The position numbers and the translations under genes were made by a program. Shown piece after piece: positions 1 through 64,000 of a DNA stretch of 64,000 nucleotides (positions within the stretch are counted from its first letter, which is position 1; every line of letters starts with the position of its first letter). The notes under the pieces are model-generated. The model did not search any database. It was not told where the DNA came from and saw nothing but the letters and a program-made list of their open reading frames with translations. Source of the DNA: Acidobacteriota bacterium (GTDB taxonomy: Bacteria > Acidobacteriota > Terriglobia > Terriglobales > Acidobacteriaceae); contig JAJYVF010000007.1 of NCBI GenBank assembly GCA_021792135.1, forward strand, positions 62,001 to 126,000. The letters run 5' to 3'.

Positions 1-2516
1 ACAGAATTGAGCGGCGTATAGCCCCCGCGGTGCGCGCCCAGCCACATCTGAGGCTCCATCGCGGAAGCGAAGCGCGACTCCTCCACGGGGTTATACCCGG
101 GCGGATGAGTGCCGCGCAGCGGTATGTTCTCGAAATCCTGCATCGACATGTTATCGATCCAGTGGTTCATATACTGGACGGTCACAAAGTAGTTATTGCC
201 GCTTACCGGGTCAATCCAGTAACTGGGAGCAATCATGCCGTCGGAGGTCAGCGCGGTGATCACGTCATCCACCACGTCCTGCGCCGAGAGGCCGATCAGA
301 CTGGCTTTCTCGCGATCGATATTCAGCTGTATGCCCGGATAATCGAGGGACTGAGGAATATAGACGTCGCTGACGTTCGGCATTTGCCGGATCCTGCGGG
401 CAAGATCCTCGGCCATGGCCATCGCGCCGTTCATATCCATGGCCTTGACCTGGACATCGATCGGCGTCGCCAGACCCTTGTTGATGACCGAATCGATGAG
501 GCCTCCGGCCTGGTAATAGGTGGTCAGTTCAGGCATCTCGCGCGACAGACGCCGGCGCACACGCCGCATGTACTCATAGCTGCCGATCGAGTGATCTTCC
601 CTGAGGGCCGTCTGGACGAAGGCCGTATCCATGGACGCGTTCGGGGTGAAGATGGAAGAGAGATCGGGATAGACGCCGATATTGGACATGATCATCTGCA
701 GATCGGAGGGCTTGACGGTCTGGCGGATGATCTTTTCGACTTTGGCAATGTACTGGTTGCTGACCTCGATGCGCGTACCGCTGGGCATGCGCACATAGAT
801 GACGAACTGTCCGGGGTCGGTACGCGGGAAATAGGCTCTGCCAAGGAAGGGGAAGAGGCCTGCGAGGATGGCGATGATGCCGCCGAAGATGACCACAGCC
901 GTGAGGCCGGGTCGCACCAGCACACGTTTGGCGACTCCCTCGTACCAGTCCAGCATGTGCCGGAAGTGTTCATTGAACTTCGCGACAAATCGCTGAAAGA
1001 GGGATATGCGGCCAGTGTCGGCGTGGCTCTCGTCGCCCGTCGTATGGTGAATCCGCACGAACTGTGCGCAGAAGAGCGGCACCACCGTCATGGCGAAGAA
1101 GTAGGAGGCGAAGATGGAGAAGACGACGCCGAGGGCGAGCGGAGTAAAGATGTAGTGGCTGATACCGCTCAGAAAACTGACGGGGAAAAAGACGATGGAC
1201 GTGGTGGAGGTCGCGGCCAGCACGGCCAGCGAAACTTCCATGCCGCCCTTTTCCGCGGCGATGCGCGGGGGCTCGCCCATTTCCATGTAGCGGAAGATGT
1301 TTTCGAGGACGACGACAGAGTCGTCGATCAGGCGTGAAAAGGCCAGCGCGAGCCCGCCCAGCACCATGGTGTTAATCGAGTCGCCCATGGCGTGGGTGAG
1401 CAGGAGACAGACCAGCGCCGAGAGCGGGATCGACAGCATCACGGCAAAGGTTGCACGTGGGCTGCCGAGGAAAATCAGAATCATGATCCCGGTCAGAAAG
1501 AGGCCGATGCTCGCCTCTTTGACCAGATTCCTGATCGCCAGCCGGACGAAGATCGACTGATCGAAGACCACCGAGGCTTTGAGCTGGGACGGAACGTCGA
1601 GCAGGTGCTTGACGGCGGCCTTCATGCCGTCGACGATCTCGATGGTATTGCTGTCCCCGCCCTGCTTGAAGACGGGAACGTACACCGAGCGCTGGCCGTC
1701 AATGCGGACGATGTTGTACTGAAGAGCGCCGGAATCCTCGGCGTGCCCGATATCGGCTACCAGCACGGAGCCGTTCCCCACCGATCTAAGCGGCATCTCA
1801 TTCATTGACTTGGCGTCGGGGAACTGGCTGTTGGCGTAAATGTTGTAGTCTTTGGTGCCGATGCGGACGTCGCCGGCGGGAAGAATGAGGTTGGAGCTGT
1901 TGACCGAGTTGACTACGTCGTTGAGGCTCAGATTGCGAGCTTCCATCTTCAGTGGGTCGACGTAGATCTGAATCTGACGGTAGGTGCCGCCAAAGGGCTG
2001 GGGAACCGATGCGCCCTGTACGTTGGAGATCTGGTTGCGGACCTGGAACTGCGCGTAGTCCTTGAGCTGGGTTTCGTTCAGCCCCTTTCCTTCGAGCGAG
2101 ATCAGGCAGACGGGCTGACTGGAAGCGGTGAGACTGAGCACCACCGGCGGGAGGGTTCCTGGAGGCAGGCGACGCAGGTCGGCCATGGCCAGATTGGCCA
2201 CATCGCTGGCAGCCGCATTGGGGTCGGTGCCGGGGCGGAAGTAGAGCTTGATGAGGCTGACGCCGGTCAGTGACCGGGATTCCTGGTGATCGACGTTGGC
2301 GGCCAGCGTGAAAAAACGCTCGAAGGTGTCGGTGATGTCCGCCTCGATCTGCTCCGGAGGCATGCCGTTATAAAAGGTGGCCACCACCACTACCGGCATG
2401 TCGATGTTGGGAAAGAGGTCCACCGGCATGGAGACCATGTTCACCACGCCCACAAGCGAGACCATCAGGCAGAGCATGATGATGAAGTACGGAAATTTCA
2501 GTGCAAATTTTGGCAT
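1..2516 (-). CDS. RND efflux permease, AcrB/HAE-1 type (C-terminal part outside window)
   Basis: Inner-membrane, proton-driven pump subunit of a tripartite drug or metabolite exporter. About 838 codons are visible; the family usually has 1,020-1,070, so the last fifth lies beyond the window edge. The start is the ATG that follows the adaptor stop codon with no gap (TAAATG), which points to translational coupling. The N-terminus has one membrane helix followed by the typical PVDLFPNIDMPVV porter start. The proton-relay pair of aspartates is present in LIDDSVVVLENI near residues 396-397. A second porter start, RAYFPRTDPGQFV, opens the second half. The matching TolC-like channel is not in the window. 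The substrate cannot be read from the sequence. Confidence 0.95.
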   Translation of the reverse strand, partial: MPKFALKFPYFIIMLCLMVSLVGVVNMVSMPVDLFPNIDMPVVVVATFYNGMPPEQIEADITDTFERFFTLAANVDHQESRSLTGVSLIKLYFRPGTDPNAAASDVANLAMADLRRLPPGTLPPVVLSLTASSQPVCLISLEGKGLNETQLKDYAQFQVRNQISNVQGASVPQPFGGTYRQIQIYVDPLKMEARNLSLNDVVNSVNSSNLILPAGDVRIGTKDYNIYANSQFPDAKSMNEMPLRSVGNGSVLVADIGHAEDSGALQYNIVRIDGQRSVYVPVFKQGGDSNTIEIVDGMKAAVKHLLDVPSQLKASVVFDQSIFVRLAIRNLVKEASIGLFLTGIMILIFLGSPRATFAVMLSIPLSALVCLLLTHAMGDSINTMVLGGLALAFSRLIDDSVVVLENIFRYMEMGEPPRIAAEKGGMEVSLAVLAATSTTSIVFFPVSFLSGISHYIFTPLALGVVFSIFASYFFAMTVVPLFCAQFVRIHHTTGDESHADTGRISLFQRFVAKFNEHFRHMLDWYEGVAKRVLVRPGLTAVVIFGGIIAILAGLFPFLGRAYFPRTDPGQFVIYVRMPSGTRIEVSNQYIAKVEKIIRQTVKPSDLQMIMSNIGVYPDLSSIFTPNASMDTAFVQTALREDHSIGSYEYMRRVRRRLSREMPELTTYYQAGGLIDSVINKGLATPIDVQVKAMDMNGAMAMAEDLARRIRQMPNVSDVYIPQSLDYPGIQLNIDREKASLIGLSAQDVVDDVITALTSDGMIAPSYWIDPVSGNNYFVTVQYMNHWIDNMSMQDFENIPLRGTHPPGYNPVEESRFASAMEPQMWLGAHRGGYTPLNS

Positions 2517-3809
2517 TTACTGCTCGCTCCCGTTGGCTTCCTGCATCTCCGCTTTCATGTCGATGACACCGCCGGACATATGGACCGTCTCCGAGGGAGG
2601 AGTTTTGGTCAGCACCGGAGTGACGGCCTCGTTTTCGGCGTATTTTTGCTGCCCGCCAAGGATCACCTGCTCCCCGGGCTGGAGGCCGCCGGTGATCTCA
2701 GCCAGTTTTGTTCCCTGAATGCCGACCTGGACGGTGCGAACTTGCACATGACCGTCGGTCCCGACGGTGTAGACCTGCTGCTGGTTTCCGTTCAGGACCA
2801 GAGCTTCGACGGGGATGGTCAGCACATTCTTTGCGCTGGCAAGCTGCAGCAGCACATTGGCGTACATGCCGGAATCGATGGAGTAATTCGCGTTGGGAAC
2901 ATCGATTTCCGTCTGCATGGTGCGGGTTTCGAAATTGACCTCGCGGGTGAAGCGAACCACCTTGCCCGCGAAGGAGCGATTGAGAGCATCCACACGGACC
3001 TGCATGGAATCGCCGAGGTGGATATAGTGCACATACTGTTCCGGGACGGGCAGGCGCAGGCGCATCAGATCGCTTTGCCCCAGCTTCACAATCGGCAGAT
3101 CCTGCTCGTTGGAGTTCATGCCGGACTGAATCAGAGCTCCGGTATCGGCATAGCGCCAGAGAATGACACCGCTGAGCGGCGCCGTGACATTGGTGTAGTC
3201 TTCGAGCGCGTTCACGCGATCGTTATTCGCCTGAGCCACTTGCAGTCCCTTCTGGGCCGCTGCGAGTGAAGCCTTGGCGGCATCGACGGCGGCCGCCGAA
3301 GAGAGATCCTTCGCCTGAGCATCGTCGAGCTCCTGCTGCGCCACCAGACCCGGCTCCGCCTTTGCGGTCTGCTGCAGGCGAGTGTCATCCAGACGAAGCG
3401 CCTCATGCGTGGACTCAGCGCGCGCCACTTCATGCTGGGCACGGACGATTTCCTCCTTGGCGCGCTGCACGGCAAAAGCGGTCTCAGCGAGCTGTGCCTT
3501 CAGCTCGGGGATCTCCAGAATGGCAAGAGTTTCGCCCTGGTGTACACGGTCGCCGATGTCGACGTAGATGTTGCGGATGAAACCGGTCACTTTGGGATGG
3601 ACATCCACAACCTGATAGGGCTGGAACTGACCGGCAAGGGTAAGAACCTGATCGATATCGCCGCGCTGGACGGCGGCCACCTGCGCGGCCGGCGGTCCGG
3701 GCGCAGCCTCAACAGAAGTGCCGTGGTTGTGCCCGTGCATAACTACGAGGGCGGCCAGAGCAATGCCAAAGGCAGCGGCGGAGAGAATGACCCACAAACG
3801 CTTACGCAT
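2517..3809 (-). CDS. RND efflux periplasmic adaptor (HlyD/MexA family)
   Basis: Membrane-fusion protein that links the RND pump to an outer-membrane channel. The start is the ATG giving MRKRLWVIL, 34 codons inside the longest open frame; it puts a single N-terminal membrane anchor (about residues 5-24) at the start, as expected. After it come a lipoyl-like half motif (QVAAVQRGDIDQVLTLAGQ), a long alpha-helical hairpin rich in Ala, Gln and Glu (about 95-195), and beta-barrel segments (VRVDALNRSFAGKVVRF). The length of 430 aa is normal. The stop abuts the start of the permease, so the two genes form an operon with the adaptor first. Confidence 0.95.
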   Translation of the reverse strand: MRKRLWVILSAAAFGIALAALVVMHGHNHGTSVEAAPGPPAAQVAAVQRGDIDQVLTLAGQFQPYQVVDVHPKVTGFIRNIYVDIGDRVHQGETLAILEIPELKAQLAETAFAVQRAKEEIVRAQHEVARAESTHEALRLDDTRLQQTAKAEPGLVAQQELDDAQAKDLSSAAAVDAAKASLAAAQKGLQVAQANNDRVNALEDYTNVTAPLSGVILWRYADTGALIQSGMNSNEQDLPIVKLGQSDLMRLRLPVPEQYVHYIHLGDSMQVRVDALNRSFAGKVVRFTREVNFETRTMQTEIDVPNANYSIDSGMYANVLLQLASAKNVLTIPVEALVLNGNQQQVYTVGTDGHVQVRTVQVGIQGTKLAEITGGLQPGEQVILGGQQKYAENEAVTPVLTKTPPSETVHMSGGVIDMKAEMQEANGSEQ

Positions 3810-3939
3810 ACCGGGATTCACCTGTTTGCTGAATTTTAGGAGTGGTCCGGAGAACAACCTGCTGAGATTCGCCGGCGGGGAGCTGTCCCGGGGAAGCCCG
3901 GAGCAGCGCATCCACCGACGCGCGGAGACTCGATGCGGA

Positions 3940-4344
3940 TCAGCGAAAGGACGGCGGGGGACGGCTGAGTACAGGCTCGTTCACTGCGAACTCCGGCGGA
4001 CTGTCCGCCCCGCCGGGGACAAAACCCCAGCGGGCGGACCCGGTAAAGAACCGGGCGGAGAGCAGGGTAAAACCAGCCAGTGCCAACAGACTGAAAGGAA
4101 GGAGCCTGCTCAGATCCGTGACGTGGCGGAGGTCTAACTCCGGCAAGGTTGTCCGTTTCTCTCCATACAGGAGCTTGGCAACCGGTATGCGATGGGAAGG
4201 CGCGTGGGGCGGATCGTAGAGGGAGAGCTTGTAATTCAGCCCCCAGGCAAAGATGCAGACACCGAGCAGAATCAGCCCAAACGCGCAGGCCCGGAGGCTC
4301 CTGCGCCCACAAAGCAGCGAGGGTCTGATTTCCTGATCTGACAT
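3940..4344 (-). CDS. Small membrane protein of unknown function
   Basis: I do not recognise this 134-aa protein. Two hydrophobic segments are visible, ACAFGLILLGVCIFAWGL near the N-terminus and LPFSLLALAGFTLLSA in the second half, with a polar stretch between them that would face one side of the membrane. I chose the ATG at 4344 (MSDQE); an in-frame TTG at 4362 would add six residues. It lies upstream of, and on the same strand as, the RND pair, with about 130 bases between, and is divergent from lpxD. A role in the efflux operon is possible but unsupported. Confidence 0.55.
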   Translation of the reverse strand: MSDQEIRPSLLCGRRSLRACAFGLILLGVCIFAWGLNYKLSLYDPPHAPSHRIPVAKLLYGEKRTTLPELDLRHVTDLSRLLPFSLLALAGFTLLSARFFTGSARWGFVPGGADSPPEFAVNEPVLSRPPPSFR

Positions 4345-4458
4345 GGGGTGAGCGGAGTTCAACGCGGTGCTGTTTTGATGATGCCACAGCCTTAGACGTT
4401 TGCAAAGCTGCGCGGGTAAGCATCGCCTTCGGAAATGCTTTCATTGAAAAGGCTTACA

Positions 4459-5472
4459 ATGGCCATTATGCAATCCGCCGAACTGGCGCGCGTGCTCGGT
4501 GCGGAGCTGCGCGGAGATCCCGAACTGGAGATTACCGGGGTTGCCGGCATCGAAGAGGCCGGGCCGGGGCAGGTTACCTTTATAGCTAACCCCAGGTATG
4601 CCGCCCTGGCCAGGACCACGCAGGCAGCCGCCATCCTGGTCGCACCGGATTTTCCTGCCATCCCGGCCGCCACGCTGCGGGTGAAAAACCCCTACCTGGC
4701 GTTTGCGCGGGCGGTGGAGCTTTTCTACAGCCCGCCGGCCTGGACGCCGGGAATCGATCCGGCCGCGGCGGTGCACCCGACCGCGAAGATTGGCGCCCGT
4801 GCCCACATCGGCCCTTTTGCGGTGATCGGGGAGAACGCGACGATCGGAGACGATGCTGTCATTCTGCCTCATGTGGTGATTTACCCCGGGGTGAGGATCG
4901 GAGACCGCTTTTTCGCGCACGCTCATGCCGTGGTCCGCGAATTTTGCCGGCTCGGAGACGACGTTCTGTTGCAGAACGGCGCGGTGGTGGGGTCAGACGG
5001 CTTCGGATTTGCCAGGGATGCCGCCGGGCAGTGGCACAAGATCCCTCAGTCCGGTCCGACGATTCTCGGCAACCGGGTCGAAGTGCAGACGAATTCCTGC
5101 ATCGACCGGGCCAGCGTGGGCGCGACGCGGATCGGGGATGGGGTGAAGGTCGATAACCTCGTGCAGGTGGGGCATGGCTCCTCGGTGGGGCAGAACACGC
5201 TGCTTTGCGCTCAGGTGGGGCTGGCCGGGTCGACCCATGTCGGCAGGAATGTCATCCTTGCCGGACAGGTAGGCGTCGCCGGCCACTGCAACATCGGCGA
5301 CGGCGTCATTGCCATCGCCCAGGCCGGGCTGCACGGGGACATTCCGGCGGGATCGACGCTGGCTGGATCGCCGGCCTTCGACCACAAACAGTGGCTGCGC
5401 GCCACGGCCCTGTTCAGCCGACTTCCCGAGCTGGTCAGGCAATTGCAGCGCAAGGCGAAACGCGAAGAGTAA
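4459..5472 (+). CDS. lpxD: UDP-3-O-(3-hydroxyacyl)glucosamine N-acyltransferase LpxD
   Basis: Third step of lipid A synthesis: moves a hydroxyacyl chain from acyl carrier protein to UDP-3-O-acylglucosamine. The N-terminal uridine-binding domain covers about residues 1-100. It is followed by a left-handed beta-helix of hexapeptide repeats (for example IGARAHIGPFAVIGENATIG) to about residue 310. The catalytic histidine falls at residue 239 (LVQVGHGSSVG), the same number as in the E. coli enzyme. I use the ATG at 4459 (MAIMQSAEL); an in-frame ATG at 4435 adds eight residues and is less like the family. It stands alone here, without lpxA or fabZ next to it, and is evidence for a lipid A outer membrane. 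Confidence 0.96.
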   Translation: MAIMQSAELARVLGAELRGDPELEITGVAGIEEAGPGQVTFIANPRYAALARTTQAAAILVAPDFPAIPAATLRVKNPYLAFARAVELFYSPPAWTPGIDPAAAVHPTAKIGARAHIGPFAVIGENATIGDDAVILPHVVIYPGVRIGDRFFAHAHAVVREFCRLGDDVLLQNGAVVGSDGFGFARDAAGQWHKIPQSGPTILGNRVEVQTNSCIDRASVGATRIGDGVKVDNLVQVGHGSSVGQNTLLCAQVGLAGSTHVGRNVILAGQVGVAGHCNIGDGVIAIAQAGLHGDIPAGSTLAGSPAFDHKQWLRATALFSRLPELVRQLQRKAKREE

Positions 5473-5537
5473 AGTGGAATGGGTACGGAGGTTTGCGGTG
5501 CCGCACACACCGATGGCGCCCTAATCCGCATCCTACT

Positions 5538-6347
5538 ATGTTCATGCCGACGAACGATCAGGAATCTTCCTTAACCCTAGTCCCGCCGCCGCCGCCCGCG
5601 CCGATCCGCGTCCTCCTGCTCGACGATCATCCGGAAAACCTCCTGCTGCGTTCCACGATCCTGCGGAAGTATGGCTACATGACGGAGACGGCCGGCACGA
5701 TTGAGGAAGCGGAGCGGCTGCTGGACAAAATCGACATCGCGGTGCTGGACTATCACCTCGGGGAGGGCAAATTCGGCACCGATGTAGCCGCCGAACTGAG
5801 GAAGCGGCGTCCGCAGGTGCCGATCATCATCCTGTCGGCCACGCTGGAGCGGCGCTTCGGCGGCGTGGAGGACATGCACCTGCTGAAGGGATACAGCTCC
5901 ATCGACGACCTGGTGACGGCGCTGCGCTCGTTTGAGGCCAAGCGCCGGGGCAGACCGGTGGTGGTGGATGCGCGGGACTTCTTCTATTCCCGTATCAACA
6001 TGGCCATGGGCGACGACGTCGTGCTCGAGATCCTCGACGGCGAGGGAACCTGGCAGTATGTCAACGAAACCTGCGCGCGCTTGATGGAAAAACCGCGCGA
6101 CTGGTTCCCCGGCCGCAATATGTTCGAGGAGATTCCCGAACTGGCGGCCGACTGGGCCGATATCCTGCGCACCGTTGCCGAAACTCGTGAAACCTACATC
6201 GACCGCACCTTCCGCGGCGTACTCAACCTGCCCAGCACCGGCAATCGCTGGGTGTGGAATGTGCTCGCCTTCCCGATTACCCTGCACAACCGCGAGACCG
6301 GAGTGGTGCTCACGGCCCGGGCGCTCGAGCGGAAACCTCTGGTGTGA
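5538..6347 (+). CDS. Response-regulator receiver domain fused to a PAS domain
   Basis: A 269-aa two-domain signalling protein. The receiver domain spans about residues 18-135: it starts with IRVLLLDDHPENLLL, has the phospho-acceptor aspartate in IAVLDYHLGEG, and ends with a conserved lysine in LLKGYS. From about residue 150 a PAS-like domain follows (VVLEILDGEGTWQYVNETC). No DNA-binding, GGDEF or kinase domain is present. The start is the ATG giving MFMPTND, where the receiver reading begins; the open frame extends far upstream, but only over the lpxD 3' end in another frame. No partner kinase is adjacent. It is probably a phospho-dependent or ligand-sensing protein-protein switch, but the partner is unknown. 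Confidence 0.85.
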   Translation: MFMPTNDQESSLTLVPPPPPAPIRVLLLDDHPENLLLRSTILRKYGYMTETAGTIEEAERLLDKIDIAVLDYHLGEGKFGTDVAAELRKRRPQVPIIILSATLERRFGGVEDMHLLKGYSSIDDLVTALRSFEAKRRGRPVVVDARDFFYSRINMAMGDDVVLEILDGEGTWQYVNETCARLMEKPRDWFPGRNMFEEIPELAADWADILRTVAETRETYIDRTFRGVLNLPSTGNRWVWNVLAFPITLHNRETGVVLTARALERKPLV

Positions 6348-6360
6348 ACGGCTCTCGCTG

Positions 6361-6732
6361 ATGCGCAATATAGCCCGGCAGGCAACCGCAGGCACCGCGA
6401 TTCTCGCCCTGCTGACCCTTTGTGCCGGCTGCCGCTCGCCCTGGGTGCAGGCCACGGTTGCGAACCGGCAAAACACGCCGGTGCAGCTGGTGGAGGTGGA
6501 TTATCCCGGCGGTACCTTCGGCGTGCAGACGATCGCCGCCCACGCCAGCTATCACTACCGCTTTCACATCCTCGACAGCGGGAGCATCACACTCGATTTC
6601 ACCGATTCCGCCAACCATAGCCACACGTCGAAGGGTCCGGAGGTGCGCCCCGGGCAGCAGGGCACGCTGCGGATCGACATTGAGCCCGACGGAAAAGTGA
6701 CCTGGCAACCATCGCTGACGAGCCCGAAATGA
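6361..6732 (+). CDS. Small putative lipoprotein
   Basis: 123 aa with an N-terminal hydrophobic segment that ends in LTLCAGC, a weak lipobox, so a lipid-anchored envelope protein is likely. The mature part reads as a single beta-sandwich-like domain (VQLVEVDYPGGTFGVQTIA, then YHYRFHILDSGSITLDF), a pattern that is frequent in small unannotated lipoproteins. It starts 13 bases after the stop of the receiver-PAS gene and may be cotranscribed with it. I cannot name a function. Confidence 0.7.
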   Translation: MRNIARQATAGTAILALLTLCAGCRSPWVQATVANRQNTPVQLVEVDYPGGTFGVQTIAAHASYHYRFHILDSGSITLDFTDSANHSHTSKGPEVRPGQQGTLRIDIEPDGKVTWQPSLTSPK

Positions 6733-6872
6733 TGTGAGCGCCGAACCGGCCAACCGATCTGAAGTCCGCACCCAGCCCGCCGGGGTCTCGCCCCGCTAGC
6801 CCGTTCCCTTCCCTTTCTGGCAAACTGGACCAACCGCTGCATTGACGTGACCGTCGTCCGGGAGGCGCTCCT

Positions 6873-7661
6873 GTGATCCAGGTGGAAAACCTGACCAAAA
6901 CGTTCGATCACTTCACCGCCGTAAAAGACATTTCTTTTCACGTGGATGCGGGGGAGATCTTCGCCTTTCTCGGCCCCAACGGCGCAGGCAAAACGACAAC
7001 CATCAAGATGCTGACGACCCTGCTCCGGCCCACCAGCGGGCGGATTCATCTGGACGGCTTCGACCCCTGGGTGCGCCAGCGCGAGGCGCGGCAGAGCTTC
7101 GGCATTGTCTTCCAGGATCCCAGCCTCGACAGCGAGCAGACCGCGTACGAGAACATGGAGCTGCACGGCATTCTCTACCATGTGCCGCACCGGGTGCGGG
7201 CGGAGAGAATCGAGACGCTGCTGCGGCTCTTCGAGCTGTGGGAGCGGCGCGGCGACTATGTGAAGACCTTCTCCGGCGGGATGAAGCGGCGCCTGGAGAT
7301 TGCGCGCGGATTCCTGCACACGCCGAAGATCCTCTTCCTCGATGAGCCGACCCTCGGCCTCGATCCGCAGAGCCGGAACCAGCTGTGGACCCACGTGAAG
7401 GCCATCAACGAGAAGGAAAAGACCACCGTCTTTCTGACCACGCACTACATGGACGAGGCGGATCGGGTGGCGCACCGCATCGCCATCATGGATCACGGCG
7501 CGATTGTTGCCATCGGAACCTCGGCGGAACTGAGGGCGCGCACCAGCACCGATTCGCTCGAAGGGGCGTTTCTGGCGCTCACCGGAACTTCGCTGCGCGA
7601 CGAGAGCGCCAGCTCCACCGACAACCTTCGCCGCTTTGCGCAGATGTGGCAGCGCAGGTAA
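6873..7661 (+). CDS. ABC transporter ATP-binding protein, DrrA-like
   Basis: ATPase of an ABC-2 type exporter. Walker A is FLGPNGAGKTTTIKM near residue 35, the signature motif is TFSGGMKRRLEIA, and Walker B is ILFLDEPTLGLDP followed by the H-loop in FLTTHYMDEADR. The start codon is GTG (GTGATCCAGGTGG). At 262 aa it is shorter than most DrrA proteins (about 310-330), mainly through a reduced C-terminal tail. The permease gene begins nine bases after its stop, so the two form one transcription unit. The daunorubicin-type family exports drugs, lipids or polysaccharide precursors; the substrate here is unknown. Confidence 0.93.
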   Translation: MIQVENLTKTFDHFTAVKDISFHVDAGEIFAFLGPNGAGKTTTIKMLTTLLRPTSGRIHLDGFDPWVRQREARQSFGIVFQDPSLDSEQTAYENMELHGILYHVPHRVRAERIETLLRLFELWERRGDYVKTFSGGMKRRLEIARGFLHTPKILFLDEPTLGLDPQSRNQLWTHVKAINEKEKTTVFLTTHYMDEADRVAHRIAIMDHGAIVAIGTSAELRARTSTDSLEGAFLALTGTSLRDESASSTDNLRRFAQMWQRR

Positions 7662-7670
7662 GGAGAAACG

Positions 7671-8417
7671 ATGGGCGCGATCTACATCATGTGGCTGCGG
7701 GAGCTGAAGCGGTATGTTCGCTCGCGAGCGCAGATCGTCGTTTCCCTCGGCCAGCCGGCGCTGTATCTGCTGGCGCTGGGGTATGGGTTTGGGCCGGTCT
7801 TCGCCAAAGCCGGCGCCGGCAATTATCTCCAGTTCATGGCGCCCGGCGTAATGGGGATGACGGTGCTGTTCAGCTCCGTTTTTTCGGGAATGGCCATGCT
7901 GTGGGACCGGCAGTTCGGATTCCTGAAGGAGACGCTGGTGGCGCCGGTGCCGCGGCTGCACATCATGCTGGGACGGACGCTGGGCGGGGCCACGGTGGCG
8001 ATCATCCAGGGTCTGCTGATCCTGGTGGTCTGCCTGATCGCCGGTTTCCGCCCGCACCTGTGGATCGCCATTCCGGCGTCCTTCGTCTTCGTCGCGATGA
8101 TCGCCATCGTCTTTGCGGCACTCGGGGCGTCGATCGGCTCGGTGATCCAGGATATGCAGGGCTTTCAGCTGCTGATGAACTTCCTGGTGATGCCGATCTT
8201 CTTTCTCTCCGGAGCGCTGTACCCGCTCAGCAACCTGCCCCGCGTGCTGACCTGGATCACCCATGCCGATCCGCTCTCCTACGGGATCGACGGGCTGCGT
8301 GGCGTGCTGATCGGGAGCTGGCAGTTCAGCTTCGCGCTGGACCTGGCAATCCTGGCGGTGCTGGCGGCGGCGTTCTTATCGGTAAGTGCCTGGCTGTTTT
8401 CGCGAATTCAGCTATAG
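7671..8417 (+). CDS. ABC-2 type permease, DrrB-like
   Basis: Six-helix permease partner of the preceding ATPase. The 248-aa protein opens with a cytoplasmic amphipathic stretch (YIMWLRELKRYVRSRAQ) and contains the family hallmark LVMPIFFLSGALYPL before the last helices. An RBS-like AGGAGA lies five bases before the ATG. The very close spacing to the ATPase gene and the full set of helices suggest a functional exporter. No regulator lies next to it, unless the receiver-PAS protein upstream acts on it. Confidence 0.93.
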   Translation: MGAIYIMWLRELKRYVRSRAQIVVSLGQPALYLLALGYGFGPVFAKAGAGNYLQFMAPGVMGMTVLFSSVFSGMAMLWDRQFGFLKETLVAPVPRLHIMLGRTLGGATVAIIQGLLILVVCLIAGFRPHLWIAIPASFVFVAMIAIVFAALGASIGSVIQDMQGFQLLMNFLVMPIFFLSGALYPLSNLPRVLTWITHADPLSYGIDGLRGVLIGSWQFSFALDLAILAVLAAAFLSVSAWLFSRIQL

Positions 8418-8435
8418 AGACGGGGGCAATCGCCA

Positions 8436-8786
8436 ATGAAGATCGTGGACCGGGTTCTCGGGTACCTGCTGGCACTGGGCGCGATTCTGCACGGGGTAGG
8501 CTCCTGGGCCGCCTACCATGGACAGCCGGTGACCCTGCTCTGGGCGCTGGCAACGTCCTACGCCGTCCTGCTGCTGGCGGCGCTCAACCTGCTGCGGTCG
8601 GCGCGCCCCGCCGATCACGCCCTCGCCTGGGTCAGCTTCGCCGGATGTGTTATCTGGATCGGTTTTGTCCTCTGGTTCGGCATCCTCATCCACAACATGC
8701 TGGACTTCCGGCCCCTGACACATCTTGTACTTACGGCCTTTCTGGCGGCGTTCAGCCTGCGCGGAGTCCGGCGTCCGGCCAAATGA
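8436..8786 (+). CDS. Small four-helix membrane protein
   Basis: 116 aa, almost entirely hydrophobic. Four membrane segments can be drawn: GYLLALGAILHGVGSWA, LLWALATSYAVLLLAALNLL, LAWVSFAGCVIWIGFVLW, and a last one near LVLTAFLAAFSL. It begins 18 bases after the ABC permease stop and ends just before a strong terminator, so it is the last gene of the ABC transcription unit. I do not recognise the family; an accessory role for the exporter is only an inference from position. Confidence 0.75.
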   Translation: MKIVDRVLGYLLALGAILHGVGSWAAYHGQPVTLLWALATSYAVLLLAALNLLRSARPADHALAWVSFAGCVIWIGFVLWFGILIHNMLDFRPLTHLVLTAFLAAFSLRGVRRPAK

Positions 8787-8806
8787 CCAACCGCCGGCAT
8801 TCTCCG

Positions 8807-8835
8807 ACCCGGCAATCAGCCCTTGCCGGGTTTTG
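8807..8835 (+). terminator. Rho-independent terminator after the ABC exporter unit
   Basis: A perfect nine-base stem (ACCCGGCAA with TTGCCGGGT, loop of seven) is followed by TTTT. It lies 20 bases after the stop of the small membrane protein gene. Confidence 0.85.
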
Positions 8836-8851
8836 CGCATCCCTCTATAGA
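8823..8851 (+). promoter_or_regulatory. Possible sigma-70-type promoter for exbB/exbD
   Basis: TTGCCG (8823-8828) and TATAGA (8846-8851) are separated by exactly 17 bases and lie about 70 bases before the exbB start. The -35 box overlaps the 3' arm of the preceding terminator stem. Only the spacing and consensus match support it. Confidence 0.4.
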
Positions 8852-8920
8852 GAAGGTTACCTGCACCTGCCGGGCAACCCTCCGCTCCATTCCGGGTTCT
8901 GGTAACGTGATACACAGGCA

Positions 8921-9700
8921 ATGACACACCTGATTCCCGTCGCAGCGCTGTTTTTCTTCCAGGACGCCAACGCGGCCGCTCCGCCGCCGGTGAATAACGG
9001 CAGTGCGATCATGGAGATGCTCCAGAACAGCGGCCCGGTCGCGATGACCGTGCTGGGGGTGCTCCTGGTGGCGAGCATCTTCTCCTGGGCCATCATCCTG
9101 GGAAAATGGACCAGCTTCCGCCGCGCCCGCGTGCAAAGCCGCCGCTTCCTTCGTGCCTTCCGCAAAGCCACGCGCCTGCAGGAGATCGCCACCGTCAGCG
9201 AGCAGTTCAAGCCCAGCCCCCTGGTGAACGTCTTCGATGAGGTTTATGAGACCTACCGGCGTCAGAGCGGCGGCTATGGTCCACCAAGCAATATTACGGC
9301 TCTGGAGCGCGCCGCCCAGACGGCATCCAGCGAGACCCTCACTGCCATGGAACAGCGCCTGACCTGGCTGGCCAGCATCGGCGCCATTTCGCCCTTCATC
9401 GGCCTCTTCGGCACCATCATGGGCATCGTGGATGCCTTCCATGGACTGGGTATGGAGGGCACCGCGACCCTGCGGGCCGTGGCTCCGGGCGTCTCCGAAG
9501 CCCTGATCACCACGGCGGCCGGCCTGCTGGTCGCCATCCCCGCCGTCATCGCCTACAACCAGTTCACCGCCAGCTGCCGCGACTTCGCGGCGCGCATGGA
9601 CGATTTCGCCCGCGAACTGCTGAACAGCATGGAAGAAGTCGCGCTCCGCCCCGATCAGGATCCGGTAGAAAGGGAAACTGCCCGTGGCATTCACCACTAG
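8921..9700 (+). CDS. exbB: MotA/TolQ/ExbB family proton channel protein
   Basis: Inner-membrane stator subunit that uses the proton gradient to energise an outer-membrane process through TonB or TolA. The 259-aa protein has a periplasmic N-terminus with a first hydrophobic stretch, a helix around VAMTVLGVLLVASIFSWAI, a cytoplasmic loop, and the paired helices IGAISPFIGLFGTIMGIVD and ALITTAAGLLVAIPAVI that form the proton path. The first 20 residues (LIPVAALFFFQDANAA) resemble a signal sequence, unusual for TolQ but seen in some ExbB proteins. It overlaps the next gene by 17 bases. TonB or TolA and the receptor are not in the window, so Ton versus Tol cannot be settled. Confidence 0.92.
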   Translation: MTHLIPVAALFFFQDANAAAPPPVNNGSAIMEMLQNSGPVAMTVLGVLLVASIFSWAIILGKWTSFRRARVQSRRFLRAFRKATRLQEIATVSEQFKPSPLVNVFDEVYETYRRQSGGYGPPSNITALERAAQTASSETLTAMEQRLTWLASIGAISPFIGLFGTIMGIVDAFHGLGMEGTATLRAVAPGVSEALITTAAGLLVAIPAVIAYNQFTASCRDFAARMDDFARELLNSMEEVALRPDQDPVERETARGIHH

Positions 9701-10109
9701 GAGCGGCCACACCCAGACGGCTCTGGCGGAAATCAACATCACGCCGCTGGTCGACGTGGTTCTGGTCCTGCTGGTCATCTTCATGCTGACCGCGCCCGTG
9801 CTGCAGTCCGGCATTCAGGTCAACGTGCCGAAGACCAAAACGGTACGCGAGATCACCGAGCAGCGCACGGTGGTGACAATCGACAGGGATCAGCAGGTCT
9901 TCATCAACGACAAGCCGGTCAACCTGAACGCTCTGCCGAATATCCTGCGCTCGCAGAGCTCCGACACCGCGCATCAGGTGATCTACCTGCGCGCCGACCA
10001 GTCGGTTTCCTTCGGCGCCTTCGCCACGGTGATGGACGCGGTGAAGCAGGCAGGCATCACCAACGTGAGCATCGTCACGCAGCCCGCGAGTAAGGCGCGC
10101 CCAAACTAG
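9684..10109 (+). CDS. exbD: ExbD/TolR family biopolymer transport protein
   Basis: Partner of the ExbB-like protein. 141 aa, GTG start inside the 3' end of exbB. The single N-terminal helix carries the proton-accepting aspartate: INITPLVDVVLVLLVIFML, near residue 26. The rest is the periplasmic domain (QVFINDKPVNLNALPNIL, then VIYLRADQSVSFGAFATVM). The overlapping start implies coupled translation and a fixed subunit ratio. Its TAG stop touches the stop codon of the convergent M20 peptidase gene with no intervening base. Confidence 0.93.
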   Translation: MAFTTRSGHTQTALAEINITPLVDVVLVLLVIFMLTAPVLQSGIQVNVPKTKTVREITEQRTVVTIDRDQQVFINDKPVNLNALPNILRSQSSDTAHQVIYLRADQSVSFGAFATVMDAVKQAGITNVSIVTQPASKARPN

Positions 10110-11594
10110 TTACCGGCTCAGGCTCGCGCTCTGAGCCTGGCTCGGCGACGTCCCTCCCGCCACCATTGGAATGAACTGATACCAGAACTGCACGCCCTTC
10201 CAGAAGGAAGTCTCCGGCAGCCGCTCGTCCCTGCCGTGCGCGCGGACATCGTTCGTTTCCAGCTCAATCGCTGACCAGTTGTAGGTCGGGATTCCCGCGG
10301 CGTTGGTGTAGACGCTGTCGGAGGCGCCCGCCGCCATGTCAGGTACCACAGGCGTTCCGGGCCAGTAGACGGCGGCCAGCTTATCGAGCGGCTGCATCAC
10401 CTCGGGCTTGAGCGCAACGGGCGGCAGAGCTTTCGCCCTGGGTGCCGAGGGATAGATTTCGCCCGAGTCGCTGACGTAGTTCACGGTGATCTTCGGATCG
10501 TCGATGACGCGGATCAGGTCCTGGCGCACCTCTTCGCGCGAGTGGCCGGGCAGGATGCGGCAGTTGACGTTGGCCTGCGCCATGCCCGGAAGCGCGTTGT
10601 TGGCGTGCCCGGCGAGCAGACGCGTGGCCACGCAGGTGGTGCGGATGGCGGCATTCCACTCGGGGTTTCGGGAGAGGCGCGCGATGGCGGACCCGTCGGG
10701 AGGCGTGGCGAGCATCGCCTTCATGTCCTCGCCATTCTGCCCCGTCTCGATGGTGCTGAGCTTCCCGAAATAAGCGCGGGTGATGGCGTTCAACTCGAAG
10801 GGAAACTCGTAGTGCTGCAGCCGCTGGAGCGCGTCGGCGAGATGATAGATGGCATTGTCGGGCACCGGCAGCGAGCTGTGCCCGCCCGGATTGGTGGTGA
10901 TGAGTTGGTAGTCGGCATAGAGCTTCTCGCTGGCGTCGACGTCGGCCGTGATGGCTTTGCCGTTCTGCAGATCGACTCCGCCGCCGTCGGGATTGAAGGC
11001 GAATGCGGCCCGCACCAGATCCGGATGGTTGTCGAGCAGCCAGTGCACGCCGTTTGACTCGCCGCCTTCCTCGTCGGCCGTGAGCGCGAGGATGAGATCG
11101 CGGTCCGGACGGAAGCCCGCTTTGTGCAGGCGAATGAAGGTGGTGACCAGAATTGCATCGCAGTCCTTCATATCCTGCGTGCCGCGACCGTAGTAGAAGC
11201 CGTCCTTCTCGACGAACTGAAACGGGTCGGTCGTCCAGTCCTCGCGCCGGGCTTCGACCACGTCGAGATGACCGATGATGAGAACGGGCGGGTGTGCGCC
11301 GGTGCCGCGATAGCGCACCACCAGGTTCTCCTTGCGGTCATTGGGGCCGCCGAGATAAATGTCGCTCGCGGGAAAGCCCGCATCGAGAAAACGCTGCTGC
11401 ATGGCTCGCGAAGCGGCGCTCACGCTGCCCACCGAATCCGTGGTGTTGATCTCGATTAGCTGGCGGAAGATGCCGAGAGCCAGATCTTTCGCCGCGGCAT
11501 CGGGCTCGGGCCAGCTCTGCGCCGACTGCGCGGCGGCACAGGACGCCGTAACTGAAGCGACCGCAACGAAAGCTGCGAGGCGATTGCGTTTCAA
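10110..11594 (-). CDS. Secreted M20 family metallopeptidase
   Basis: Zinc-dependent exopeptidase or amidohydrolase of the M20/ArgE/DapE type. Metal ligands are visible in order: IIGHLDVVEA (His and Asp), YGRGTQDMKDCDA (bridging Asp), ALTADEEGGES (catalytic and ligand Glu pair), FNPDGGGVD, and a C-terminal His near DVRAHGRDER. The dimerisation insert lies between. I chose the TTG at 11594 (MKRNRLAAFVAVASV) because AGGAG sits seven bases before it and it begins a clean signal peptide with a cut near AAAQS; an upstream TTG at 11624 adds ten residues. 494 aa is normal for the family. The substrate is not predictable. Confidence 0.92.
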   Translation of the reverse strand: MKRNRLAAFVAVASVTASCAAAQSAQSWPEPDAAAKDLALGIFRQLIEINTTDSVGSVSAASRAMQQRFLDAGFPASDIYLGGPNDRKENLVVRYRGTGAHPPVLIIGHLDVVEARREDWTTDPFQFVEKDGFYYGRGTQDMKDCDAILVTTFIRLHKAGFRPDRDLILALTADEEGGESNGVHWLLDNHPDLVRAAFAFNPDGGGVDLQNGKAITADVDASEKLYADYQLITTNPGGHSSLPVPDNAIYHLADALQRLQHYEFPFELNAITRAYFGKLSTIETGQNGEDMKAMLATPPDGSAIARLSRNPEWNAAIRTTCVATRLLAGHANNALPGMAQANVNCRILPGHSREEVRQDLIRVIDDPKITVNYVSDSGEIYPSAPRAKALPPVALKPEVMQPLDKLAAVYWPGTPVVPDMAAGASDSVYTNAAGIPTYNWSAIELETNDVRAHGRDERLPETSFWKGVQFWYQFIPMVAGGTSPSQAQSASLSR

Positions 11595-11740
11595 TGCATT
11601 TCTCCTGGCGTGGTTGAAAAACAAGGTATCAGATTCGCTCGCACGCAGCGGCTGGCGCTTCTCCGTACCGCCGGCTCCCTGGCGAAGCCATCCACATTTG
11701 CGTAAGCTGTTCTCGGGAGCGGAACCTGGAGGAATCGGGC

Positions 11741-13798
11741 GTGAATTGTAGATGGACGAGAAGTCTGACCGGTGGAATCATGGCCGGGGCGATGCTGATG
11801 AGTACTGCGCTGGCGCAACCGGACACCGGTGGATTTGTGAACACGCTGATGCCGCAGCCGGCGCACATGACCGTGCAAACCGGACGGCTGACCATTGGCG
11901 CTGCCTTCACGGTCAGCACCGATAAATTCCGCGACGACCGGCTGGACGGGGCGATCGAATGGTCTCTGCAGCGGCTGAAAATGCAGACCGGCATCGTTTT
12001 TCCCGCTGCTCCGGCCGGCACGGCAGGCACGCTCGTTGTTTCCGTGGATGGCCCCGGTGAGGCGGTGCAGGGTCCGGACGAGAACGAATCCTATTCGCTG
12101 GACATTACTCCCCGGAGCGCCCATCTGCATGCCGCCACCGATGTGGGCGCGATGCGCGGCCTCGAGACCCTGCTGCAGCTGGTGCAGTCCGACGGCCAGG
12201 GCTTCTGGTTGCCGGCGGTTTCCATTCAGGATTCACCGCGCTTCCGGTGGCGCGGGCTGATGATCGACTGCTCGCGGCATTTCGAACCGATGGGCGTAAT
12301 TGAACGAACGCTCGACGGCATGGCCGCGGTAAAGATGAATGTCTTCCACTGGCATCTCAGCGACGACCAGGGCTTCCGCATCGAGAGCAAGGTCTTCCCG
12401 AAGCTCACCGAGCTTGGTTCCGATGGGATGTACTACACCCAGGAGCAGGCCAGGGAGGTCGTTGCCTACGCAGGCAGTCTGGGCATTCGCGTGGTTCCCG
12501 AGTTCGATATGCCGGGGCACAGCACCTCGTGGGCCGTGGGCTATCCAGACATCGCCAGCGGCCCCGGCCCGTTTTCGATCGAGCGGCACTTCGGCATCTT
12601 CAACCCGGTGATGGATCCTACCCGGGAAAGCACCTACGAGTTCCTCGACAAATTTGTCGCAGAAATGGCGACAATTTTCCCCGATCCCTACATGCACATC
12701 GGCGGCGACGAAAACAACGGGGTCGAGTGGAAGCAGAACCCGCGCATTCAGACCTTTATGCGCGAGCACAGCCTGAAGGACACGGCCGCGCTCCAGGCCT
12801 ATTTTAATCAAAAACTGTTACTGATTCTGACCAGGCACGGCAAGAAGATGATCGGGTGGGATGAAGTGCTGACCCCCGGCCTGCCGAAGGATGTCGTGGT
12901 GCAGTCGTGGCGCGGCTTCGACTCGCTCGCGGCCGGCGCGAAACAGGGTTACAGCGGCATTCTCTCGGCCGGATATTATCTCAACCAGATGGATTCCGCG
13001 GCGGACCATTACCGCGTGGATCCGCTGCCCGCAAGCACCACCCTGACACCGGAGGAACAGACCCGCATCCTGGGCGGCGAGGCCTGCATGTGGGGCGAGT
13101 ATGTCGATCCGCAGATCATCGACTCGCGCATCTGGCCCCGTACCGCCGCCATTGCCGAGCGGCTGTGGTCGCCGCGTTCCGTGGACAACATCGACGACAT
13201 GTACCGTCGACTGTGGGTTGAGTCGCTGCGGCTGGAAGAACTGGGGCTGACGCACATCTCCCAGAAGGATGTCAGTCTCAGGGCGCTGGCCGGAACGCAG
13301 AACATCGACGCCCTGCTGCCGCTCGCCTCGGTGCTGCAGCCGGTGACCTTCGACACGCAGGACGCCTACACGGAAAGCCACGACATAACGACGCAGACCC
13401 CGCCCGATACGCTGGAGTTCGCTCTGCCTCCCGATCCGCCGTCGCGGCATGATTTTGCCGAGATGGTCAGCACGTTCCTCCAGGACCCTGTGAGAAATAC
13501 GAGTGAAGGAGCCGCGCTGGAGGCGATGTTCCGTTCCTGGACGGGGAACCAGCCTGGACTGATCGAGCTGATGAGCGGCTCGCCGCTGCTCTCCGAAGCC
13601 ATACCCCGCGCCGAGCAGCTCCTGCAACTGGGAACGATGGGGATCGAGGCGGTCTCCTATCTCTCTACGGGCACGCCTGCTCCGCCGGGATGGAAGGCAC
13701 GCCAGGTCGCCATCCTGGACCAGGCAGAACAGCCGACCGCGCTGGTGCGGTTCACCGTGCTGAAACCGCTGCGCGACATGGTGGACGAAGTGAAGTAG
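11741..13798 (+). CDS. Beta-N-acetylhexosaminidase, glycoside hydrolase family 20
   Basis: Removes terminal N-acetylglucosamine or N-acetylgalactosamine from glycans or chito-oligomers. 685 aa, GTG start with GGAGG eight bases before it, and an N-terminal signal peptide (GIMAGAMLMSTALAQ). The GH20b domain covers about residues 30-155 and the (beta/alpha)8 barrel about 160-500. The catalytic pair Asp323-Glu324 is in HIGGDENNG, and substrate residues appear in FHWHLSDDQGFR. A C-terminal extension of about 150 residues has no domain I recognise. The gene is monocistronic: it diverges from the M20 gene and is closed by a terminator. Periplasmic or secreted chitin or peptidoglycan scavenging is likely. 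Confidence 0.95.
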   Translation: MNCRWTRSLTGGIMAGAMLMSTALAQPDTGGFVNTLMPQPAHMTVQTGRLTIGAAFTVSTDKFRDDRLDGAIEWSLQRLKMQTGIVFPAAPAGTAGTLVVSVDGPGEAVQGPDENESYSLDITPRSAHLHAATDVGAMRGLETLLQLVQSDGQGFWLPAVSIQDSPRFRWRGLMIDCSRHFEPMGVIERTLDGMAAVKMNVFHWHLSDDQGFRIESKVFPKLTELGSDGMYYTQEQAREVVAYAGSLGIRVVPEFDMPGHSTSWAVGYPDIASGPGPFSIERHFGIFNPVMDPTRESTYEFLDKFVAEMATIFPDPYMHIGGDENNGVEWKQNPRIQTFMREHSLKDTAALQAYFNQKLLLILTRHGKKMIGWDEVLTPGLPKDVVVQSWRGFDSLAAGAKQGYSGILSAGYYLNQMDSAADHYRVDPLPASTTLTPEEQTRILGGEACMWGEYVDPQIIDSRIWPRTAAIAERLWSPRSVDNIDDMYRRLWVESLRLEELGLTHISQKDVSLRALAGTQNIDALLPLASVLQPVTFDTQDAYTESHDITTQTPPDTLEFALPPDPPSRHDFAEMVSTFLQDPVRNTSEGAALEAMFRSWTGNQPGLIELMSGSPLLSEAIPRAEQLLQLGTMGIEAVSYLSTGTPAPPGWKARQVAILDQAEQPTALVRFTVLKPLRDMVDEVK

Positions 13799-13816
13799 GA
13801 CGGGGACTCAGGAAAC

Positions 13817-13855
13817 GGCGCCCAGCGCAGAGAATTTGTCCGGGCGCCTTCTCTT
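13817..13855 (+). terminator. Terminator after the hexosaminidase gene
   Basis: GGCGCCC (13817-13823) pairs with GGGCGCC (13842-13848), followed by TTCTCTT. It lies between two convergent genes and could serve both directions. Confidence 0.7.
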
Positions 13856-13864
13856 GGCCTGGGC

Positions 13865-14977
13865 TTAGACGATCCAGCCGCCGCCTGCCACCTCGTCGCC
13901 GTCGTAGAAGACGGCCGCCTGGCCGGGGGTGACGGCGCGCTGCGGCTCTTCAAAGATGGCTTCGACTTCGCCCAGGCCGCTGTTGCAGAGGGTTGCCCAG
14001 GCGGGCTCGTGGCGATGGCGGATTTTCGCCCGGACGCGCATCTCGCCTTCGAGACGCGGAATGGAGATCCAGTTGAGATTGCGGGCGCGGAGGGTCTTCG
14101 TCGTCGCCTCGGCGTCGCTGCCCACGGTGACGCGGCGGGTGACGTTGTCAATCTGGATGACGTACCGAGGATCCGGCAAAGCCACTCCGAGACCTTTGCG
14201 CTGGCCGATGGTGAAGTTGTGGATGCCGCTGTGGCGGCCGATGACTTCGCCTGCCGTGGAGACCAGTTCGCCGGCGCTGTCGGGCATCTCGTCGTTCTGC
14301 TCGCTGAGATAAGCGGAGATGAAGCGCTTGTAGTCCCCACCAGGGATGAAGCAGATCTCCTGCGAGTCGGGCTTCACGGCGATGGCGAGGCCGTAGTGCG
14401 CGGCCAGTTCGCGGACTTCGGGCTTGCGATAGCCGCCGAGGGGAAAGAGCGTGCGCGAAAGCTGCTCCTGCGTCAGACCGAAGAGGAAATACGTCTGGTC
14501 CTTGGCCCGGTCGGCGGAACGGCTGAGAATCCAGCGGCCGCGCGCGGGGTCGTACTCGTTGCGCGCGTAGTGGCCGGTGGCGATGCGGTCGGCGCCGATC
14601 TGGCGGGCGCGGACGAGAAGCTGATCGAACTTGAGGTGGTTGTTGCAAAGCGAGCACGGAATGGGCGTACGGCCCCCGAGATACTCGCGCACGAAGGGCC
14701 GGACCACATCCTGCTCGAAGCGCTCCTCTTCGTTGACGACGTAATACGGGATGCCCAGAGCCTCGGCGACGCGGCGGGCGTCGTAAACGTCATCGAGCGA
14801 GCAGCAGCGGCCGGTCACCTGTTCCGGCATGCCCTCCTTGCCTGCGAGGCGGCGCTGGTTCCAGAGCTGCAGCGTGAGCCCGACCAGATCGTACCCCTCG
14901 GCGCACAGCATGGCGGCAACGGTTGACGAGTCGACTCCGCCGGACATGGCTACGGCGATGGTGTTGTTGAAGGACAT
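13865..14977 (-). CDS. mnmA: tRNA-specific 2-thiouridylase MnmA
   Basis: Thiolates U34 of Glu, Gln and Lys tRNAs. The ATP-binding PP-loop SGGVDSS is at residues 12-18. The two catalytic cysteines are Cys111 (SLCNNHLKF) and Cys208 ([10 protein letters not shown]). The C-terminal beta-barrel ends with [17 protein letters not shown]. 370 aa is the usual length. It stands alone, convergent with the hexosaminidase gene, and the start ATG giving [14 protein letters not shown] is clear. Confidence 0.97.
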
Positions 14978-15094
14978 AACCGCCTGTTACCAGTATGACA
15001 GGGACGGGCGGTCCGGACTTCCCGGCAAGGGCAGGACTCCGCAGCCCAACCTCGATCACCTGCGGCGCATCCATCGGCGGCAACCTTTGTCGAG

Positions 15095-15274
15095 CTACAT
15101 GGGCAGCGAATCGGCGGATTCCTGGCGAGGGGCTTCGTCTTCCGGACCGGGGAGCAAAATATGCATCTCCAGCAGCAGGGCGCGATCTTGCTCCGTAAAC
15201 AGTTCCGCTTCCTGCTGCTCGACCCAGGCCTGCCTCGGCTCCCGCCAGGCACCAATGAATAACCGCACCCTCAT
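15095..15274 (-). CDS. Short hypothetical protein (59 aa)
   Basis: A short reading frame starting MRVRLFIGAWREPRQ and ending ADSLPM. Its codons are G/C-rich in third position like those of neighbouring genes, and the middle (EQQEAELFTEQDRALLLEM) reads as an amphipathic acidic helix. It follows the SDR gene on the same strand by 74 bases. I do not recognise the family. Coding is supported only by composition and by a plausible soluble sequence. Confidence 0.45.
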   Translation of the reverse strand: MRVRLFIGAWREPRQAWVEQQEAELFTEQDRALLLEMHILLPGPEDEAPRQESADSLPM

Positions 15275-15348
15275 ACTTCTTTAGACGTTGCAGTTTCGGG
15301 TTAGATCCCCTTTCCGGGAGATCCGGAAAGTACCGAGGCAGCCCCTGC

Positions 15349-16125
15349 TTACTGATTCACGCCGCTGGCGAGGAAACCGCCATCGACCACCAGCACCTGA
15401 CCGGTCACGAACGACGCCGCATCGGAAGCCAGAAAGACAGCCGCTCCGATCAGCTCCTCGGTTTTGCCGAAGCGGCCCATGGGCGTGCGCATCAGCAACT
15501 CCTGGCCGCGGGGCGTATTGTCGAGCAGATCGGCGTTGAGCGCGGTGCGGAATACGCCGGGAGCAATGGCATTGACCAGCACGCCCTTCTTCGACCACTC
15601 GACCGCGAGCGAGCGCGTGAGCGATGCGACCGCGGCCTTGCTGGCGGCGTAGGCGGCGACTTCCGTGAGGGCGACGAAGGAGTTGAGCGAAGCGATGTTG
15701 ATGATGCGCCCGTAACCGCGTTCCAGCATGTGCGCTCCGAAGACCTGGCAGGCGCGGAGGGTTCCGGTGAGGTTGGTGTCGATGATGTCGCGCCACTCGT
15801 CTTCAGGAAAGGTGAGGGTGGGGGCCCGCCGGATCTTGCCCGCGCAGTTCACGAGGATCTCGGCTTTGCCGAAGCGCGCCACGGTTTGGGCAAGCAGGCG
15901 GTCGAGCGAGGCGCGGTCCTGCATATCGCAGGTGAGATGAAGAGTCTGGCGGCCGAGGGCCTCGATTTCCGCGGCGGTCTCATCCACCTGCTGCTGGCGG
16001 CGCGAGGAAGCGACGACGTCGGCGCCGGCTTCCGCCAGGCCGATGCTGAGGGCGCGTCCGATGCCGGAGGTGCCTCCGATGACCACCGCGGTTCTGCCCG
16101 TGAGCTGCAATGATGTCAGAGTCAT
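15349..16125 (-). CDS. Short-chain dehydrogenase/reductase in the hexuronate operon (KduD/IdnO-like)
   Basis: 258-aa classical SDR. The nucleotide-binding motif GGTSGIG is at residues 17-23, NCAG near 93, and the catalytic set is Asn118, Ser146, Tyr159 and Lys163. The closest families by feel are 2-deoxy-D-gluconate 3-dehydrogenase (KduD) and gluconate 5-dehydrogenase. Its ATG overlaps the stop of the uxaE gene (ATGA), so it is the last confident gene of the operon. In this context the likely substrate is a hexuronate-derived keto acid such as fructuronate, which it could reduce to mannonate in place of UxuB. The substrate is an inference. Confidence 0.9.
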   Translation of the reverse strand: MTLTSLQLTGRTAVVIGGTSGIGRALSIGLAEAGADVVASSRRQQQVDETAAEIEALGRQTLHLTCDMQDRASLDRLLAQTVARFGKAEILVNCAGKIRRAPTLTFPEDEWRDIIDTNLTGTLRACQVFGAHMLERGYGRIINIASLNSFVALTEVAAYAASKAAVASLTRSLAVEWSKKGVLVNAIAPGVFRTALNADLLDNTPRGQELLMRTPMGRFGKTEELIGAAVFLASDAASFVTGQVLVVDGGFLASGVNQ

Positions 16126-17414
16126 TTCGCCTCCGCGTGCTCGAGAAAGGCTGCCGGCGCGGGCCTGCCCAGAAAGACCGGCGCGATGTGGCGGTCGAAG
16201 AGGTTCTCTGTCACGTTTTTCGCGATCACCGCTTCATTGGCTTCGAGGAGTTCGAGGTAACGGCAGCCCATTCTTGCGGCAATCTTGAAACCAACGTGCA
16301 GAAGCTGGCGGAAGCTGCTGTTGTAGCGCGGCGAATGCGGATCGTGGCGCAGCGCGGAGGTGTACTGCGGCGAGGTCCACGCAGCAACCGTTCCTGGCGC
16401 GGGCAGCTTTGCTGGATTGATATCAATGACAGTTGCGTATGGGCCGCAGAGTTCTTCGCGGTGCGCGTATGCCTCGGTGTAAATCTCCTTGGCCAGCGCC
16501 AGGCCATCGCCGCCGGATTCGGCGAGGCCGATGATCTCTTCGAGCCAGGTGGTGCCGGCGGTCTTGAGGTGGACTCCGGATTGCCTCGCTGCTTCGTGAA
16601 TCGCGGCGTAGATGGAGAACTTGTCGCTGCCGGAGTGCACGCTGAGTTTCAGATTCGCCGGAAGGCCGAGGTTTCGCACGGCCCAGGCGATCGCCGCGAC
16701 ATCGAGCTGAATTTCGCGGCGGAATTGCGCGACATCTCCGGCATAGTCGACGCCCTTGTTGAAACGGCCGGTGAATTTCGGGGCGATGGTCTGGATGGGA
16801 ACACCTTCAGCAGCGATGGCGGCGAGGATGATGAGCAGTTCGGCGGGGGTTTGCGCCGCGTCGGTTTCATCCATAGAGATCTCAGGAATAAAGCTTCCCT
16901 GCCCTTTCGCGTCTTCGATCTTGCGGTAGACGTTGCCTGCCTCCTCGACCGCGAAGAGGAATTTTTCCGCCGTTCGGCGCAGGAGTTCGGGGGTGATCTC
17001 GATGGCTTCGTCGATCCCTTCGAGGCGTAGCGTCCCAATCAGATGCGAATGCCCTTTGACAAACGCGTCGATCGAGTCCGCCGATGCCGGTTTGCCGATC
17101 GAATCAGCCACGTCGATGGTGTAAAAGTCGCAGGAGGCGAGGTAGCGGTCGACGGTGGTCAGATTGATATGGTCGGCATCGCAGAAGTAGGGCTTCGTCC
17201 AGTGGAGCGCCTTCACTGCGGCATCGGCAGCGGCCCGCGTGGACGCAGGCTCGGAGCCGATGAAGTTGTGCTCGCGGTTCGATTTGTTCCAGACAGGGAT
17301 GACTTCCACCCCAGCCTGCTCTGCCAGGATGCAGGCCTGGAGCTGCGCCTTGGCCTGATGGGCGAAGCGGTCGCCCACCCCGATGGAGAATTTGCCGAGT
17401 TCGACGGTGCTCAT
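16122..17414 (-). CDS. uxaE: D-tagaturonate/fructuronate 3-epimerase UxaE
   Basis: Member of the tagaturonate epimerase family, which interconverts D-tagaturonate and D-fructuronate. The 430-aa protein shows family-like stretches: FCDADHINLTTVDRY near residue 85, FYTIDVADSIG, KLSVHSGSDKFSIY near 290 and SPRYNSSFRQLLHVGFKIA near the end. Repeated His and Asp residues fit a metal-dependent epimerase. I chose the ATG at 17414 (MSTVELGKFSIGVGDRF); the open frame upstream lies over the end of the LarA-like gene. It starts seven bases after that gene. With UxaC in the same operon it connects galacturonate to the fructuronate branch. Confidence 0.88.
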   Translation of the reverse strand: MSTVELGKFSIGVGDRFAHQAKAQLQACILAEQAGVEVIPVWNKSNREHNFIGSEPASTRAAADAAVKALHWTKPYFCDADHINLTTVDRYLASCDFYTIDVADSIGKPASADSIDAFVKGHSHLIGTLRLEGIDEAIEITPELLRRTAEKFLFAVEEAGNVYRKIEDAKGQGSFIPEISMDETDAAQTPAELLIILAAIAAEGVPIQTIAPKFTGRFNKGVDYAGDVAQFRREIQLDVAAIAWAVRNLGLPANLKLSVHSGSDKFSIYAAIHEAARQSGVHLKTAGTTWLEEIIGLAESGGDGLALAKEIYTEAYAHREELCGPYATVIDINPAKLPAPGTVAAWTSPQYTSALRHDPHSPRYNSSFRQLLHVGFKIAARMGCRYLELLEANEAVIAKNVTENLFDRHIAPVFLGRPAPAAFLEHAEAK

Positions 17415-17421
17415 AATCTCC

Positions 17422-18696
17422 TCAGTCCAGAAAGCGGTCGCGATGCGCCCATAGCCCGACGGCGGGATTGGGAATGAAAAAGATCTCTTCGCCATCGACG
17501 GTGTTGTAGCCGTGCGCGAGCTTCTCCGGATCGTAGCGGCGCAGCATCTGGCTGAGATCACCATAGTTGAAGCCCACGCTCTCCACTTCTTCCTTCGTCA
17601 GGTGTCCGGGGCACCAGGTGATGGTGAAGCGGCCCTCCGACGAGCTGTGCATCAGATGAGAGGCTGCGCCCAGTTCAGCCCCGAGATCCGGGTTTGCATT
17701 GACGGCAGCCAGCGTGGCGGGCGTGCCAAAATAGCCGTATTTCCGGATCAGCGTGTCGATCGTGCGGTCTTCGCCGAACTCCCTCACTGCCGGAGCGAGG
17801 ATGATCAGCTCGGCCCCGTCAGCCAGCGCCATGCGCGTGCGATAGACGGCCTTGTTGCCGATCCAGGTGCTGTGGAACTCCTGCGGCTCGAGATAGACCA
17901 CGGCTTTGCGGATGGGCCGGTCGAGCATCTCGAAATTCACCTTCAGACTCAGTTCGGCAGCGCGATGGAAACACTCGGTGTCGTCGCCAACAAAGAGCCC
18001 GCGGGTAACCAGGTTGCCGTCGGCGGCGCGGCCAACGACTGTGTGCGCGTAGACGATCGGCAGGTGATTCAGAAAGTGATCGGAGGCGTAGTTGAGCAGC
18101 CGGCGCACTGGGTTGTCGGCGCGGCCCATGATCCGCTCCAGGCCATAAACCGCGCTGAGGTAATGGCTGCGATTGATGCCGTCGCGGCCTCCGGTGCCGA
18201 TCAGGATGTTCTTGTTGTAATTCGCCATGCCGATCACCTCATGCGGCACGACCTGCCCGATGGAGAGGATGAGGTCGAAGCCTCCATGGGCGATGAGGCG
18301 GTTGACCTGCGCCGGCCAGGAGAAGTTCAGCTTGCCTTCCGACTGCTCGCGGACGAACTCCGGCGGAATTTCGCCGACGGTGACGATGTCGGTCCGCCAG
18401 TTGTGGATCCGGAAGAGATGCTGCGGCACATCGCCGAACATCTGCGTGAGCTTTTCAGGAGGCATCACCGCGTGGGTGCCGAGCGCCGGCAGGACGGCAT
18501 GCAGATCATCCCCATAATACTCCCAGGCGTAGTGGGTCAGCTCGCCGGCCCGGGAGTGAAGACGCGTGATATCCGGCGGAACGACCAGTACGCGATGGCG
18601 TTGGCCGAGCTTGTCGAGGGCGGTGAAGAGCAGGGACTTCAGCTCCGGGAGCGAGATTTCCGCATCCGGAGAGCCGTGGGAGAGATGCAGGGTCAT
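17422..18696 (-). CDS. LarA-like nickel-pincer racemase/epimerase (DUF2088 family)
   Basis: 424 aa, related to lactate racemase LarA, whose family inverts the C2 of hydroxy acids with a nickel-pincer nucleotide bound to a lysine. Family features are seen in order: Asp42-x-x-Arg45 in PPDITRLHS, His75 in GTHAVM, His152 in VVPHEVIG and Lys162 in NYNKNIL. The His152 to Lys162 distance of ten equals the His174/Lys184 distance in LarA. The usual glycine-rich GGGK is replaced by NYNK. The ATG overlaps the stop of the MFS gene (ATGA), so it is an integral part of the hexuronate operon. A sugar-acid 2-epimerase is my favoured guess. Confidence 0.82.
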   Translation of the reverse strand: MTLHLSHGSPDAEISLPELKSLLFTALDKLGQRHRVLVVPPDITRLHSRAGELTHYAWEYYGDDLHAVLPALGTHAVMPPEKLTQMFGDVPQHLFRIHNWRTDIVTVGEIPPEFVREQSEGKLNFSWPAQVNRLIAHGGFDLILSIGQVVPHEVIGMANYNKNILIGTGGRDGINRSHYLSAVYGLERIMGRADNPVRRLLNYASDHFLNHLPIVYAHTVVGRAADGNLVTRGLFVGDDTECFHRAAELSLKVNFEMLDRPIRKAVVYLEPQEFHSTWIGNKAVYRTRMALADGAELIILAPAVREFGEDRTIDTLIRKYGYFGTPATLAAVNANPDLGAELGAASHLMHSSSEGRFTITWCPGHLTKEEVESVGFNYGDLSQMLRRYDPEKLAHGYNTVDGEEIFFIPNPAVGLWAHRDRFLD

Positions 18697-19988
18697 ACAG
18701 GAACCTCGACTTTCTTCAGGCCGGGCACGAGCAGAAAGATGATGAGCAGCGCCAGCAGATAGACGGTGGCCGAGATGGCAAACAGGGTGACATAGCTGTG
18801 GGTGAGGTGGAGGATGCGTCCGGTGCTGGTGGCAAAGAGCATGCCTCCGATGGAGCCGGCCATCCCTCCCAGGCCCACAACCGCGCCCACCGCGCTGCGG
18901 GGGAACATATCCGACGCGGTGGTGAAGAGGTTGGCCGACCAACCCTGGTGCGCGGCCGCGGCCAAACTGATAAGCCAGATGGCCTCCCACTCCGAGTGGA
19001 GACTGCCGGCGCTGAAAATCGGCACCACGGCGCACGCGCATACCAGCATGGCCAGCAGCCGCGAGGCCGGTTGCGAGAATCCCAGCCTGCGAAAGGGAGT
19101 AGGCAGCCAGCCTCCGGCAATACTGCCGACCGTGGAGACGTTATAGACCACAATGAGCGGCAGCCCGATGCGGGCGAGATCCAGATGAAAGCGCGCGCTG
19201 AAATACGACGGCAGCCAGAAGAGGAAAAACCACCAGATGGGGTCGGTCAGGAACTTGCCGATGGCGAAAGCCCAGGTCTGGCGGTAGCCCAGCAGGCGCG
19301 CCCAGGGGATGTTCGGACGCATCTCCTCGGCGGCCTCCTGGTAGATGTGGCGCAGCTCGGCGCCGGTCAGCGTGGGATGGTCCGCCGGCTTGCGGTAATA
19401 GCGATACCACCAGAGAATCCACAAAGCGCTGAAGCTGCCCGTGATGAGGAACGCGGCGCGCCAGCTGTAATGCAGCGCCACCCACGGCACGATGAGCGGC
19501 GCCAGCACAGCGCCGATATTCGATCCGGAGTTGAAGATCCCGGTGGCCAGCGAGCGCTCCTTCTGCGGGAACCATTCAGCGACCGTCTTGATGGCCGTGG
19601 GAAAATTGCCGGACTCGCCCAGGCCGAGGAAGAAGCGCGCAACGCCGAACTCGAAAGCGGAGTTGGCGAGCGCGTGCCCCATCGCGGAGAGGCTCCAGAT
19701 GCCCATCACCAGGATGTAGCCGATGCGGGTGCCGATCTTGTCCACCAGGCGGCCGGCCAGCAGCAGCCCCATCGCATAGGCGAACTGGAAGGCGTCCACG
19801 ATGTAGCTGTAGTTGATTTCCGTAAGCCCGATACTGTGTTGCAAAGTGGGCTTTAGGATCGCAATGACCTGGCGATCCATGTAGTTGATCGACGTGGCGG
19901 CGAAGAGCATGGCGCAGATCGTCCAGCGCACATGCCCGAGGCGAAACCCGGGGCTCACCTCTTCCGCCACCATGCCAGAGTCTCTCAT
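18693..19988 (-). CDS. MFS transporter, hexuronate type (ExuT-like)
   Basis: Twelve-helix symporter of 431 aa. The signature loop between helices 2 and 3 reads GLLLAGRLVDKIGTRIGYIL, and the GESGNFPTAIKTVAEWFP stretch is typical of the anion:cation symporter branch that includes ExuT and GudP. The gene starts 18 bases after the uxaC stop and its own stop overlaps the LarA-like start. Uptake of galacturonate or glucuronate is inferred from operon context. Confidence 0.92.
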   Translation of the reverse strand: MRDSGMVAEEVSPGFRLGHVRWTICAMLFAATSINYMDRQVIAILKPTLQHSIGLTEINYSYIVDAFQFAYAMGLLLAGRLVDKIGTRIGYILVMGIWSLSAMGHALANSAFEFGVARFFLGLGESGNFPTAIKTVAEWFPQKERSLATGIFNSGSNIGAVLAPLIVPWVALHYSWRAAFLITGSFSALWILWWYRYYRKPADHPTLTGAELRHIYQEAAEEMRPNIPWARLLGYRQTWAFAIGKFLTDPIWWFFLFWLPSYFSARFHLDLARIGLPLIVVYNVSTVGSIAGGWLPTPFRRLGFSQPASRLLAMLVCACAVVPIFSAGSLHSEWEAIWLISLAAAAHQGWSANLFTTASDMFPRSAVGAVVGLGGMAGSIGGMLFATSTGRILHLTHSYVTLFAISATVYLLALLIIFLLVPGLKKVEVPV

Positions 19989-20006
19989 GCCAGCAAACTG
20001 CGTCCT

Positions 20007-21425
20007 CTACAGTTTGTACGCCTTCCGCACGAGGTTGTATGCAAGGTCCCGCGCCACTTCGACGGCCTCGTCCTCGTCCAGACGATGCTCGGCCACCAGG
20101 CGGGCCAGCCAGACGCAGTCAATGCGGCGGGCGACGTCGTGGCGGGCGGGGATGGACAGGAAGGCCCGGGTATCGTCGTTAAAGCCGACGGTATTGTAGA
20201 ACCCGGCAGTCTCGGTGACGTATTCGCGGAAGCGGAGCATGCCCTCGGGGCTGTCGTAGAACCACCACGGCGGCCCGAGGCGCAGACAGGGATAATGTCC
20301 CGCCAGCGGCGCCAGTTCCCTGCCGTAGGCCGTTTCGTCGACGGTGAAGAGGATGATGGTGAGGTTCTTCTCGTTGCCGAAGCGGTCGAGCAGCGGGTGC
20401 AGGCCGCGAACGTAATCGGTGGGCGTGGGAATGTCGGCCCCCACATCACGGCCGAACCGCTCGAAGAGCTGGCGATTGTGATTGCGCCAGGAGCCGGGAT
20501 GGATCTGCATGACCAGGCCGTCCTCGAGGCTCATGCGCGCCATTTCGGTCAGCATCTGGGCGCGGAAAAGTTCCCGGCGGGAAGCCTCGGCGCGGCCCGC
20601 TGGGCCGGTCACTACCTCTTCGAACAGACTCTGCGCTTCCGCCCGGCTGAGGTTGGCCGTTTGCGCGCTGGGATGGCCGTGGTCGGTGGCGGTGCCGCCG
20701 AGGGACTTGAAGTGCTGGCGGCGTCGGGCCAGGGCGCGCAGATAGCCATCCCAGCTCGCGGTGTTTTCGCCGGTGAGCTGGCCGAGCCTGGCGACATTCT
20801 CGTGAAAACCGGGAAAGTCCGGATCCACCACCAAATCGGGCCGAAACGTCGGGATAATACGAGCTTTCCAGCCGCTGTCGCGGATGGCCTGATGATCCGC
20901 GAGCGAGTCAAGGGGCGAGTCGGTGGTGGCGAGCACCTCAACGTGGAAGCGCTCGTAAAGGGCGCGGGGCAGGAATTCCGGGCTGCGCAGGCTCTCGGAA
21001 ATCACATCGAAATAGAGGTCGGCGGTCGTCGCGGAGAGCCGCTCTTCGAGGCCGAAAAGCTCGTGGAAGGCGTAGTCGAGCCACATGCGCGTGGGAGTGC
21101 CGCGGAAGAGATGGTAGTTTTCGGCGAACAGACGCCAGACGCGGCGGGGATCCTTCAGTTGCGCGGCTCCGATCTCGAGGTCTTCCATCGAAATGCCCTG
21201 GCTGTAGAGCATCCGGTAGATGTAGTGATCGGGCTGGACGAAGAGTTTGGCTGGATCCGGAAACGGTTCGTTGCCGGCGAACCACGCCGCCTGGGTATGA
21301 CCGTGCGGGCAAACCAGGGGCAGGTCGCGGACCTCGGCGTAGAGGCGGCGGGCAATGCCGCGCGTGGTCGGATCGGCGGGAAATAGCTGGTCTTCGTGGA
21401 CGAGGGTCGTGGCACGGGTGGGCAT
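20007..21425 (-). CDS. uxaC: Glucuronate/galacturonate isomerase UxaC
   Basis: Converts D-glucuronate to D-fructuronate and D-galacturonate to D-tagaturonate, the entry step of the pathway. The amidohydrolase-like fold shows metal ligands in CPHGHTQAAWF near residue 30, the family stretch WLDYAFHELFG, and a late VGFNDDTRAFLSIPARHD. The 472-aa length matches family members (about 470). I use the ATG at 21425 (MPTRATTLVHEDQ), which has AGGAGG 11 bases before it; an ATG at 21434 is also possible but sits only two bases after that sequence. First gene of the operon, divergent from the GntR gene. Confidence 0.96.
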   Translation of the reverse strand: MPTRATTLVHEDQLFPADPTTRGIARRLYAEVRDLPLVCPHGHTQAAWFAGNEPFPDPAKLFVQPDHYIYRMLYSQGISMEDLEIGAAQLKDPRRVWRLFAENYHLFRGTPTRMWLDYAFHELFGLEERLSATTADLYFDVISESLRSPEFLPRALYERFHVEVLATTDSPLDSLADHQAIRDSGWKARIIPTFRPDLVVDPDFPGFHENVARLGQLTGENTASWDGYLRALARRRQHFKSLGGTATDHGHPSAQTANLSRAEAQSLFEEVVTGPAGRAEASRRELFRAQMLTEMARMSLEDGLVMQIHPGSWRNHNRQLFERFGRDVGADIPTPTDYVRGLHPLLDRFGNEKNLTIILFTVDETAYGRELAPLAGHYPCLRLGPPWWFYDSPEGMLRFREYVTETAGFYNTVGFNDDTRAFLSIPARHDVARRIDCVWLARLVAEHRLDEDEAVEVARDLAYNLVRKAYKL

Positions 21426-21592
21426 GGGCTGCATGGCCTCCTGGACGCTTGCCGCGGAAACAGGGCGGCAGAGGTCCGACCACCAGAATACACGCGGCGC
21501 CGGTGGGAACGGTGATACCTTACCTGGGTGACGCATGAGCCGCCATCGCGCGGAATTCTGGCGTGACAGGGCTGGAGCGCTGGAGACACGCC

Positions 21593-22363
21593 ATGCCGAA
21601 GACAGACACGCACCTGACCATGCGGGTGGTCGAGCATATTCGTTCGCTGATCGAATCGGGCGGTCTGCAGCCGGGCGACAGAATTCCGCCGGAACGCGAA
21701 TTTGCCCGCAGGCTTCGCATCAGCAGAGCCAGCCTGAGGACGGGGATCGGCTACCTGGCTGCGATGGGCGTGATGGATATCCGCCATGGAGTGGGAACTT
21801 TTGTGGCCGCGGGACCGCCGGTGATCGGCAAAGCTTCGCTGAGCCTGCTGGGTGCGCTGCACGGCTTCCAGTCGTGGCATATGTTCGAGGCGCGGCGGAT
21901 CCTGGAAAGCGAGTTGGCGGCGCTGGCGGCGGAGCGCAGACGCGAAAGCCACCTGACCGCGATGGCGGAGAGAATCCGGGACATGGATGCGATGGCCGGA
22001 AGTCCGGCCGAATACCTGGTCCACGATGTGCGCTTCCACCGGTTGATCGCGGAAGCCTCGGCGAATCCAATTCTCGCGGCGCTCATGGAGACGATTACTT
22101 CGGCTCTCTACGATGAGCGGAGGAAGACGGTGGAGCGGGCGCGGAACCTGAAGGAGTCCACCGATCAGCACCAGGAAATCTACCGGTCGATTCAGGCGGG
22201 CCATGCGGCGGAGGCGCGAGCAGCGATGGAACGGCATCTGACGCTGGCGCAGTCTGCGCAGGATCTGGAGGCGGCGGCGGCGGCGGACGCAAACGAACGT
22301 CCGGAACGAAAGGCGCGCCGCAACGCGGCAGGCCAACAGCAACTCAGTCTTCGGCACTCCTGA
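21593..22363 (+). CDS. GntR family regulator (FadR/UxuR-like)
   Basis: 256-aa transcription factor. The winged helix-turn-helix spans about residues 8-78 (GGLQPGDRIPPEREFARRL and the recognition helix RISRASLRTGIGYL). The C-terminal FCD-type domain covers about 90-230, with metal- or ligand-binding His and Asp residues (HDVRFHRLIAE, DQHQEIYRSI). The start ATG has GGAG about eight bases upstream. It is transcribed away from the uxaC operon, the standard place for a hexuronate-responsive repressor such as UxuR or ExuR. The intergenic stretch holds a GGTGATACC half-palindrome near 21510 that could be part of an operator; this is weak. Confidence 0.9.
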   Translation: MPKTDTHLTMRVVEHIRSLIESGGLQPGDRIPPEREFARRLRISRASLRTGIGYLAAMGVMDIRHGVGTFVAAGPPVIGKASLSLLGALHGFQSWHMFEARRILESELAALAAERRRESHLTAMAERIRDMDAMAGSPAEYLVHDVRFHRLIAEASANPILAALMETITSALYDERRKTVERARNLKESTDQHQEIYRSIQAGHAAEARAAMERHLTLAQSAQDLEAAAAADANERPERKARRNAAGQQQLSLRHS

Positions 22364-22953
22364 GCAACTTTGTCAAAGCTTTGTGCCGTTTTTCAGTGGT
22401 TATGATTGCATCACAGCCGCACAACGTTCTGCATCCACCCCTTCCGATACGGTGTAGCCTGTACACGGTTAGCAGCGTGATCGGATCCGCGGTCCGGAGG
22501 AGTCTTCCGGGTAAGCTTCCATCCCGGAACAGGAAAATGCGGCCCAACGCCCGCACAGCGATCATGCTCCTCCACGACCATGCGTCTCCGGCAGGCTGCT
22601 GACCTGGGCTCCAGTCCATTGGAGGATCTGCAGCGCCGGAAACGATGGAAGGATTTCCGGGCAGGCACGCTGAACAATCCTCATATGCCACCGGCGATGC
22701 GCCCAGTCCGGGGGCTCCCGCCGGCTTTCTCTGGAAAACAGTACCTCAGGAAAGTCGCCTTAGGTTCGCAACCATCCGGACCGTGGGAGCCAAAAAGTGC
22801 ATTCACAATTCGCACCGCCTCGGCGGGAGCGCCCGAGCTGACCATCCGTTGGTATCCGATTCGGCAACCTTTCCAGATCCTCACGGAGACGCAGCAGGAG
22901 CGTCCCTCCGAGGAACGCACTTTCAGGCCGCTCCCTGGAAAGGAGTAACCGCC
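22364..22953 (+). other. Intergenic region, no gene supported
   Basis: About 590 bases between the GntR gene and the secreted triplet. Open frames exist on both strands but none has a credible start, codon pattern or family. The last 30 bases carry the AAAGGAG ribosome site of the first triplet gene. The rest is probably the promoter and leader of the triplet, though I could not fix a promoter. Confidence 0.5.
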
Positions 22954-23385
22954 ATGAAAAAGATACTGTTCACAGCAGTCGCTGCGCTCTGCCTGCTGGC
23001 GGGCGCCGCCACAGTCTTCGCGCAGGAGCATCCGCTGAGGGCTGACATCTCCTTCGGCTTCTGCGTCGGCAACACGGCCCTTCCTGCCGGAACGTACCTG
23101 ATTGGCGCGCAAACGGGATCGCAGTGCAACCTCGTCATCCGCAACAACACGACAGGAGAGGCAATCTTTTACATGACGCGGCCGGCGCCGCGCCCATGGG
23201 CACAGAATACCGGGAGCCTGACCTTCAACAGATACGGCGATCAGTATTTCCTGCGCGAAATTCGCGGCCCGTTGCCTTCCAACAATTTGCTCCTGCCCAT
23301 CTCCACCCGTGAGCAAAAAGTCCAGGAGGAGTTCGGCACGGTGACGGTCTATGAGCACGTTACCGTCCCATCCGAGAAGGACTAA
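22954..23385 (+). CDS. Secreted small protein, copy 1 of a tandem triplet
   Basis: 143 aa with a clean signal peptide (MKKILFTAVAALCLLAG, likely cut after VFA at residue 23). The mature protein contains ISFGFCVGNTALPAGTYLIG, a TGEAIFYM stretch and YGDQYFLREI, a pattern I know from many unannotated acidobacterial proteins. Cys37 and Cys58 are kept in all three copies and could form a disulfide. I use the ATG at 22954, which has AAAGGAG eight bases before it; the frame is open far upstream. Function unknown; probably a periplasmic or extracellular beta-rich domain. Confidence 0.85.
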   Translation: MKKILFTAVAALCLLAGAATVFAQEHPLRADISFGFCVGNTALPAGTYLIGAQTGSQCNLVIRNNTTGEAIFYMTRPAPRPWAQNTGSLTFNRYGDQYFLREIRGPLPSNNLLLPISTREQKVQEEFGTVTVYEHVTVPSEKD

Positions 23386-23417
23386 GGCGTTCGTCGCCGG
23401 AGGAAGGAGGAACCATT

Positions 23418-23846
23418 ATGAAAAGGATTCTCATTACAGCCGTCGCTGCGCTCTGCCTGCTGGCGGGCGGCACGGTGTTCGCACAAGATCATCCGCTGAA
23501 GGCGCAAATTCCGTTTGATTTCTGCGTCGGCGACACGGTACTTCCTGCCGGAACCTATCTCTTCGGCCAGCAGCCGGCATCGCAATGTGCCATGGTGGTT
23601 CGCAACAGCACCACAGGCGAGGCAATCTTCAACATGGCGAAGGCCAACGATTACTTCACGCCGGAATCCCCAGGAAGGCTGATCTTCCAGCGGTACGGCG
23701 ATCAGCACTTCCTGCGCGAGATTCACGGGCAGTATGTCTCGAATAATATGACGCTGCCTGTCTCGGCGCGCGAAAAGAAAGCCAGGATGGAACTCGGCAC
23801 AGTGAAGGTCTATGAGCACGTTACCGTCCCATCCGAGAAGGACTAA
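23418..23846 (+). CDS. Secreted small protein, copy 2 of a tandem triplet
   Basis: 142 aa, paralogous to both neighbours over the whole length: same signal peptide core, FDFCVGDTVLPAGTYLFG, TGEAIFNM and YGDQHFLREIHG. Its last 12 residues (VYEHVTVPSEKD) and the DNA under them are identical to those of copy 1, including the first bases after the stop, which suggests recent duplication or gene conversion. It is 32 bases from copy 1 and has AAGGAGG before its ATG. Function unknown. Confidence 0.85.
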   Translation: MKRILITAVAALCLLAGGTVFAQDHPLKAQIPFDFCVGDTVLPAGTYLFGQQPASQCAMVVRNSTTGEAIFNMAKANDYFTPESPGRLIFQRYGDQHFLREIHGQYVSNNMTLPVSAREKKARMELGTVKVYEHVTVPSEKD

Positions 23847-23878
23847 GGCGTCCGTCGCCGGAGAAAGGAGAAACCGCC

Positions 23879-24307
23879 ATGAAAAGGATTCTCTTCACAG
23901 CCATCGCTGTTCTGTGCCTGCTGGGGACAGGCACGGTTTTCGCGCAGGATCGTGATCATTCTGTTCAGGCGCAAATTCCATTTGGCTTCTGCGTCGGCAA
24001 CACGTCGCTGCCTGCCGGAACCTACGTCCTCGGCCGGCTGCCCGGGTCACAATGTGTCGCCGTGGTCCGCAACAGCACTACAGGCGAGGCGGTCTTCAAT
24101 ATGGCACAGAGCGACTGGTACGGGCCGCAGGAACATCCCGGAAAGCTGGTCTTCAACCAGTACGGCAACCAATATTTCCTGAGCGAGATTCACGGGATCC
24201 GCGCCATCAACAGAATGACGCTGCCCGTCTCGTCGCGGGAAAAGCAAGCCAGGATGGAACTCGCCAATGTGCAGGTCTACGAGCAGGACATTATCCCGCA
24301 AAAGTGA
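23879..24307 (+). CDS. Secreted small protein, copy 3 of a tandem triplet
   Basis: 142 aa, third paralogue, with the same signal peptide, FGFCVGNTSLPAGTYVLG, TGEAVFNM and YGNQYFLSEIHG. The C-terminus has diverged (VQVYEQDIIPQK). The spacer before it is again 32 bases and nearly the same sequence as the spacer before copy 2, so the repeat unit is gene plus spacer. A strong terminator follows, so all three are one transcription unit. Function unknown. Confidence 0.85.
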   Translation: MKRILFTAIAVLCLLGTGTVFAQDRDHSVQAQIPFGFCVGNTSLPAGTYVLGRLPGSQCVAVVRNSTTGEAVFNMAQSDWYGPQEHPGKLVFNQYGNQYFLSEIHGIRAINRMTLPVSSREKQARMELANVQVYEQDIIPQK

Positions 24308-24326
24308 GCTCTTACTGCAATTAACG

Positions 24327-24365
24327 AAGGCCCGGGGCCGGCCGGCTTCGGGCCTTTCTTTTTGC
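24327..24365 (+). terminator. Rho-independent terminator after the secreted triplet
   Basis: AAGGCCCG (24327-24334) pairs with CGGGCCTT (24349-24356) around a G/C-rich loop and is followed by TTTCTTTTT. Confidence 0.9.
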
Positions 24366-24395
24366 AATGAGGTCCGATCCGCAAACGCGGGGGCT

Positions 24396-24707
24396 TCAGG
24401 AAGCGGTGCGCGAGTTCCGATTCAGAACACGGGCCGAGCGGACCGGCTTTTTCTGCTGGGATCTGATCAGTTTCGGAGCGGTCTGCTCCTCGATGCCGGA
24501 GCGCCGATCCATCCATTCCTCGAGGCGGGATCTGCGGAAGCGCCAGCGGTTGCCGAGCCGGAAGGCCGGGATAAATCCCGTGGCTGCATAGCGATACAGG
24601 CTGTCGGCGCTGATGCCGAGGTATTCCGCCGCCTGGCGGATATCCATGACCTCCCGCTTTTCGCCGGATTGAGACGCTTTCACAGGTTCCCCCTCAGGAT
24701 CGACCAC
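24396..24707 (-). CDS. Helix-turn-helix protein, excisionase/MerR-like fold
   Basis: 103-aa small DNA-binding protein. The central part MDIRQAAEYLGISADSLYR followed by GFIPAFRLGNRWRFRRS and LEEWMDRR is the standard winged-helix layout of the excisionase (HTH_17) family. Flanking tails are polar and basic. There is no integrase, phage gene or attachment site nearby, so a phage excisionase role is unlikely; many such proteins are free-standing regulators. Possible targets are the adjacent triplet or the phosphofructokinase gene, but nothing in the sequence decides this. Confidence 0.85.
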   Translation of the reverse strand: MVDPEGEPVKASQSGEKREVMDIRQAAEYLGISADSLYRYAATGFIPAFRLGNRWRFRRSRLEEWMDRRSGIEEQTAPKLIRSQQKKPVRSARVLNRNSRTAS

Positions 24708-24786
24708 GGGATGCTTTTATAACATACGGTGTCGGGCGGCGGGAACAGCCATCCGCGGCCGGGCTCCGGGGGGATATAAGATGTTA

Positions 24787-24810
24787 CCCCACCCTGCTGA
24801 CAGGGTGGGG
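24787..24810 (-). terminator. Stem-loop after the phosphofructokinase gene
   Basis: A perfect ten-base stem, CCCCACCCTG with CAGGGTGGGG and loop CTGA, lies ten bases beyond the pfk stop codon. The downstream side on the minus strand is only mildly T-rich, so termination efficiency is uncertain. Confidence 0.7.
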
Positions 24811-24820
24811 TTCGCTGGGA

Positions 24821-25858
24821 TCAGAGCTTCGGTTCGAGCGACTGGATGATCGAGAGGAAGCTGTCATCGACGGTGCGGTTCTTCGAAATGGCATCGGCGA
24901 TGGGAATGTCTTCGATCTTCGTGCCGTGCAGGACGACCAGGCGGCCGAACCTGCCCTGGTGGACGAGGTCGATGGCCGCCAGGCCGTAGCGGGTGGCGAG
25001 CATCCGGTCATAAGCCGTGGGCGTGCCGCCGCGCTGGGTGTGGCCGAGCGTGACGGAGCGGGTTTCGTAGCCGGTGAGCTTCTCGATTTCCTCGGCCAGG
25101 TGGTCGGCGATGCCCTTGAGAATGGGATGGCCGAACGAGTCCACTTTGCTTCCCCTGGTGGCCTGGGCGCCGGAGTCGGGCAGTTTTGCTCCCTCGGCGA
25201 CCACCACGATGCCGTATTTCTTGCCGTGGTCGTGGTTGTGCCTGAGGATGGCGCAGACGTGGTCAAGGTCGATGGGCTTCTCCGGAACGAGGACCACATG
25301 GGCCCCGCCCGCAACACCGGCGGTGAGGGCGATCCAGCCGGCGTCACGGCCCATGACTTCGCAAACGATGACGCGGTTGTGAGACTCCGCGGTGGTGTGG
25401 AGGCGGTCGATGGCCTCGGTGGCGATCATGACCGCGGTGTCGAAGCCGAAGCAGACATCGGTGCCGTTGAGGTCATTATCGATCGTCTTGGGCACGCCCA
25501 CGCCGGGCACGCCGGCCTGGATGAGGGCGTTGGTCACGGACTGGGTGTCGTCGCCGCCGATGGCGATAAGGGCGTCGAGCTTGTTGGCTTTCAGAGTCTG
25601 GACGCACTTCTCGATTCCGCCCTCGATTTTGCGGACGTTGGTCCGGGAGGTACGAAGAATCGTGCCGCCGAGGTGCAGGATACCGTCGACCTTTTCGAGG
25701 GTGAGGGGCACGGTGGCGTTGTCGAGCACGCCGCGCCAGCCCTCGAGGAAGCCAACGAACTCGTCTCCGTAATGGGTGATGCCTTTCTTCACAGCCGCAT
25801 GGATCACGGCATTCAGACCCGGGCAGTCTCCGCCGCCCGTCAACACACCGATTCGCAT
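24821..25858 (-). CDS. pfkA: 6-phosphofructokinase with pyrophosphate-type active-site residues
   Basis: Phosphorylates fructose 6-phosphate in glycolysis, or runs reversibly with pyrophosphate. 345 aa. Family motifs are GVLTGGGDCPGLNAVI at the N-terminus, PKTIDNDLNGTD at 123-134 and MGRDAGWIAL. Two positions decide the phosphoryl donor in this family: residue 104 is Asp (GGDDT) and residue 124 is Lys (PKTIDND). ATP enzymes such as E. coli PfkA have Gly at both, while pyrophosphate enzymes have Asp and Lys. So this is more likely PPi-dependent despite the usual name. The start is the ATG at 25858 (MRIGVLTGGGD); the open frame upstream has no family match. Confidence 0.92.
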   Translation of the reverse strand: MRIGVLTGGGDCPGLNAVIHAAVKKGITHYGDEFVGFLEGWRGVLDNATVPLTLEKVDGILHLGGTILRTSRTNVRKIEGGIEKCVQTLKANKLDALIAIGGDDTQSVTNALIQAGVPGVGVPKTIDNDLNGTDVCFGFDTAVMIATEAIDRLHTTAESHNRVIVCEVMGRDAGWIALTAGVAGGAHVVLVPEKPIDLDHVCAILRHNHDHGKKYGIVVVAEGAKLPDSGAQATRGSKVDSFGHPILKGIADHLAEEIEKLTGYETRSVTLGHTQRGGTPTAYDRMLATRYGLAAIDLVHQGRFGRLVVLHGTKIEDIPIADAISKNRTVDDSFLSIIQSLEPKL

Positions 25859-26223
25859 CGCATCAATCTCCCTGATTTGGAATTGGATCTCTGCCCGGAA
25901 ACTGCCTGTCCGGGATTTGGCCGGGCCGGGTGGTTGGGCCGGCCGATTCTGGCCTCTTTGCCGATACAGAAAAATGATACTGGGCGGCCGGGAGGCATTC
26001 AAATTACCAACGGCGGCCGAGTGCACCGGCAGTCGCGATCCGACCTGAAAATTCCTGTCCGCCTGCAAGATCGAAATAACCTGACTCCGGACCCTTTATG
26101 ATGAACAGGATTGCCCCGGCGCGATGGGTACGTTCCTTCTCCCGGGCAGCTGCACCATTGCTTCGACTCGCGTGCTGGAGATCCCAGCCTGACTTCTCGC
26201 GCTGTTAAACTTGTGCTGGCTGG

Positions 26224-26919
26224 ATGAATATTTCCCCCGACACCTTCATCCTCCGAAGACGGTCCTGCTGGACGCGGCGCACTGTGCGGCATCTGCTGCT
26301 GGCGGCGGCTGCCATTGTCGTCGTGTGGGTCGCATGGCTGGCGGCTCCGCCTCCGGACCTGCGGCACCGATTCAGCATGGCCACGGCTTATGCCGCCCTG
26401 ATCTTTCTTGCGGCGTGTCTGGGGCTGGGGCCGTGGAATGTACTGCGGCGGCGACCCAATCCAGTGAGCTTCAACCTGCGGCGGGATGTGGGGATCTGGG
26501 CCGGGAGCCTGGCTCTGCTGCACACCGGCATCGGTCTGACGGTGCACCTGCGCGGCCGGATGTGGATGTATTTCCTGCGGCGGCTGCATCCGCCGGCGCT
26601 GCAGAATACGCTGTTCGGATTTGCCAACTATGTGGGCGCGGCGGCGGCGATTCTGTTCCTGGTGCTGCTGGTGGTCTCGAATGACGTTTCGCTGCGTTCG
26701 CTGGGAACGCGGCGCTGGAAGTCCGTACAGCGCTGGGTATATGTCGCTTTCGCGCTGACGGTGGCTCATGGGATCGCCTTCCAGTTCGTCGAAAAGCGGC
26801 ATATCCCCTGGGTGGTGGTGTTTGCGGTTCTGATTGCGGCGGTTCTGGTAATGCAGGGCGCGGGGTTCTCCCGCGTGCGCCGCAGCAGTTCTTCGCTGCG
26901 CGGAGAATCTGGGCGATGA
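26224..26919 (+). CDS. Ferric-reductase-like transmembrane protein
   Basis: 231-aa membrane protein with six predicted helices. The region RDVGIWAGSLALLHTGIGL followed later by VQRWVYVAFALTVAHGIAF has the paired histidines of the ferric reductase-like/MsrQ-type haem-binding domain. No flavin or NAD-binding domain is present, so an electron donor must be a separate protein. It ends 19 bases before uppP on the same strand. MsrQ itself is possible, but no msrP gene lies next to it. Confidence 0.8.
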   Translation: MNISPDTFILRRRSCWTRRTVRHLLLAAAAIVVVWVAWLAAPPPDLRHRFSMATAYAALIFLAACLGLGPWNVLRRRPNPVSFNLRRDVGIWAGSLALLHTGIGLTVHLRGRMWMYFLRRLHPPALQNTLFGFANYVGAAAAILFLVLLVVSNDVSLRSLGTRRWKSVQRWVYVAFALTVAHGIAFQFVEKRHIPWVVVFAVLIAAVLVMQGAGFSRVRRSSSSLRGESGR

Positions 26920-26938
26920 GCCGGTAGAATTGCCCTGT

Positions 26939-27790
26939 ATGTCTCTCCTTAAGGTGATCCTCCTTGCCATTGTGCAGGGCCTGGCGGAGCTTCTGCCTGT
27001 TTCCAGCTCCGCTCATGTGGTGGTGGCGGAGAAACTGATGGGGCTCGACCCATCCTCCCCGGCGATGACGCTGCTCCTGGTCATGCTGCACACGGGAACC
27101 ATGTTCGCGGTCATCGTCTATTTCTGGCGGCAGTGGCGGGAAACCTTCTTCTCCAGTGCGGAGGAGTTTAAGCACTTTGCGTGGCTGGCCATTCTGGCCA
27201 CTGCGCTTACCGGAATCGTCGGCGAGATCCTCATCAGGATCATCGAGAAGACCATATTCCGCGGATATCCGCACGCCCAGATCGAGGACCTCTTCGGCCA
27301 CCTGGAAATTGTCGCTCCGGCGCTGGCGGCTGCGGGCATCCTCATCCTGATTGCCGGGCTGAAGGAAGGACGCACTCCCAACAGCGGCGGGTCCGATGCG
27401 ATTAGCAGCGGTCAGGCGGGAGTGATCGGCTTTGTGCAGGGGCTTTGCCTGCCGTTTCGCGGTTTCTCGCGTTCCGGCGCGACGATCTCCGTCGGTCTGC
27501 TGCAGGATATCCAGCGGCGGCGGGTGGAGGCTTTCAGCTTTGCGCTGGCGGTCATTCTGACTCCGCCGGTGGTGGCCCGCGAGGCGCTGCGCCTGCGGCA
27601 CGCCGATACGACCGGCTTCGCGCATGCGGCGTTGCCCAGCCTGCTGGGAGCGGCCTTCGCCTTTCTCGCCGGCCTCCTGGCTCTGAAATGGCTGAGCGCA
27701 TGGCTGGAGCGCGGGCGGTGGTACTACTTCGGAATCTATTGCCTGGCGGCTTCGGTGGTGGTCTTCCTTCTGCACCGGCACGGTTACTGA
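26939..27790 (+). CDS. uppP: Undecaprenyl-diphosphatase UppP/BacA
   Basis: Recycles the lipid carrier for cell-wall and polysaccharide synthesis by hydrolysing undecaprenyl diphosphate. 283 aa with about eight helices. The two active-site loops are AELLPVSSSAHVVV near residue 17 and RGFSRSGATISVG near 176; the first normally reads EFLPVSSTGH, so it is slightly variant but keeps the catalytic Glu, Ser and His. The start ATG at 26939 gives MSLLKVILLAIVQG. A TTG nine bases earlier is in frame but less likely. Confidence 0.93.
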   Translation: MSLLKVILLAIVQGLAELLPVSSSAHVVVAEKLMGLDPSSPAMTLLLVMLHTGTMFAVIVYFWRQWRETFFSSAEEFKHFAWLAILATALTGIVGEILIRIIEKTIFRGYPHAQIEDLFGHLEIVAPALAAAGILILIAGLKEGRTPNSGGSDAISSGQAGVIGFVQGLCLPFRGFSRSGATISVGLLQDIQRRRVEAFSFALAVILTPPVVAREALRLRHADTTGFAHAALPSLLGAAFAFLAGLLALKWLSAWLERGRWYYFGIYCLAASVVVFLLHRHGY

Positions 27791-27861
27791 TTTTCCATCC
27801 GAGGCAGCGTGTCAGGAGCCTGGATTTGCGGCCCGAGGCCGGACTGCGATACGGTGCGGGC

Positions 27862-28128
27862 ATGTGGCTGCGTAAGCTGCGCATCGAGCGCGTCACGGCC
27901 TCCGGCGTGGCGATTCCCTGCCCTCTCGCCTGGATCGACAGCTTTGCGATGCGCAACTTTACCAACGACGCCATCTTTGACGACACCCTCCCGGCCGCAG
28001 ACGGGCTGCTGGAGGCGGGCTTCCGGGTGCCGCTCGACCGGCTGCGGGAGGCGATGGACGACTGGTTTCGGCGGAAGGGGTATCTGGCCGCCGGCGAGAA
28101 GCTACGGCTGGAGGAAACCGCCACGTAA
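27862..28128 (+). CDS. Small hypothetical protein (88 aa)
   Basis: Soluble 88-aa protein starting MWLRKLRIERVTASG and containing FAMRNFTNDAIFDDTLPAA and a helix-like tail DRLREAMDDWFRRKGY. I do not recognise the family. The composition fits coding DNA of this genome. It is 71 bases after uppP and may be cotranscribed. Confidence 0.6.
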   Translation: MWLRKLRIERVTASGVAIPCPLAWIDSFAMRNFTNDAIFDDTLPAADGLLEAGFRVPLDRLREAMDDWFRRKGYLAAGEKLRLEETAT

Positions 28129-28398
28129 CGGGCCTTCCACCGCAGTGAGCGGGCGACCCCACTGCTCCTTTCCATCCGATCCGCTCCCTGCGCCCCATTC
28201 GGACTACGCCAGGGCGGCGCATCCATCCCGAGAATTTCCAGGAACGGAGAACCGCGCTAAACTCCTCCCACTGCCGGCGTAGGGGATCTCATGGCGGCTA
28301 CAAACCTCTGGTACGTTTGTTACCACTTTTGCTTCCCGAGACGTCCAAAGAAATACATCTCTCCTTCCTTTTTAGGGTCGGGAGTGGTAGAGGTAGAT

Positions 28399-29157
28399 AT
28401 GGAGAGCGTCCCCGCCGCCGAAAGCAAAGAGTATGGTTCGCTGCGCCCTTTGGCGGGTGAGGATCATCCAATGGTCATCAGCGCCAGGAAGCTCCGCAAG
28501 GAGTATTCGACAGGTCGTGGCCGCCTGACGCTTTTCGACGACCTGGATTTTGAGGTGGCCCGCGGGGAGATGCTGGCGATCGTTGGCCAGTCGGGGGCCG
28601 GTAAAAGCACGCTTTTGCACATCCTGGGTGCCCTTGATACCCCTTCCGGCGGTGACGTATACTGCGCCTCAATCCAATTGAGAACTTTGAGTCCCAGACA
28701 GGCAGCTGATTATCGCAATCGCGCGATCGGCTATGTCTGGCAATTTCACTATCTGCTGCCGGAATTTACGGCGCAGGAGAACGTGGCGATGCCCCTGCTT
28801 GCCCGGGGGGTGCCAAAGGGTGAGGCCTTCAACAGCGCGGAGCAGTGGCTGAACGAAGTGGGGCTGGGAGACCGCCTGGCGCACCGCGCGGGCGAGCTCT
28901 CCGGCGGGGAGCAGCAGCGGGTTTCGCTGGCGCGCGCCCTGGTGACGCGTCCGCAGGTGCTGCTGGCCGATGAGCCCACCGGGGATCTGGACGGCCGCAC
29001 CGCGGAGCTGGTGTTTGCTCTGATCCAAAGGCTGCATCAGCAGCACGGGCTCACGTCCGTCATTGTTACGCACAATATGGGCCTTGCCCGCCGGTGCGGC
29101 AGGGTTTTGCGGCTGGATAAGGGCCGCCTGGAAGAGGTTTCTCCGCTGGGAGTTTGA
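28399..29157 (+). CDS. lolD: ABC transporter ATP-binding protein, LolD-like
   Basis: 252-aa ATPase of the LolD/MacB group, which powers release of lipoproteins from the inner membrane. Walker A is GQSGAGKSTLLHILG, the signature is LSGGEQQRVSLARAL, and Walker B is VLLADEPTGDLDG. The start is the ATG at 28399 with AGAGGTAG just before it; a later ATG at 28471 (MVISARKL) is also possible and closer to the usual LolD length of 230. No LolC or LolE permease gene is adjacent, which is unusual for this family. Confidence 0.9.
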   Translation: MESVPAAESKEYGSLRPLAGEDHPMVISARKLRKEYSTGRGRLTLFDDLDFEVARGEMLAIVGQSGAGKSTLLHILGALDTPSGGDVYCASIQLRTLSPRQAADYRNRAIGYVWQFHYLLPEFTAQENVAMPLLARGVPKGEAFNSAEQWLNEVGLGDRLAHRAGELSGGEQQRVSLARALVTRPQVLLADEPTGDLDGRTAELVFALIQRLHQQHGLTSVIVTHNMGLARRCGRVLRLDKGRLEEVSPLGV

Positions 29158-29428
29158 GGCGGGACGGTGGCAGGCAGGTTTTGCAGTAATCGGGACAGCG
29201 CCGGGGGGATGGTGGCAAGATCCGGCGCCCGCTCCCGGAAAGTGGGATGGATGCGGACGAACGCACCAGCCTCAGGGGTCGCCCGAAATTGCCCGGGATT
29301 GTTGGCAGGGCGGCAGTTCGAGCCTGAGCAGCATCGCAGGCTCACAGGAGAAGAGGCCTGATCGCCAAAAGCCTTCCGGCACAAAGGACCGGCGTCCTGG
29401 CGGCGGTATCGAGCCTCTCAGAGGGAAC

Positions 29429-31882
29429 ATGTTCGAACGCTACACAGAAAAAGCACGTCGCGTGATCTTCTTCGCGCGCTATGAGGCCAGCCAGTTCGGT
29501 TCGCCGTACATCGAAACGGAACATCTGCTGCTCGGCCTGTTGCGGGAAGACAAGGCACTGACCAATCGCTTTCTCCGCTCCCATGCCTCGGTTGAATCCA
29601 TCCGCAAACAGATCGAAGGACACACCACCATCCGGGAAAAGGTGTCCACTTCGGTCGACCTTCCGCTCTCCAACGAATGCAAGCGGGTGCTGGCCTACGC
29701 CGCTGAGGAGGCCGAGCGGCTCTCGCACAAGCACATTGGAACAGAGCATCTGCTGCTGGGATTGCTGCGCGAGGAGAAGTGCTTCGCGTCGGAGATCCTG
29801 CACGAGCGCGGCCTGAAACTGCTGGCGGTGCGCGAGGAGCTGGCCCGCGCTACCCAGGAGAAGGCTCCGGCGCAGCAGCGCAACCGCGAGTCCAGCCTGC
29901 TGGCGGAGTTTTCGCGGGATCTCACCCAGGCGGCGCTGGATGCGCAGCTGGATCCGCTGGTGGGGCGCGATCAGGAGCTGGAACGGGTGGTCCAGATCCT
30001 GTGCCGCCGGACCAAGAACAATCCGGTGCTGATCGGCGAGCCGGGTGTCGGCAAAACGGCCATTGTCGAAGGCCTCGCCCAGCGCATTTCCGACGGCGAC
30101 GTTCCCAGCTTCCTGGCCGACAAGCGCGTGCTGGCGCTGGACTTATCCCTCATCGTCGCTGGCACCAAGTACCGCGGCCAGTTCGAAGAGCGCCTCAAGA
30201 CCATCATGAAGGAGCTGATGGAAAACCAGAACTCCATCATCTTCATCGACGAGTTGCACACCCTGGTCGGAGCCGGTTCGGCCGAAGGCTCGCTCGATGC
30301 CGCCAACATCCTCAAGCCTGCGCTCTCGCGCGGAGAAATTCAGTGCATCGGCGCCACCACGCCGGGCGAGTATCGCAAATCCATCGAGAAGGACCGCTCC
30401 CTCGAGCGGCGCTTCCAGGCCGTGAAGGTCCCGCCGCCCAACGAAGAAGATGCCATCAGGATCATCATGGGCATCAAGGACCGCTACGAGAAGTTCCACG
30501 CGGTCAGCTACACGGACGACGCGATCAGCTTCGCCGTGGCGCACTCCAACCGTTACATCTCGGACCGCTTCCTGCCGGACAAGGCGATTGACCTCATCGA
30601 CGAGGCGGGGGCTCGGGTGAAGCTGCGCCAGACTTCCCTGCCCGATGACATCACCGAAGTGCAGAAGCGGATCAAGTTCATCGTGCACCGGATGGAGAAC
30701 GCCATCGCGAACCACGAGTTCGAAAAGGCGCGCTTCTATTCGGACGAGGAACGGAAGGAGCGGGATAATCTGCGGGCAATGCGCGACAAGTACCACCTCG
30801 ATGACTCAACGGCCGGAATTGTGACCCGCGAGGACATCGAGGATGTGGTCAGCCGCTGGACGGGCGTGCCCATTACCTCCATCAAGGAAGAAGAGACGCA
30901 AAAGCTGCTCCGTGTCGAAGAGGAGCTGCATAAGCGGGTCATTTCGCAGGACAAGTCGATTTCGGCGCTGGCTCGGGCCATCCGCCGCTCCCGGGCTGGG
31001 CTCAAATCCCCGAACCGGCCGATCGGGTCGTTCCTCTTCCTCGGACCGACCGGTGTGGGCAAAACGGAAATGGCGCGGACCCTGGCGCAGTTCCTGTTCG
31101 GCAGCGAGAAGGCGCTCATCCGCTTCGATATGTCGGAGTTCATGGAGAAGCATTCGGTCTCGAAGCTGATCGGTTCGCCTCCGGGATACGTCGGCTACGA
31201 GGAAGGCGGCCAGCTCACAGAGCGCGTGAAGCGTTCGCCCTACTCCGTGGTCCTGCTGGACGAGATCGAGAAGGCGCACGCCGACGTCTTCAATATCCTG
31301 CTGCAGGTCTTTGAAGACGGGCAGCTGACCGATGGGCTGGGGAACACGGTCGACTTCAAGAACACGATCGTGATCATGACCTCCAACATCGGCGCACGGC
31401 ACCTCCAGCGGCGCCAGGGGCTCGGCTTCCAGAGCGACCGCGAAGACCTGGTGATGGAGAAGATTGAGGACCTGGTTAAGAACGAGGTGAAGCGGACGTT
31501 CAACCCCGAGTTCCTGAACCGTATCGACGAGATCATTCTCTTCCAGTCGCTGACGGATGCCGATCTGATCCAGATTCTGGAGCTGCTGGTGCAGCAACTG
31601 AACACCAACCTGGCGCAGAAGGCGATCACGATTTCCGTGACCGAAGAAGCGAAGAAGTGGATTCTCGAGAAGACGCTGGTGGACCGCAGCTACGGGGCGC
31701 GTCCGCTGCGGCGGGCTCTGCAAAGGTATGTCGAAGATCCCCTCTCGGAGGCGCTGATCGCCGGCGGCATCAGCGAGCGCCCGGCGTTCCTCGAGGTGTA
31801 CCTCGAAAACAACCAGCTCTTCTACCGGCCGGTGGCGAAGGAAGGCGAGGAGAAGACGGAAGGCGTGCTGCTGGTAAGTTAA
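29429..31882 (+). CDS. clpC: ATP-dependent Clp protease ATP-binding subunit ClpC
   Basis: Hsp100 unfoldase that feeds substrates to ClpP. 817 aa. Two Clp_N repeats (about 1-145), AAA-1 with Walker A GEPGVGKT at 203-210, a UVR-like middle segment ([19 protein letters not shown]), and AAA-2 with Walker A GPTGVGKT at 539-546. A ClpP-docking loop is visible as QGLGFQS in the second AAA domain. The start ATG follows GAGGGA. No ctsR, mcsA or mcsB genes accompany it, unlike in Firmicutes. Two possible terminators follow within 170 bases. Confidence 0.97.
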
Positions 31883-31905
31883 GCGGGACGCGATGTGTGA
31901 GACGG

Positions 31906-31936
31906 AAAGGCTGCAAACCATCGCAGCCTTTTCTGT
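31906..31936 (+). terminator. Rho-independent terminator after clpC
   Basis: AAAGGCTGC (31906-31914) pairs with GCAGCCTTT (31923-31931) and runs into TTTTCT. It begins 24 bases after the clpC stop. Confidence 0.85.
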
Positions 31937-32023
31937 GGGCCCGGCCACGCGTGACTTTCGTACCGTCCCTGCCTCAGATTTCTCTTGCCTTCAGTTGTCC
32001 ATCCGACCCATCATGAAATCGGG

Positions 32024-32053
32024 AAGCTCTGCCTTGGCAGAGCTTTTCCTTTT
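32024..32053 (+). terminator. Second terminator-like hairpin downstream of clpC
   Basis: AAGCTCTGC pairs with GCAGAGCTT around a CTTG loop (32024-32045) and is followed by TTTTCCTTTT. No gene ends between it and the first terminator, so it may be a backup site or the end of an unseen short transcript. Confidence 0.75.
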
Positions 32054-32132
32054 GGCATCGCATCAACCCGGCCCAGGCCGGGCATCGCCGCTCTTTGAAA
32101 CCTCGACGCCGGCTGCCCGTTACCAGCCAGCC

Positions 32133-32159
32133 GGGGTAATACCCTCAGGGTATTACCCC
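32133..32159. repeat. Perfect 12-base inverted repeat with 3-base spacer
   Basis: GGGGTAATACCC and GGGTATTACCCC separated by TCA. It is longer than needed for a terminator and not followed by a T-run. Possible roles are a protein-binding palindrome, a bidirectional RNA end or a dispersed palindromic element. Confidence 0.8.
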
Positions 32160-32285
32160 GTTCGCCCTGAAGAATCAGCGCTTTGCCACATACCCCTTCT
32201 ACAGAAATTTTTTTTACGAGGGAGCCGCCGGACAAGGCCCCGCAGCCCTCCACCGAACCGGCTGCCCCCCCGCAGGTGCGGCGAG

Positions 32286-32840
32286 CTACTCGATGGGAAT
32301 GGCTGTCACGGCGATCCGCATCTGGCCTTTACTGTCGAGGTCGTCGGAGGAGTAGACGACGGTGTGTTTGCCCATGGGAATGTCCACCGTGGAATCCCAG
32401 GCATTCTGGCGGATCACCGGTTCATTGACGCCGGCAATGGCGGTCTGGCGGGCGACGCTGCTGACTTCCGCCTTCAGGCGGAAACTCAGCGTGCCGCCAT
32501 GCTGCTTTGGATCGAGGACACCCAGATTCACGCCGAGATCGATGTACTGAAATTGCGTCTGGTTCAAGGCGGGATTCGCGCTCGACCCGTAGGAGCCCGT
32601 GGCGATCGGGACTCTCGATCCGGTCTTGATCTCCTGTTCTCTGCCGTTATCGGTGGAGATGGTCTCCTCATAGGTGCGCGTGTTGGTGACCTGTCCGGCA
32701 GCATCCAGTTCCTCGATGGCGAAATGCAGCCGGAAAAACTGGTGCGAGGGCGCAGGACCCGGAGGGTTCTGCGCCGAGACAGCAATGGGGAGCAGAGATA
32801 ACGTGAATGCGGCGGCGAGTGTGGCGATGGCTTTCTTCAT
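32286..32840 (-). CDS. Secreted hypothetical protein
   Basis: 184 aa with a clear signal peptide (MKKAIATLAAAFTLSLLPIAVSAQ). The mature part looks like a beta-sandwich with alternating hydrophobic residues: FFRLHFAIEELDAAG, GTLSFRLKAEVSSVA, DSTVDIPMGKHTVVYSS. I do not recognise a named family. It is 21 bases downstream of the anti-sigma-like gene on the same strand, so it is probably cotranscribed with it and the ECF sigma gene and may be their product for envelope stress or adhesion. Confidence 0.75.
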   Translation of the reverse strand: MKKAIATLAAAFTLSLLPIAVSAQNPPGPAPSHQFFRLHFAIEELDAAGQVTNTRTYEETISTDNGREQEIKTGSRVPIATGSYGSSANPALNQTQFQYIDLGVNLGVLDPKQHGGTLSFRLKAEVSSVARQTAIAGVNEPVIRQNAWDSTVDIPMGKHTVVYSSDDLDSKGQMRIAVTAIPIE

Positions 32841-32861
32841 GAAGGCTCCTGTTGGTTTCTC

Positions 32862-33422
32862 TTATCGATCCTGAAGATTGGCTGCCGGCAGCGGATGCGG
32901 CTGCAGGCCGGCGACGATGATGGAGCCGGCCCAGCGCTTCTGGTCCCGAACGACCGCGCGCTGGACGGCGAGGGGCGCCTGCTCGGCGAAGGCCACCAGC
33001 GCCCTTTCCTGGGGCGAGAGCGGCGCAGGCGTGGGGAAAATCTCCAGCTTAGGCAGAGGCTGAACTGCGGCCACCGTTGGCCGCAAGCTTCGCGCGTGCG
33101 GCCTGATGCGAGGCGGCTGCTCCTGGACGAGCCGCACCTCCGGATCCGCGGCAACTCCAGGCGCCTTCGGGATCCATGCGATCCGCGGAGCCTTCGGGCC
33201 AGGCGGCAGCCACCAGACCGCAAACAGCGTGGCGGCCAGCGCAGCGGCGGCCAGCGCCGAGATCCACCCAAACCACCGCCTGCCGGCGCGGCTTCCCGCT
33301 TCCCTTGCCCGCTCCAGGACGCCGGCTATGGCAACCCGGGTGTCGGGGATTGCGGGCGGCTCGGCGTAGCTGCGCAGCCCGGCGTCGATCCGCTCTTCCA
33401 GGCGATCGTCACTGGCACGCAT
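32862..33422 (-). CDS. Probable anti-sigma factor-like membrane protein
   Basis: 186 aa. An N-terminal cytoplasmic helix region (RLEERIDAGLRSYAEPP) is followed by one transmembrane helix (WFGWISALAAAALAATLFAVW, about residues 50-70) and a proline-rich periplasmic part. The start overlaps the end of the ECF sigma gene by 14 bases, the classic arrangement of a sigma factor with its membrane anti-sigma partner. No zinc-binding zf-HC2 motif is visible, so the assignment rests on topology and position. Confidence 0.7.
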   Translation of the reverse strand: MRASDDRLEERIDAGLRSYAEPPAIPDTRVAIAGVLERAREAGSRAGRRWFGWISALAAAALAATLFAVWWLPPGPKAPRIAWIPKAPGVAADPEVRLVQEQPPRIRPHARSLRPTVAAVQPLPKLEIFPTPAPLSPQERALVAFAEQAPLAVQRAVVRDQKRWAGSIIVAGLQPHPLPAANLQDR

Positions 33423-33945
33423 AATACCGTTCCTCCATGGCTCGAATCTTCTCCCTGAGCATTTGCCGGGCGCGCATGAGGCGCGTTCGTACGGTGCCTT
33501 CGGGAATGCCCATAGCGGCGGCGATCTCGCGCGAGTTCATCTCGACGGAGAGCGCCAGCGGCTGCCGCAGCTCCTCCGGCAGGCTGTCGATGAGGCGGTG
33601 AAGCGCGGCGTCCTGGCTGGCGGCGATCAGAGCTTCCTCGGGATCGGGAGCGGTATCCGGCACGGTGCCCGGGTCATCGGAAGCGCCCTGGGAACTACTC
33701 TGGGCCGATGCCGCGCACCGGGACCTGAGCCGGTCGACCGCTGCCCGCCAGGCGGTCCGGGCCACGAACGCCCGCTCGTCGCGGAGACCCCGCCACGCCT
33801 TTGCCCGGAAGATGCTCAGAAAAGCCTCCTGCGCGGCGTCTTCAGCGTCATGTGTATTGCGCACGACCGCCCACGCCACTTTGTATGCGAGCCTCCACTG
33901 CCGCTCCACCAGACCCGCGAACTCTGCTTCGTGATCCGTTGGCAA
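33409..33945 (-). CDS. ECF RNA polymerase sigma factor
   Basis: 178 aa. Region 2 shows AYKVAWAVVRNTHDAEDAAQEAFLSIF and region 4 shows LPEELRQPLALSVEMNSREI with the helix-turn-helix MGIPEGTVRTRLMRARQML. I chose the TTG at 33945 because AAGGAG lies seven bases before it; GTG at 33969 or TTG at 33975 would extend the protein by up to ten residues. It is the first gene of a three-gene unit with the anti-sigma-like and secreted proteins. The signal it responds to is unknown. Confidence 0.92.
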   Translation of the reverse strand: MPTDHEAEFAGLVERQWRLAYKVAWAVVRNTHDAEDAAQEAFLSIFRAKAWRGLRDERAFVARTAWRAAVDRLRSRCAASAQSSSQGASDDPGTVPDTAPDPEEALIAASQDAALHRLIDSLPEELRQPLALSVEMNSREIAAAMGIPEGTVRTRLMRARQMLREKIRAMEERYYACQ

Positions 33946-34092
33946 ACTGGCGGCTCCTTGCTGCTTCACTCGCAAAGACGGCAGCGGCGAAACAGGTGTT
34001 CAACTATTTTGCCGATGGGGTGGGCGGTCCGCTCCCGGACCCTGGCAGGTGACCCCGTACAATGCAACCAACCCTGAGGAGTCCCCGTCACG

Positions 34093-35895
34093 ATGAGGTT
34101 ATTCCCACCCTGTTCGATTGCTGTTGTTCTGCTTGCGGCCGTATCGCTGCCAGCCTTCGCCCGAAGGCCTGCACCGCCGCAGGAGGCTACCGGGCTGGAC
34201 CACGAAGTGGAGCTGTCGCTCGAGAATGAGCAGCCCGCGCGTGCTGCGCACGCCATGGTGGTGACGGTGCATCACGATGCGACGGACGCCGGTGTGGCGA
34301 TCCTGAAGCAGGGCGGGAATGCCGTGGATGCTGCCGTCGCCGTTGGGTTCGCGCTGGCGGTGGTTCACCCCGTCGCAGGCAACATCGGCGGGGGCGGATT
34401 CATGTTGATCCACGCAGAGAGGCCGCTGCGGCCGGGTCTGCCGGCCGGCCAGGACATCTTCATCGACTACCGCGAGAAGGCCCCGCTGGCCGCCACGGCG
34501 AACATGTATCTGGACGCCGGAGGGAACGTCATCCCCAACGCAAGCATCGTCGGCTACCGGGCGATAGGCGTTCCCGGTTCTGTCGCCGGGCTGGTCCATG
34601 CGGAGCAGAAGTACGGGCGGCTGACGCTGAAGGAAGTGATGGCCCCGGCGATCCGTTTAGCCGCCGATGGCTTTGTGCTGACGGAAGGGGAAGCTCAGGA
34701 GATGCACGACTCCATCCTGTCCGGCTTTCCAGCCTCGAAAGCCCTCTTCCAGCGCAACGGCAGCTTCTACCGGGCCGGCGAACGCTTCCGCCAGCCTGAA
34801 CTGGCCGCCACGCTGCGCCGAATCTCTGCCGATCCCGCCGACTTCTATCACGGTGCGATCGCTCACCAGATCGCGGCAGCGATCCAGCAGGGCGGAGGTC
34901 TGATCACCGCTGAAGACCTGGCCCGCTATACGGTGAAGGAGCGCAAGCCGATCATCGGGACTTACCGTGGATACACCATCGTCAGCGCACCGCCGCCCTC
35001 CTCGGGCGGAATTGCGCTGGTGGAAATCCTGAACATCCTGGATACCTACAACCTGACCCCGCTGGGCGACAGGACCCCGGCGGAGATGCACATCATCCTC
35101 GAAGCCTTCCGTCGCGCCTACATGGACCGTTCCGACTACCTCGGCGATCCGGACTACGTGAAGATCCCCATCGCGCAGCTCATCAGCAAGAGGTATGCGG
35201 CCGCCTGGCGGGAGAGTATTGAGCCTGAACAGGCCACGCCTTCGAAGGACCTCCGGCGCCCGGCCGGGTTTCTGCCACCCCCGCCGACGATGGACGACGT
35301 GCGCCAGGAGCCGGTGGACACAACCCATTACTCCGTGATGGACGCTCAGGGCAACGCCGTCTCCGTGACCACCACGCTGAACGGCGGATACGGATCCGGA
35401 GTGACTGTGCCCGGGCTCGGGTTTCTGCTGAATGACGAGATGGACGACTTCGCATCGAAGCAGGGAGTTCCCAACATGTTTGGGCTGATCCAGGGGCCGG
35501 CAAATGCCATCGCCCCAGGCAAGCGCCCGCTCTCCAGCATGACGCCGACCATTGTCCTGAAGGACCGCAAGGTGGCGATGGTGCTTGGTTCGCCGGGCGG
35601 CGGAACGATTATCACCACGGTGGCGAACATCTTCCTCAGCGTGGCCGACCAGGGCCTGAACATCCAGCAGGCCGTGGATGCTCCGCGCTTTCACCATCAG
35701 TACCTGCCCGACACGGTCCTGCTCGAGCCTGGCTTCTCGCAGGCGACGACGGACAAACTGCGGGCTGCCGGCTACACCCTGAAAATCGGCCGGCGCTGGG
35801 GCGATGGTGAGTGCATCGCTGCGGATCCCCACAGCGGCGAGCTGGAGGGCGGCCAGGATCACCGCCATCACTACGGAAAAGCCGCCGGGTTCTAG
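34093..35895 (+). CDS. ggt: Gamma-glutamyltransferase (glutathione hydrolase)
   Basis: Periplasmic Ntn-hydrolase that cleaves the gamma-glutamyl bond of glutathione and related peptides. 600 aa with a signal peptide (PCSIAVVLLAAVSLPAFA). The large-subunit motifs are NAVDAAVAVGFALAVVHP and NIGGGGFML. The autocatalytic cut precedes Thr410 in DTTHYSVMD, which becomes the N-terminal nucleophile. Substrate-pocket residues appear in PLSSMTPTIVLKD and GSPGGGTIITTV. The gene is monocistronic and divergent from the sigma unit. Confidence 0.96.
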   Translation: MRLFPPCSIAVVLLAAVSLPAFARRPAPPQEATGLDHEVELSLENEQPARAAHAMVVTVHHDATDAGVAILKQGGNAVDAAVAVGFALAVVHPVAGNIGGGGFMLIHAERPLRPGLPAGQDIFIDYREKAPLAATANMYLDAGGNVIPNASIVGYRAIGVPGSVAGLVHAEQKYGRLTLKEVMAPAIRLAADGFVLTEGEAQEMHDSILSGFPASKALFQRNGSFYRAGERFRQPELAATLRRISADPADFYHGAIAHQIAAAIQQGGGLITAEDLARYTVKERKPIIGTYRGYTIVSAPPPSSGGIALVEILNILDTYNLTPLGDRTPAEMHIILEAFRRAYMDRSDYLGDPDYVKIPIAQLISKRYAAAWRESIEPEQATPSKDLRRPAGFLPPPPTMDDVRQEPVDTTHYSVMDAQGNAVSVTTTLNGGYGSGVTVPGLGFLLNDEMDDFASKQGVPNMFGLIQGPANAIAPGKRPLSSMTPTIVLKDRKVAMVLGSPGGGTIITTVANIFLSVADQGLNIQQAVDAPRFHHQYLPDTVLLEPGFSQATTDKLRAAGYTLKIGRRWGDGECIAADPHSGELEGGQDHRHHYGKAAGF

Positions 35896-36061
35896 ATTCG
35901 TTCTTCGAGCCGGGGATCGGCAGCGGCAACCTGCCCGCCGGAAAGTATCTGTGCCGCTGCCGATGTTCCGGGGTATGATCGTGGCTCATTCACCCACAGG
36001 GCTCTCCAGCGGACCGTCACAATTTTCGGCTTTTTCTGACCTTTTGTCCGGAGGCAGAGCC

Positions 36062-37198
36062 ATGGGTTCCTGGCGAAGTCTTGCGCACAAAATCGGGGTT
36101 GCGCTCAATTTCATCGATCCCCCGAGCATACCGCCGTACGGCTGGTCCTATTTCGACCATCTGGTGTCGCTCTATGTCACGCTCAACAGCTCCGATGCCC
36201 GCGCCGATGCGGTGATCAGGAAGGCGTCGGCTCAGCCGAACGATCTGACGTGGGGAGATGTCTTCCTGCTCGAGAACATCGTCTTCTCGCTGCAGCCAGA
36301 CGAAGTGGTCAACCGCAACGCCTGGATCGTCCGCGAGCGCTTCCGCGAGATTGCGGGGCCGATCGTCTATGACAAGTACGTCGAATCGGGTTCCCCCCGG
36401 GACAGCGACACTCCGGCGAAACTCGCGCTGCTCAAGGCCGACCTGACGCGCCTTCTCGATGTGCTGCACTGGTATTACTCGCTGATCCCAATACGGGAGC
36501 AGATGAGGAAGTCTCTGACAGTTCGCTGCATGGTGTACGTGATCCTGTACACTGCGGCGCTGGCGGGAATTCTGGTGATCTGCCGCCACTATAATGCTGA
36601 CTTTTTCGCCATGGTGACAGGGACCGTCTACTGGGGCATTCTGGGTGGATTTGTCAGCTCGCAGCGACGGATGCAGAGGATTCCCAACGACGGCGATCCG
36701 CTGATCAGCGTCTTCGGCCTGGACAGCGCCGGTTATTATCTGTGGCTCTCGCCGCTGCTGGGGGCGATTTTCGCCATGGTGCTGGCGCTGATGTTTATCT
36801 CGGGAATCCTGACCGGGTCCGTGTTTCCGGAGTTCTATTCTCCCAGGCACCGGGGCGGGGTCACGTTCTTCACCTTTACCTGGGCCACGCTGCCGATCTC
36901 CAGCCAGGAGTATGCGAAGCTCTTCGTCTGGGCCTTTCTGGCGGGCTTTGCGGAAAGGCTGGTGCCGGACAGTCTGGATCGTCTGAGCTCGAAGCTCTCC
37001 GTCGAGGAAAGGAAGAAGGGGGCGACTTCCCCGGGTCTGACTGCCAACGCTGGCCCGAAGCAGTCACAGCAGCCGGAGACAACGGCTCGGGAGCAAAGCC
37101 AGACAGAAGGGATTTCGCCTGAGGTGCTCAAGAATGTGCTGCGCACCGGCCAAAGCCCGGGCGGCCCGCAGCAGGAATCCACGGATCGAGGCGAGTAG
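36062..37198 (+). CDS. Membrane protein of unknown function
   Basis: 378 aa. The first 150 residues are soluble and mostly helical (YFDHLVSLYVTLNSSDARA, LTRLLDVLHWYYSLIPIRE). Then come about three to four membrane helices, including MVYVILYTAALAGILVICR, FFAMVTGTVYWGILGGFV and LSPLLGAIFAMVLALMFISG. The last 60 residues are polar and Gln/Pro-rich. A stretch QRRMQRIPNDGDPL sits between two helices. I recognise no family. The ATG at 36062 is preceded by GGAGG at a good distance. An upstream ATG at 35963 in the same frame is less likely. Confidence 0.8.
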   Translation: MGSWRSLAHKIGVALNFIDPPSIPPYGWSYFDHLVSLYVTLNSSDARADAVIRKASAQPNDLTWGDVFLLENIVFSLQPDEVVNRNAWIVRERFREIAGPIVYDKYVESGSPRDSDTPAKLALLKADLTRLLDVLHWYYSLIPIREQMRKSLTVRCMVYVILYTAALAGILVICRHYNADFFAMVTGTVYWGILGGFVSSQRRMQRIPNDGDPLISVFGLDSAGYYLWLSPLLGAIFAMVLALMFISGILTGSVFPEFYSPRHRGGVTFFTFTWATLPISSQEYAKLFVWAFLAGFAERLVPDSLDRLSSKLSVEERKKGATSPGLTANAGPKQSQQPETTAREQSQTEGISPEVLKNVLRTGQSPGGPQQESTDRGE

Positions 37199-37325
37199 GC
37201 GCGGGCGGGCGGGATCTCCGCCGTCCGGGATGCGGTTCTCCGCCGGCAATTTCACCCCAGGTCGGATACTGGAATATCCTTTTCAACAGGCGCAAAACAA
37301 GCGGAATTCAGTCTCCGGAGAAGCT

Positions 37326-38813
37326 ATGCCAGATGCAAGCTGCGACATCGGCCTTATCGGTCTGGCCGTCATGGGCCAGAATCTTGTCCTGAACATGAAT
37401 GACCACGGATTCAAGGTGGCCGTTTTCAACCGCACTGTCTCGAAAGTCGACGACTTTCTTGCCAATGAGGCGAAGGGCACGCAGGTCATCGGCGCGCACT
37501 CGCTCCAGGAATTTGTCTCGCTGCTCAAGCGGCCTCGCCGGGTCATGTTGATGGTCAAGGCAGGCGATACGGTCGACCAGATGATCGAACACGTGCTGCC
37601 GTACCTCGAGGCGGGCGACATCGTCATCGACGGCGGCAATTCCCTGTTCACGGACTCGAACCGCCGCACGAAAGACCTGGCCGCCAAAGGAATCCTCTTC
37701 ATCGGGACCGGCGTCTCCGGCGGCGAGGAAGGGGCGCGACACGGTCCCTCGATCATGCCCGGGGGAAATCCGGAAGCCTGGCCGCACGTGAAAGAGATTT
37801 TCCAGTCCATTGCCGCCAAGGTGGACGAGGGGGGGGAGAGCGCCAACGGCGGCGGGGGCACTCCCTGCTGCGACTGGGTGGGCGATGCCGGGGCCGGGCA
37901 CTACGTCAAGATGGTCCACAACGGCATCGAGTACGGCGATATGCAGCTCATCTGCGAGGCCTACGACCTGCTGAAGCACGCCCTGAACCTGATGCCGGAC
38001 GAGCTGCACGACATCTTTGCCGAATGGAACAGGGGCGAACTGGACAGCTTCCTGATCGATATTTCCGCACAGATTTTTGCAAAAAAGGACGAGGATGGGC
38101 AGCCGCTGGTGGACAAGATTCTGGACACCGCCGGCCAGAAAGGCACCGGCAAGTGGACGGTGATGAGCGCCCTCGACCTGGGCATGCCGGTGACGCTCAT
38201 CGGGGAATCGGTCTTTGCCCGTTGCCTGTCGGCGATCAAGGAGGAGCGCGTGGCTGCCTCGAAGGTTCTCCAGGGGCCCACTGGCGAAGCCGCCACCGCT
38301 GACCGGGCGGGGTTCATCGAGAACGTACGGCGTGCGCTTTACTGCTCGAAGATCATTTCCTATGCACAGGGCTACATGCTGCTGCGCGAAGCGGCGAAGG
38401 AGTTCGGCTGGCGCGTCAATATGGGCGGCATTGCCCTGATGTGGCGCGGGGGCTGCATCATCCGCAGCCGCTTCCTGGGCAAGATCAAGGAGGCCTACGA
38501 CAAACAGCCGAGCCTGCAGAACCTGCTGTTTGACAGCTTCTTTGCCGGCGTCCTGAATGAGTACCAGCCTGCCTGGCGCAAAGCCGTAGTCAAGGCCATC
38601 GCTCTTGGGGTTCCTGCGCCGGCCTTCTCGACGGCTCTGGCCTTCTACGACGGGTACCGCACCGCCCGGCTGCCGGCGAACCTGCTCCAGGCGCAGCGGG
38701 ACTTCTTCGGCGCCCACACCTACGAGCGCGTCGACCAGCAACGGGGCCAGTTCTTCCACACCAACTGGACCGGCCACGGCGGGCGGGTCGCTTCCACCAC
38801 CTACAACGTCTAG
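37326..38813 (+). CDS. gnd: 6-phosphogluconate dehydrogenase, decarboxylating
   Basis: Oxidises 6-phosphogluconate to ribulose 5-phosphate in the pentose phosphate pathway. 495 aa. The NADP-binding motif GLAVMGQNLVLNM is at the N-terminus. The substrate site GVSGGEEGARHGPSIMPGG and the catalytic Lys/Asn stretch GAGHYVKMVHNGIEYGD are intact. A glycine-rich insertion DEGGESANGGGGTPC sits just before the second motif and is longer than the usual loop there. It ends at a strong terminator shared with the convergent trmD. Confidence 0.96.
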   Translation: MPDASCDIGLIGLAVMGQNLVLNMNDHGFKVAVFNRTVSKVDDFLANEAKGTQVIGAHSLQEFVSLLKRPRRVMLMVKAGDTVDQMIEHVLPYLEAGDIVIDGGNSLFTDSNRRTKDLAAKGILFIGTGVSGGEEGARHGPSIMPGGNPEAWPHVKEIFQSIAAKVDEGGESANGGGGTPCCDWVGDAGAGHYVKMVHNGIEYGDMQLICEAYDLLKHALNLMPDELHDIFAEWNRGELDSFLIDISAQIFAKKDEDGQPLVDKILDTAGQKGTGKWTVMSALDLGMPVTLIGESVFARCLSAIKEERVAASKVLQGPTGEAATADRAGFIENVRRALYCSKIISYAQGYMLLREAAKEFGWRVNMGGIALMWRGGCIIRSRFLGKIKEAYDKQPSLQNLLFDSFFAGVLNEYQPAWRKAVVKAIALGVPAPAFSTALAFYDGYRTARLPANLLQAQRDFFGAHTYERVDQQRGQFFHTNWTGHGGRVASTTYNV

Positions 38814-38819
38814 GCGGCT

Positions 38820-38848
38820 GCCCGGGTCTCGACCATCGAGACCCGGGC
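38820..38848. terminator. Bidirectional stem-loop between gnd and trmD
   Basis: GCCCGGGTCTCGA pairs perfectly over 13 bases with TCGAGACCCGGGC around CCA. It lies 6 bases after gnd and about 50 bases beyond the trmD stop, with no T-run on either side. Confidence 0.75.
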
Positions 38849-38897
38849 CCGACTGAAATGCCGCCGACACCGGACTCCAGCCTGCGGGCGGGCCTGC

Positions 38898-39707
38898 TCA
38901 TTCCGCCCAGCCCAGCGATCGCAGGAAGGCCCGGTCTGTTTCGCTAAGCTGCGCCCCCGGGAGCAGATCCGGGCGGTTGCGCCATGTCTTTTCGAGCGCA
39001 CGCTCGCGGCGCCAGCGCCGGATCGCTGCATGGTCACCCCGGGTAAGGATCTCGGGGACCTTCAGCCCCCGGAACTCGGCGGGCCGCGTGTAATGGGGAT
39101 AGTCGAGCAGACCGCCGGAGCCATGAGTGGAGCGAGGAGGGACTCCGGGCGCTGCAGGCTCGCCGCCGCCGAGGAGTCCGAAGCTCTCGTATTCGCTGGA
39201 AGCCTCATTACCGAGGACGCCGGGGAGGAGGCGCGCCGTGGCATCCACCACAACGGCCGCCGCAAGTTCACCGCCGGAGAGGACGAAGTCCCCGATGGAC
39301 AATTCCCCGTCGCAGAAGAGCTCGGAAATGCGCTCATCCACGCCCTCGTAGCGGCCGCAGATGAGCACCACCCGCTCCAGCTTCGCCAGCTCACGGGCTA
39401 CGGCCTGAGTGAATCGCGAGCCCTGCGCGGAGAGCAGAATCACGCGCTCCCGGGTAGTGTTCCGGTCCGTCTTCGGTGGCAGGCCAAGCCACTCGACGGC
39501 TTCGGACAGAGGCTCGGGCTTCAGCACCATGCCTTCACCTCCGCCAAAAGGCCGGTCGTCGACGGTGCGATGGCGGTCGTGGGCAAAAGCGCGCAGGTCG
39601 TGGACCGCGACCGCGACCCTGCCGGCAGCGATACCGCGGCGCAGCACACCGTGGTTCAGGATGCTGGCGAAGAACTCGGGGAAGATGGTGATCAGATCGA
39701 AGCGCAT
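38898..39707 (-). CDS. trmD: tRNA (guanine-N1)-methyltransferase TrmD
   Basis: Methylates G37 of several tRNAs with S-adenosylmethionine, which prevents frameshifting. 269 aa. The SAM-binding trefoil knot reads LICGRYEGVDERI and SIGDFVLSGGELAA; the substrate loop contains GGGEGMVLKPEP near residue 55, and YPHYTRPAEF follows. I chose the ATG giving MRFDLITIFPEFF; the open frame upstream has no homologous look. In most bacteria trmD directly follows rimM, but here a convergent histone-like gene separates them, and rplS does not follow. Confidence 0.97.
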   Translation of the reverse strand: MRFDLITIFPEFFASILNHGVLRRGIAAGRVAVAVHDLRAFAHDRHRTVDDRPFGGGEGMVLKPEPLSEAVEWLGLPPKTDRNTTRERVILLSAQGSRFTQAVARELAKLERVVLICGRYEGVDERISELFCDGELSIGDFVLSGGELAAAVVVDATARLLPGVLGNEASSEYESFGLLGGGEPAAPGVPPRSTHGSGGLLDYPHYTRPAEFRGLKVPEILTRGDHAAIRRWRRERALEKTWRNRPDLLPGAQLSETDRAFLRSLGWAE

Positions 39708-39844
39708 GCAGAAACGGAACGTGCTGATGCGCGCCGCACGGGTTGCGAACAGCACAGCAGGCATCGTTGGCATCTTATCCTGACTCGTTGCCGTGCGCAT
39801 TCGGCGCTGTTTGCGCGCATTCGCAACTCATCGCGTCCTGTTGC

Positions 39845-39850
39845 TATAAT
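39845..39850 (+). promoter_or_regulatory. Perfect -10 box upstream of the histone-like gene
   Basis: TATAAT 87 bases before the histone-like start, in a locally AT-rich patch. I see no matching -35 box at 16-18 bases, so an extended or activated promoter is likely if it is real. Confidence 0.35.
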
Positions 39851-39936
39851 CCGCGCGCGAGGTTTTGCCGGATTTCTGGCATACTCATGCATGACGCGGT
39901 TCAAAACACTGACTCGGAGCCCGGAGGGCATATCTG

Positions 39937-40485
39937 ATGCAGGACGACTACAAGCTTTATGCAAGTGCTGACAGCGAATTCGAACCGGAAGCCGACGATG
40001 ATATGGAAGAACTGGAAGAGGGCTTCGGCGAAGATGAGGAAGAAGAGGTCGTGGTGACGGCTTCCATCTCCTCCGACGATGACGAATTAGCAGAGGAGGA
40101 GGGCGAGGGCGCCGGCGAGGAGGCCGAGTCTCAGGTTTCCTCGACTCCTGCGAAACCGGCGAAGAAGCGGGCAGCAAAGAAGGCCGCGAAGAAGGCCCCG
40201 GCAAAGAAAGCTGCGAAAAAAGCCCCCGCAAAGAGAGCCGCGCAGAAGGCCCCGGCAAAGAAGGCGGCTGCAAAGAAGGCCGCGAAGAAGGCCCCGGCGA
40301 AGAAGGCTGCGGCGAAGAAGGCTGCGGCGAAGAAGGCTCCCGCGAAGAAGGTGGCTGCGAAGAAGGTGGCTGCCAGGAAAGGCGCCGCGAAGAAGACGGC
40401 AAAGAAGGCCGCCAATAAGGCCGCGAAGAGCGCCGCCCCCAAAAAGCCGGCGAAGAAAGCCGCTAAGAAGGGTTCGCGCCGCTAA
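39937..40485 (+). CDS. Histone H1-like, lysine/alanine-rich DNA-binding protein
   Basis: 182 aa in two contrasting halves. Residues 1-66 are strongly acidic (MEELEEGFGEDEEEEVVV). Residues 68-182 are repeats of the AKKAPAKKAAAKKA type, as in eukaryotic histone H1 tails, bacterial Hc1/Hc2 and AlgP. The basic half would bind DNA or RNA without sequence preference; the acidic half may mask it or mediate contacts, an arrangement I have rarely seen. It lies between rimM and trmD but on the other strand. The repeat DNA is rich in AAGAAGGC units and may vary in copy number among strains. Confidence 0.88.
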   Translation: MQDDYKLYASADSEFEPEADDDMEELEEGFGEDEEEEVVVTASISSDDDELAEEEGEGAGEEAESQVSSTPAKPAKKRAAKKAAKKAPAKKAAKKAPAKRAAQKAPAKKAAAKKAAKKAPAKKAAAKKAAAKKAPAKKVAAKKVAARKGAAKKTAKKAANKAAKSAAPKKPAKKAAKKGSRR

Positions 40486-40490
40486 GCATC

Positions 40491-40523
40491 GGTAAGGGCT
40501 GCATGAGCCATGCAGCCCTTACC
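40491..40523. terminator. Strong stem-loop between the histone-like gene and rimM
   Basis: GGTAAGGGCTGCATG (40491-40505) pairs perfectly over 15 bases with the complement at 40509-40523 around AGC. It overlaps the rimM stop codon (40519) and probably ends transcription from both sides. Confidence 0.8.
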
Positions 40524-41250
40524 CGTTATCGCTCATCTGCCGCTTCTCTTCTTCCGTAATGGGCGCGTTGATCTCCAGCAGACCCTGGGGGAAGCGCATC
40601 TCGACGCGCCGGCCAGCCAGATCGATCCGCACCAGATACCCTTTCACAAGGGGGATCAGGGCCTCGGCTTCCGGACCGCGAATCCCGCGCCGCCGGACGA
40701 CCAGCAGATCGGTGCTGGACGATCCCCGATCCACATCGACGATCTCGCCAACCTCAAGACCTCCGTGGTCCAGATCGACGACCTGGCAGCCGATGAGATC
40801 GGCGATATAGGCTGAGCCCGCCTCCAGCGGCGCCCGCTCCGAGGCCGGAATGGCTACATGAAAGCTTCGCACCGCCTCGGCATCGTTGATGGAATCGATT
40901 CCCGCGAACTTAAGTACGACGCGGCTGCGGAGAAACCAGAAATTTTCGAGGTGAATCTCCCGCGGCCGCGTGCCCAGCCGCGGGGGAGGAATGAGGAAGA
41001 GTCGGGACCGCTGGTGGAATCGCTCCGGGAAATCGGTCAGGATTTCCGCAATAAGCTCTCCTTTCCGCCCATGAGGGCGGATCAGCTTTGCCAGCAGAGC
41101 CCATCGGGCCGCCGCAGCGCCAGACGCTGCTACAGGCTGCACCGTCCGCCCGGCACCACCGGCGCCCGAACCGACGCTCCGGCCGACCGTCGGGGATCCG
41201 GACGCAGAAGGTACCTGGTCCTGCGAAATGGTTCGCTGGGGCAATGCCAT
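40519..41250 (-). CDS. rimM: Ribosome maturation factor RimM
   Basis: Assists 30S subunit assembly near the head of the particle. 243 aa, longer than the common 170-180 because of an N-terminal extension of about 50 low-complexity residues (GSPTVGRSVGSGAGGAG). The RimM core starts near LLAKLIRPHGRKGELIAEIL and continues through the PRC-barrel (ADLIGCQVVDLDHGGLEVG). Its start is 15 bases downstream of khpA, so the order is rpsP-khpA-rimM on one transcript. Confidence 0.93.
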   Translation of the reverse strand: MALPQRTISQDQVPSASGSPTVGRSVGSGAGGAGRTVQPVAASGAAAARWALLAKLIRPHGRKGELIAEILTDFPERFHQRSRLFLIPPPRLGTRPREIHLENFWFLRSRVVLKFAGIDSINDAEAVRSFHVAIPASERAPLEAGSAYIADLIGCQVVDLDHGGLEVGEIVDVDRGSSSTDLLVVRRRGIRGPEAEALIPLVKGYLVRIDLAGRRVEMRFPQGLLEINAPITEEEKRQMSDNG

Positions 41251-41265
41251 TTCTGCCAGCTGTGT

Positions 41266-41559
41266 CTACTCCTCGCTGCCAGCCGTCTTCTGGTGGTCTT
41301 CCTCGAGGATATCGAGCGTATAACGATGATGGTGCTTCATACTGACAGCTCCCAGGATCGTCCGCACCGATCTGGCCGTGCGCCCCTGCTTTCCGATCAC
41401 CTTCCCTACATCCGTGGGAGCGACCCTGAGCCGGAACACCGTGCTCTCCTCGCGTTCAACCGCCTCAACAACCACCGCCTCGGGAATATCCACGAGTGCC
41501 CGCGCAATCTGGGTTACCAATTCCTGCATGTCATCGGGTTTGTCTGTTGTCTCTTTCAT
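41266..41559 (-). CDS. khpA: KH-domain RNA-binding protein KhpA
   Basis: 97-aa single KH domain protein. The GxxG loop is in DVGKVIGKQGRTARSVRTIL, and the domain begins QELVTQIARALVD. Members bind RNA and help control cell size and translation. The start is the ATG at 41559 (MKETTDKPD). Located between rpsP and rimM as in many bacteria. Confidence 0.93.
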   Translation of the reverse strand: MKETTDKPDDMQELVTQIARALVDIPEAVVVEAVEREESTVFRLRVAPTDVGKVIGKQGRTARSVRTILGAVSMKHHHRYTLDILEEDHQKTAGSEE

Positions 41560-41740
41560 CTTGCCCCCCACTGGAAGACACACGACCCTGAGCTTCCGGG
41601 GCTACGCGGATACTACTGTAATGCGGTCGTGGAAAAAAGAATATTCCGCAGACTGCCTAACCCCAAGTGCGGCAAAAGTAACCTTTGGGAGGTAGCGGGA
41701 GCAGGCGAACGGGCACTCCCTCCGTTACTGCAGGGTAATG

Positions 41741-42037
41741 TCAGGCAGCTTCCGAAGCACCGGGGGCGCCAGCCGAGCCGATTTGCGGCTCGGGGGCCTG
41801 ATTTCCCGTCGAGGGATGGGAGTGGAGCAGCCTGGCGACACGGTCGGAAAGCTGGGCTCCCTTTCCCTTCCAGTACTCGATCCGATCCAGCTTCAGCTCG
41901 ACCGAAGCCGGATTGGTGCGGGGGTTGTAGGTTCCCACCAGCTCCACGGAACGGCCGTTCCGGGCACGGCCCTTCTCGATGACGACCACACGGTAATACG
42001 GTTGTTTGCGCGCGCCCACGCGCGCCAGGCGAATCAT
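41741..42037 (-). CDS. rpsP: 30S ribosomal protein S16
   Basis: Small subunit protein. 98 aa; core MIRLARVGARKQPYYRVVV and YNPRTNPASVELKLDRIEYW are typical, followed by a short Ala/Pro-rich tail. I use the ATG giving MIRLARVG; an ATG two codons earlier is in frame. First gene of the rpsP-khpA-rimM unit. The gap to khpA is 181 bases. Confidence 0.96.
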   Translation of the reverse strand: MIRLARVGARKQPYYRVVVIEKGRARNGRSVELVGTYNPRTNPASVELKLDRIEYWKGKGAQLSDRVARLLHSHPSTGNQAPEPQIGSAGAPGASEAA

Positions 42038-42225
42038 CAGCACAATCGAACAATCCTTTCCATCACGAAAATTTCAGAACTCAAATCCTGGGATCACCGA
42101 TACGGCCCCGCAGGGCACACACTTCCCAGCTTCCTAATATATCAGGGATTTACGCACAAACCTAGGGGCAACGAAGCCAGTACCAGGCGCGGATACAGGC
42201 CGTCGCCCCGCGAGGGGACCGGCGA

Positions 42226-42254
42226 TTGCCCCTGTCTGGAGTCGATGTTAGGAT
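42226..42254 (+). promoter_or_regulatory. Possible promoter for the glycosyltransferase locus
   Basis: TTGCCC (42226-42231) and TAGGAT (42249-42254) are separated by 17 bases and lie 48 bases before the truncated glycosyltransferase frame. Confidence 0.35.
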
Positions 42255-42302
42255 GGAACCACAGTTTCCGGACCGCCGTTTCCCCACCCCCATGGCGAAT
42301 GC

Positions 42303-42422
42303 ATGAACGAGGTTTCTCTCCCCAGCCCGCCGCCATCTCCGGCGACCCCTGCCAGGAGCCTCAAACCGATTCGTCTCGCATACTTTGTGAGCCGCCCTAT
42401 CCAGTACCAATTTAATTCCTAA
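42303..42422 (+). pseudogene. Truncated N-terminus of a GT4-type glycosyltransferase
   Basis: A 39-codon frame with ATG start ends ...PIRLAYFVSRPIQYQ followed by four codons and a stop. The stretch RLAYFVSxPIQYQ is the standard beginning of GT4-like glycosyltransferases, which then run for another 350 residues. The break occurs within AATTTAATTCCT, a 12-base sequence that recurs 1.1 kb downstream. So this is a leftover 5' end of a lost gene. Confidence 0.7.
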
Positions 42423-42431
42423 GTCTGGATT

Positions 42432-43526
42432 TTGAGAGAGATGGCCATCGATTCCATTTTCCTGCTCGGCAAGTTTTCTCCCGGCGAACTGGGCTCATCG
42501 TACCAGCGCGCCTTCAACAAGATTGGTGTCCGAACGCAGGTATACAGCCCACGTGAATCGCGGGACCGCTTACCGTGGGTCATCAAAAACCGTGTGGCCC
42601 ACAGGCTAACCATCCAAAGCCACTGGATCAGGTCCCGCTCGCTCGTCAAGCTAAACAGGTGGATCGAGCGGAGCGTTCTGGAATCCGGTGCGCAGGTCTT
42701 TCTCTCTCTCACCCTTGAATTGATATCCGCCGAAACCCTGCGCAGAATCCGTTCTGCGGGTGTACACGTCGTCTGCTTTTATCCCGACAACCCTTTTCCG
42801 CCCAACTATGGCGCACGTCCGGAAACGCTCCCCGCTGCCCGGGAGGCGGATCTGTGCCTCATCTGGAGCGAACGCCTGGCGGGCAAGCTGAAGAATGCTG
42901 GTGTCCGCAATGCTGCATTTCTTCCTTTTGCATGGGATCCGGACGTTTTCCCTTATCAACATTCGCAGCCACAGGGAACCTGGCCGGGCGTCCTCTTCCT
43001 CGGCGGCTGGGATCGGGAACGGGAGCAGTTTCTGGAAGAAGTTGCCTCTCACGTACCTCTCCGCATCTACGGCCCCCCTTATTGGGGCACGCGAACCAGA
43101 CCCTCCAGCCGGGTTCGGCGCTGCTGGCAGGGGTCCGACCTCCGCCTGGCGGATGCTGCCCGGGTCATACGAGAATCGGCTGTCTGTCTGAATCTGCTGC
43201 GAACCCAGCACATCATAGACGGACAGCCAGACGGGCTGATCATGCGGAACTTCGAGGTGCCCGGAGCGGGGGGATTTCTGCTGTCCACGAGGAGTGGTGG
43301 CGCAACCACGCTGTTTCCGGAGGGGGATACAGGAGAGTATTTTTCCGATACGCGGGAATGCATCGAAAAGGCGAAGGCTTATATCGCAGACGAGCAGGCC
43401 CGGAGGTCACTCATCGAACGAGCCTATGCTGCGACTACTGCGCGCCACCTGTACACCGACCGCGCGTCCTGGATCCTCAAAAGATGCTCGACGATTGTTC
43501 CAGCAGGGATTAGCGTCGCGAACTAA
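42432..43526 (+). CDS. Glycosyltransferase, CgeB/spore-maturation-like family
   Basis: 364-aa cytoplasmic glycosyltransferase of the CgeB type (GT1-like C-terminal domain). The N-terminal domain opens SIFLLGKFSPGELGSSYQRAF; a middle stretch CFYPDNPFPPNYG and the C-terminal RNFEVPGAGGFLLSTRSG with LFPEGDTGEYF fit the family's sugar-nucleotide site. It lies between two decayed glycosyltransferase fragments and is bounded by a 12-base direct repeat. AT content rises at its edges. It probably adds a sugar in the exopolysaccharide made by the genes to the right; donor and acceptor are unknown. Confidence 0.85.
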   Translation: MREMAIDSIFLLGKFSPGELGSSYQRAFNKIGVRTQVYSPRESRDRLPWVIKNRVAHRLTIQSHWIRSRSLVKLNRWIERSVLESGAQVFLSLTLELISAETLRRIRSAGVHVVCFYPDNPFPPNYGARPETLPAAREADLCLIWSERLAGKLKNAGVRNAAFLPFAWDPDVFPYQHSQPQGTWPGVLFLGGWDREREQFLEEVASHVPLRIYGPPYWGTRTRPSSRVRRCWQGSDLRLADAARVIRESAVCLNLLRTQHIIDGQPDGLIMRNFEVPGAGGFLLSTRSGGATTLFPEGDTGEYFSDTRECIEKAKAYIADEQARRSLIERAYAATTARHLYTDRASWILKRCSTIVPAGISVAN

Positions 43527-43531
43527 TTTAA

Positions 43532-43762
43532 TTCCTCCTGCGCACGCCGGGTCATCAGTCGCTCTTCGACGAAGACCGGAGGGCCGTCTTCTTTTCCTCC
43601 CTCGGTGAGTGTGCGGGCAAGTGCCGTTTCTACCTCGGCCGGCCCGGCCTGCGCGACGTTATCGCTCGACGAGGCCGCGAGCGCGCAGTCCAGTCAGGGT
43701 ACGACAACGACACCCAATTCAGTCGGATTCTGAATCGCCTTGATGATTACAATGAGGATTAG
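43532..43762 (+). pseudogene. C-terminal remnant of a CgeB-like glycosyltransferase
   Basis: A frame without a start reads FLLRTPGHQSLFDEDRR, then ECAGKCRFYLGRPGLRDVIA, then GYDNDTQFSRILNRL to a stop. It aligns by eye with the end of the intact upstream enzyme (FLLSTRSG..., LFPEG, RECIEKAKAYIADEQARRSL). It begins exactly at the second copy of the 12-base direct repeat. So the locus once held a paralogue whose first two thirds are gone. Confidence 0.65.
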
Positions 43763-44011
43763 CTTTTCTGATCAGGATCGGTTGCCGATGAAACCGAAGC
43801 CATGCCGTTCGGCGAACGCGCCAATCGGATTCTCGACTGACTGAACCGTGTCTGCCCCGGCCTGACGACTCCAACTTCGATATGACGCGGACTCAGGGCA
43901 AGGTCGTCGCACGAAACTCTCTGGGTGAAGGCCGATTTAAGCACCATAATCGCACGAACATACAACGTGAGGATTGTCTGTGGCTGGACCAACACAATCC
44001 GGAGGAGCCAT
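43763..44011 (+). other. Decayed intergenic DNA before the GT2 gene
   Basis: No supported gene. Short open stretches such as SGSVADETEAMPFGERANRI read like protein but have no start and stop early. The last 20 bases contain GGAGGAG, the ribosome site of the GT2 gene. Confidence 0.4.
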
Positions 44012-45043
44012 ATGTCCCTTTCGATCGTAATGCCAACATATAACGGGATGAGGTACCTGAAGCAGGCGGTTGACTCCGTGCTGTCGCAGAGTTACCAGGG
44101 CTGGGAGCTGATCATCAGCGATGACGGATCGAAGGATGGGACTCGCGACTATTTACTGAGCCTTGAGGACCCACGCGTCAAAGTTCATTTCCAGACTGAA
44201 AACCTGGGTATCTTCGGCAATCTGAATTTTCTCTTGTCTCAGGCCCGTTACGAGATCACTCAAATCCTCTGCCAGGACGATTACCTTGTGGACAGCGGAG
44301 CGCTGGACCGGCTGCTAAGTGAATGGAGCCGGCTGCCGGACGCGGTAACGTTTCTGCGTTCGAATCATCGCCTGGACGTGCGGTCGAGGCTCGAACGATA
44401 TCAGGCTGCCGTCCTGCCCCCCGTCATCGCGCCTGAGCATTCCGATCTTCTGTTCTTCGTATTTGGGTGCATACCAGGAAATCTGTCGAATGTTTCCGTC
44501 CGCACGAGCGCGGTTGAGGGTGCCGGCTGGTTCCGGACAGACCTGCCCTATGCTGGGGATTTCGAATTCTGGAGCCGACTCGGCAGGTCATCTCCCTGGG
44601 CCCTCTCCAGATTTTCAGTGACCTGTGTGCGGCAGCATATCGCTCAGGCTTCCGTTACGCTGAATCTAAAGGGCGAAAAAATCTCACAACTCGGGACGGT
44701 TCTCGACATACTCTACAGGCGCCTCGTAGCTGAAGGTCATTCCCCACTCGCTCTGCGTTTCATGGCCGCTGTCGCATATATATCGCAGGAAAAACACAGG
44801 GGCGTGAAGGACCAGCTCAGCGGGAGGGGTCGTCAGTACCTGGCCTGCGTTGCCAAGGGTCTCGATCCATCCAGCTTTTCCTTCGGCAGCACCCTGGACT
44901 GGGGTATTTATTTTGCATCCCTCGGAGGACATCTCTTTACGGTTTCGGCAGCCAGACAGCTTCTCAAAGCACATAACAGAATTCTCTCCGCCGGGAAGGA
45001 GTCCAGCGCCTGTATTGCGCCTATGTGGGGGGGCTCGGAGTGA
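44012..45043 (+). CDS. Glycosyltransferase family 2
   Basis: 343-aa GT-A fold enzyme. The N-terminus SLSIVMPTYNGMRYLKQAV and VLSQSYQGWELIISDDGSK carry the nucleotide-binding Asp pair; a later QDDYLVD supplies the DXD-like metal site and DFEFWSRLG the likely catalytic base. The start at 44012 has GGAGGAG six bases before it; the frame is open upstream, but only in the decayed region. It is convergent with the GT4 gene, 13 bases from its stop. Likely builds the repeat unit of the exopolysaccharide. Confidence 0.9.
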   Translation: MSLSIVMPTYNGMRYLKQAVDSVLSQSYQGWELIISDDGSKDGTRDYLLSLEDPRVKVHFQTENLGIFGNLNFLLSQARYEITQILCQDDYLVDSGALDRLLSEWSRLPDAVTFLRSNHRLDVRSRLERYQAAVLPPVIAPEHSDLLFFVFGCIPGNLSNVSVRTSAVEGAGWFRTDLPYAGDFEFWSRLGRSSPWALSRFSVTCVRQHIAQASVTLNLKGEKISQLGTVLDILYRRLVAEGHSPLALRFMAAVAYISQEKHRGVKDQLSGRGRQYLACVAKGLDPSSFSFGSTLDWGIYFASLGGHLFTVSAARQLLKAHNRILSAGKESSACIAPMWGGSE

Positions 45044-45056
45044 TTCTGGTCCGGAA

Positions 45057-46310
45057 TCATGATGCAGGCGCACTCCCGACCAGGGATTGAGCGAACGCGG
45101 ACCAGCTTTCCCCATACTGATACCATCCACCGATGTGGCGGACGCGCTCCTGGGCTGCCTCACTCATCCTCTCCCGGAGGGGAGCATCGTCAGCAAGCTG
45201 CTGCAGTCTGGCGCCAATTGCCTGCGGAGATCGAATCGGGGTGAGAAAGCCCTCCACGCCATCGGCAAACAGATCCTCGCCACCCGTGTGATCGCTGCTG
45301 ATGAGAGGGCAGCCGCACGCCATCGCCTGGCCCTGAACGAGAGCCAGGCCTTCCTCAATTGAGGGAAGCACCATCACGTGACTGCTGCTGAACAGCGCGG
45401 GAAGCTGACCCTGCGGCACGTGCCCCATAAACTCGACGCCTTCCTGCGGTAGACCTGAGAGAATCTGGCGAAATTCCGGCGCCACACTGCCCACAATTCT
45501 GAGTCGCTTCCGCGGGTGCTTCAACTGGCGATAGCCTTCCAGCAGGTAGGGCACTCCTTTGCGCAGATTCACGCTCCCCACAAAGAGCACTTCGAACCGA
45601 TCCGGCATTGGTTCGCCGGTGCGACGAAAGCGTTCGAGTCGCACGCCGTATGGGATTTTGTAAACCTTCTCCGCTGGCACACCCATTTCCACAAACGAGC
45701 GCCGCGCAAACTCGGAAGGAACGACAATCGCATCGGCCTCCTCGTACTCTGTTTCTTCTCGCGCGATGATCCGCGGATCACAGATGACTCGCTCGATTCC
45801 CCAGCGCTTGTACTCCTCTCCGACGATTCGATCCTGATAGCGAATATGGGAGGACCCGCGATCGCAAATGTATTTTGCTCCCCTTTCCTGAGCGCGCCTG
45901 CCGCTCAGCACGCCAGATCCCGAGAGTGCGACATAAACATCGCAGGAGGGCATGGTGTTTGCCACCCAGTGATCAAAGGTCCGAAACATCACCGACGTGA
46001 TATCCCTGTTCAGACCGGCAGGGATACCCCACATTCGCCCGACAAGCAACTGCGGAGTATGAACCCATGGAAACGTGCGCACTTTTTCCAGCGCAATTCC
46101 CTCCCGTCGCAGCCGTTTCCAGGGAAAAGTGGAGTAAATGCATTTCAGGGAGCCGCGACCCTCCAGCTCGCGGGCCAGATCGAAGTGGTGAAAGACACCG
46201 GCGACCGCCTGGACCACTTCAAGGCTAACGTCTCCCCGCGAATCCTGTGCGGTGTTCTCCAAATTGTGCCTTCTGTGTCGAGATGGATTCAGCGGGGGGA
46301 GCTGGTTCAT
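45057..46310 (-). CDS. Glycosyltransferase family 4
   Basis: 417-aa GT-B enzyme. The N-terminal half has VVQAVAGVFHHFDLARELEGRG. The C-terminal donor site has VLFVGSVNLRKGVPYLLEGY and the catalytic EX7E motif in PSIEEGLALVQGQAMACG. About 25 residues before the homologous part are unusual and a later start is possible. It is the last gene of the minus-strand exopolysaccharide run, 12 bases after the polymerase gene. Confidence 0.92.
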   Translation of the reverse strand: MNQLPPLNPSRHRRHNLENTAQDSRGDVSLEVVQAVAGVFHHFDLARELEGRGSLKCIYSTFPWKRLRREGIALEKVRTFPWVHTPQLLVGRMWGIPAGLNRDITSVMFRTFDHWVANTMPSCDVYVALSGSGVLSGRRAQERGAKYICDRGSSHIRYQDRIVGEEYKRWGIERVICDPRIIAREETEYEEADAIVVPSEFARRSFVEMGVPAEKVYKIPYGVRLERFRRTGEPMPDRFEVLFVGSVNLRKGVPYLLEGYRQLKHPRKRLRIVGSVAPEFRQILSGLPQEGVEFMGHVPQGQLPALFSSSHVMVLPSIEEGLALVQGQAMACGCPLISSDHTGGEDLFADGVEGFLTPIRSPQAIGARLQQLADDAPLRERMSEAAQERVRHIGGWYQYGESWSAFAQSLVGSAPAS

Positions 46311-46322
46311 ACCCGACAGCTT

Positions 46323-47861
46323 TCAGCTAACCGGATCCGCAAGTTCCCCTGCCGGTAACTGAGAAATGAGGTTGCGTTGTCGACGATTACGGGACCGGTC
46401 GCCCCTGACCGGAATGTATCTCACGATCCCCCCCAACACCCAGGAGACCAAGATCAGCTGGAGGGGTGTTTTCGTCATGAGGACGATATTACTCCCCATG
46501 GTCATTGCTCCAAACTCAAACGCCAACGTTACTGCTGCCACAGTTCCCCAGGGCCGGCTGATATCGAACATGCTTTCGAAAACAACAAGAACGAAGGGCA
46601 TACCGACCATCGGAAACAGGATGGCGCTCAGCCATCCGAACGCTCCGTAGGCGTCCGCCACGGAGGTGATTGTGGAGAATGTGGTACCTTCTATGTCCGC
46701 GTGCTCCAGGCCGTCGATTTGTCCAAGATACGCGTCGGAGCCGAAATCCGGTTTGTCTTTGAAAAGAAAATGCGGAACCTGGCTGAGCACATCCATCTTC
46801 ACCGACTTGAAGCCGTAGTGAAATCCCGTGGAACACGCGTTGATCAGCGCGCTGTCAGGAGCGATCAGGGCAAACCTGTTGAGGGTCTCCGTACCGGGGC
46901 GGCTAAAGTAGCTCCCTGCCCTTTCATTTTGCACAGTGGTCGCCGAAATCGCAGTTCTGATCGCGCTCCATTGGCCGGGGGCTGCGAGGAGATGACCGAA
47001 CATCTTCGACGCCTCCTCTCGGAAACTGCCTGACCCCCGAAACTGGCGCACGTAGAGGTAGTAAGGCGAGATGAAGACGAAGAACACGAAGATCGTAGCG
47101 GCGATAGCGGCATAATGCCGACGCCGCAGCCTGTATCCGCGGATATAGCAGGTGACTAATATGATCAGAGCGGGTGTGGCGAACCCGCCTCGCCCTGCAG
47201 TCACGAAGCCCATGAATGCCATTCCAAGCACCGGCCAGAGCGCCATCCATCCAAAGCTATGACGCCCCTCTGTACTCCGGATGCGATGATCGAGTGCGAT
47301 GACCAGCGAGAACGGCAGCAGATTCCTAAGAAGAACCGCTAAGCCGTGTGCAGAGGATTGGGCGGCGTCCGGACCGGCAAGGTTCAGAGATGTGAATAGA
47401 ATGGTTGCCGGCAACCCGAGGCCGAGCGAGATGACATACAGCACTTTGGACTGACCGGATGTGACTGGCTCGACAGGCCGCGGAAGACGCAGCCGTATCC
47501 ACCCGAAGAGGAACACGCCCACCATCAGCGACAGGTAGAAAACGGTGTACACCGTGATGGTCAGGTTGGGAACCAGGAGGCCCTGGTCCGCGCGTTCGAA
47601 CAGGAAGAGCTTCGCGAACTGACCAATGATGAGGCCGTTCAGGGCGAAGACGCTGAAGGCGATGCCGCTGATGGTGCTGAGTCCGCCCAGCAGGTTGTAG
47701 ATGATCCCCGCCGCGGCCAGGGCGGTGGCCACCATGGCCACGAAATACAGATTCGTCCCGGTTGCCAACTCACCGGCGGCCACCAGGAGAGCGATGGCGA
47801 ATAAAAGAATCAGCGGAATTTTGTGCGCCCGGGCCATGTCTATGGATTGAATCGTATCCAT
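46323..47861 (-). CDS. Wzy-like oligosaccharide repeat-unit polymerase
   Basis: 512-aa membrane protein with about 12 helices and a long periplasmic loop (YVRQFRGSGSFREEASKMF to FKDKPDFGSDAYL), the layout of O-antigen and exopolysaccharide polymerases. Sequence is poorly conserved in this family, so the call rests on topology and position between export and glycosyltransferase genes. Its gene is 21 bases from the Wza-like gene. A Wzx flippase would be needed and is not in the window. Confidence 0.82.
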   Translation of the reverse strand: MDTIQSIDMARAHKIPLILLFAIALLVAAGELATGTNLYFVAMVATALAAAGIIYNLLGGLSTISGIAFSVFALNGLIIGQFAKLFLFERADQGLLVPNLTITVYTVFYLSLMVGVFLFGWIRLRLPRPVEPVTSGQSKVLYVISLGLGLPATILFTSLNLAGPDAAQSSAHGLAVLLRNLLPFSLVIALDHRIRSTEGRHSFGWMALWPVLGMAFMGFVTAGRGGFATPALIILVTCYIRGYRLRRRHYAAIAATIFVFFVFISPYYLYVRQFRGSGSFREEASKMFGHLLAAPGQWSAIRTAISATTVQNERAGSYFSRPGTETLNRFALIAPDSALINACSTGFHYGFKSVKMDVLSQVPHFLFKDKPDFGSDAYLGQIDGLEHADIEGTTFSTITSVADAYGAFGWLSAILFPMVGMPFVLVVFESMFDISRPWGTVAAVTLAFEFGAMTMGSNIVLMTKTPLQLILVSWVLGGIVRYIPVRGDRSRNRRQRNLISQLPAGELADPVS

Positions 47862-47882
47862 TCTGTGAATCGCGACCAGCCG

Positions 47883-48929
47883 TCAGGGGTGCAGGATATA
47901 GCCGAGGCTGGTCGCGGCATAGACGGCCTGCTGTGGTCCGCCGCCGGAAATGACCGATTTGAAGCCGTTTCGGGGGATATAGAGAATGTCGTCGGAGGCC
48001 AGCGCGACGTCTTTCTCCTTGCCATCGAGCACCTTCTTCAGATCGAGCATGATCTCCACTCGCTGATGATCGGGGGTCGTGCGAATGATCATGCTCTTTG
48101 AGAGCGCCGCGGCATAGAGCAGGCCGCCGGAGACGGAGATCGCGCGCACTACGGTGACCGGCGTGTTGCTCGACAGCGGAATCGCCTGCGGCGTCTTCAC
48201 CTCGCCAACAACGTAAACATTGCCCACCTTCGGAATGACGACAGTATCGCCGGGAAGCAGCGGTATGTTGCTCGCAGCGCTCGTGCTCGGGTCGTTGCCC
48301 AGCTCGACCGTAATGGGCTTGGGGTCACCGACGCGACGGATGGTAATGGCATGGCTGGCCAGTGGTGTAAATCCGCCGCAGGCCGAGATGACGTCCATGA
48401 GGCGAAGGTCGCTGTAGGCCGGGATGGGCGCCGGCTTCTCGACTTCTCCAAGGACTGTAATCACCTGAGTCGGGGACTGGACCAGTTCCACGCTCACCTG
48501 CGGGTTGACCAGGATTTCCTTTTCCTTCAGCTGCTTCTCGAGATAGAGGGAAACCTGGGAGGGGGTCATGCCGGCCAGCCGGACTGTTCCCAGGTAAGGC
48601 AGCACGATCTCGCCCTGGGCGCCGAGCTTAACACCCCCGATTGCCGTTGTGGTCAGTTCCGGGGCGCCGTAAGTGGCGATCGAAATCATGTCTCCGGGCT
48701 GGAATTTTACGTTGGCGTACTGCGCCTTCATGGCTGACGCGGGCGCACCCGCAGCAGGGGTTTGCGATGTGACCGCGGGGCCAGCATACTGCGCTGCTGC
48801 GACGGCACAACCCAGCGTGAGGCTCAGGCACGCCGCGATGAGGTGACGAACTGATTTCCCGGCCACAGGCTTCCTGTCAGCGACTCCGGGGCCGCTTCGC
48901 CGGCAAGCGGAACTATTTGCCATATTCAT
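47883..48929 (-). CDS. Polysaccharide export outer-membrane protein, Wza-like
   Basis: 348 aa. An N-terminal signal sequence (HLIAACLSLTLGCAVAAA) is followed by the Poly_export domain (FQPGDMISIATYGAPELTT, VLPYLGTVRLAGMTPSQV) and two SLBB-like domains (ITVLGEVEKPAPIPAYSD, VYVVGEVKTPQAIPLSS). It forms the outer-membrane channel for the polymer. It overlaps the autokinase gene by 17 bases, so both are translated together. A lipobox-like LTLGC is present, and a lipid anchor is possible. Confidence 0.93.
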   Translation of the reverse strand: MNMANSSACRRSGPGVADRKPVAGKSVRHLIAACLSLTLGCAVAAAQYAGPAVTSQTPAAGAPASAMKAQYANVKFQPGDMISIATYGAPELTTTAIGGVKLGAQGEIVLPYLGTVRLAGMTPSQVSLYLEKQLKEKEILVNPQVSVELVQSPTQVITVLGEVEKPAPIPAYSDLRLMDVISACGGFTPLASHAITIRRVGDPKPITVELGNDPSTSAASNIPLLPGDTVVIPKVGNVYVVGEVKTPQAIPLSSNTPVTVVRAISVSGGLLYAAALSKSMIIRTTPDHQRVEIMLDLKKVLDGKEKDVALASDDILYIPRNGFKSVISGGGPQQAVYAATSLGYILHP

Positions 48930-51099
48930 AGGTGTAATAGCCCAGATAGCCGTAGTATTCGGGCAGCGACGAATCCACTCCGTTGAAGACGAACCCGTAG
49001 ATCTTCACATCGAGGTCGCGAAGGATCTCCGCCGCGCGTCCCAGCATGCGGCGCGTGCAGTATCCCTGGCGGATGACCAGCACCATACCGTCGGCCTGCG
49101 CCGCGACGATGGCCGGATCGGTGACGGACAAGACCGGCGGGGTATCGAAGATCACGTAGTCGTACTTTTCGCGCAGCTCCCGCACAACCTCGATCATCTG
49201 GTCCGAGGCCAGCAGGTCGGCCGGCAGAGGAGGAACCGTGCCGGATGGAATCACGTCCAGCGTGGTAAGAATCTCGTGCGTCTGCGTTACTTCGCTCAGC
49301 GTGTGATAGCCGGTTAGGACTTCGGAAAGGCCCCGGCCGCCCTCCATGCGGAGGCGTTTGTAGACTGATGGCCGCCGCATATCGGTGTCCACCAGCGCAA
49401 CCCTCTTTCCGCCCTGGGCGAGAACGGCCGCCATATTCACGGATACGGTGGATTTGCCTTCCGCCGGCTGGCAGCTTGTTACGGCGATGACTTTTGACTC
49501 GCGCGAGGTGCTCGACAACCGCATTGAGGTTCGCAGCGCGCGGAATGACTCCGAAAATGGCGAACGCGGATCCCGCAGCAGCTCCGGTCCGCCCACCCAC
49601 TCCACATCGCTCTGCCTGGTCTTCCAGCTGCTTTGTGGAATCATCGCCAGAGATGGCAAACCCAGGATCTCCTGGACATCGTGGACATCGCGCAGGCGGG
49701 TATCCATTTTCTCGAGCAGCAGCGCGAGCGCCATGCCGCCAAAGGCACCAAACAGGAGTCCGATCTCCGCCATCTCCGTCAGAGGCATGCTGGAAGGTTT
49801 TGTCGGGACCGATGCGAGATCGACGATATTGATGTCGGCTGCGTCCAGCCCCGCATCCACGGCAGCCTCGCGGAGCCGGCCAACGATGCTCTCGTACATG
49901 CGCCGATTCGAGTCGTATTCCTGGCTCAGCAGCATGTACTGCACGAGATCGTCGCGCTGCCCATAGATATCCCGGAGCTGGTTATCGAGATTATCCTTCG
50001 CCTGATTCTCGGCGGTTTCAGCGAGATCAAAGGAATCCTTTGCTTGTGCCAGAACGCGCTGCTGCTGGTCCTCGATCTGGCGGCTGAGGCTGCGGCTCTG
50101 TGCCTGCAGCTGCTCGACCTGCGGATACTTTGGGCCATAGACGGGCGCCAGGCGGGCCAGTTCCGCCTCGACCCCGGCCCGCTGCGCGCGCAGATTGCCA
50201 AGGAGACCACCCGGACCGTCGGAACCCAGTGGCGATGCGCTGTTCTCCATAATCTGGTCGGGCGGCAGAGAACTCAGGATCCGATAGCGGGCTTCGGTAA
50301 CCACGCGCTGCTCGGTAGCGTCGGACAGGCCCTTTTCAAGATTTGCCATCTGCTGTACGACCAGGCTGTGGTCGGGATCGAGGGCCATGACTCCCAGCTT
50401 TCGCTGGAGGTCCACCATTTTGTCCTGCGAGTTCTGCACAACCGAGCGCAGGTCGTCCATCTGCCCGGTGAGCCACTTGCTCACCTGCTGCGTGGTGCTG
50501 TAGTGGGAGATGAAGTTGTTCTCGATGAACTGATTCTCCAGAGCATTGACGATGCTCGCCGACAGCTGGGGAGAGGGACTCTGGTACGAGATGGTCACCA
50601 TCTGGGTGCGGGGAACACGGGAAACGACGAGGCCGCCGCGCAGGATCCTTACGACGGCGGCCTGAACCGCGGGGTCATCCAGACTGGCGTGGAGCAGGGG
50701 GGAATTTCCGGACCCGCCGAAGGGCCAGTGGCCGCGGCCCAGAAAATCCGGGTTGTCCTGAAGTTTAAGACTGCGAGCCACTGCTGTCAGAAGCTTATGG
50801 CTATTCAGAATGCGGATATCGCTCTCAATGACCACATCAAGCGAACTGTCTGTACCCAGAACAGACGACAGTGACTCCTTGAGGTCGGAGGCCGAACCCG
50901 GCTGGATCTGAAGCTCTCCAGTGGCCATGTACCGCTTGCCGTGATGGATTCCGAGAGCAAAGGCGAGCACTGCGGAGCCCAGAGCCGCAGCCAGCAGAAG
51001 AAGACGCCTCTTGCGGATGACAATCCACAGATCGGCAAGCGAAAGATCCTTCGCCTCCGGACCGGGGGTCACGACTTTGCCGCGAATCGAGTGTTGCAC
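48913..51099 (-). CDS. Polysaccharide copolymerase fused to tyrosine autokinase (Wzc-like)
   Basis: 728 aa. Wzz domain with two membrane helices flanks a long periplasmic coiled coil (about 60-420). The BY-kinase domain has Walker A SCQPAEGKSTVSVNMA near 540-555, Walker A' VALVDTDMRRPS near 568, and Walker B VIFDTPPVL. The C-terminal tail holds a tyrosine cluster (EYYGYLGYYTYEYGK) for autophosphorylation, which controls polymer length and export. GTG start; the first gene of the unit, behind a good promoter. Confidence 0.95.
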   Translation of the reverse strand: MQHSIRGKVVTPGPEAKDLSLADLWIVIRKRRLLLLAAALGSAVLAFALGIHHGKRYMATGELQIQPGSASDLKESLSSVLGTDSSLDVVIESDIRILNSHKLLTAVARSLKLQDNPDFLGRGHWPFGGSGNSPLLHASLDDPAVQAAVVRILRGGLVVSRVPRTQMVTISYQSPSPQLSASIVNALENQFIENNFISHYSTTQQVSKWLTGQMDDLRSVVQNSQDKMVDLQRKLGVMALDPDHSLVVQQMANLEKGLSDATEQRVVTEARYRILSSLPPDQIMENSASPLGSDGPGGLLGNLRAQRAGVEAELARLAPVYGPKYPQVEQLQAQSRSLSRQIEDQQQRVLAQAKDSFDLAETAENQAKDNLDNQLRDIYGQRDDLVQYMLLSQEYDSNRRMYESIVGRLREAAVDAGLDAADINIVDLASVPTKPSSMPLTEMAEIGLLFGAFGGMALALLLEKMDTRLRDVHDVQEILGLPSLAMIPQSSWKTRQSDVEWVGGPELLRDPRSPFSESFRALRTSMRLSSTSRESKVIAVTSCQPAEGKSTVSVNMAAVLAQGGKRVALVDTDMRRPSVYKRLRMEGGRGLSEVLTGYHTLSEVTQTHEILTTLDVIPSGTVPPLPADLLASDQMIEVVRELREKYDYVIFDTPPVLSVTDPAIVAAQADGMVLVIRQGYCTRRMLGRAAEILRDLDVKIYGFVFNGVDSSLPEYYGYLGYYTYEYGK

Positions 51100-51303
51100 C
51101 TAACCTCACCGTGTTCAGGATCCCGGGCAGGACTCCAGTTTCATTGAGGACCTTGGTCGTGAACGCCGCCTTGTGATGACGGGCCAATGGCGGCCTTGCG
51201 AGAGCAGAGGGATTTTCCTGGAAAGACCCCGGAAGCGAACCACAGCGGGTGCGAGAGTAACCAGGCACCCCCGGTATTCCACTCTGCTGTTAAACGTGAC
51301 TTA
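51100..51303 (-). other. Long structured leader of the exopolysaccharide unit
   Basis: About 200 bases between the likely promoter and the autokinase start. A hairpin GGGTGC/GCACCC (51247-51270) has the loop sequence GAGAGTAACC on the plus strand, and an outer stem AGCAGAG/CTCTGCT can close around it. No gene is visible. It could be a regulatory RNA leader. Confidence 0.5.
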
Positions 51304-51332
51304 AGTGTACCGCTCCATGTATTGGCGGTCAA
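51304..51332 (-). promoter_or_regulatory. Sigma-70-type promoter for the exopolysaccharide unit
   Basis: On the minus strand TTGACC (51332-51327), a spacer of exactly 17 bases, and TACACT (51309-51304). The surrounding DNA is AT-rich compared with the genes. It would start transcription about 200 bases before the autokinase gene. Confidence 0.65.
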
Positions 51333-51456
51333 CTAAAGACCAATAATTTTGAGGCAAATACACGCAGCCTCTGAATCCGGCGGTGGGTACCCTGGTAATC
51401 CTGCCGAGAAAGCTGTCGCCGTTGACAAACGGCGAATTCTGGCCTGTTCACCAACT

Positions 51457-53952
51457 CTATACCGGAATCCGTGGAGCAGATGTCTTCCGCAGAATGGGCA
51501 CAAATCCCGACCGCACCAGAGCGGCGACATTGGCCGCTGGCTGAGGCTCCGCAAACAGGTATCCCTGCATCGAATCGCAGCCCATACGGGCGAGGGCTTC
51601 CGCCTGTTCCTCGCGTTCCACTCCTTCGGCCACCACCTGGAGGTTCAGGCTGTGGGCCAGCGACAGGATCGCCTGCACCAGAGCGCTGGTGCCGTTGGGC
51701 TCTGCAACCTGCCCGACGAACGAGCGGTCGATCTTCAGGGTCCGGACCGGCAGCTGATGCAGGTGCCGGAGCGAGGAATAGCCGGTCCCAAAATCATCGA
51801 CGGAGAACTGAATACCGAACTCCGCCAGATCCCTCATTTGCCGGGCGACTTCCTCAAGATTTCGCATGACGGTTGTTTCGGTCATCTCGATCTCCAGCGT
51901 GTCCGGCCTGACCCCTGACTCGGACACGACCTGGCGAACCTGGCGGGAAAAATCCATACGCATGAACTGGAGAGGCGAGACGTTGATGGCGACCCGGCTC
52001 ACCACAACCCCCTCCGAGTGCCACTGCCGGATCTGCCGGCAGACCTCGCGCAGAACCCAGCTTCCAACGGGGACAATGAGGCCGCTCTCCTCCGCGATGG
52101 GAATAAAGCGCTCCGGCGTTACCAGGCCATACCTGGGATGGTGGAGGCGCAGCAGCGCCTCCAGGCCGCGAAATCCGCCACTGGCCCCATATTCCGGCTG
52201 GTAATAGACCTCGAATCCGCCCTCCTTGAGCGCGCGGCGCATGAAGATCTCCAGTTCGTTGGCCTCGGAGGTCGAAGCGCTGATCTCATGCGATACCAGC
52301 ACATAGTGGTTGCCGCCGGAGCGCTTGACGCGGTACATGGCCGCATCGGCGCTCCTCCACAGTTCGCTGGCAGTGGTACCGTGGTCGGGGTAGATCGCGA
52401 TGCCGATGCTGGCAGCGATATCGATCGGGTACTGATCCGCAATCATCGGCTTGCGAAGGGCGGTCAGCAGATCTTCCGCAACCTTCTCCGCGTCGTAAGC
52501 GGTGGTCAGGTCGCCAAGCACGACGGTGAACTCCTCGCCGCCCGACCGCGCTACGGTATCGGCCGCACGCAGGCGGCTTCTCAGCCGGTCCGCCACCTCC
52601 TTCAGGCACTGATCGCCGACGCTGTGCCCATAGGTATCGTTGATCTGCTTGAAGCGGTCGATGTCGAGGCAGATGACCGCTGTTTTCCGGGACTGGCGCG
52701 CGGCTGAGGCCAGTGCGTGCTCCATCCGGTCCAGCAGGAGCAGCCGGTTGGGTAGTCCGGTCAGGATGTCGTGGTGGGCCTGGTGAATCAGGCGGTAGTG
52801 CAGCTGCTGGCGTTCCGTCACGTCCTGCACCAGCGAAAATCGCGCCCTCCGGCCATCGAAGATCATCGCGTGCGAAGAGACCTCCGCCTGGATCGTCCTT
52901 CCGTCGCGGAGGATGTGGGTCCAGGGACCCGATATCATCACCGAACCCAGTTCTTTGGCATGGGAGACGGTTTGTTCCAGCGCGTCCACATCCTCCCTGG
53001 GGCGGATGTCCCGCAACGTCATGCGCTGGAACTCCTCCTGACTGTATCCGTAGTGTGAGATCGCCGCATCGTTCACCCTCAGGAACCGCAGCGTGTCGCT
53101 GTCGTAGATCCACATCGGGTGCGGGTTGTTCTCAAACAGCACCCGATATTCCTGGCTGCGTGCGTCCGCCTCGCGCTTCTGCTCTTCCAGCAGCGTGAGG
53201 ATCATGCCGAAGGCCACGAAATATTTCGGCACGTTCCACAACTCCCCGTTGACGTGAAGGTGGGGCCAGAGCTGGTTCATCGTCAGCGCAAGTGGAAAAA
53301 CGGCTCCCCATGCCGCCAGGCCCAGCACCGCCGCCAGCACTCCCGCCGAGACTCGCCGGAAGTCTTCCCAGTAGAGCAGGGCATTCAACAGGAAAATCTC
53401 AGAGAAGATGGGATAGATCCCCAGGTCCCCATGCTGATTGCGGACGACCAGGCCAAGCCACATGGCCTCCACGGCGAGGATCGCCATCCCCCCGACCCGA
53501 GCCACCGTGGCCCGCGCCGGCGTGATCGCACCTGTGCCTCCTCTGCCAAATCGAAAGACCACTGCCGCATAAGCGATCTGAGAAGCAGCGCCGAGCAGCA
53601 GCAGAACGGGCAAGGTGGCGTTGTACAGAAAGGTGACGGCGACATAGGCCACCGGCGGCACGCTCAGCAAAACAGCCGGGACAGCAAACTTCCAGCCCCG
53701 TTCCCAGACCAGCCCGGAGGACAGAGCGAATGCTGCCCCACAGAGTGCCAGGGCGCTCTCTGCGGCGGCGGCAACCAGCGCCTGCTCCGCGCTGTCGGAC
53801 ACGGTTACGAGCATGAGGCCGAAGTGGACCAGGACAAAGAGCCACCCCAGCAGCCAGAAGCGCGTGCGCACCGTCGCGTGCTTGCGGTGGATGGACCCGA
53901 AAAGAAGAACCAGCAGGCCAATAATGAGGATGTCCAAGAGCGTGTTCTGCAT
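51457..53952 (-). CDS. Membrane PAS-GGDEF-EAL protein (c-di-GMP turnover)
   Basis: 831 aa. About seven membrane helices cover residues 1-240. A PAS domain follows (about 265-385; VLFENNPHPMWIYD). The GGDEF domain has SGGEEF at about 469-474, an active form of the diguanylate cyclase site. The EAL domain has EALLRL near 597-602 plus the catalytic residues of family members: NVSPLQF, EMTET, DDFGTGYSSL, KIDRSF and VAEGVE. Both activities could work. The ATG at 53952 gives MQNTLLDILIIG. Its place next to the exopolysaccharide unit suggests control of polymer production. Confidence 0.95.
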   Translation of the reverse strand: MQNTLLDILIIGLLVLLFGSIHRKHATVRTRFWLLGWLFVLVHFGLMLVTVSDSAEQALVAAAAESALALCGAAFALSSGLVWERGWKFAVPAVLLSVPPVAYVAVTFLYNATLPVLLLLGAASQIAYAAVVFRFGRGGTGAITPARATVARVGGMAILAVEAMWLGLVVRNQHGDLGIYPIFSEIFLLNALLYWEDFRRVSAGVLAAVLGLAAWGAVFPLALTMNQLWPHLHVNGELWNVPKYFVAFGMILTLLEEQKREADARSQEYRVLFENNPHPMWIYDSDTLRFLRVNDAAISHYGYSQEEFQRMTLRDIRPREDVDALEQTVSHAKELGSVMISGPWTHILRDGRTIQAEVSSHAMIFDGRRARFSLVQDVTERQQLHYRLIHQAHHDILTGLPNRLLLLDRMEHALASAARQSRKTAVICLDIDRFKQINDTYGHSVGDQCLKEVADRLRSRLRAADTVARSGGEEFTVVLGDLTTAYDAEKVAEDLLTALRKPMIADQYPIDIAASIGIAIYPDHGTTASELWRSADAAMYRVKRSGGNHYVLVSHEISASTSEANELEIFMRRALKEGGFEVYYQPEYGASGGFRGLEALLRLHHPRYGLVTPERFIPIAEESGLIVPVGSWVLREVCRQIRQWHSEGVVVSRVAINVSPLQFMRMDFSRQVRQVVSESGVRPDTLEIEMTETTVMRNLEEVARQMRDLAEFGIQFSVDDFGTGYSSLRHLHQLPVRTLKIDRSFVGQVAEPNGTSALVQAILSLAHSLNLQVVAEGVEREEQAEALARMGCDSMQGYLFAEPQPAANVAALVRSGFVPILRKTSAPRIPV

Positions 53953-54436
53953 GATCCTGCGCTTTGCGCCTCTGCGTGCGCGAGGCGGATTGGCCTGGCA
54001 GAGCGGGGGACTCTGCCGCATGAGAGTAACCCGAAAGATGCTCGAAAGCAAAGGAACTCTGGTTACCTGCGGGGGTTCCGAGTTGATTAACGGCTGCCGC
54101 CGGGCGCGGGGCGCACCTTCAGCGAAGAAATGGCAGCGACCGGCCCGCCGGCAACGCGGTCGGCCGGTTCCGGCAAACTCCAGGTCTGATAACCTCGGCA
54201 AATCTACGAGATGAGCGCCCGGAGGCTGCTCAGACTGATCTCCGGATCGCCTTAAGGCGGAGCGATGGTTTGCCTGGCCGGGCCACCAGAGCTTGCGAGC
54301 TCACCCGCCCCGCAACACGCAGGGATTCCTTCGGTGGCCCGAAGGAATCCCTGCTCGGGGACGGGCAAACCGGGGCGCGGGACACCCCGAAAAGGTCGCG
54401 CCGAAGCAGCCCTTGGCCTGCCTGCGGCGTGGCTGG
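53953..54436. other. Intergenic region with strong RNA-like secondary structure
   Basis: About 480 bases between two minus-strand genes, without a coding frame I can support. The half next to the GGDEF-EAL gene carries hairpins GGCAGAG/CTCTGCC (53997-54017) and GCAT/ATGC with loop GAGAGTAACC (54018-54041). The other half holds the branched element listed separately. Confidence 0.55.
54267..54371. repeat. Branched palindromic element, three nested stems
   Basis: Outer stem GGTTTGCC (54267-54274) with GGCAAACC (54364-54371). Inside are a hairpin GAGCT/AGCTC (54289-54302) and a perfect 15-base hairpin (54320-54334 with 54339-54353, loop TGGC). No T-run follows. It lies 66 bases beyond the lipoprotein stop. 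It may be an RNA element, a strong transcript end or a dispersed palindrome. Confidence 0.65.
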
Positions 54437-55882
54437 TCAGCTCGCGGATGCGATGGTGGAAGCGACCAGCGCCCATTCCCCGCCGGTATTCAACAATAGC
54501 CCGTGGACCCGCAGGGTTGATCCGGCTGCGATGGCTGCATCGTCTTCGACATTCGTTCCGGACTGCTGGTACACGGTAATCTCTGTAGCCCCTGTCAGGG
54601 CCGTAAAGGCGCAATCGGCGGGAATCGTGAGAATGAATGAGGTTACCGTTCCCGGATTGATCGCGACGGGCGCCGTTCCGCGGAAGCCCTGTTCCCGAAG
54701 ACGGAGCGTTGAGGCCGTGATCGTTCCACAGGCTGGATCACAGGAAGGGTTGGGCACCAGCGCATCATCGCTGAAGGGCAGCACACTCTGCCCCGCGAAG
54801 ATATGGCTGGCATCAAACGAAGGCGCAAACGGCAGACCGTCGAGGCTGACTCTGTCTGTGTCCATTTCATAGGTTGTCTTGTCGGTCAGCGCAACGGTGA
54901 TAGTCTTTGACAGATAATCGGTGTTCACACTTGCGCCTGCACCGTTCTGCATCACGATCGTGAGTTCCGTTGCAGGCTGCCCGATAACAGAAGTGACAAT
55001 GCCGCCCCCCATGGCTCCGACCGCACCCATCATCGCTCTCACACGCGTGGCAAGCAGCGTGCCATCGGACTGGATGGTCGCCGTCACCAGCACGCCCATA
55101 CCCGTGGCGACCTGCGACATCTTACTGATTTTTCCCTGGAACCGTGTCTCCGTCGTAGTTCTGAACGTAAAGCTATTGGCTGCCTGAAGCGGAGTCACGC
55201 TGAAGGACGAGGTCGACGTGCTGCTGACGATGCCCATCATCTGGTACACGCCCCCAAAGCGTGCATCGACCCGGTCGCCGCTTCCATTGGCGCTGTTCAG
55301 CGCGCCTGCCATGAGGTGGAACTGCGGCGTGAGCTGGAAAGCCCCGGAAGGATTGGTGAGCGAATGCTCGAGATCCAGATCGAAGTTCAACGCCACCGGC
55401 GTTGCACCGACGCTGACACCTGGACTGAATGGAATGTTCACATCGATGGGGCCATTGATCGTCTTCTCCACCGGCTTCTTTGTGACCGGATCGATATAGG
55501 TGAAGTTACACGACGTCACCGTGAGGTGTGCGCTCCCATACGTCCCCTGAGGAACCGATGCGATTGCCACCGGCTCCATGGTTCCGAGGCGGTGTATCAT
55601 CTCTACCGGCATCGGCGCGGCTGAGGTCACCCCAACAGATGTTCCCGCTGAGTCCTTCAGGCTCATGGACGACACGTTCATGGAGAAGGCGAGGAGCCAG
55701 TCCGCGGGCGCATCCCCCATATTCACCTGAACGGTTGTGCCGGCCGCTGGTGATGGACCCGGGGCCGCACTGCCACTACCGCAGCCTGCCAGGACGGCCA
55801 GCGCCAGGCCCCCGGCCAGTATGCTGACGGCATGGAACGTTACCAGGCTATAAGGGCGCGAACGTGACGCTGACCAAGTCAT
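54437..55882 (-). CDS. DUF4382/DUF5666-like lipoprotein
   Basis: 481-aa surface or periplasmic lipoprotein: signal peptide ending in the lipobox LAVLAGC. The first half resembles DUF4382 (VQVNMGDAPADWLLAFSMNV, VAIASVPQGTYGSAHLTV); the second half has repeated short beta-domains of DUF5666 type (RFQGKISKMSQVATGMGV, VTSVIGQPATELTI). No enzyme motif is present. Such proteins are common in acidobacteria, but their role is unknown. The gene is isolated. Confidence 0.85.
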   Translation of the reverse strand: MTWSASRSRPYSLVTFHAVSILAGGLALAVLAGCGSGSAAPGPSPAAGTTVQVNMGDAPADWLLAFSMNVSSMSLKDSAGTSVGVTSAAPMPVEMIHRLGTMEPVAIASVPQGTYGSAHLTVTSCNFTYIDPVTKKPVEKTINGPIDVNIPFSPGVSVGATPVALNFDLDLEHSLTNPSGAFQLTPQFHLMAGALNSANGSGDRVDARFGGVYQMMGIVSSTSTSSFSVTPLQAANSFTFRTTTETRFQGKISKMSQVATGMGVLVTATIQSDGTLLATRVRAMMGAVGAMGGGIVTSVIGQPATELTIVMQNGAGASVNTDYLSKTITVALTDKTTYEMDTDRVSLDGLPFAPSFDASHIFAGQSVLPFSDDALVPNPSCDPACGTITASTLRLREQGFRGTAPVAINPGTVTSFILTIPADCAFTALTGATEITVYQQSGTNVEDDAAIAAGSTLRVHGLLLNTGGEWALVASTIASAS

Positions 55883-56575
55883 ATGATTCTCCTTCTCACA
55901 TGGGGAACGCTACTGCTGGTTTCCAACGACCACGGCGTGGCTCCCGGTGTGTTGCCGCTTCGCGGCCGCATCCACGTCATTGCGGCACCCCTGTGTGACA
56001 ACCACCCCGCTTTCGGCTGTTATCGCACCACGCATTCCTGATGCCACAGCGGCCCCAGGACGAGCCTGTGCGCGGTGATTCAGCACTCACCGGCACGGAA
56101 GCAATCCAACGAAGTGTCCCGGCCTGCTGCATAAGCGAATGCGCTGCAGTACTCTTCTCGGTGATCCATCCCCCCGCGAAGACACCTGGGGCATCGCTCC
56201 AGGATCCTCCTCATGATGGGCAATGACCTGACGGAGATCGGAGAACGACGTCTGACAATTTGGACGCCGTAGGAACTTTCGTCGCAAAGTCAGGCGCCGA
56301 CGATTGAGATGACTGCTTCCGAATCGGCGGTCTGCTCAGACAACCAGCAGGCAGGTTCAGCGATCAGGACAGATCACCCCGCAATGGTTTGGGGGACGGT
56401 CAGACTTCTTGCGACAGCGGCACCAGAAACCTCTGCAGGAGGGAAATCGAGCTTTGAATGTCTCGGGAGACCGCAGTCGGGGAGCGGCCTGTTTTCGCTG
56501 GCTGCTCGAAGGGCCGGCATCGCATCGTGCATGTGCATCGCCGATGCCAACAGACAGGAAGCCGGGTCTGTTTCC
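55883..56575. other. Gene-free stretch before tRNA-Val
   Basis: About 690 bases with frames on both strands that lack family resemblance and a normal start. I see no integrase remnant, phage attachment repeat or mobile element, although the region abuts a tRNA 3' end. It may contain the promoter of the lipoprotein gene. Confidence 0.5.
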
Positions 56576-56652
56576 TGGTGGGCAGTGCAGGGCTCGAACC
56601 TGCGACCTCCTGCTTGTAAGGCAGGCGCTCTGACCAGCTGAGCTAACCGCCC
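56576..56652 (-). tRNA. tRNA-Val (anticodon TAC)
   Basis: 77 bases including an encoded CCA. Acceptor stem GGGCGGT/ACTGCCC (one G-U pair), D arm AGCTCAGCTGGTCAGAGC, anticodon arm CCTGC-CTTACAA-GCAGG with TAC at positions 34-36, and T arm GCAGGTTCGAGCCCTGC. All four stems pair. TAC reads GTA and other valine codons. Confidence 0.97.
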
Positions 56653-56721
56653 CAACCCGGCTGCAGCCGCCGCTGTTTCACAGCGAGGAGGAACCCGCGG
56701 CAGCAACTGCTCTGCATTCTA

Positions 56722-57381
56722 TCAGTCATTCGATGCGGCCTTGGCGAGCAGCGACGTAACCTCAGCATCGCTGGTCGGCTCGAAATCGCGGTAGAACTCG
56801 CCCACCGCGTGGAAGAGCAGCGGCGTTTCCAGGCAAAGCACGGAGTCGGCTTCGCGCTCCAGGTCGTCGCAGGCACTCCTCGATGCTACCGGAACGGCAA
56901 CAATAATCCGCCCGGCACGCGGCCGGAGCGCGCGCACGGCGGCCATCATGGTCGAGCCGGTCGCCAGCCCGTCATCGACGAGAATAATGGTCTTTCCCTC
57001 TACGGCCAGCGCCGGTCGACCGGCGCGATAGGCGGCCTCGCGCCGCGCGATCTCCAGCTTTTCGCGGGCGACGACAGCATCAATCTCCTCCTGATGGATA
57101 CGGAAGGCCTGGACGACGGACTCGTTGATATACACCAGGCCGCCGCTGGCGACCGCCCCCATGGCGAGCTCCGCCTCGCCTGGAACGCCGAGCTTGCGCA
57201 CCACGAAGACGTCGAGGGGGAGACGCAGTTCGCGGGCAACCTCAAAGCCTACGGGGACGCCACCCCGCGGTACCGCCAGAACAACAGCGCCATCCACATC
57301 CGTCGCATCGCGCAGCGCCCGCGCGAGCGCCACACCGGCCTGGCGACGATCCTGAAAAATCATTCCGGTTCTCTGCCGCAT
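56722..57381 (-). CDS. Phosphoribosyltransferase domain protein
   Basis: 219-aa stand-alone PRTase-fold protein. The PRPP loop is TIILVDDGLATGSTMMAAV near residues 130-150, and the pyrophosphate loop is VLAVPRGGVPVGFEVA near 35. The hood is minimal. Such proteins are often found next to erythromycin-esterase or dienelactone-hydrolase domains, but none is here. Substrate unknown. I use the ATG at 57381 (MRQRTGMIFQDR); the frame is open for 32 further codons upstream. The gene ends 69 bases before tRNA-Val. Confidence 0.88.
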   Translation of the reverse strand: MRQRTGMIFQDRRQAGVALARALRDATDVDGAVVLAVPRGGVPVGFEVARELRLPLDVFVVRKLGVPGEAELAMGAVASGGLVYINESVVQAFRIHQEEIDAVVAREKLEIARREAAYRAGRPALAVEGKTIILVDDGLATGSTMMAAVRALRPRAGRIIVAVPVASRSACDDLEREADSVLCLETPLLFHAVGEFYRDFEPTSDAEVTSLLAKAASND

Positions 57382-57907
57382 GCCCTTTCCACCCTCTCCC
57401 GCGTGGAACTTTCCTCGCCGCCGCGCGTATTCTACCCCAGTCCGATCAGCACGTTCGCACCCGATTTTTATGGGCACAACAACCGCCCAAATCGCCGCAT
57501 CCCCCGGGCCCGCAGGACACGTTTCGCCGCTTCCTGCAGATCTGTCTCAGCACGACCGCGCTCGAGCTGGCCATCCGGACCGCCGGCGATGTGCTCGCTT
57601 CGGCGCGCCGGATACGGTATCTTCCGGGTTGAGATACACTACCGCATCGGCGGGCGCATCCTGCCTTCGGCTTCGTCGATCGGCCTCCGATGGTCGCCGT
57701 GCAGGCACAGCTTATGCAAATCCTCTCGGCTACTGCGACCCTATGCGGTCGCTTCGGCTGTTCCCGGCGATGTCCGGGGCGGTGAGGATGTTCCTGACCG
57801 GCGGGCTGGCTGCGATTTCCGTGCGGTTGCCGGGCGCCTCGATGCCTCGCCCGCCATGCCCTAGAAACACAGGCCCATCTATCTTTGCCGTGGCATAAAG
57901 GCCAGCC
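57382..57907. other. Intergenic region, no supported gene
   Basis: About 520 bases between the phosphoribosyltransferase and APC permease genes, which are divergent. Frames on both strands are open, but no start, ribosome site or family fits. A plus-strand frame reads QDTFRRFLQICLSTTALELA before a stop and looks protein-like, but has no usable start. Confidence 0.45.
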
Positions 57908-59377
57908 TTGCGGCAGACTGGAAAGACGTCGGGTCCTACCACTGACCCCGGAGGTCCACGGCTTCTGGACATCGCGCCCGCCCGAACTGACGCAAGCACC
58001 ACAGCACACACCGCGCTCGATCTGCCGCGCGTCCTGAACGTCTCCCATGCCACGGCCATCGTCGTGGGCACCATCATCGGCAGCGGCATCTTTCTCGTAC
58101 CCCAGGAGATGATGCGCGCCACCGGCTCCTCCGGGCTTGTCTATCTTGCCTGGATCGCCGGGGGGGTGCTCTCGCTCTTCGGCGCCATGACCTATGCCGA
58201 GCTGAGCACGCTGCTTCCCTACGCCGGCGGCGAGTACGTCTATATCCGCGGCGCCTACGGCGACCTGCCTGCGTTCCTTTATATGTGGACGTGGTTCGCG
58301 GTCGCCAAGCCGGCATCCATCGCCAGCGTCACCACCGGTCTGGCGCGCGTGCTGGCCATTTTCCCCGCGCTGCGCTGGCTCGATGCGACAGTCTTCCGGG
58401 TGCCGTTTCCTCTTCTCTGGTCGCAGGTCTTTGCCATCGCCGCGACGTGGCTCATCACCGGCCTCAATTACCTCGGCATCCGCAAGGCGGGAGATTTCCA
58501 GCTCGTCTTCACGTGGCTCAAGGGCGTGCTCATTTTGGCCATTGCCGGATTCTGTTTCGCTTCGCCCGCCGGCCACTGGGGGAACTTTGCGACCAGCTTC
58601 GCCGGGGCGCATGGGGGGTTCTCCGGATTCATGATCGCCCTCATTGCCGCGCTGTGGGCCTACGACGGCTGGAATGACCTGACCATGGTGGCCGGAGAGG
58701 TACGGCATCCGGAGCGCAGCCTGCCCATCGCGCTGCTTGCGGGCCTCGGGATCGTAGGGATTCTCTACATGGCAACGAATGCGGCTATCCAGTACATCCT
58801 GCCGGCCGCGCAGATCGCCGCTTCGCCGCGTCCCGCAGTCGAGGCGCTGGCGACCATCACCGGGCCCTGGGGAGCCGGTTTCGTCTCCATTGCCATGGCC
58901 GTGAGCATCGTGGTCACGCTGAACGGAACGATTATGTCCGGAGCACGCGTGCCGTACGCCGCCGCCCGCGACGGCCTGTTCTTCCGGCGCCTCGCAGATG
59001 TTCACCCTCGATTTGTCAGCCCTTCCGCCTCGCTCGTCGTCCAGGGGCTGCTCACGACGGTGCTGCTGCTGGCGGTGGGGCGTTTCCAGCAGCTTTTCGA
59101 GCTGGCGATCTTCGCGGAGTGGCTCTTCTATATGGTCACCGCCACCACCATCTTCTTCTATCGCACGCGCGTGGAGCCTTCGCGGGTGAACCCAACACCC
59201 ATGTACCGCGTGTGGGGCTACCCCGTGGTGCCGGCGCTGTTCATCGCCTGCGCCGCGGTGCTGCTGGTGTATTCCTATGCGGAGAACCTGAGGAACTCGC
59301 TGATTGGCACAGCCATCATCCTGCTCGGAGTTCCGCTCTTTGCAGCGTTTCGCATGCGGGCCGGCCAGCGGGTCTAA
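57908..59377 (+). CDS. APC family amino-acid permease
   Basis: 489 aa with 12 membrane helices. Helix 1 reads HATAIVVGTIIGSGIFLVP, the family's unwound substrate site, and YAELSTLLPYAGGEYVYIR and ALWAYDGWNDLTMVAGEV follow. It resembles the LAT/serine-threonine exchanger branch. The first 45 residues before helix 1 are polar and the only start in frame is a TTG, so the exact N-terminus is uncertain. Substrate not predictable beyond an amino acid or amine. Confidence 0.92.
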   Translation: MRQTGKTSGPTTDPGGPRLLDIAPARTDASTTAHTALDLPRVLNVSHATAIVVGTIIGSGIFLVPQEMMRATGSSGLVYLAWIAGGVLSLFGAMTYAELSTLLPYAGGEYVYIRGAYGDLPAFLYMWTWFAVAKPASIASVTTGLARVLAIFPALRWLDATVFRVPFPLLWSQVFAIAATWLITGLNYLGIRKAGDFQLVFTWLKGVLILAIAGFCFASPAGHWGNFATSFAGAHGGFSGFMIALIAALWAYDGWNDLTMVAGEVRHPERSLPIALLAGLGIVGILYMATNAAIQYILPAAQIAASPRPAVEALATITGPWGAGFVSIAMAVSIVVTLNGTIMSGARVPYAAARDGLFFRRLADVHPRFVSPSASLVVQGLLTTVLLLAVGRFQQLFELAIFAEWLFYMVTATTIFFYRTRVEPSRVNPTPMYRVWGYPVVPALFIACAAVLLVYSYAENLRNSLIGTAIILLGVPLFAAFRMRAGQRV

Positions 59378-59473
59378 GAAGAAGCCCCGCCTTGCAGGCG
59401 AGGCCCCGGTTCATCCGCTGCGCATCAACCCTGCTGCGGCGGGCGCTCTTCCTTCGGCAGCTTCTTCTCCTTC

Positions 59474-59671
59474 TTATTCTTCGGCGGAGGAGTCCTGGTG
59501 GGGCGGAGGATGAGGCTGCCGCTGGATATTGTGCTCTTCGATTGCAGACTGCCGCCGGAATGCTGCCCTGACGGCCTCCTGCAGATTGCTTCTCCCCGGA
59601 TCGGCGAGGGAGTTGAGCGGGTTGTGGCTCAGGCAAAGAACGCTTCCCCGGATTTCAAAGGTCGTGCGCAT
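59474..59671 (-). CDS. Short hypothetical protein downstream of uvrB (65 aa)
   Basis: A 65-aa frame, MRTTFEIRGSVLCLSHNPL to a helical middle (SNLQEAVRAAFRRQSAIEE) and a His/Pro-rich tail. It is on the same strand as uvrB, 89 bases downstream, with a TATAAA box between them. The longer frame from a TTG at 59716 is possible. Family unknown. Composition and the plausible sequence are the only evidence. Confidence 0.45.
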   Translation of the reverse strand: MRTTFEIRGSVLCLSHNPLNSLADPGRSNLQEAVRAAFRRQSAIEEHNIQRQPHPPPHQDSSAEE

Positions 59672-59760
59672 CAGCTTGCCGCTGCCGACAGGAGGCGGAG
59701 ACCTTTCCTCGCGCAAAAGCCCCTTTATAGAATTCGATTGCTGGCGGGCCGATGCTGCTC

Positions 59761-61749
<1,989 letters not shown>

Positions 61750-62075
61750 AGCTCCATTCTAGGAGATCCGTCGGCTGGCTTCTGGTACTGTGCTTCGCCG
61801 TGTGGTGCCGCTCCCGCCGATCCTGACCGTGACGGCGGCTCGCCCGGTTCCCGACATGCTGCTTCCCCCACTGCAGCGCCCAGCGTCTTCATCTCCCGAT
61901 GGGCGGGCGCCTTCCTCCGCTGCGACCATGCACGAGCACTGAGCGCAGCTACCCCGTCGACAGCGCCCTCCGGCGCGTCAGGAGCAGTTCCTCTCTTCGC
62001 CGTCGCAACCAGCAGGAGGCGACGGCTCTTCCTGCCCGACAGGGCTTTCGTAACACCCGCTCTGCCGGGGGATCT
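61750..62075. other. Intergenic region between uvrB and the subtilase gene
   Basis: About 330 bases, G/C-rich. A minus-strand frame runs through it into uvrB in another phase and reads low-complexity Ala/Gly/Pro; I do not accept it as a gene. It must hold the uvrB promoter and the end of the subtilase transcript; neither could be located. Confidence 0.45.
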
Positions 62076-63416
62076 CTAGTTGTCGCCGGCAGAGGCTGCC
62101 TGCAATGCCTGGTCTATATCGAGGCGCCCGTTTCCGATGAGGGCGGAGATTGGCGCGGCATGAGAGAGATGGGACTCCATGGCGTCCCATCCGTTCTGTC
62201 CGAGGTACTGATAGAGCAAAGCGACGGAGCCGGCGACAAAGGGAGTGCTGAAGGATGTGCCGGAGACCTCGGCGTAGTTATTGCCGGGGTAGGTGGTGAT
62301 GATGTTCTCTCCGGGCGCGGCGATGAAGACGCCATCGCCGTAGTTGGTGAATTTGCTGACAGTGTCCTGGAGCGAGGTGGAGGCGATACCCATGACCTGG
62401 TCGAGGCTTGCGGGGTTGGGGAGCTGACCGAGGCCGCTGTTACCGGCGGCGGCGACACAGATGGACCCCGCGTTGTTGGCGTATTGGACGGCATCGAGGA
62501 GTTCTTCAGACGGCTGGAGGAGGGTGAAACTCATGTTGATGACCTGCGCGCCGTGGTTGGCGGCGTAGTAGATGGCACGCAGAATGTCGGAGAGCTGAGC
62601 GGTACCGCGGGCGGTGAATGCCTTGAGGGGCATGATCTCAGCGTCAGGCGCAACGAGGTGAATGATCCCGGCGACCATGGTGCCATGCCCGAACTCGGCC
62701 GGGATTTGGCCGTCGAGGATGACGCCTGTGGATTGATCGAGAAGCGCGCCCGTGGACTGGTCGAGGATGACGCCCGTCGACTGATTGAGAAGCGCCAGAT
62801 CGGTTTTAGTCGCAGGGTCCGTGCTGGATGCCTGCAGAGCGCGCTGCGCGTTGGGACCGAGTTCAGACCAGTCGCTGGCCATTCCGCGGGTGTTGTGGAT
62901 GAAGTCGTAGCCGCTAACGAGAGAGGAGGCAAGCGCGGTATCTGCAGGGTCGACGCCGGTATCAATAACGGCAACCGTGCCTGCGCCGGTAACCTTGAAT
63001 GCGGACCGCGCGGTCCAAAGTCTGATGATCTGAGTGGCGGGCTGGTTCAGGTAGCTCGCGAGCACATTTGCACCCGCGTAGGGAGCGGCACCGGCGGAGG
63101 GCAACCGATCAAGGATCACGGCTGTGGACTGATCCAACTCGGGGATGCTGGTGGACTGGTCTGGCTCTATGTCCGTGACGTCTGCGTCGGAGCTCACATC
63201 CGACTCGACCTGGGCGATTGACTCGGAGGGTGGACCGGTGACGAGGTAGACAGATCCTGCAGAGTCGAGAGGCTCGACGACCGAGAGGTTGTGGCGGGCC
63301 GCAATGGTGGATACAGTCCCTGCGGATGCGGGACGCAGGATGTAGGGCGTTTGGGCCTGAGCGATCGAACCAACGGTAAGTGAGACGAGGAACGCGGAGA
63401 GCGCGGACAACTTCAT
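62076..63416 (-). CDS. Secreted subtilisin-like serine protease (S8) with DQST repeats
   Basis: 446 aa. Signal peptide MKLSALSAFLVSLTVGSIAQAQ, then an inhibitor-like propeptide (about 23-100). Catalytic triad: Asp152 in VAVIDTGVD, His244 in EFGHGTMVAGI, Ser388 in SGTSFSTPFVAG; oxyanion Asn326 in AAAGNSG. Unusual short repeats of the form DQSTGVIL occur near residues 86-103 and 211-235, the second lying between Asp152 and His244. The start is the ATG at 63416; 29 more codons are open upstream. The partial gene upstream (63522 on) is on the same strand and is probably in the same unit. Confidence 0.92.
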   Translation of the reverse strand: MKLSALSAFLVSLTVGSIAQAQTPYILRPASAGTVSTIAARHNLSVVEPLDSAGSVYLVTGPPSESIAQVESDVSSDADVTDIEPDQSTSIPELDQSTAVILDRLPSAGAAPYAGANVLASYLNQPATQIIRLWTARSAFKVTGAGTVAVIDTGVDPADTALASSLVSGYDFIHNTRGMASDWSELGPNAQRALQASSTDPATKTDLALLNQSTGVILDQSTGALLDQSTGVILDGQIPAEFGHGTMVAGIIHLVAPDAEIMPLKAFTARGTAQLSDILRAIYYAANHGAQVINMSFTLLQPSEELLDAVQYANNAGSICVAAAGNSGLGQLPNPASLDQVMGIASTSLQDTVSKFTNYGDGVFIAAPGENIITTYPGNNYAEVSGTSFSTPFVAGSVALLYQYLGQNGWDAMESHLSHAAPISALIGNGRLDIDQALQAASAGDN

Positions 63417-63521
63417 GGATGACTCCTCCGAATCCGGGGTGCCTGGAACCGGTAAAAAGAACCGAAACCCGCAGATCGAACCCATGCAGACATTTCCTCG
63501 CACAGGAGACCTGCGGAACCA

Positions 63522-64000
63522 CTAGCCTTGAACATGATCCTGAGACCCAATGTGAAGACGCAGAGAACTCTGCGGCGCATACTTCAGCGTGAACTCTCCG
63601 AACTGGTTGGCAACGGTTTGGGCAACTACGCCATTGGCTGACGAAAGCGTGACGGGAATTTGAGCGATATGCTGGTCGGAATCAGCGGGGTCGTGAATCT
63701 GCCCAATCATGGAGATGGCCGGCACCCCTCGCTCATGTTCGAGGCGTACATCGATCGCGAACCCGTCGGCCTCATAGAGGAGATGGCGCACGTCGAGGCG
63801 CTGCTCCGACCGAACACCCTGAAGCGCCGGCTGAGCAAAGCTATCAAAGACGAGGCGCGCCAGCAGCCCGCGATGCACCTGAACCCGATCCATCCCGCGG
63901 AGGGCGAAGATGGCCCGAGCGTTGTGGACGACCTGCGCAGGGACTTCGATGGTTCTTTCGTTGGCTGCGGCGGCGAGTGTTTTGGATAACCATCCGACGG
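63522..64000 (-). CDS. Partial hypothetical protein, 5' end outside window
   Basis: At least 158 codons ending in RLHIGSQDHVQG. The frame is open to the window edge, continuing upstream of the internal ATG at 63893 as AANERTIEVPAQVVHNARAI. The pattern ARLVFDSFAQPALQGVRS, then DVRHLLYEADGFAIDVRLE, then ISMIGQIHDP and QFGEFTLKY resembles proteins encoded between ECF sigma factors and subtilases or TPR proteins in acidobacteria, ending in a carboxypeptidase-regulatory-like beta domain. No enzyme site seen. Confidence 0.75.
   Translation of the reverse strand, partial: VGWLSKTLAAAANERTIEVPAQVVHNARAIFALRGMDRVQVHRGLLARLVFDSFAQPALQGVRSEQRLDVRHLLYEADGFAIDVRLEHERGVPAISMIGQIHDPADSDQHIAQIPVTLSSANGVVAQTVANQFGEFTLKYAPQSSLRLHIGSQDHVQG

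Follow-up and report, generated by a model that had tools for sequence, protein, structure and literature searches.

The window analyzed here is a 64,000-nucleotide stretch of Acidobacteriaceae DNA, and its positions 42303-43762 most probably mark the site of a past gene replacement in a hypervariable locus for surface polysaccharides. In the event that we propose, an ancestor with the gene order rpsP - epimerase - GT4 - CgeB-A - Wzy - Wza - Wzc would have received a segment carrying a different CgeB-like gene (“gene B”) in place of GT4 from codon 37 onward and of CgeB-A up to roughly its last 74 codons, and the outer ends of GT4 and CgeB-A would have stayed behind as scars. We infer a single import by recombination with an illegitimate joint (non-homologous or of short homology) rather than several steps. 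Gene B would now use the old GT4 start region, its ATG lying 18 nt after the stop of a 39-codon remnant, and its product may add or change a sugar of the exported polysaccharide. Replacements of this sort are nothing unusual in polysaccharide loci and are a known way in which bacteria vary surface sugars.

Read on the plus strand, the stretch begins with the first 36 codons of the ancestral GT4 gene of the genus (42303-42408), the 36th codon straddling the start of a 12-bp direct repeat, AATTTAATTCCT. The left copy of this repeat (42409-42420) supplies the in-frame stop of the GT4 remnant (TAA, 42420-42422). Next come gene B, an intact CgeB-like glycosyltransferase gene of 361 aa (42441-43526), whose stop codon overlaps the right copy of the repeat (43525-43536), and what remains of the ancestral CgeB-A gene at its 3′ end, about 74 codons and a stop (43537-43762). 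The conserved flank on one side is rpsP (Ribosomal_S16, PF00886; 41741-42043, minus strand). On the other side lie a GT2 glycosyltransferase gene of the same locus (44012-45043, plus strand; the start is our own reading, and the gene was scanned as 43925-45043) and, all on the minus strand, a GT4-type glycosyltransferase gene that is another variable gene of the locus (45057-46310), a Wzy-like membrane protein gene (46323-47861), a Wza-like polysaccharide export gene (Poly_export, SLBB; 47883-48929), and a gene for a Wzc-like chain-length determinant and tyrosine autokinase (48913-51099), which forms the opposite conserved flank of the variable slot. The Poly_export and SLBB, GT2, and GT4 genes all exceed their Pfam cut-offs, and the Wzc-like protein scores above the cut-off of the tyrosine autokinase family TIGR01007 and below that of TIGR01005. 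The Wzy-like protein, without a match in Pfam or NCBIfam, is named from its length and its position, which is conserved in the genus. A relative of the GT2 gene (56%) adjoins the same export genes in another locus (L126). With an export protein, a chain-length kinase, and glycosyltransferases together, the locus appears, from its sequence, to be a polysaccharide locus of the Wzx/Wzy type; no flippase family was found among the window ORFs scanned.

The intervals on either side of the fragments (42044-42302 and 43763-43924), when searched for remnants of the epimerase or of other genes, gave only short weak matches. At 40000-47000 we found no Rfam family, 1 promoter-like site (1.7 in shuffles), and 6 terminator-like sites (4.0 in shuffles, sd 2.2). 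About 30 bp just upstream of rpsP (42126-42155) are conserved; in same-genus loci with rpsP, the bases before it agree over 23-30 bp at at least 91% in 8 of 10 and over 13-17 bp in genomes G010 and G007. Read on the minus strand, this segment may be the rpsP promoter or leader. A tRNA gene was considered as an integration site and rejected, the sole tRNA in the window being 13 kb off (56576-56652).

The ancestral order is read from the genus, represented by 12 genomes including that of the window (G000). Its locus runs rpsP - epimerase (PF01370) - GT4 - CgeB-A - Wzy-like - Wza-like - Wzc-like - GGDEF/EAL gene. In G001, GT4 (4178-5527) overlaps CgeB-A (5506-6564) by 22 bp; in G003 and G011, GT4 precedes CgeB-A in the same order but with genes between them (two ORFs in G003, an FkbM-like gene in G011). 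Given this gene order and the identities of the fragments, what remains in the window is the two outer ends of one GT4 - CgeB-A pair, and one replacement can therefore account for both. The epimerase gene that stands beside rpsP in the relatives is gone from the locus, which means that more than one rearrangement has taken place here; its best match in the window's own genome (76%, G000:C6:29208-30140, in L116) has part of a DDE transposase gene some 3.4 kb away.

The upstream fragment is an ORF of 39 codons (42303-42422) that reads MNEVSLPSPPPSPATPARSLKPIRLAYFVSRPIQYQ-FNS-stop and has a GT4-like beginning. Searched as 37 aa, it is too short for a profile match and gave none in Pfam up to E 1; its assignment to the GT4 of the genus follows from gene order and sequence alignment. 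When the surrounding open segment is included, the match to the G011 GT4 has E 1.7e-5. Aligned to each of four GT4 N-termini, the fragment's first 35 residues score above every one of 2000 shuffles of the same composition; the N-terminus with which the fragment aligns is present in G001, G003, G011, and G005. G009 has a 40-residue GT4 match at a contig edge. Searching the window's own genome with the GT4 query returned 9 family members, the best of them 37% identical over partial length.

The downstream fragment is an open frame of 76 codons (43532-43759) that matches PF13524 over profile positions 81-143 of 144 (E 7.8e-9; 36.1 bits, cut-off 25). It is 69-74% identical to the 3′ end of intact CgeB-A in 5 of the 11 other same-genus genomes (G001, G003, G007, G010, G011), where the open frames of that gene encode 348-399 aa; weaker matches (39-55%) occur in 5 other genomes among the 61 searched, and in its own genome the fragment finds itself alone. 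Over 69 codons, a length that together with near-saturated synonymous sites leaves the ratio with low resolution, its pN/pS is 0.19-0.25 against the five intact genes, as compared to 0.03-0.26 for the ten pairs of intact genes. Since these values fall within the range of the intact pairs, constraint appears to have acted on the fragment during most of its evolution, with the cut a recent one. The truncation also looks recent in that the fragment is open and without decay.

These results bear on the original prediction, in which a GT4-like N-terminal piece, an intact CgeB-like gene, and a CgeB-like C-terminal piece had been proposed. All three are confirmed, the first by alignment to the genus GT4 and the others by PF13524, and the two fragments do belong to different glycosyltransferase types. 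The expectation that both would resemble glycosyltransferases in profile searches holds for the C-terminal piece; the N-terminal piece has no such match and is placed by alignment and gene order. Described there as decayed, the fragments are instead truncated, with open frames and, for the C-terminal piece, the pN/pS given above. The further claim that at least two genes were lost or swapped stands insofar as two genes are lost without a close copy elsewhere in the genome, whereas separate losses are not required. The intact ancestors that were to be sought in relatives were found in the genus, adjoining each other in G001.

Gene B matches PF13524 (Glyco_trans_1_2) over nearly the whole profile (positions 1-143 of 144; E 8.8e-24; 84.5 bits, cut-off 25) and is merely 21-26% identical to CgeB-A; by sequence, it is of a different lineage from the gene that left the C-terminal fragment. 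When 61 related genomes and 399 sampled genomes of the class were searched, its closest relative was a truncated N-terminal half of 141 aa in G005 (53%), in the same kind of locus; the second closest among the 61 is a 3′ tail in G010 (40%). CgeB-like matches occur in 100 of the 399 sampled class genomes, the window's own included, and among the matches listed from that sample, the window aside, identity to gene B is at most 35%. Searched with gene B, the named genomes gave no relative. The same kind of scan with an alignment of the Wzc-like protein returned 11 loci, i.e., 6 genus contigs already compared, 4 further Acidobacteriaceae, and 1 weak match in Comamonas; the four further loci, of which two (L122, L128) are short, gave no gene-B match by blastx. 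Ten of these 11 loci come from metagenome-assembled genomes named Acidobacterium sp. or Acidobacteriaceae bacterium, with isolate names containing “palsa” in five cases and “bog” in one. With regard to the GT-B fold, an AlphaFold2 model of gene B built from 5 sequences has low confidence (mean pLDDT 53.6), and no PDB sequence matches at E up to 1.

The arrangement is carried by one assembly only, and no genome was found with an intact gene B in the slot without scars, nor was a donor found. That the arrangement is an assembly chimera, absent from any cell, strikes us as extremely improbable. The related loci do come from metagenome assemblies, and the window's own genome, in 77 contigs, could be one too. 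However, the locus lies inside a 172-kb contig, and the usual assemblers should not be misled by a repeat of only 12 bp. In base composition (GC 0.59, third-position GC 0.66), gene B falls inside or close to the values of the five genes that follow (0.56-0.62 and 0.64-0.74), and no intact close relative of it was found in the 61 relatives or the 399 class genomes.

The joints of the proposed replacement lie at the two copies of the 12-bp repeat. DNA homology to GT4 extends through CCAGTACCA and takes in the first base of the left 12-mer before it ends, and homology to CgeB-A restarts immediately 3′ of the right 12-mer, or, under an alternative alignment in which six bases are missing in the window, inside the right repeat. 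The perfect direct repeat at both breakpoints was missed by the original prediction. When 52-bp pieces of the same loci were paired at random, 15 of 40,000 pairs had a repeat of at least 12 bp in common, in a test done post hoc, after the repeat had been seen. With up to 2 mismatches, the 12-mer occurs 59 times in the window's own genome, as compared to 17 times for its reversed control. Direct repeats flanking the insert would not be expected from plain homologous recombination. In homology-facilitated illegitimate recombination, which accompanies natural transformation, foreign DNA enters beside homologous flanks and the joint has little or no homology; the event in the window would work by analogy with this process, although it does not predict that the inserted segment is bounded by a direct repeat on either side.

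Such a repeat might instead mean that gene B moved as a discrete unit, carried either by a transposase, with the 12 bp as its target duplication, or by a site-specific recombinase that has AATTTAATTCCT as its site. The repeat bounds practically one gene and its ribosome-binding region. The 12-mer occurs in three exact copies in its own 5.1-Mb genome and in none of the 11 other same-genus genomes (it is present in 6 of 61 genomes, its own included). The third exact copy (G000:C75:22982-22993; position 10982 of L115) sits in a second polysaccharide cluster, between GT4-type and TylF-type genes. However, that copy lies in a hairpin for which 9 of 200 shuffles fold as well (plus strand); we take the hairpin to be unrelated, and the third copy may be due to chance. 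A hairpin or attC-like structure, such as an integron gene cassette would have, was sought at the two window copies, which fold no better than shuffles (z -0.26 and 0.24). Nor do the ends of the insert carry inverted repeats (none of at least 12 bp; the best matches at 7 of 15 bases), and no transposase or integrase was found among the window ORFs scanned, namely 51 of the 53 listed ORFs of at least 90 aa with Pfam and one further ORF with NCBIfam, leaving out 38898-39800, which we take to be trmD from the order of its neighbours. Weak TniB and IstB matches fall inside a Clp-type AAA protein (29063-31882). The target, moreover, was not simply split, as about 2 kb are missing when judged by the gene lengths in G001. 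On sequence grounds the insert has the marks of neither an insertion sequence nor a transposon, with no terminal inverted repeats and no transposase among the window ORFs scanned. We regard movement of gene B as a discrete unit as very unlikely. More unlikely still is the broader idea that AATTTAATTCCT is a recombination site at which, by a system other than the known integrons and transposons, single glycosyltransferase genes enter the polysaccharide loci of this lineage as cassettes.

Replacement by recombination, the explanation that we favor, fits a slot that varies across the genomes compared. The interval could be read on one contig in nine genomes, i.e., the window, G001, G002, G003, G006, G007, G008, G010, and G011; in G011, where rpsP was not called as an ORF, the gene was located by means of rimM and the conserved bases that precede rpsP. 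G004, whose contig ends too early, and G009 are left out. By ORF calls and blast, no two of the nine contiguous intervals are alike in gene content, and G008 is without any locus gene between rpsP and the GGDEF gene. In G005, rpsP and the epimerase are on one contig and the glycosyltransferase part is on another, which starts in a second epimerase-like gene, so that continuity of this interval is not proven; with G005 counted as a tenth, partial genes are present in 5 of 10 intervals (window, G005, G006, G007, G010). These observations bear out the earlier suggestion that the locus is a hotspot for surface polymer variation.

The partial genes differ in kind. In G005 (L083), a GT4 3′ end with an FkbM 5′ end is duplicated (2526-2714 and 4071-4262; 86% over 192 bp), and between the copies lie FkbM and the N-terminal half of a B-like gene (51% over 141 aa); the second copy reads on into another ORF, membrane-like by eye. 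In G006, the Wzc-like gene is reduced to its first 310 codons. In G007 (L080, coordinates of the reversed locus), the CgeB-A 3′ end is duplicated around a methyltransferase gene (7759-7951 and 8783-8973), the second copy, behind that gene, being degenerate (74% over 197 bp). G010 (L081) carries a GT4 3′ tail of 29 aa (14427-14513) shortly before an intact CgeB-A and a B-like 3′ tail directly after it (15657-15806). As this last tail matches gene B (44% over 45 aa, E 1.5e-10) and not the A-type genes (E 0.05 or worse), the window and G010 are, at the level of sequence, mirror images: each has one complete occupant and, behind it, a 3′ end of the opposite type, namely B and an A tail in the window, A and a B-like tail in G010.

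The same comparison bears on the number of events. In a stepwise history, which overlaps our preferred explanation and differs from it in the number of events, a deletion would have fused the GT4 start to the CgeB-A end before gene B was inserted, or gene B would have come first and its flanks been deleted later. In other genomes this slot does show duplications and deletions as events of their own (G007, G005, G006), and insertion into a pre-existing 12-bp sequence would account for the direct repeat. Nonetheless, this history needs two events where one is enough, and a fused fragment pair without an insert is absent from the nine contiguous intervals. We hold it to be possible though rather doubtful; the evidence itself does not discriminate between one event and two.

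In the capsule (cps) loci of Streptococcus pneumoniae and relatives, variation falls mainly on the glycosyltransferase genes. As described in PMC5111408, cps loci have conserved flanks and recombine frequently, and small fragments and pseudogenes of earlier genes remain; the window locus likewise sits between conserved flanks and holds leftovers of earlier genes. That account places transposase genes in cps loci, whereas none was found in this Acidobacteriaceae window. The window also differs in that its breakpoints bear a 12-bp direct repeat and its scars come from the two ends of a single ancestral pair of genes. In the polysaccharide clusters of Sphingomonadaceae, pathway genes have been gained, rearranged, and scattered over time in cluster-to-scatter cycles, according to PMC5399355. 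The epimerase gene outside the cluster resembles that pattern; unlike those cycles, replacement here would have occurred within a fixed slot, with the joints still visible.

Our literature search found no paper on this locus or on a double-end scar of this kind in Acidobacteriota. The stretch offers a base-pair-level view of glycosyltransferase exchange in a lineage for which we found little on surface-sugar genetics. It suggests that, in the slot next to rpsP, incoming genes leave behind the outer ends of previous occupants, and the mirror-image scars in the window and G010 would make this slot a usable record of past alleles.
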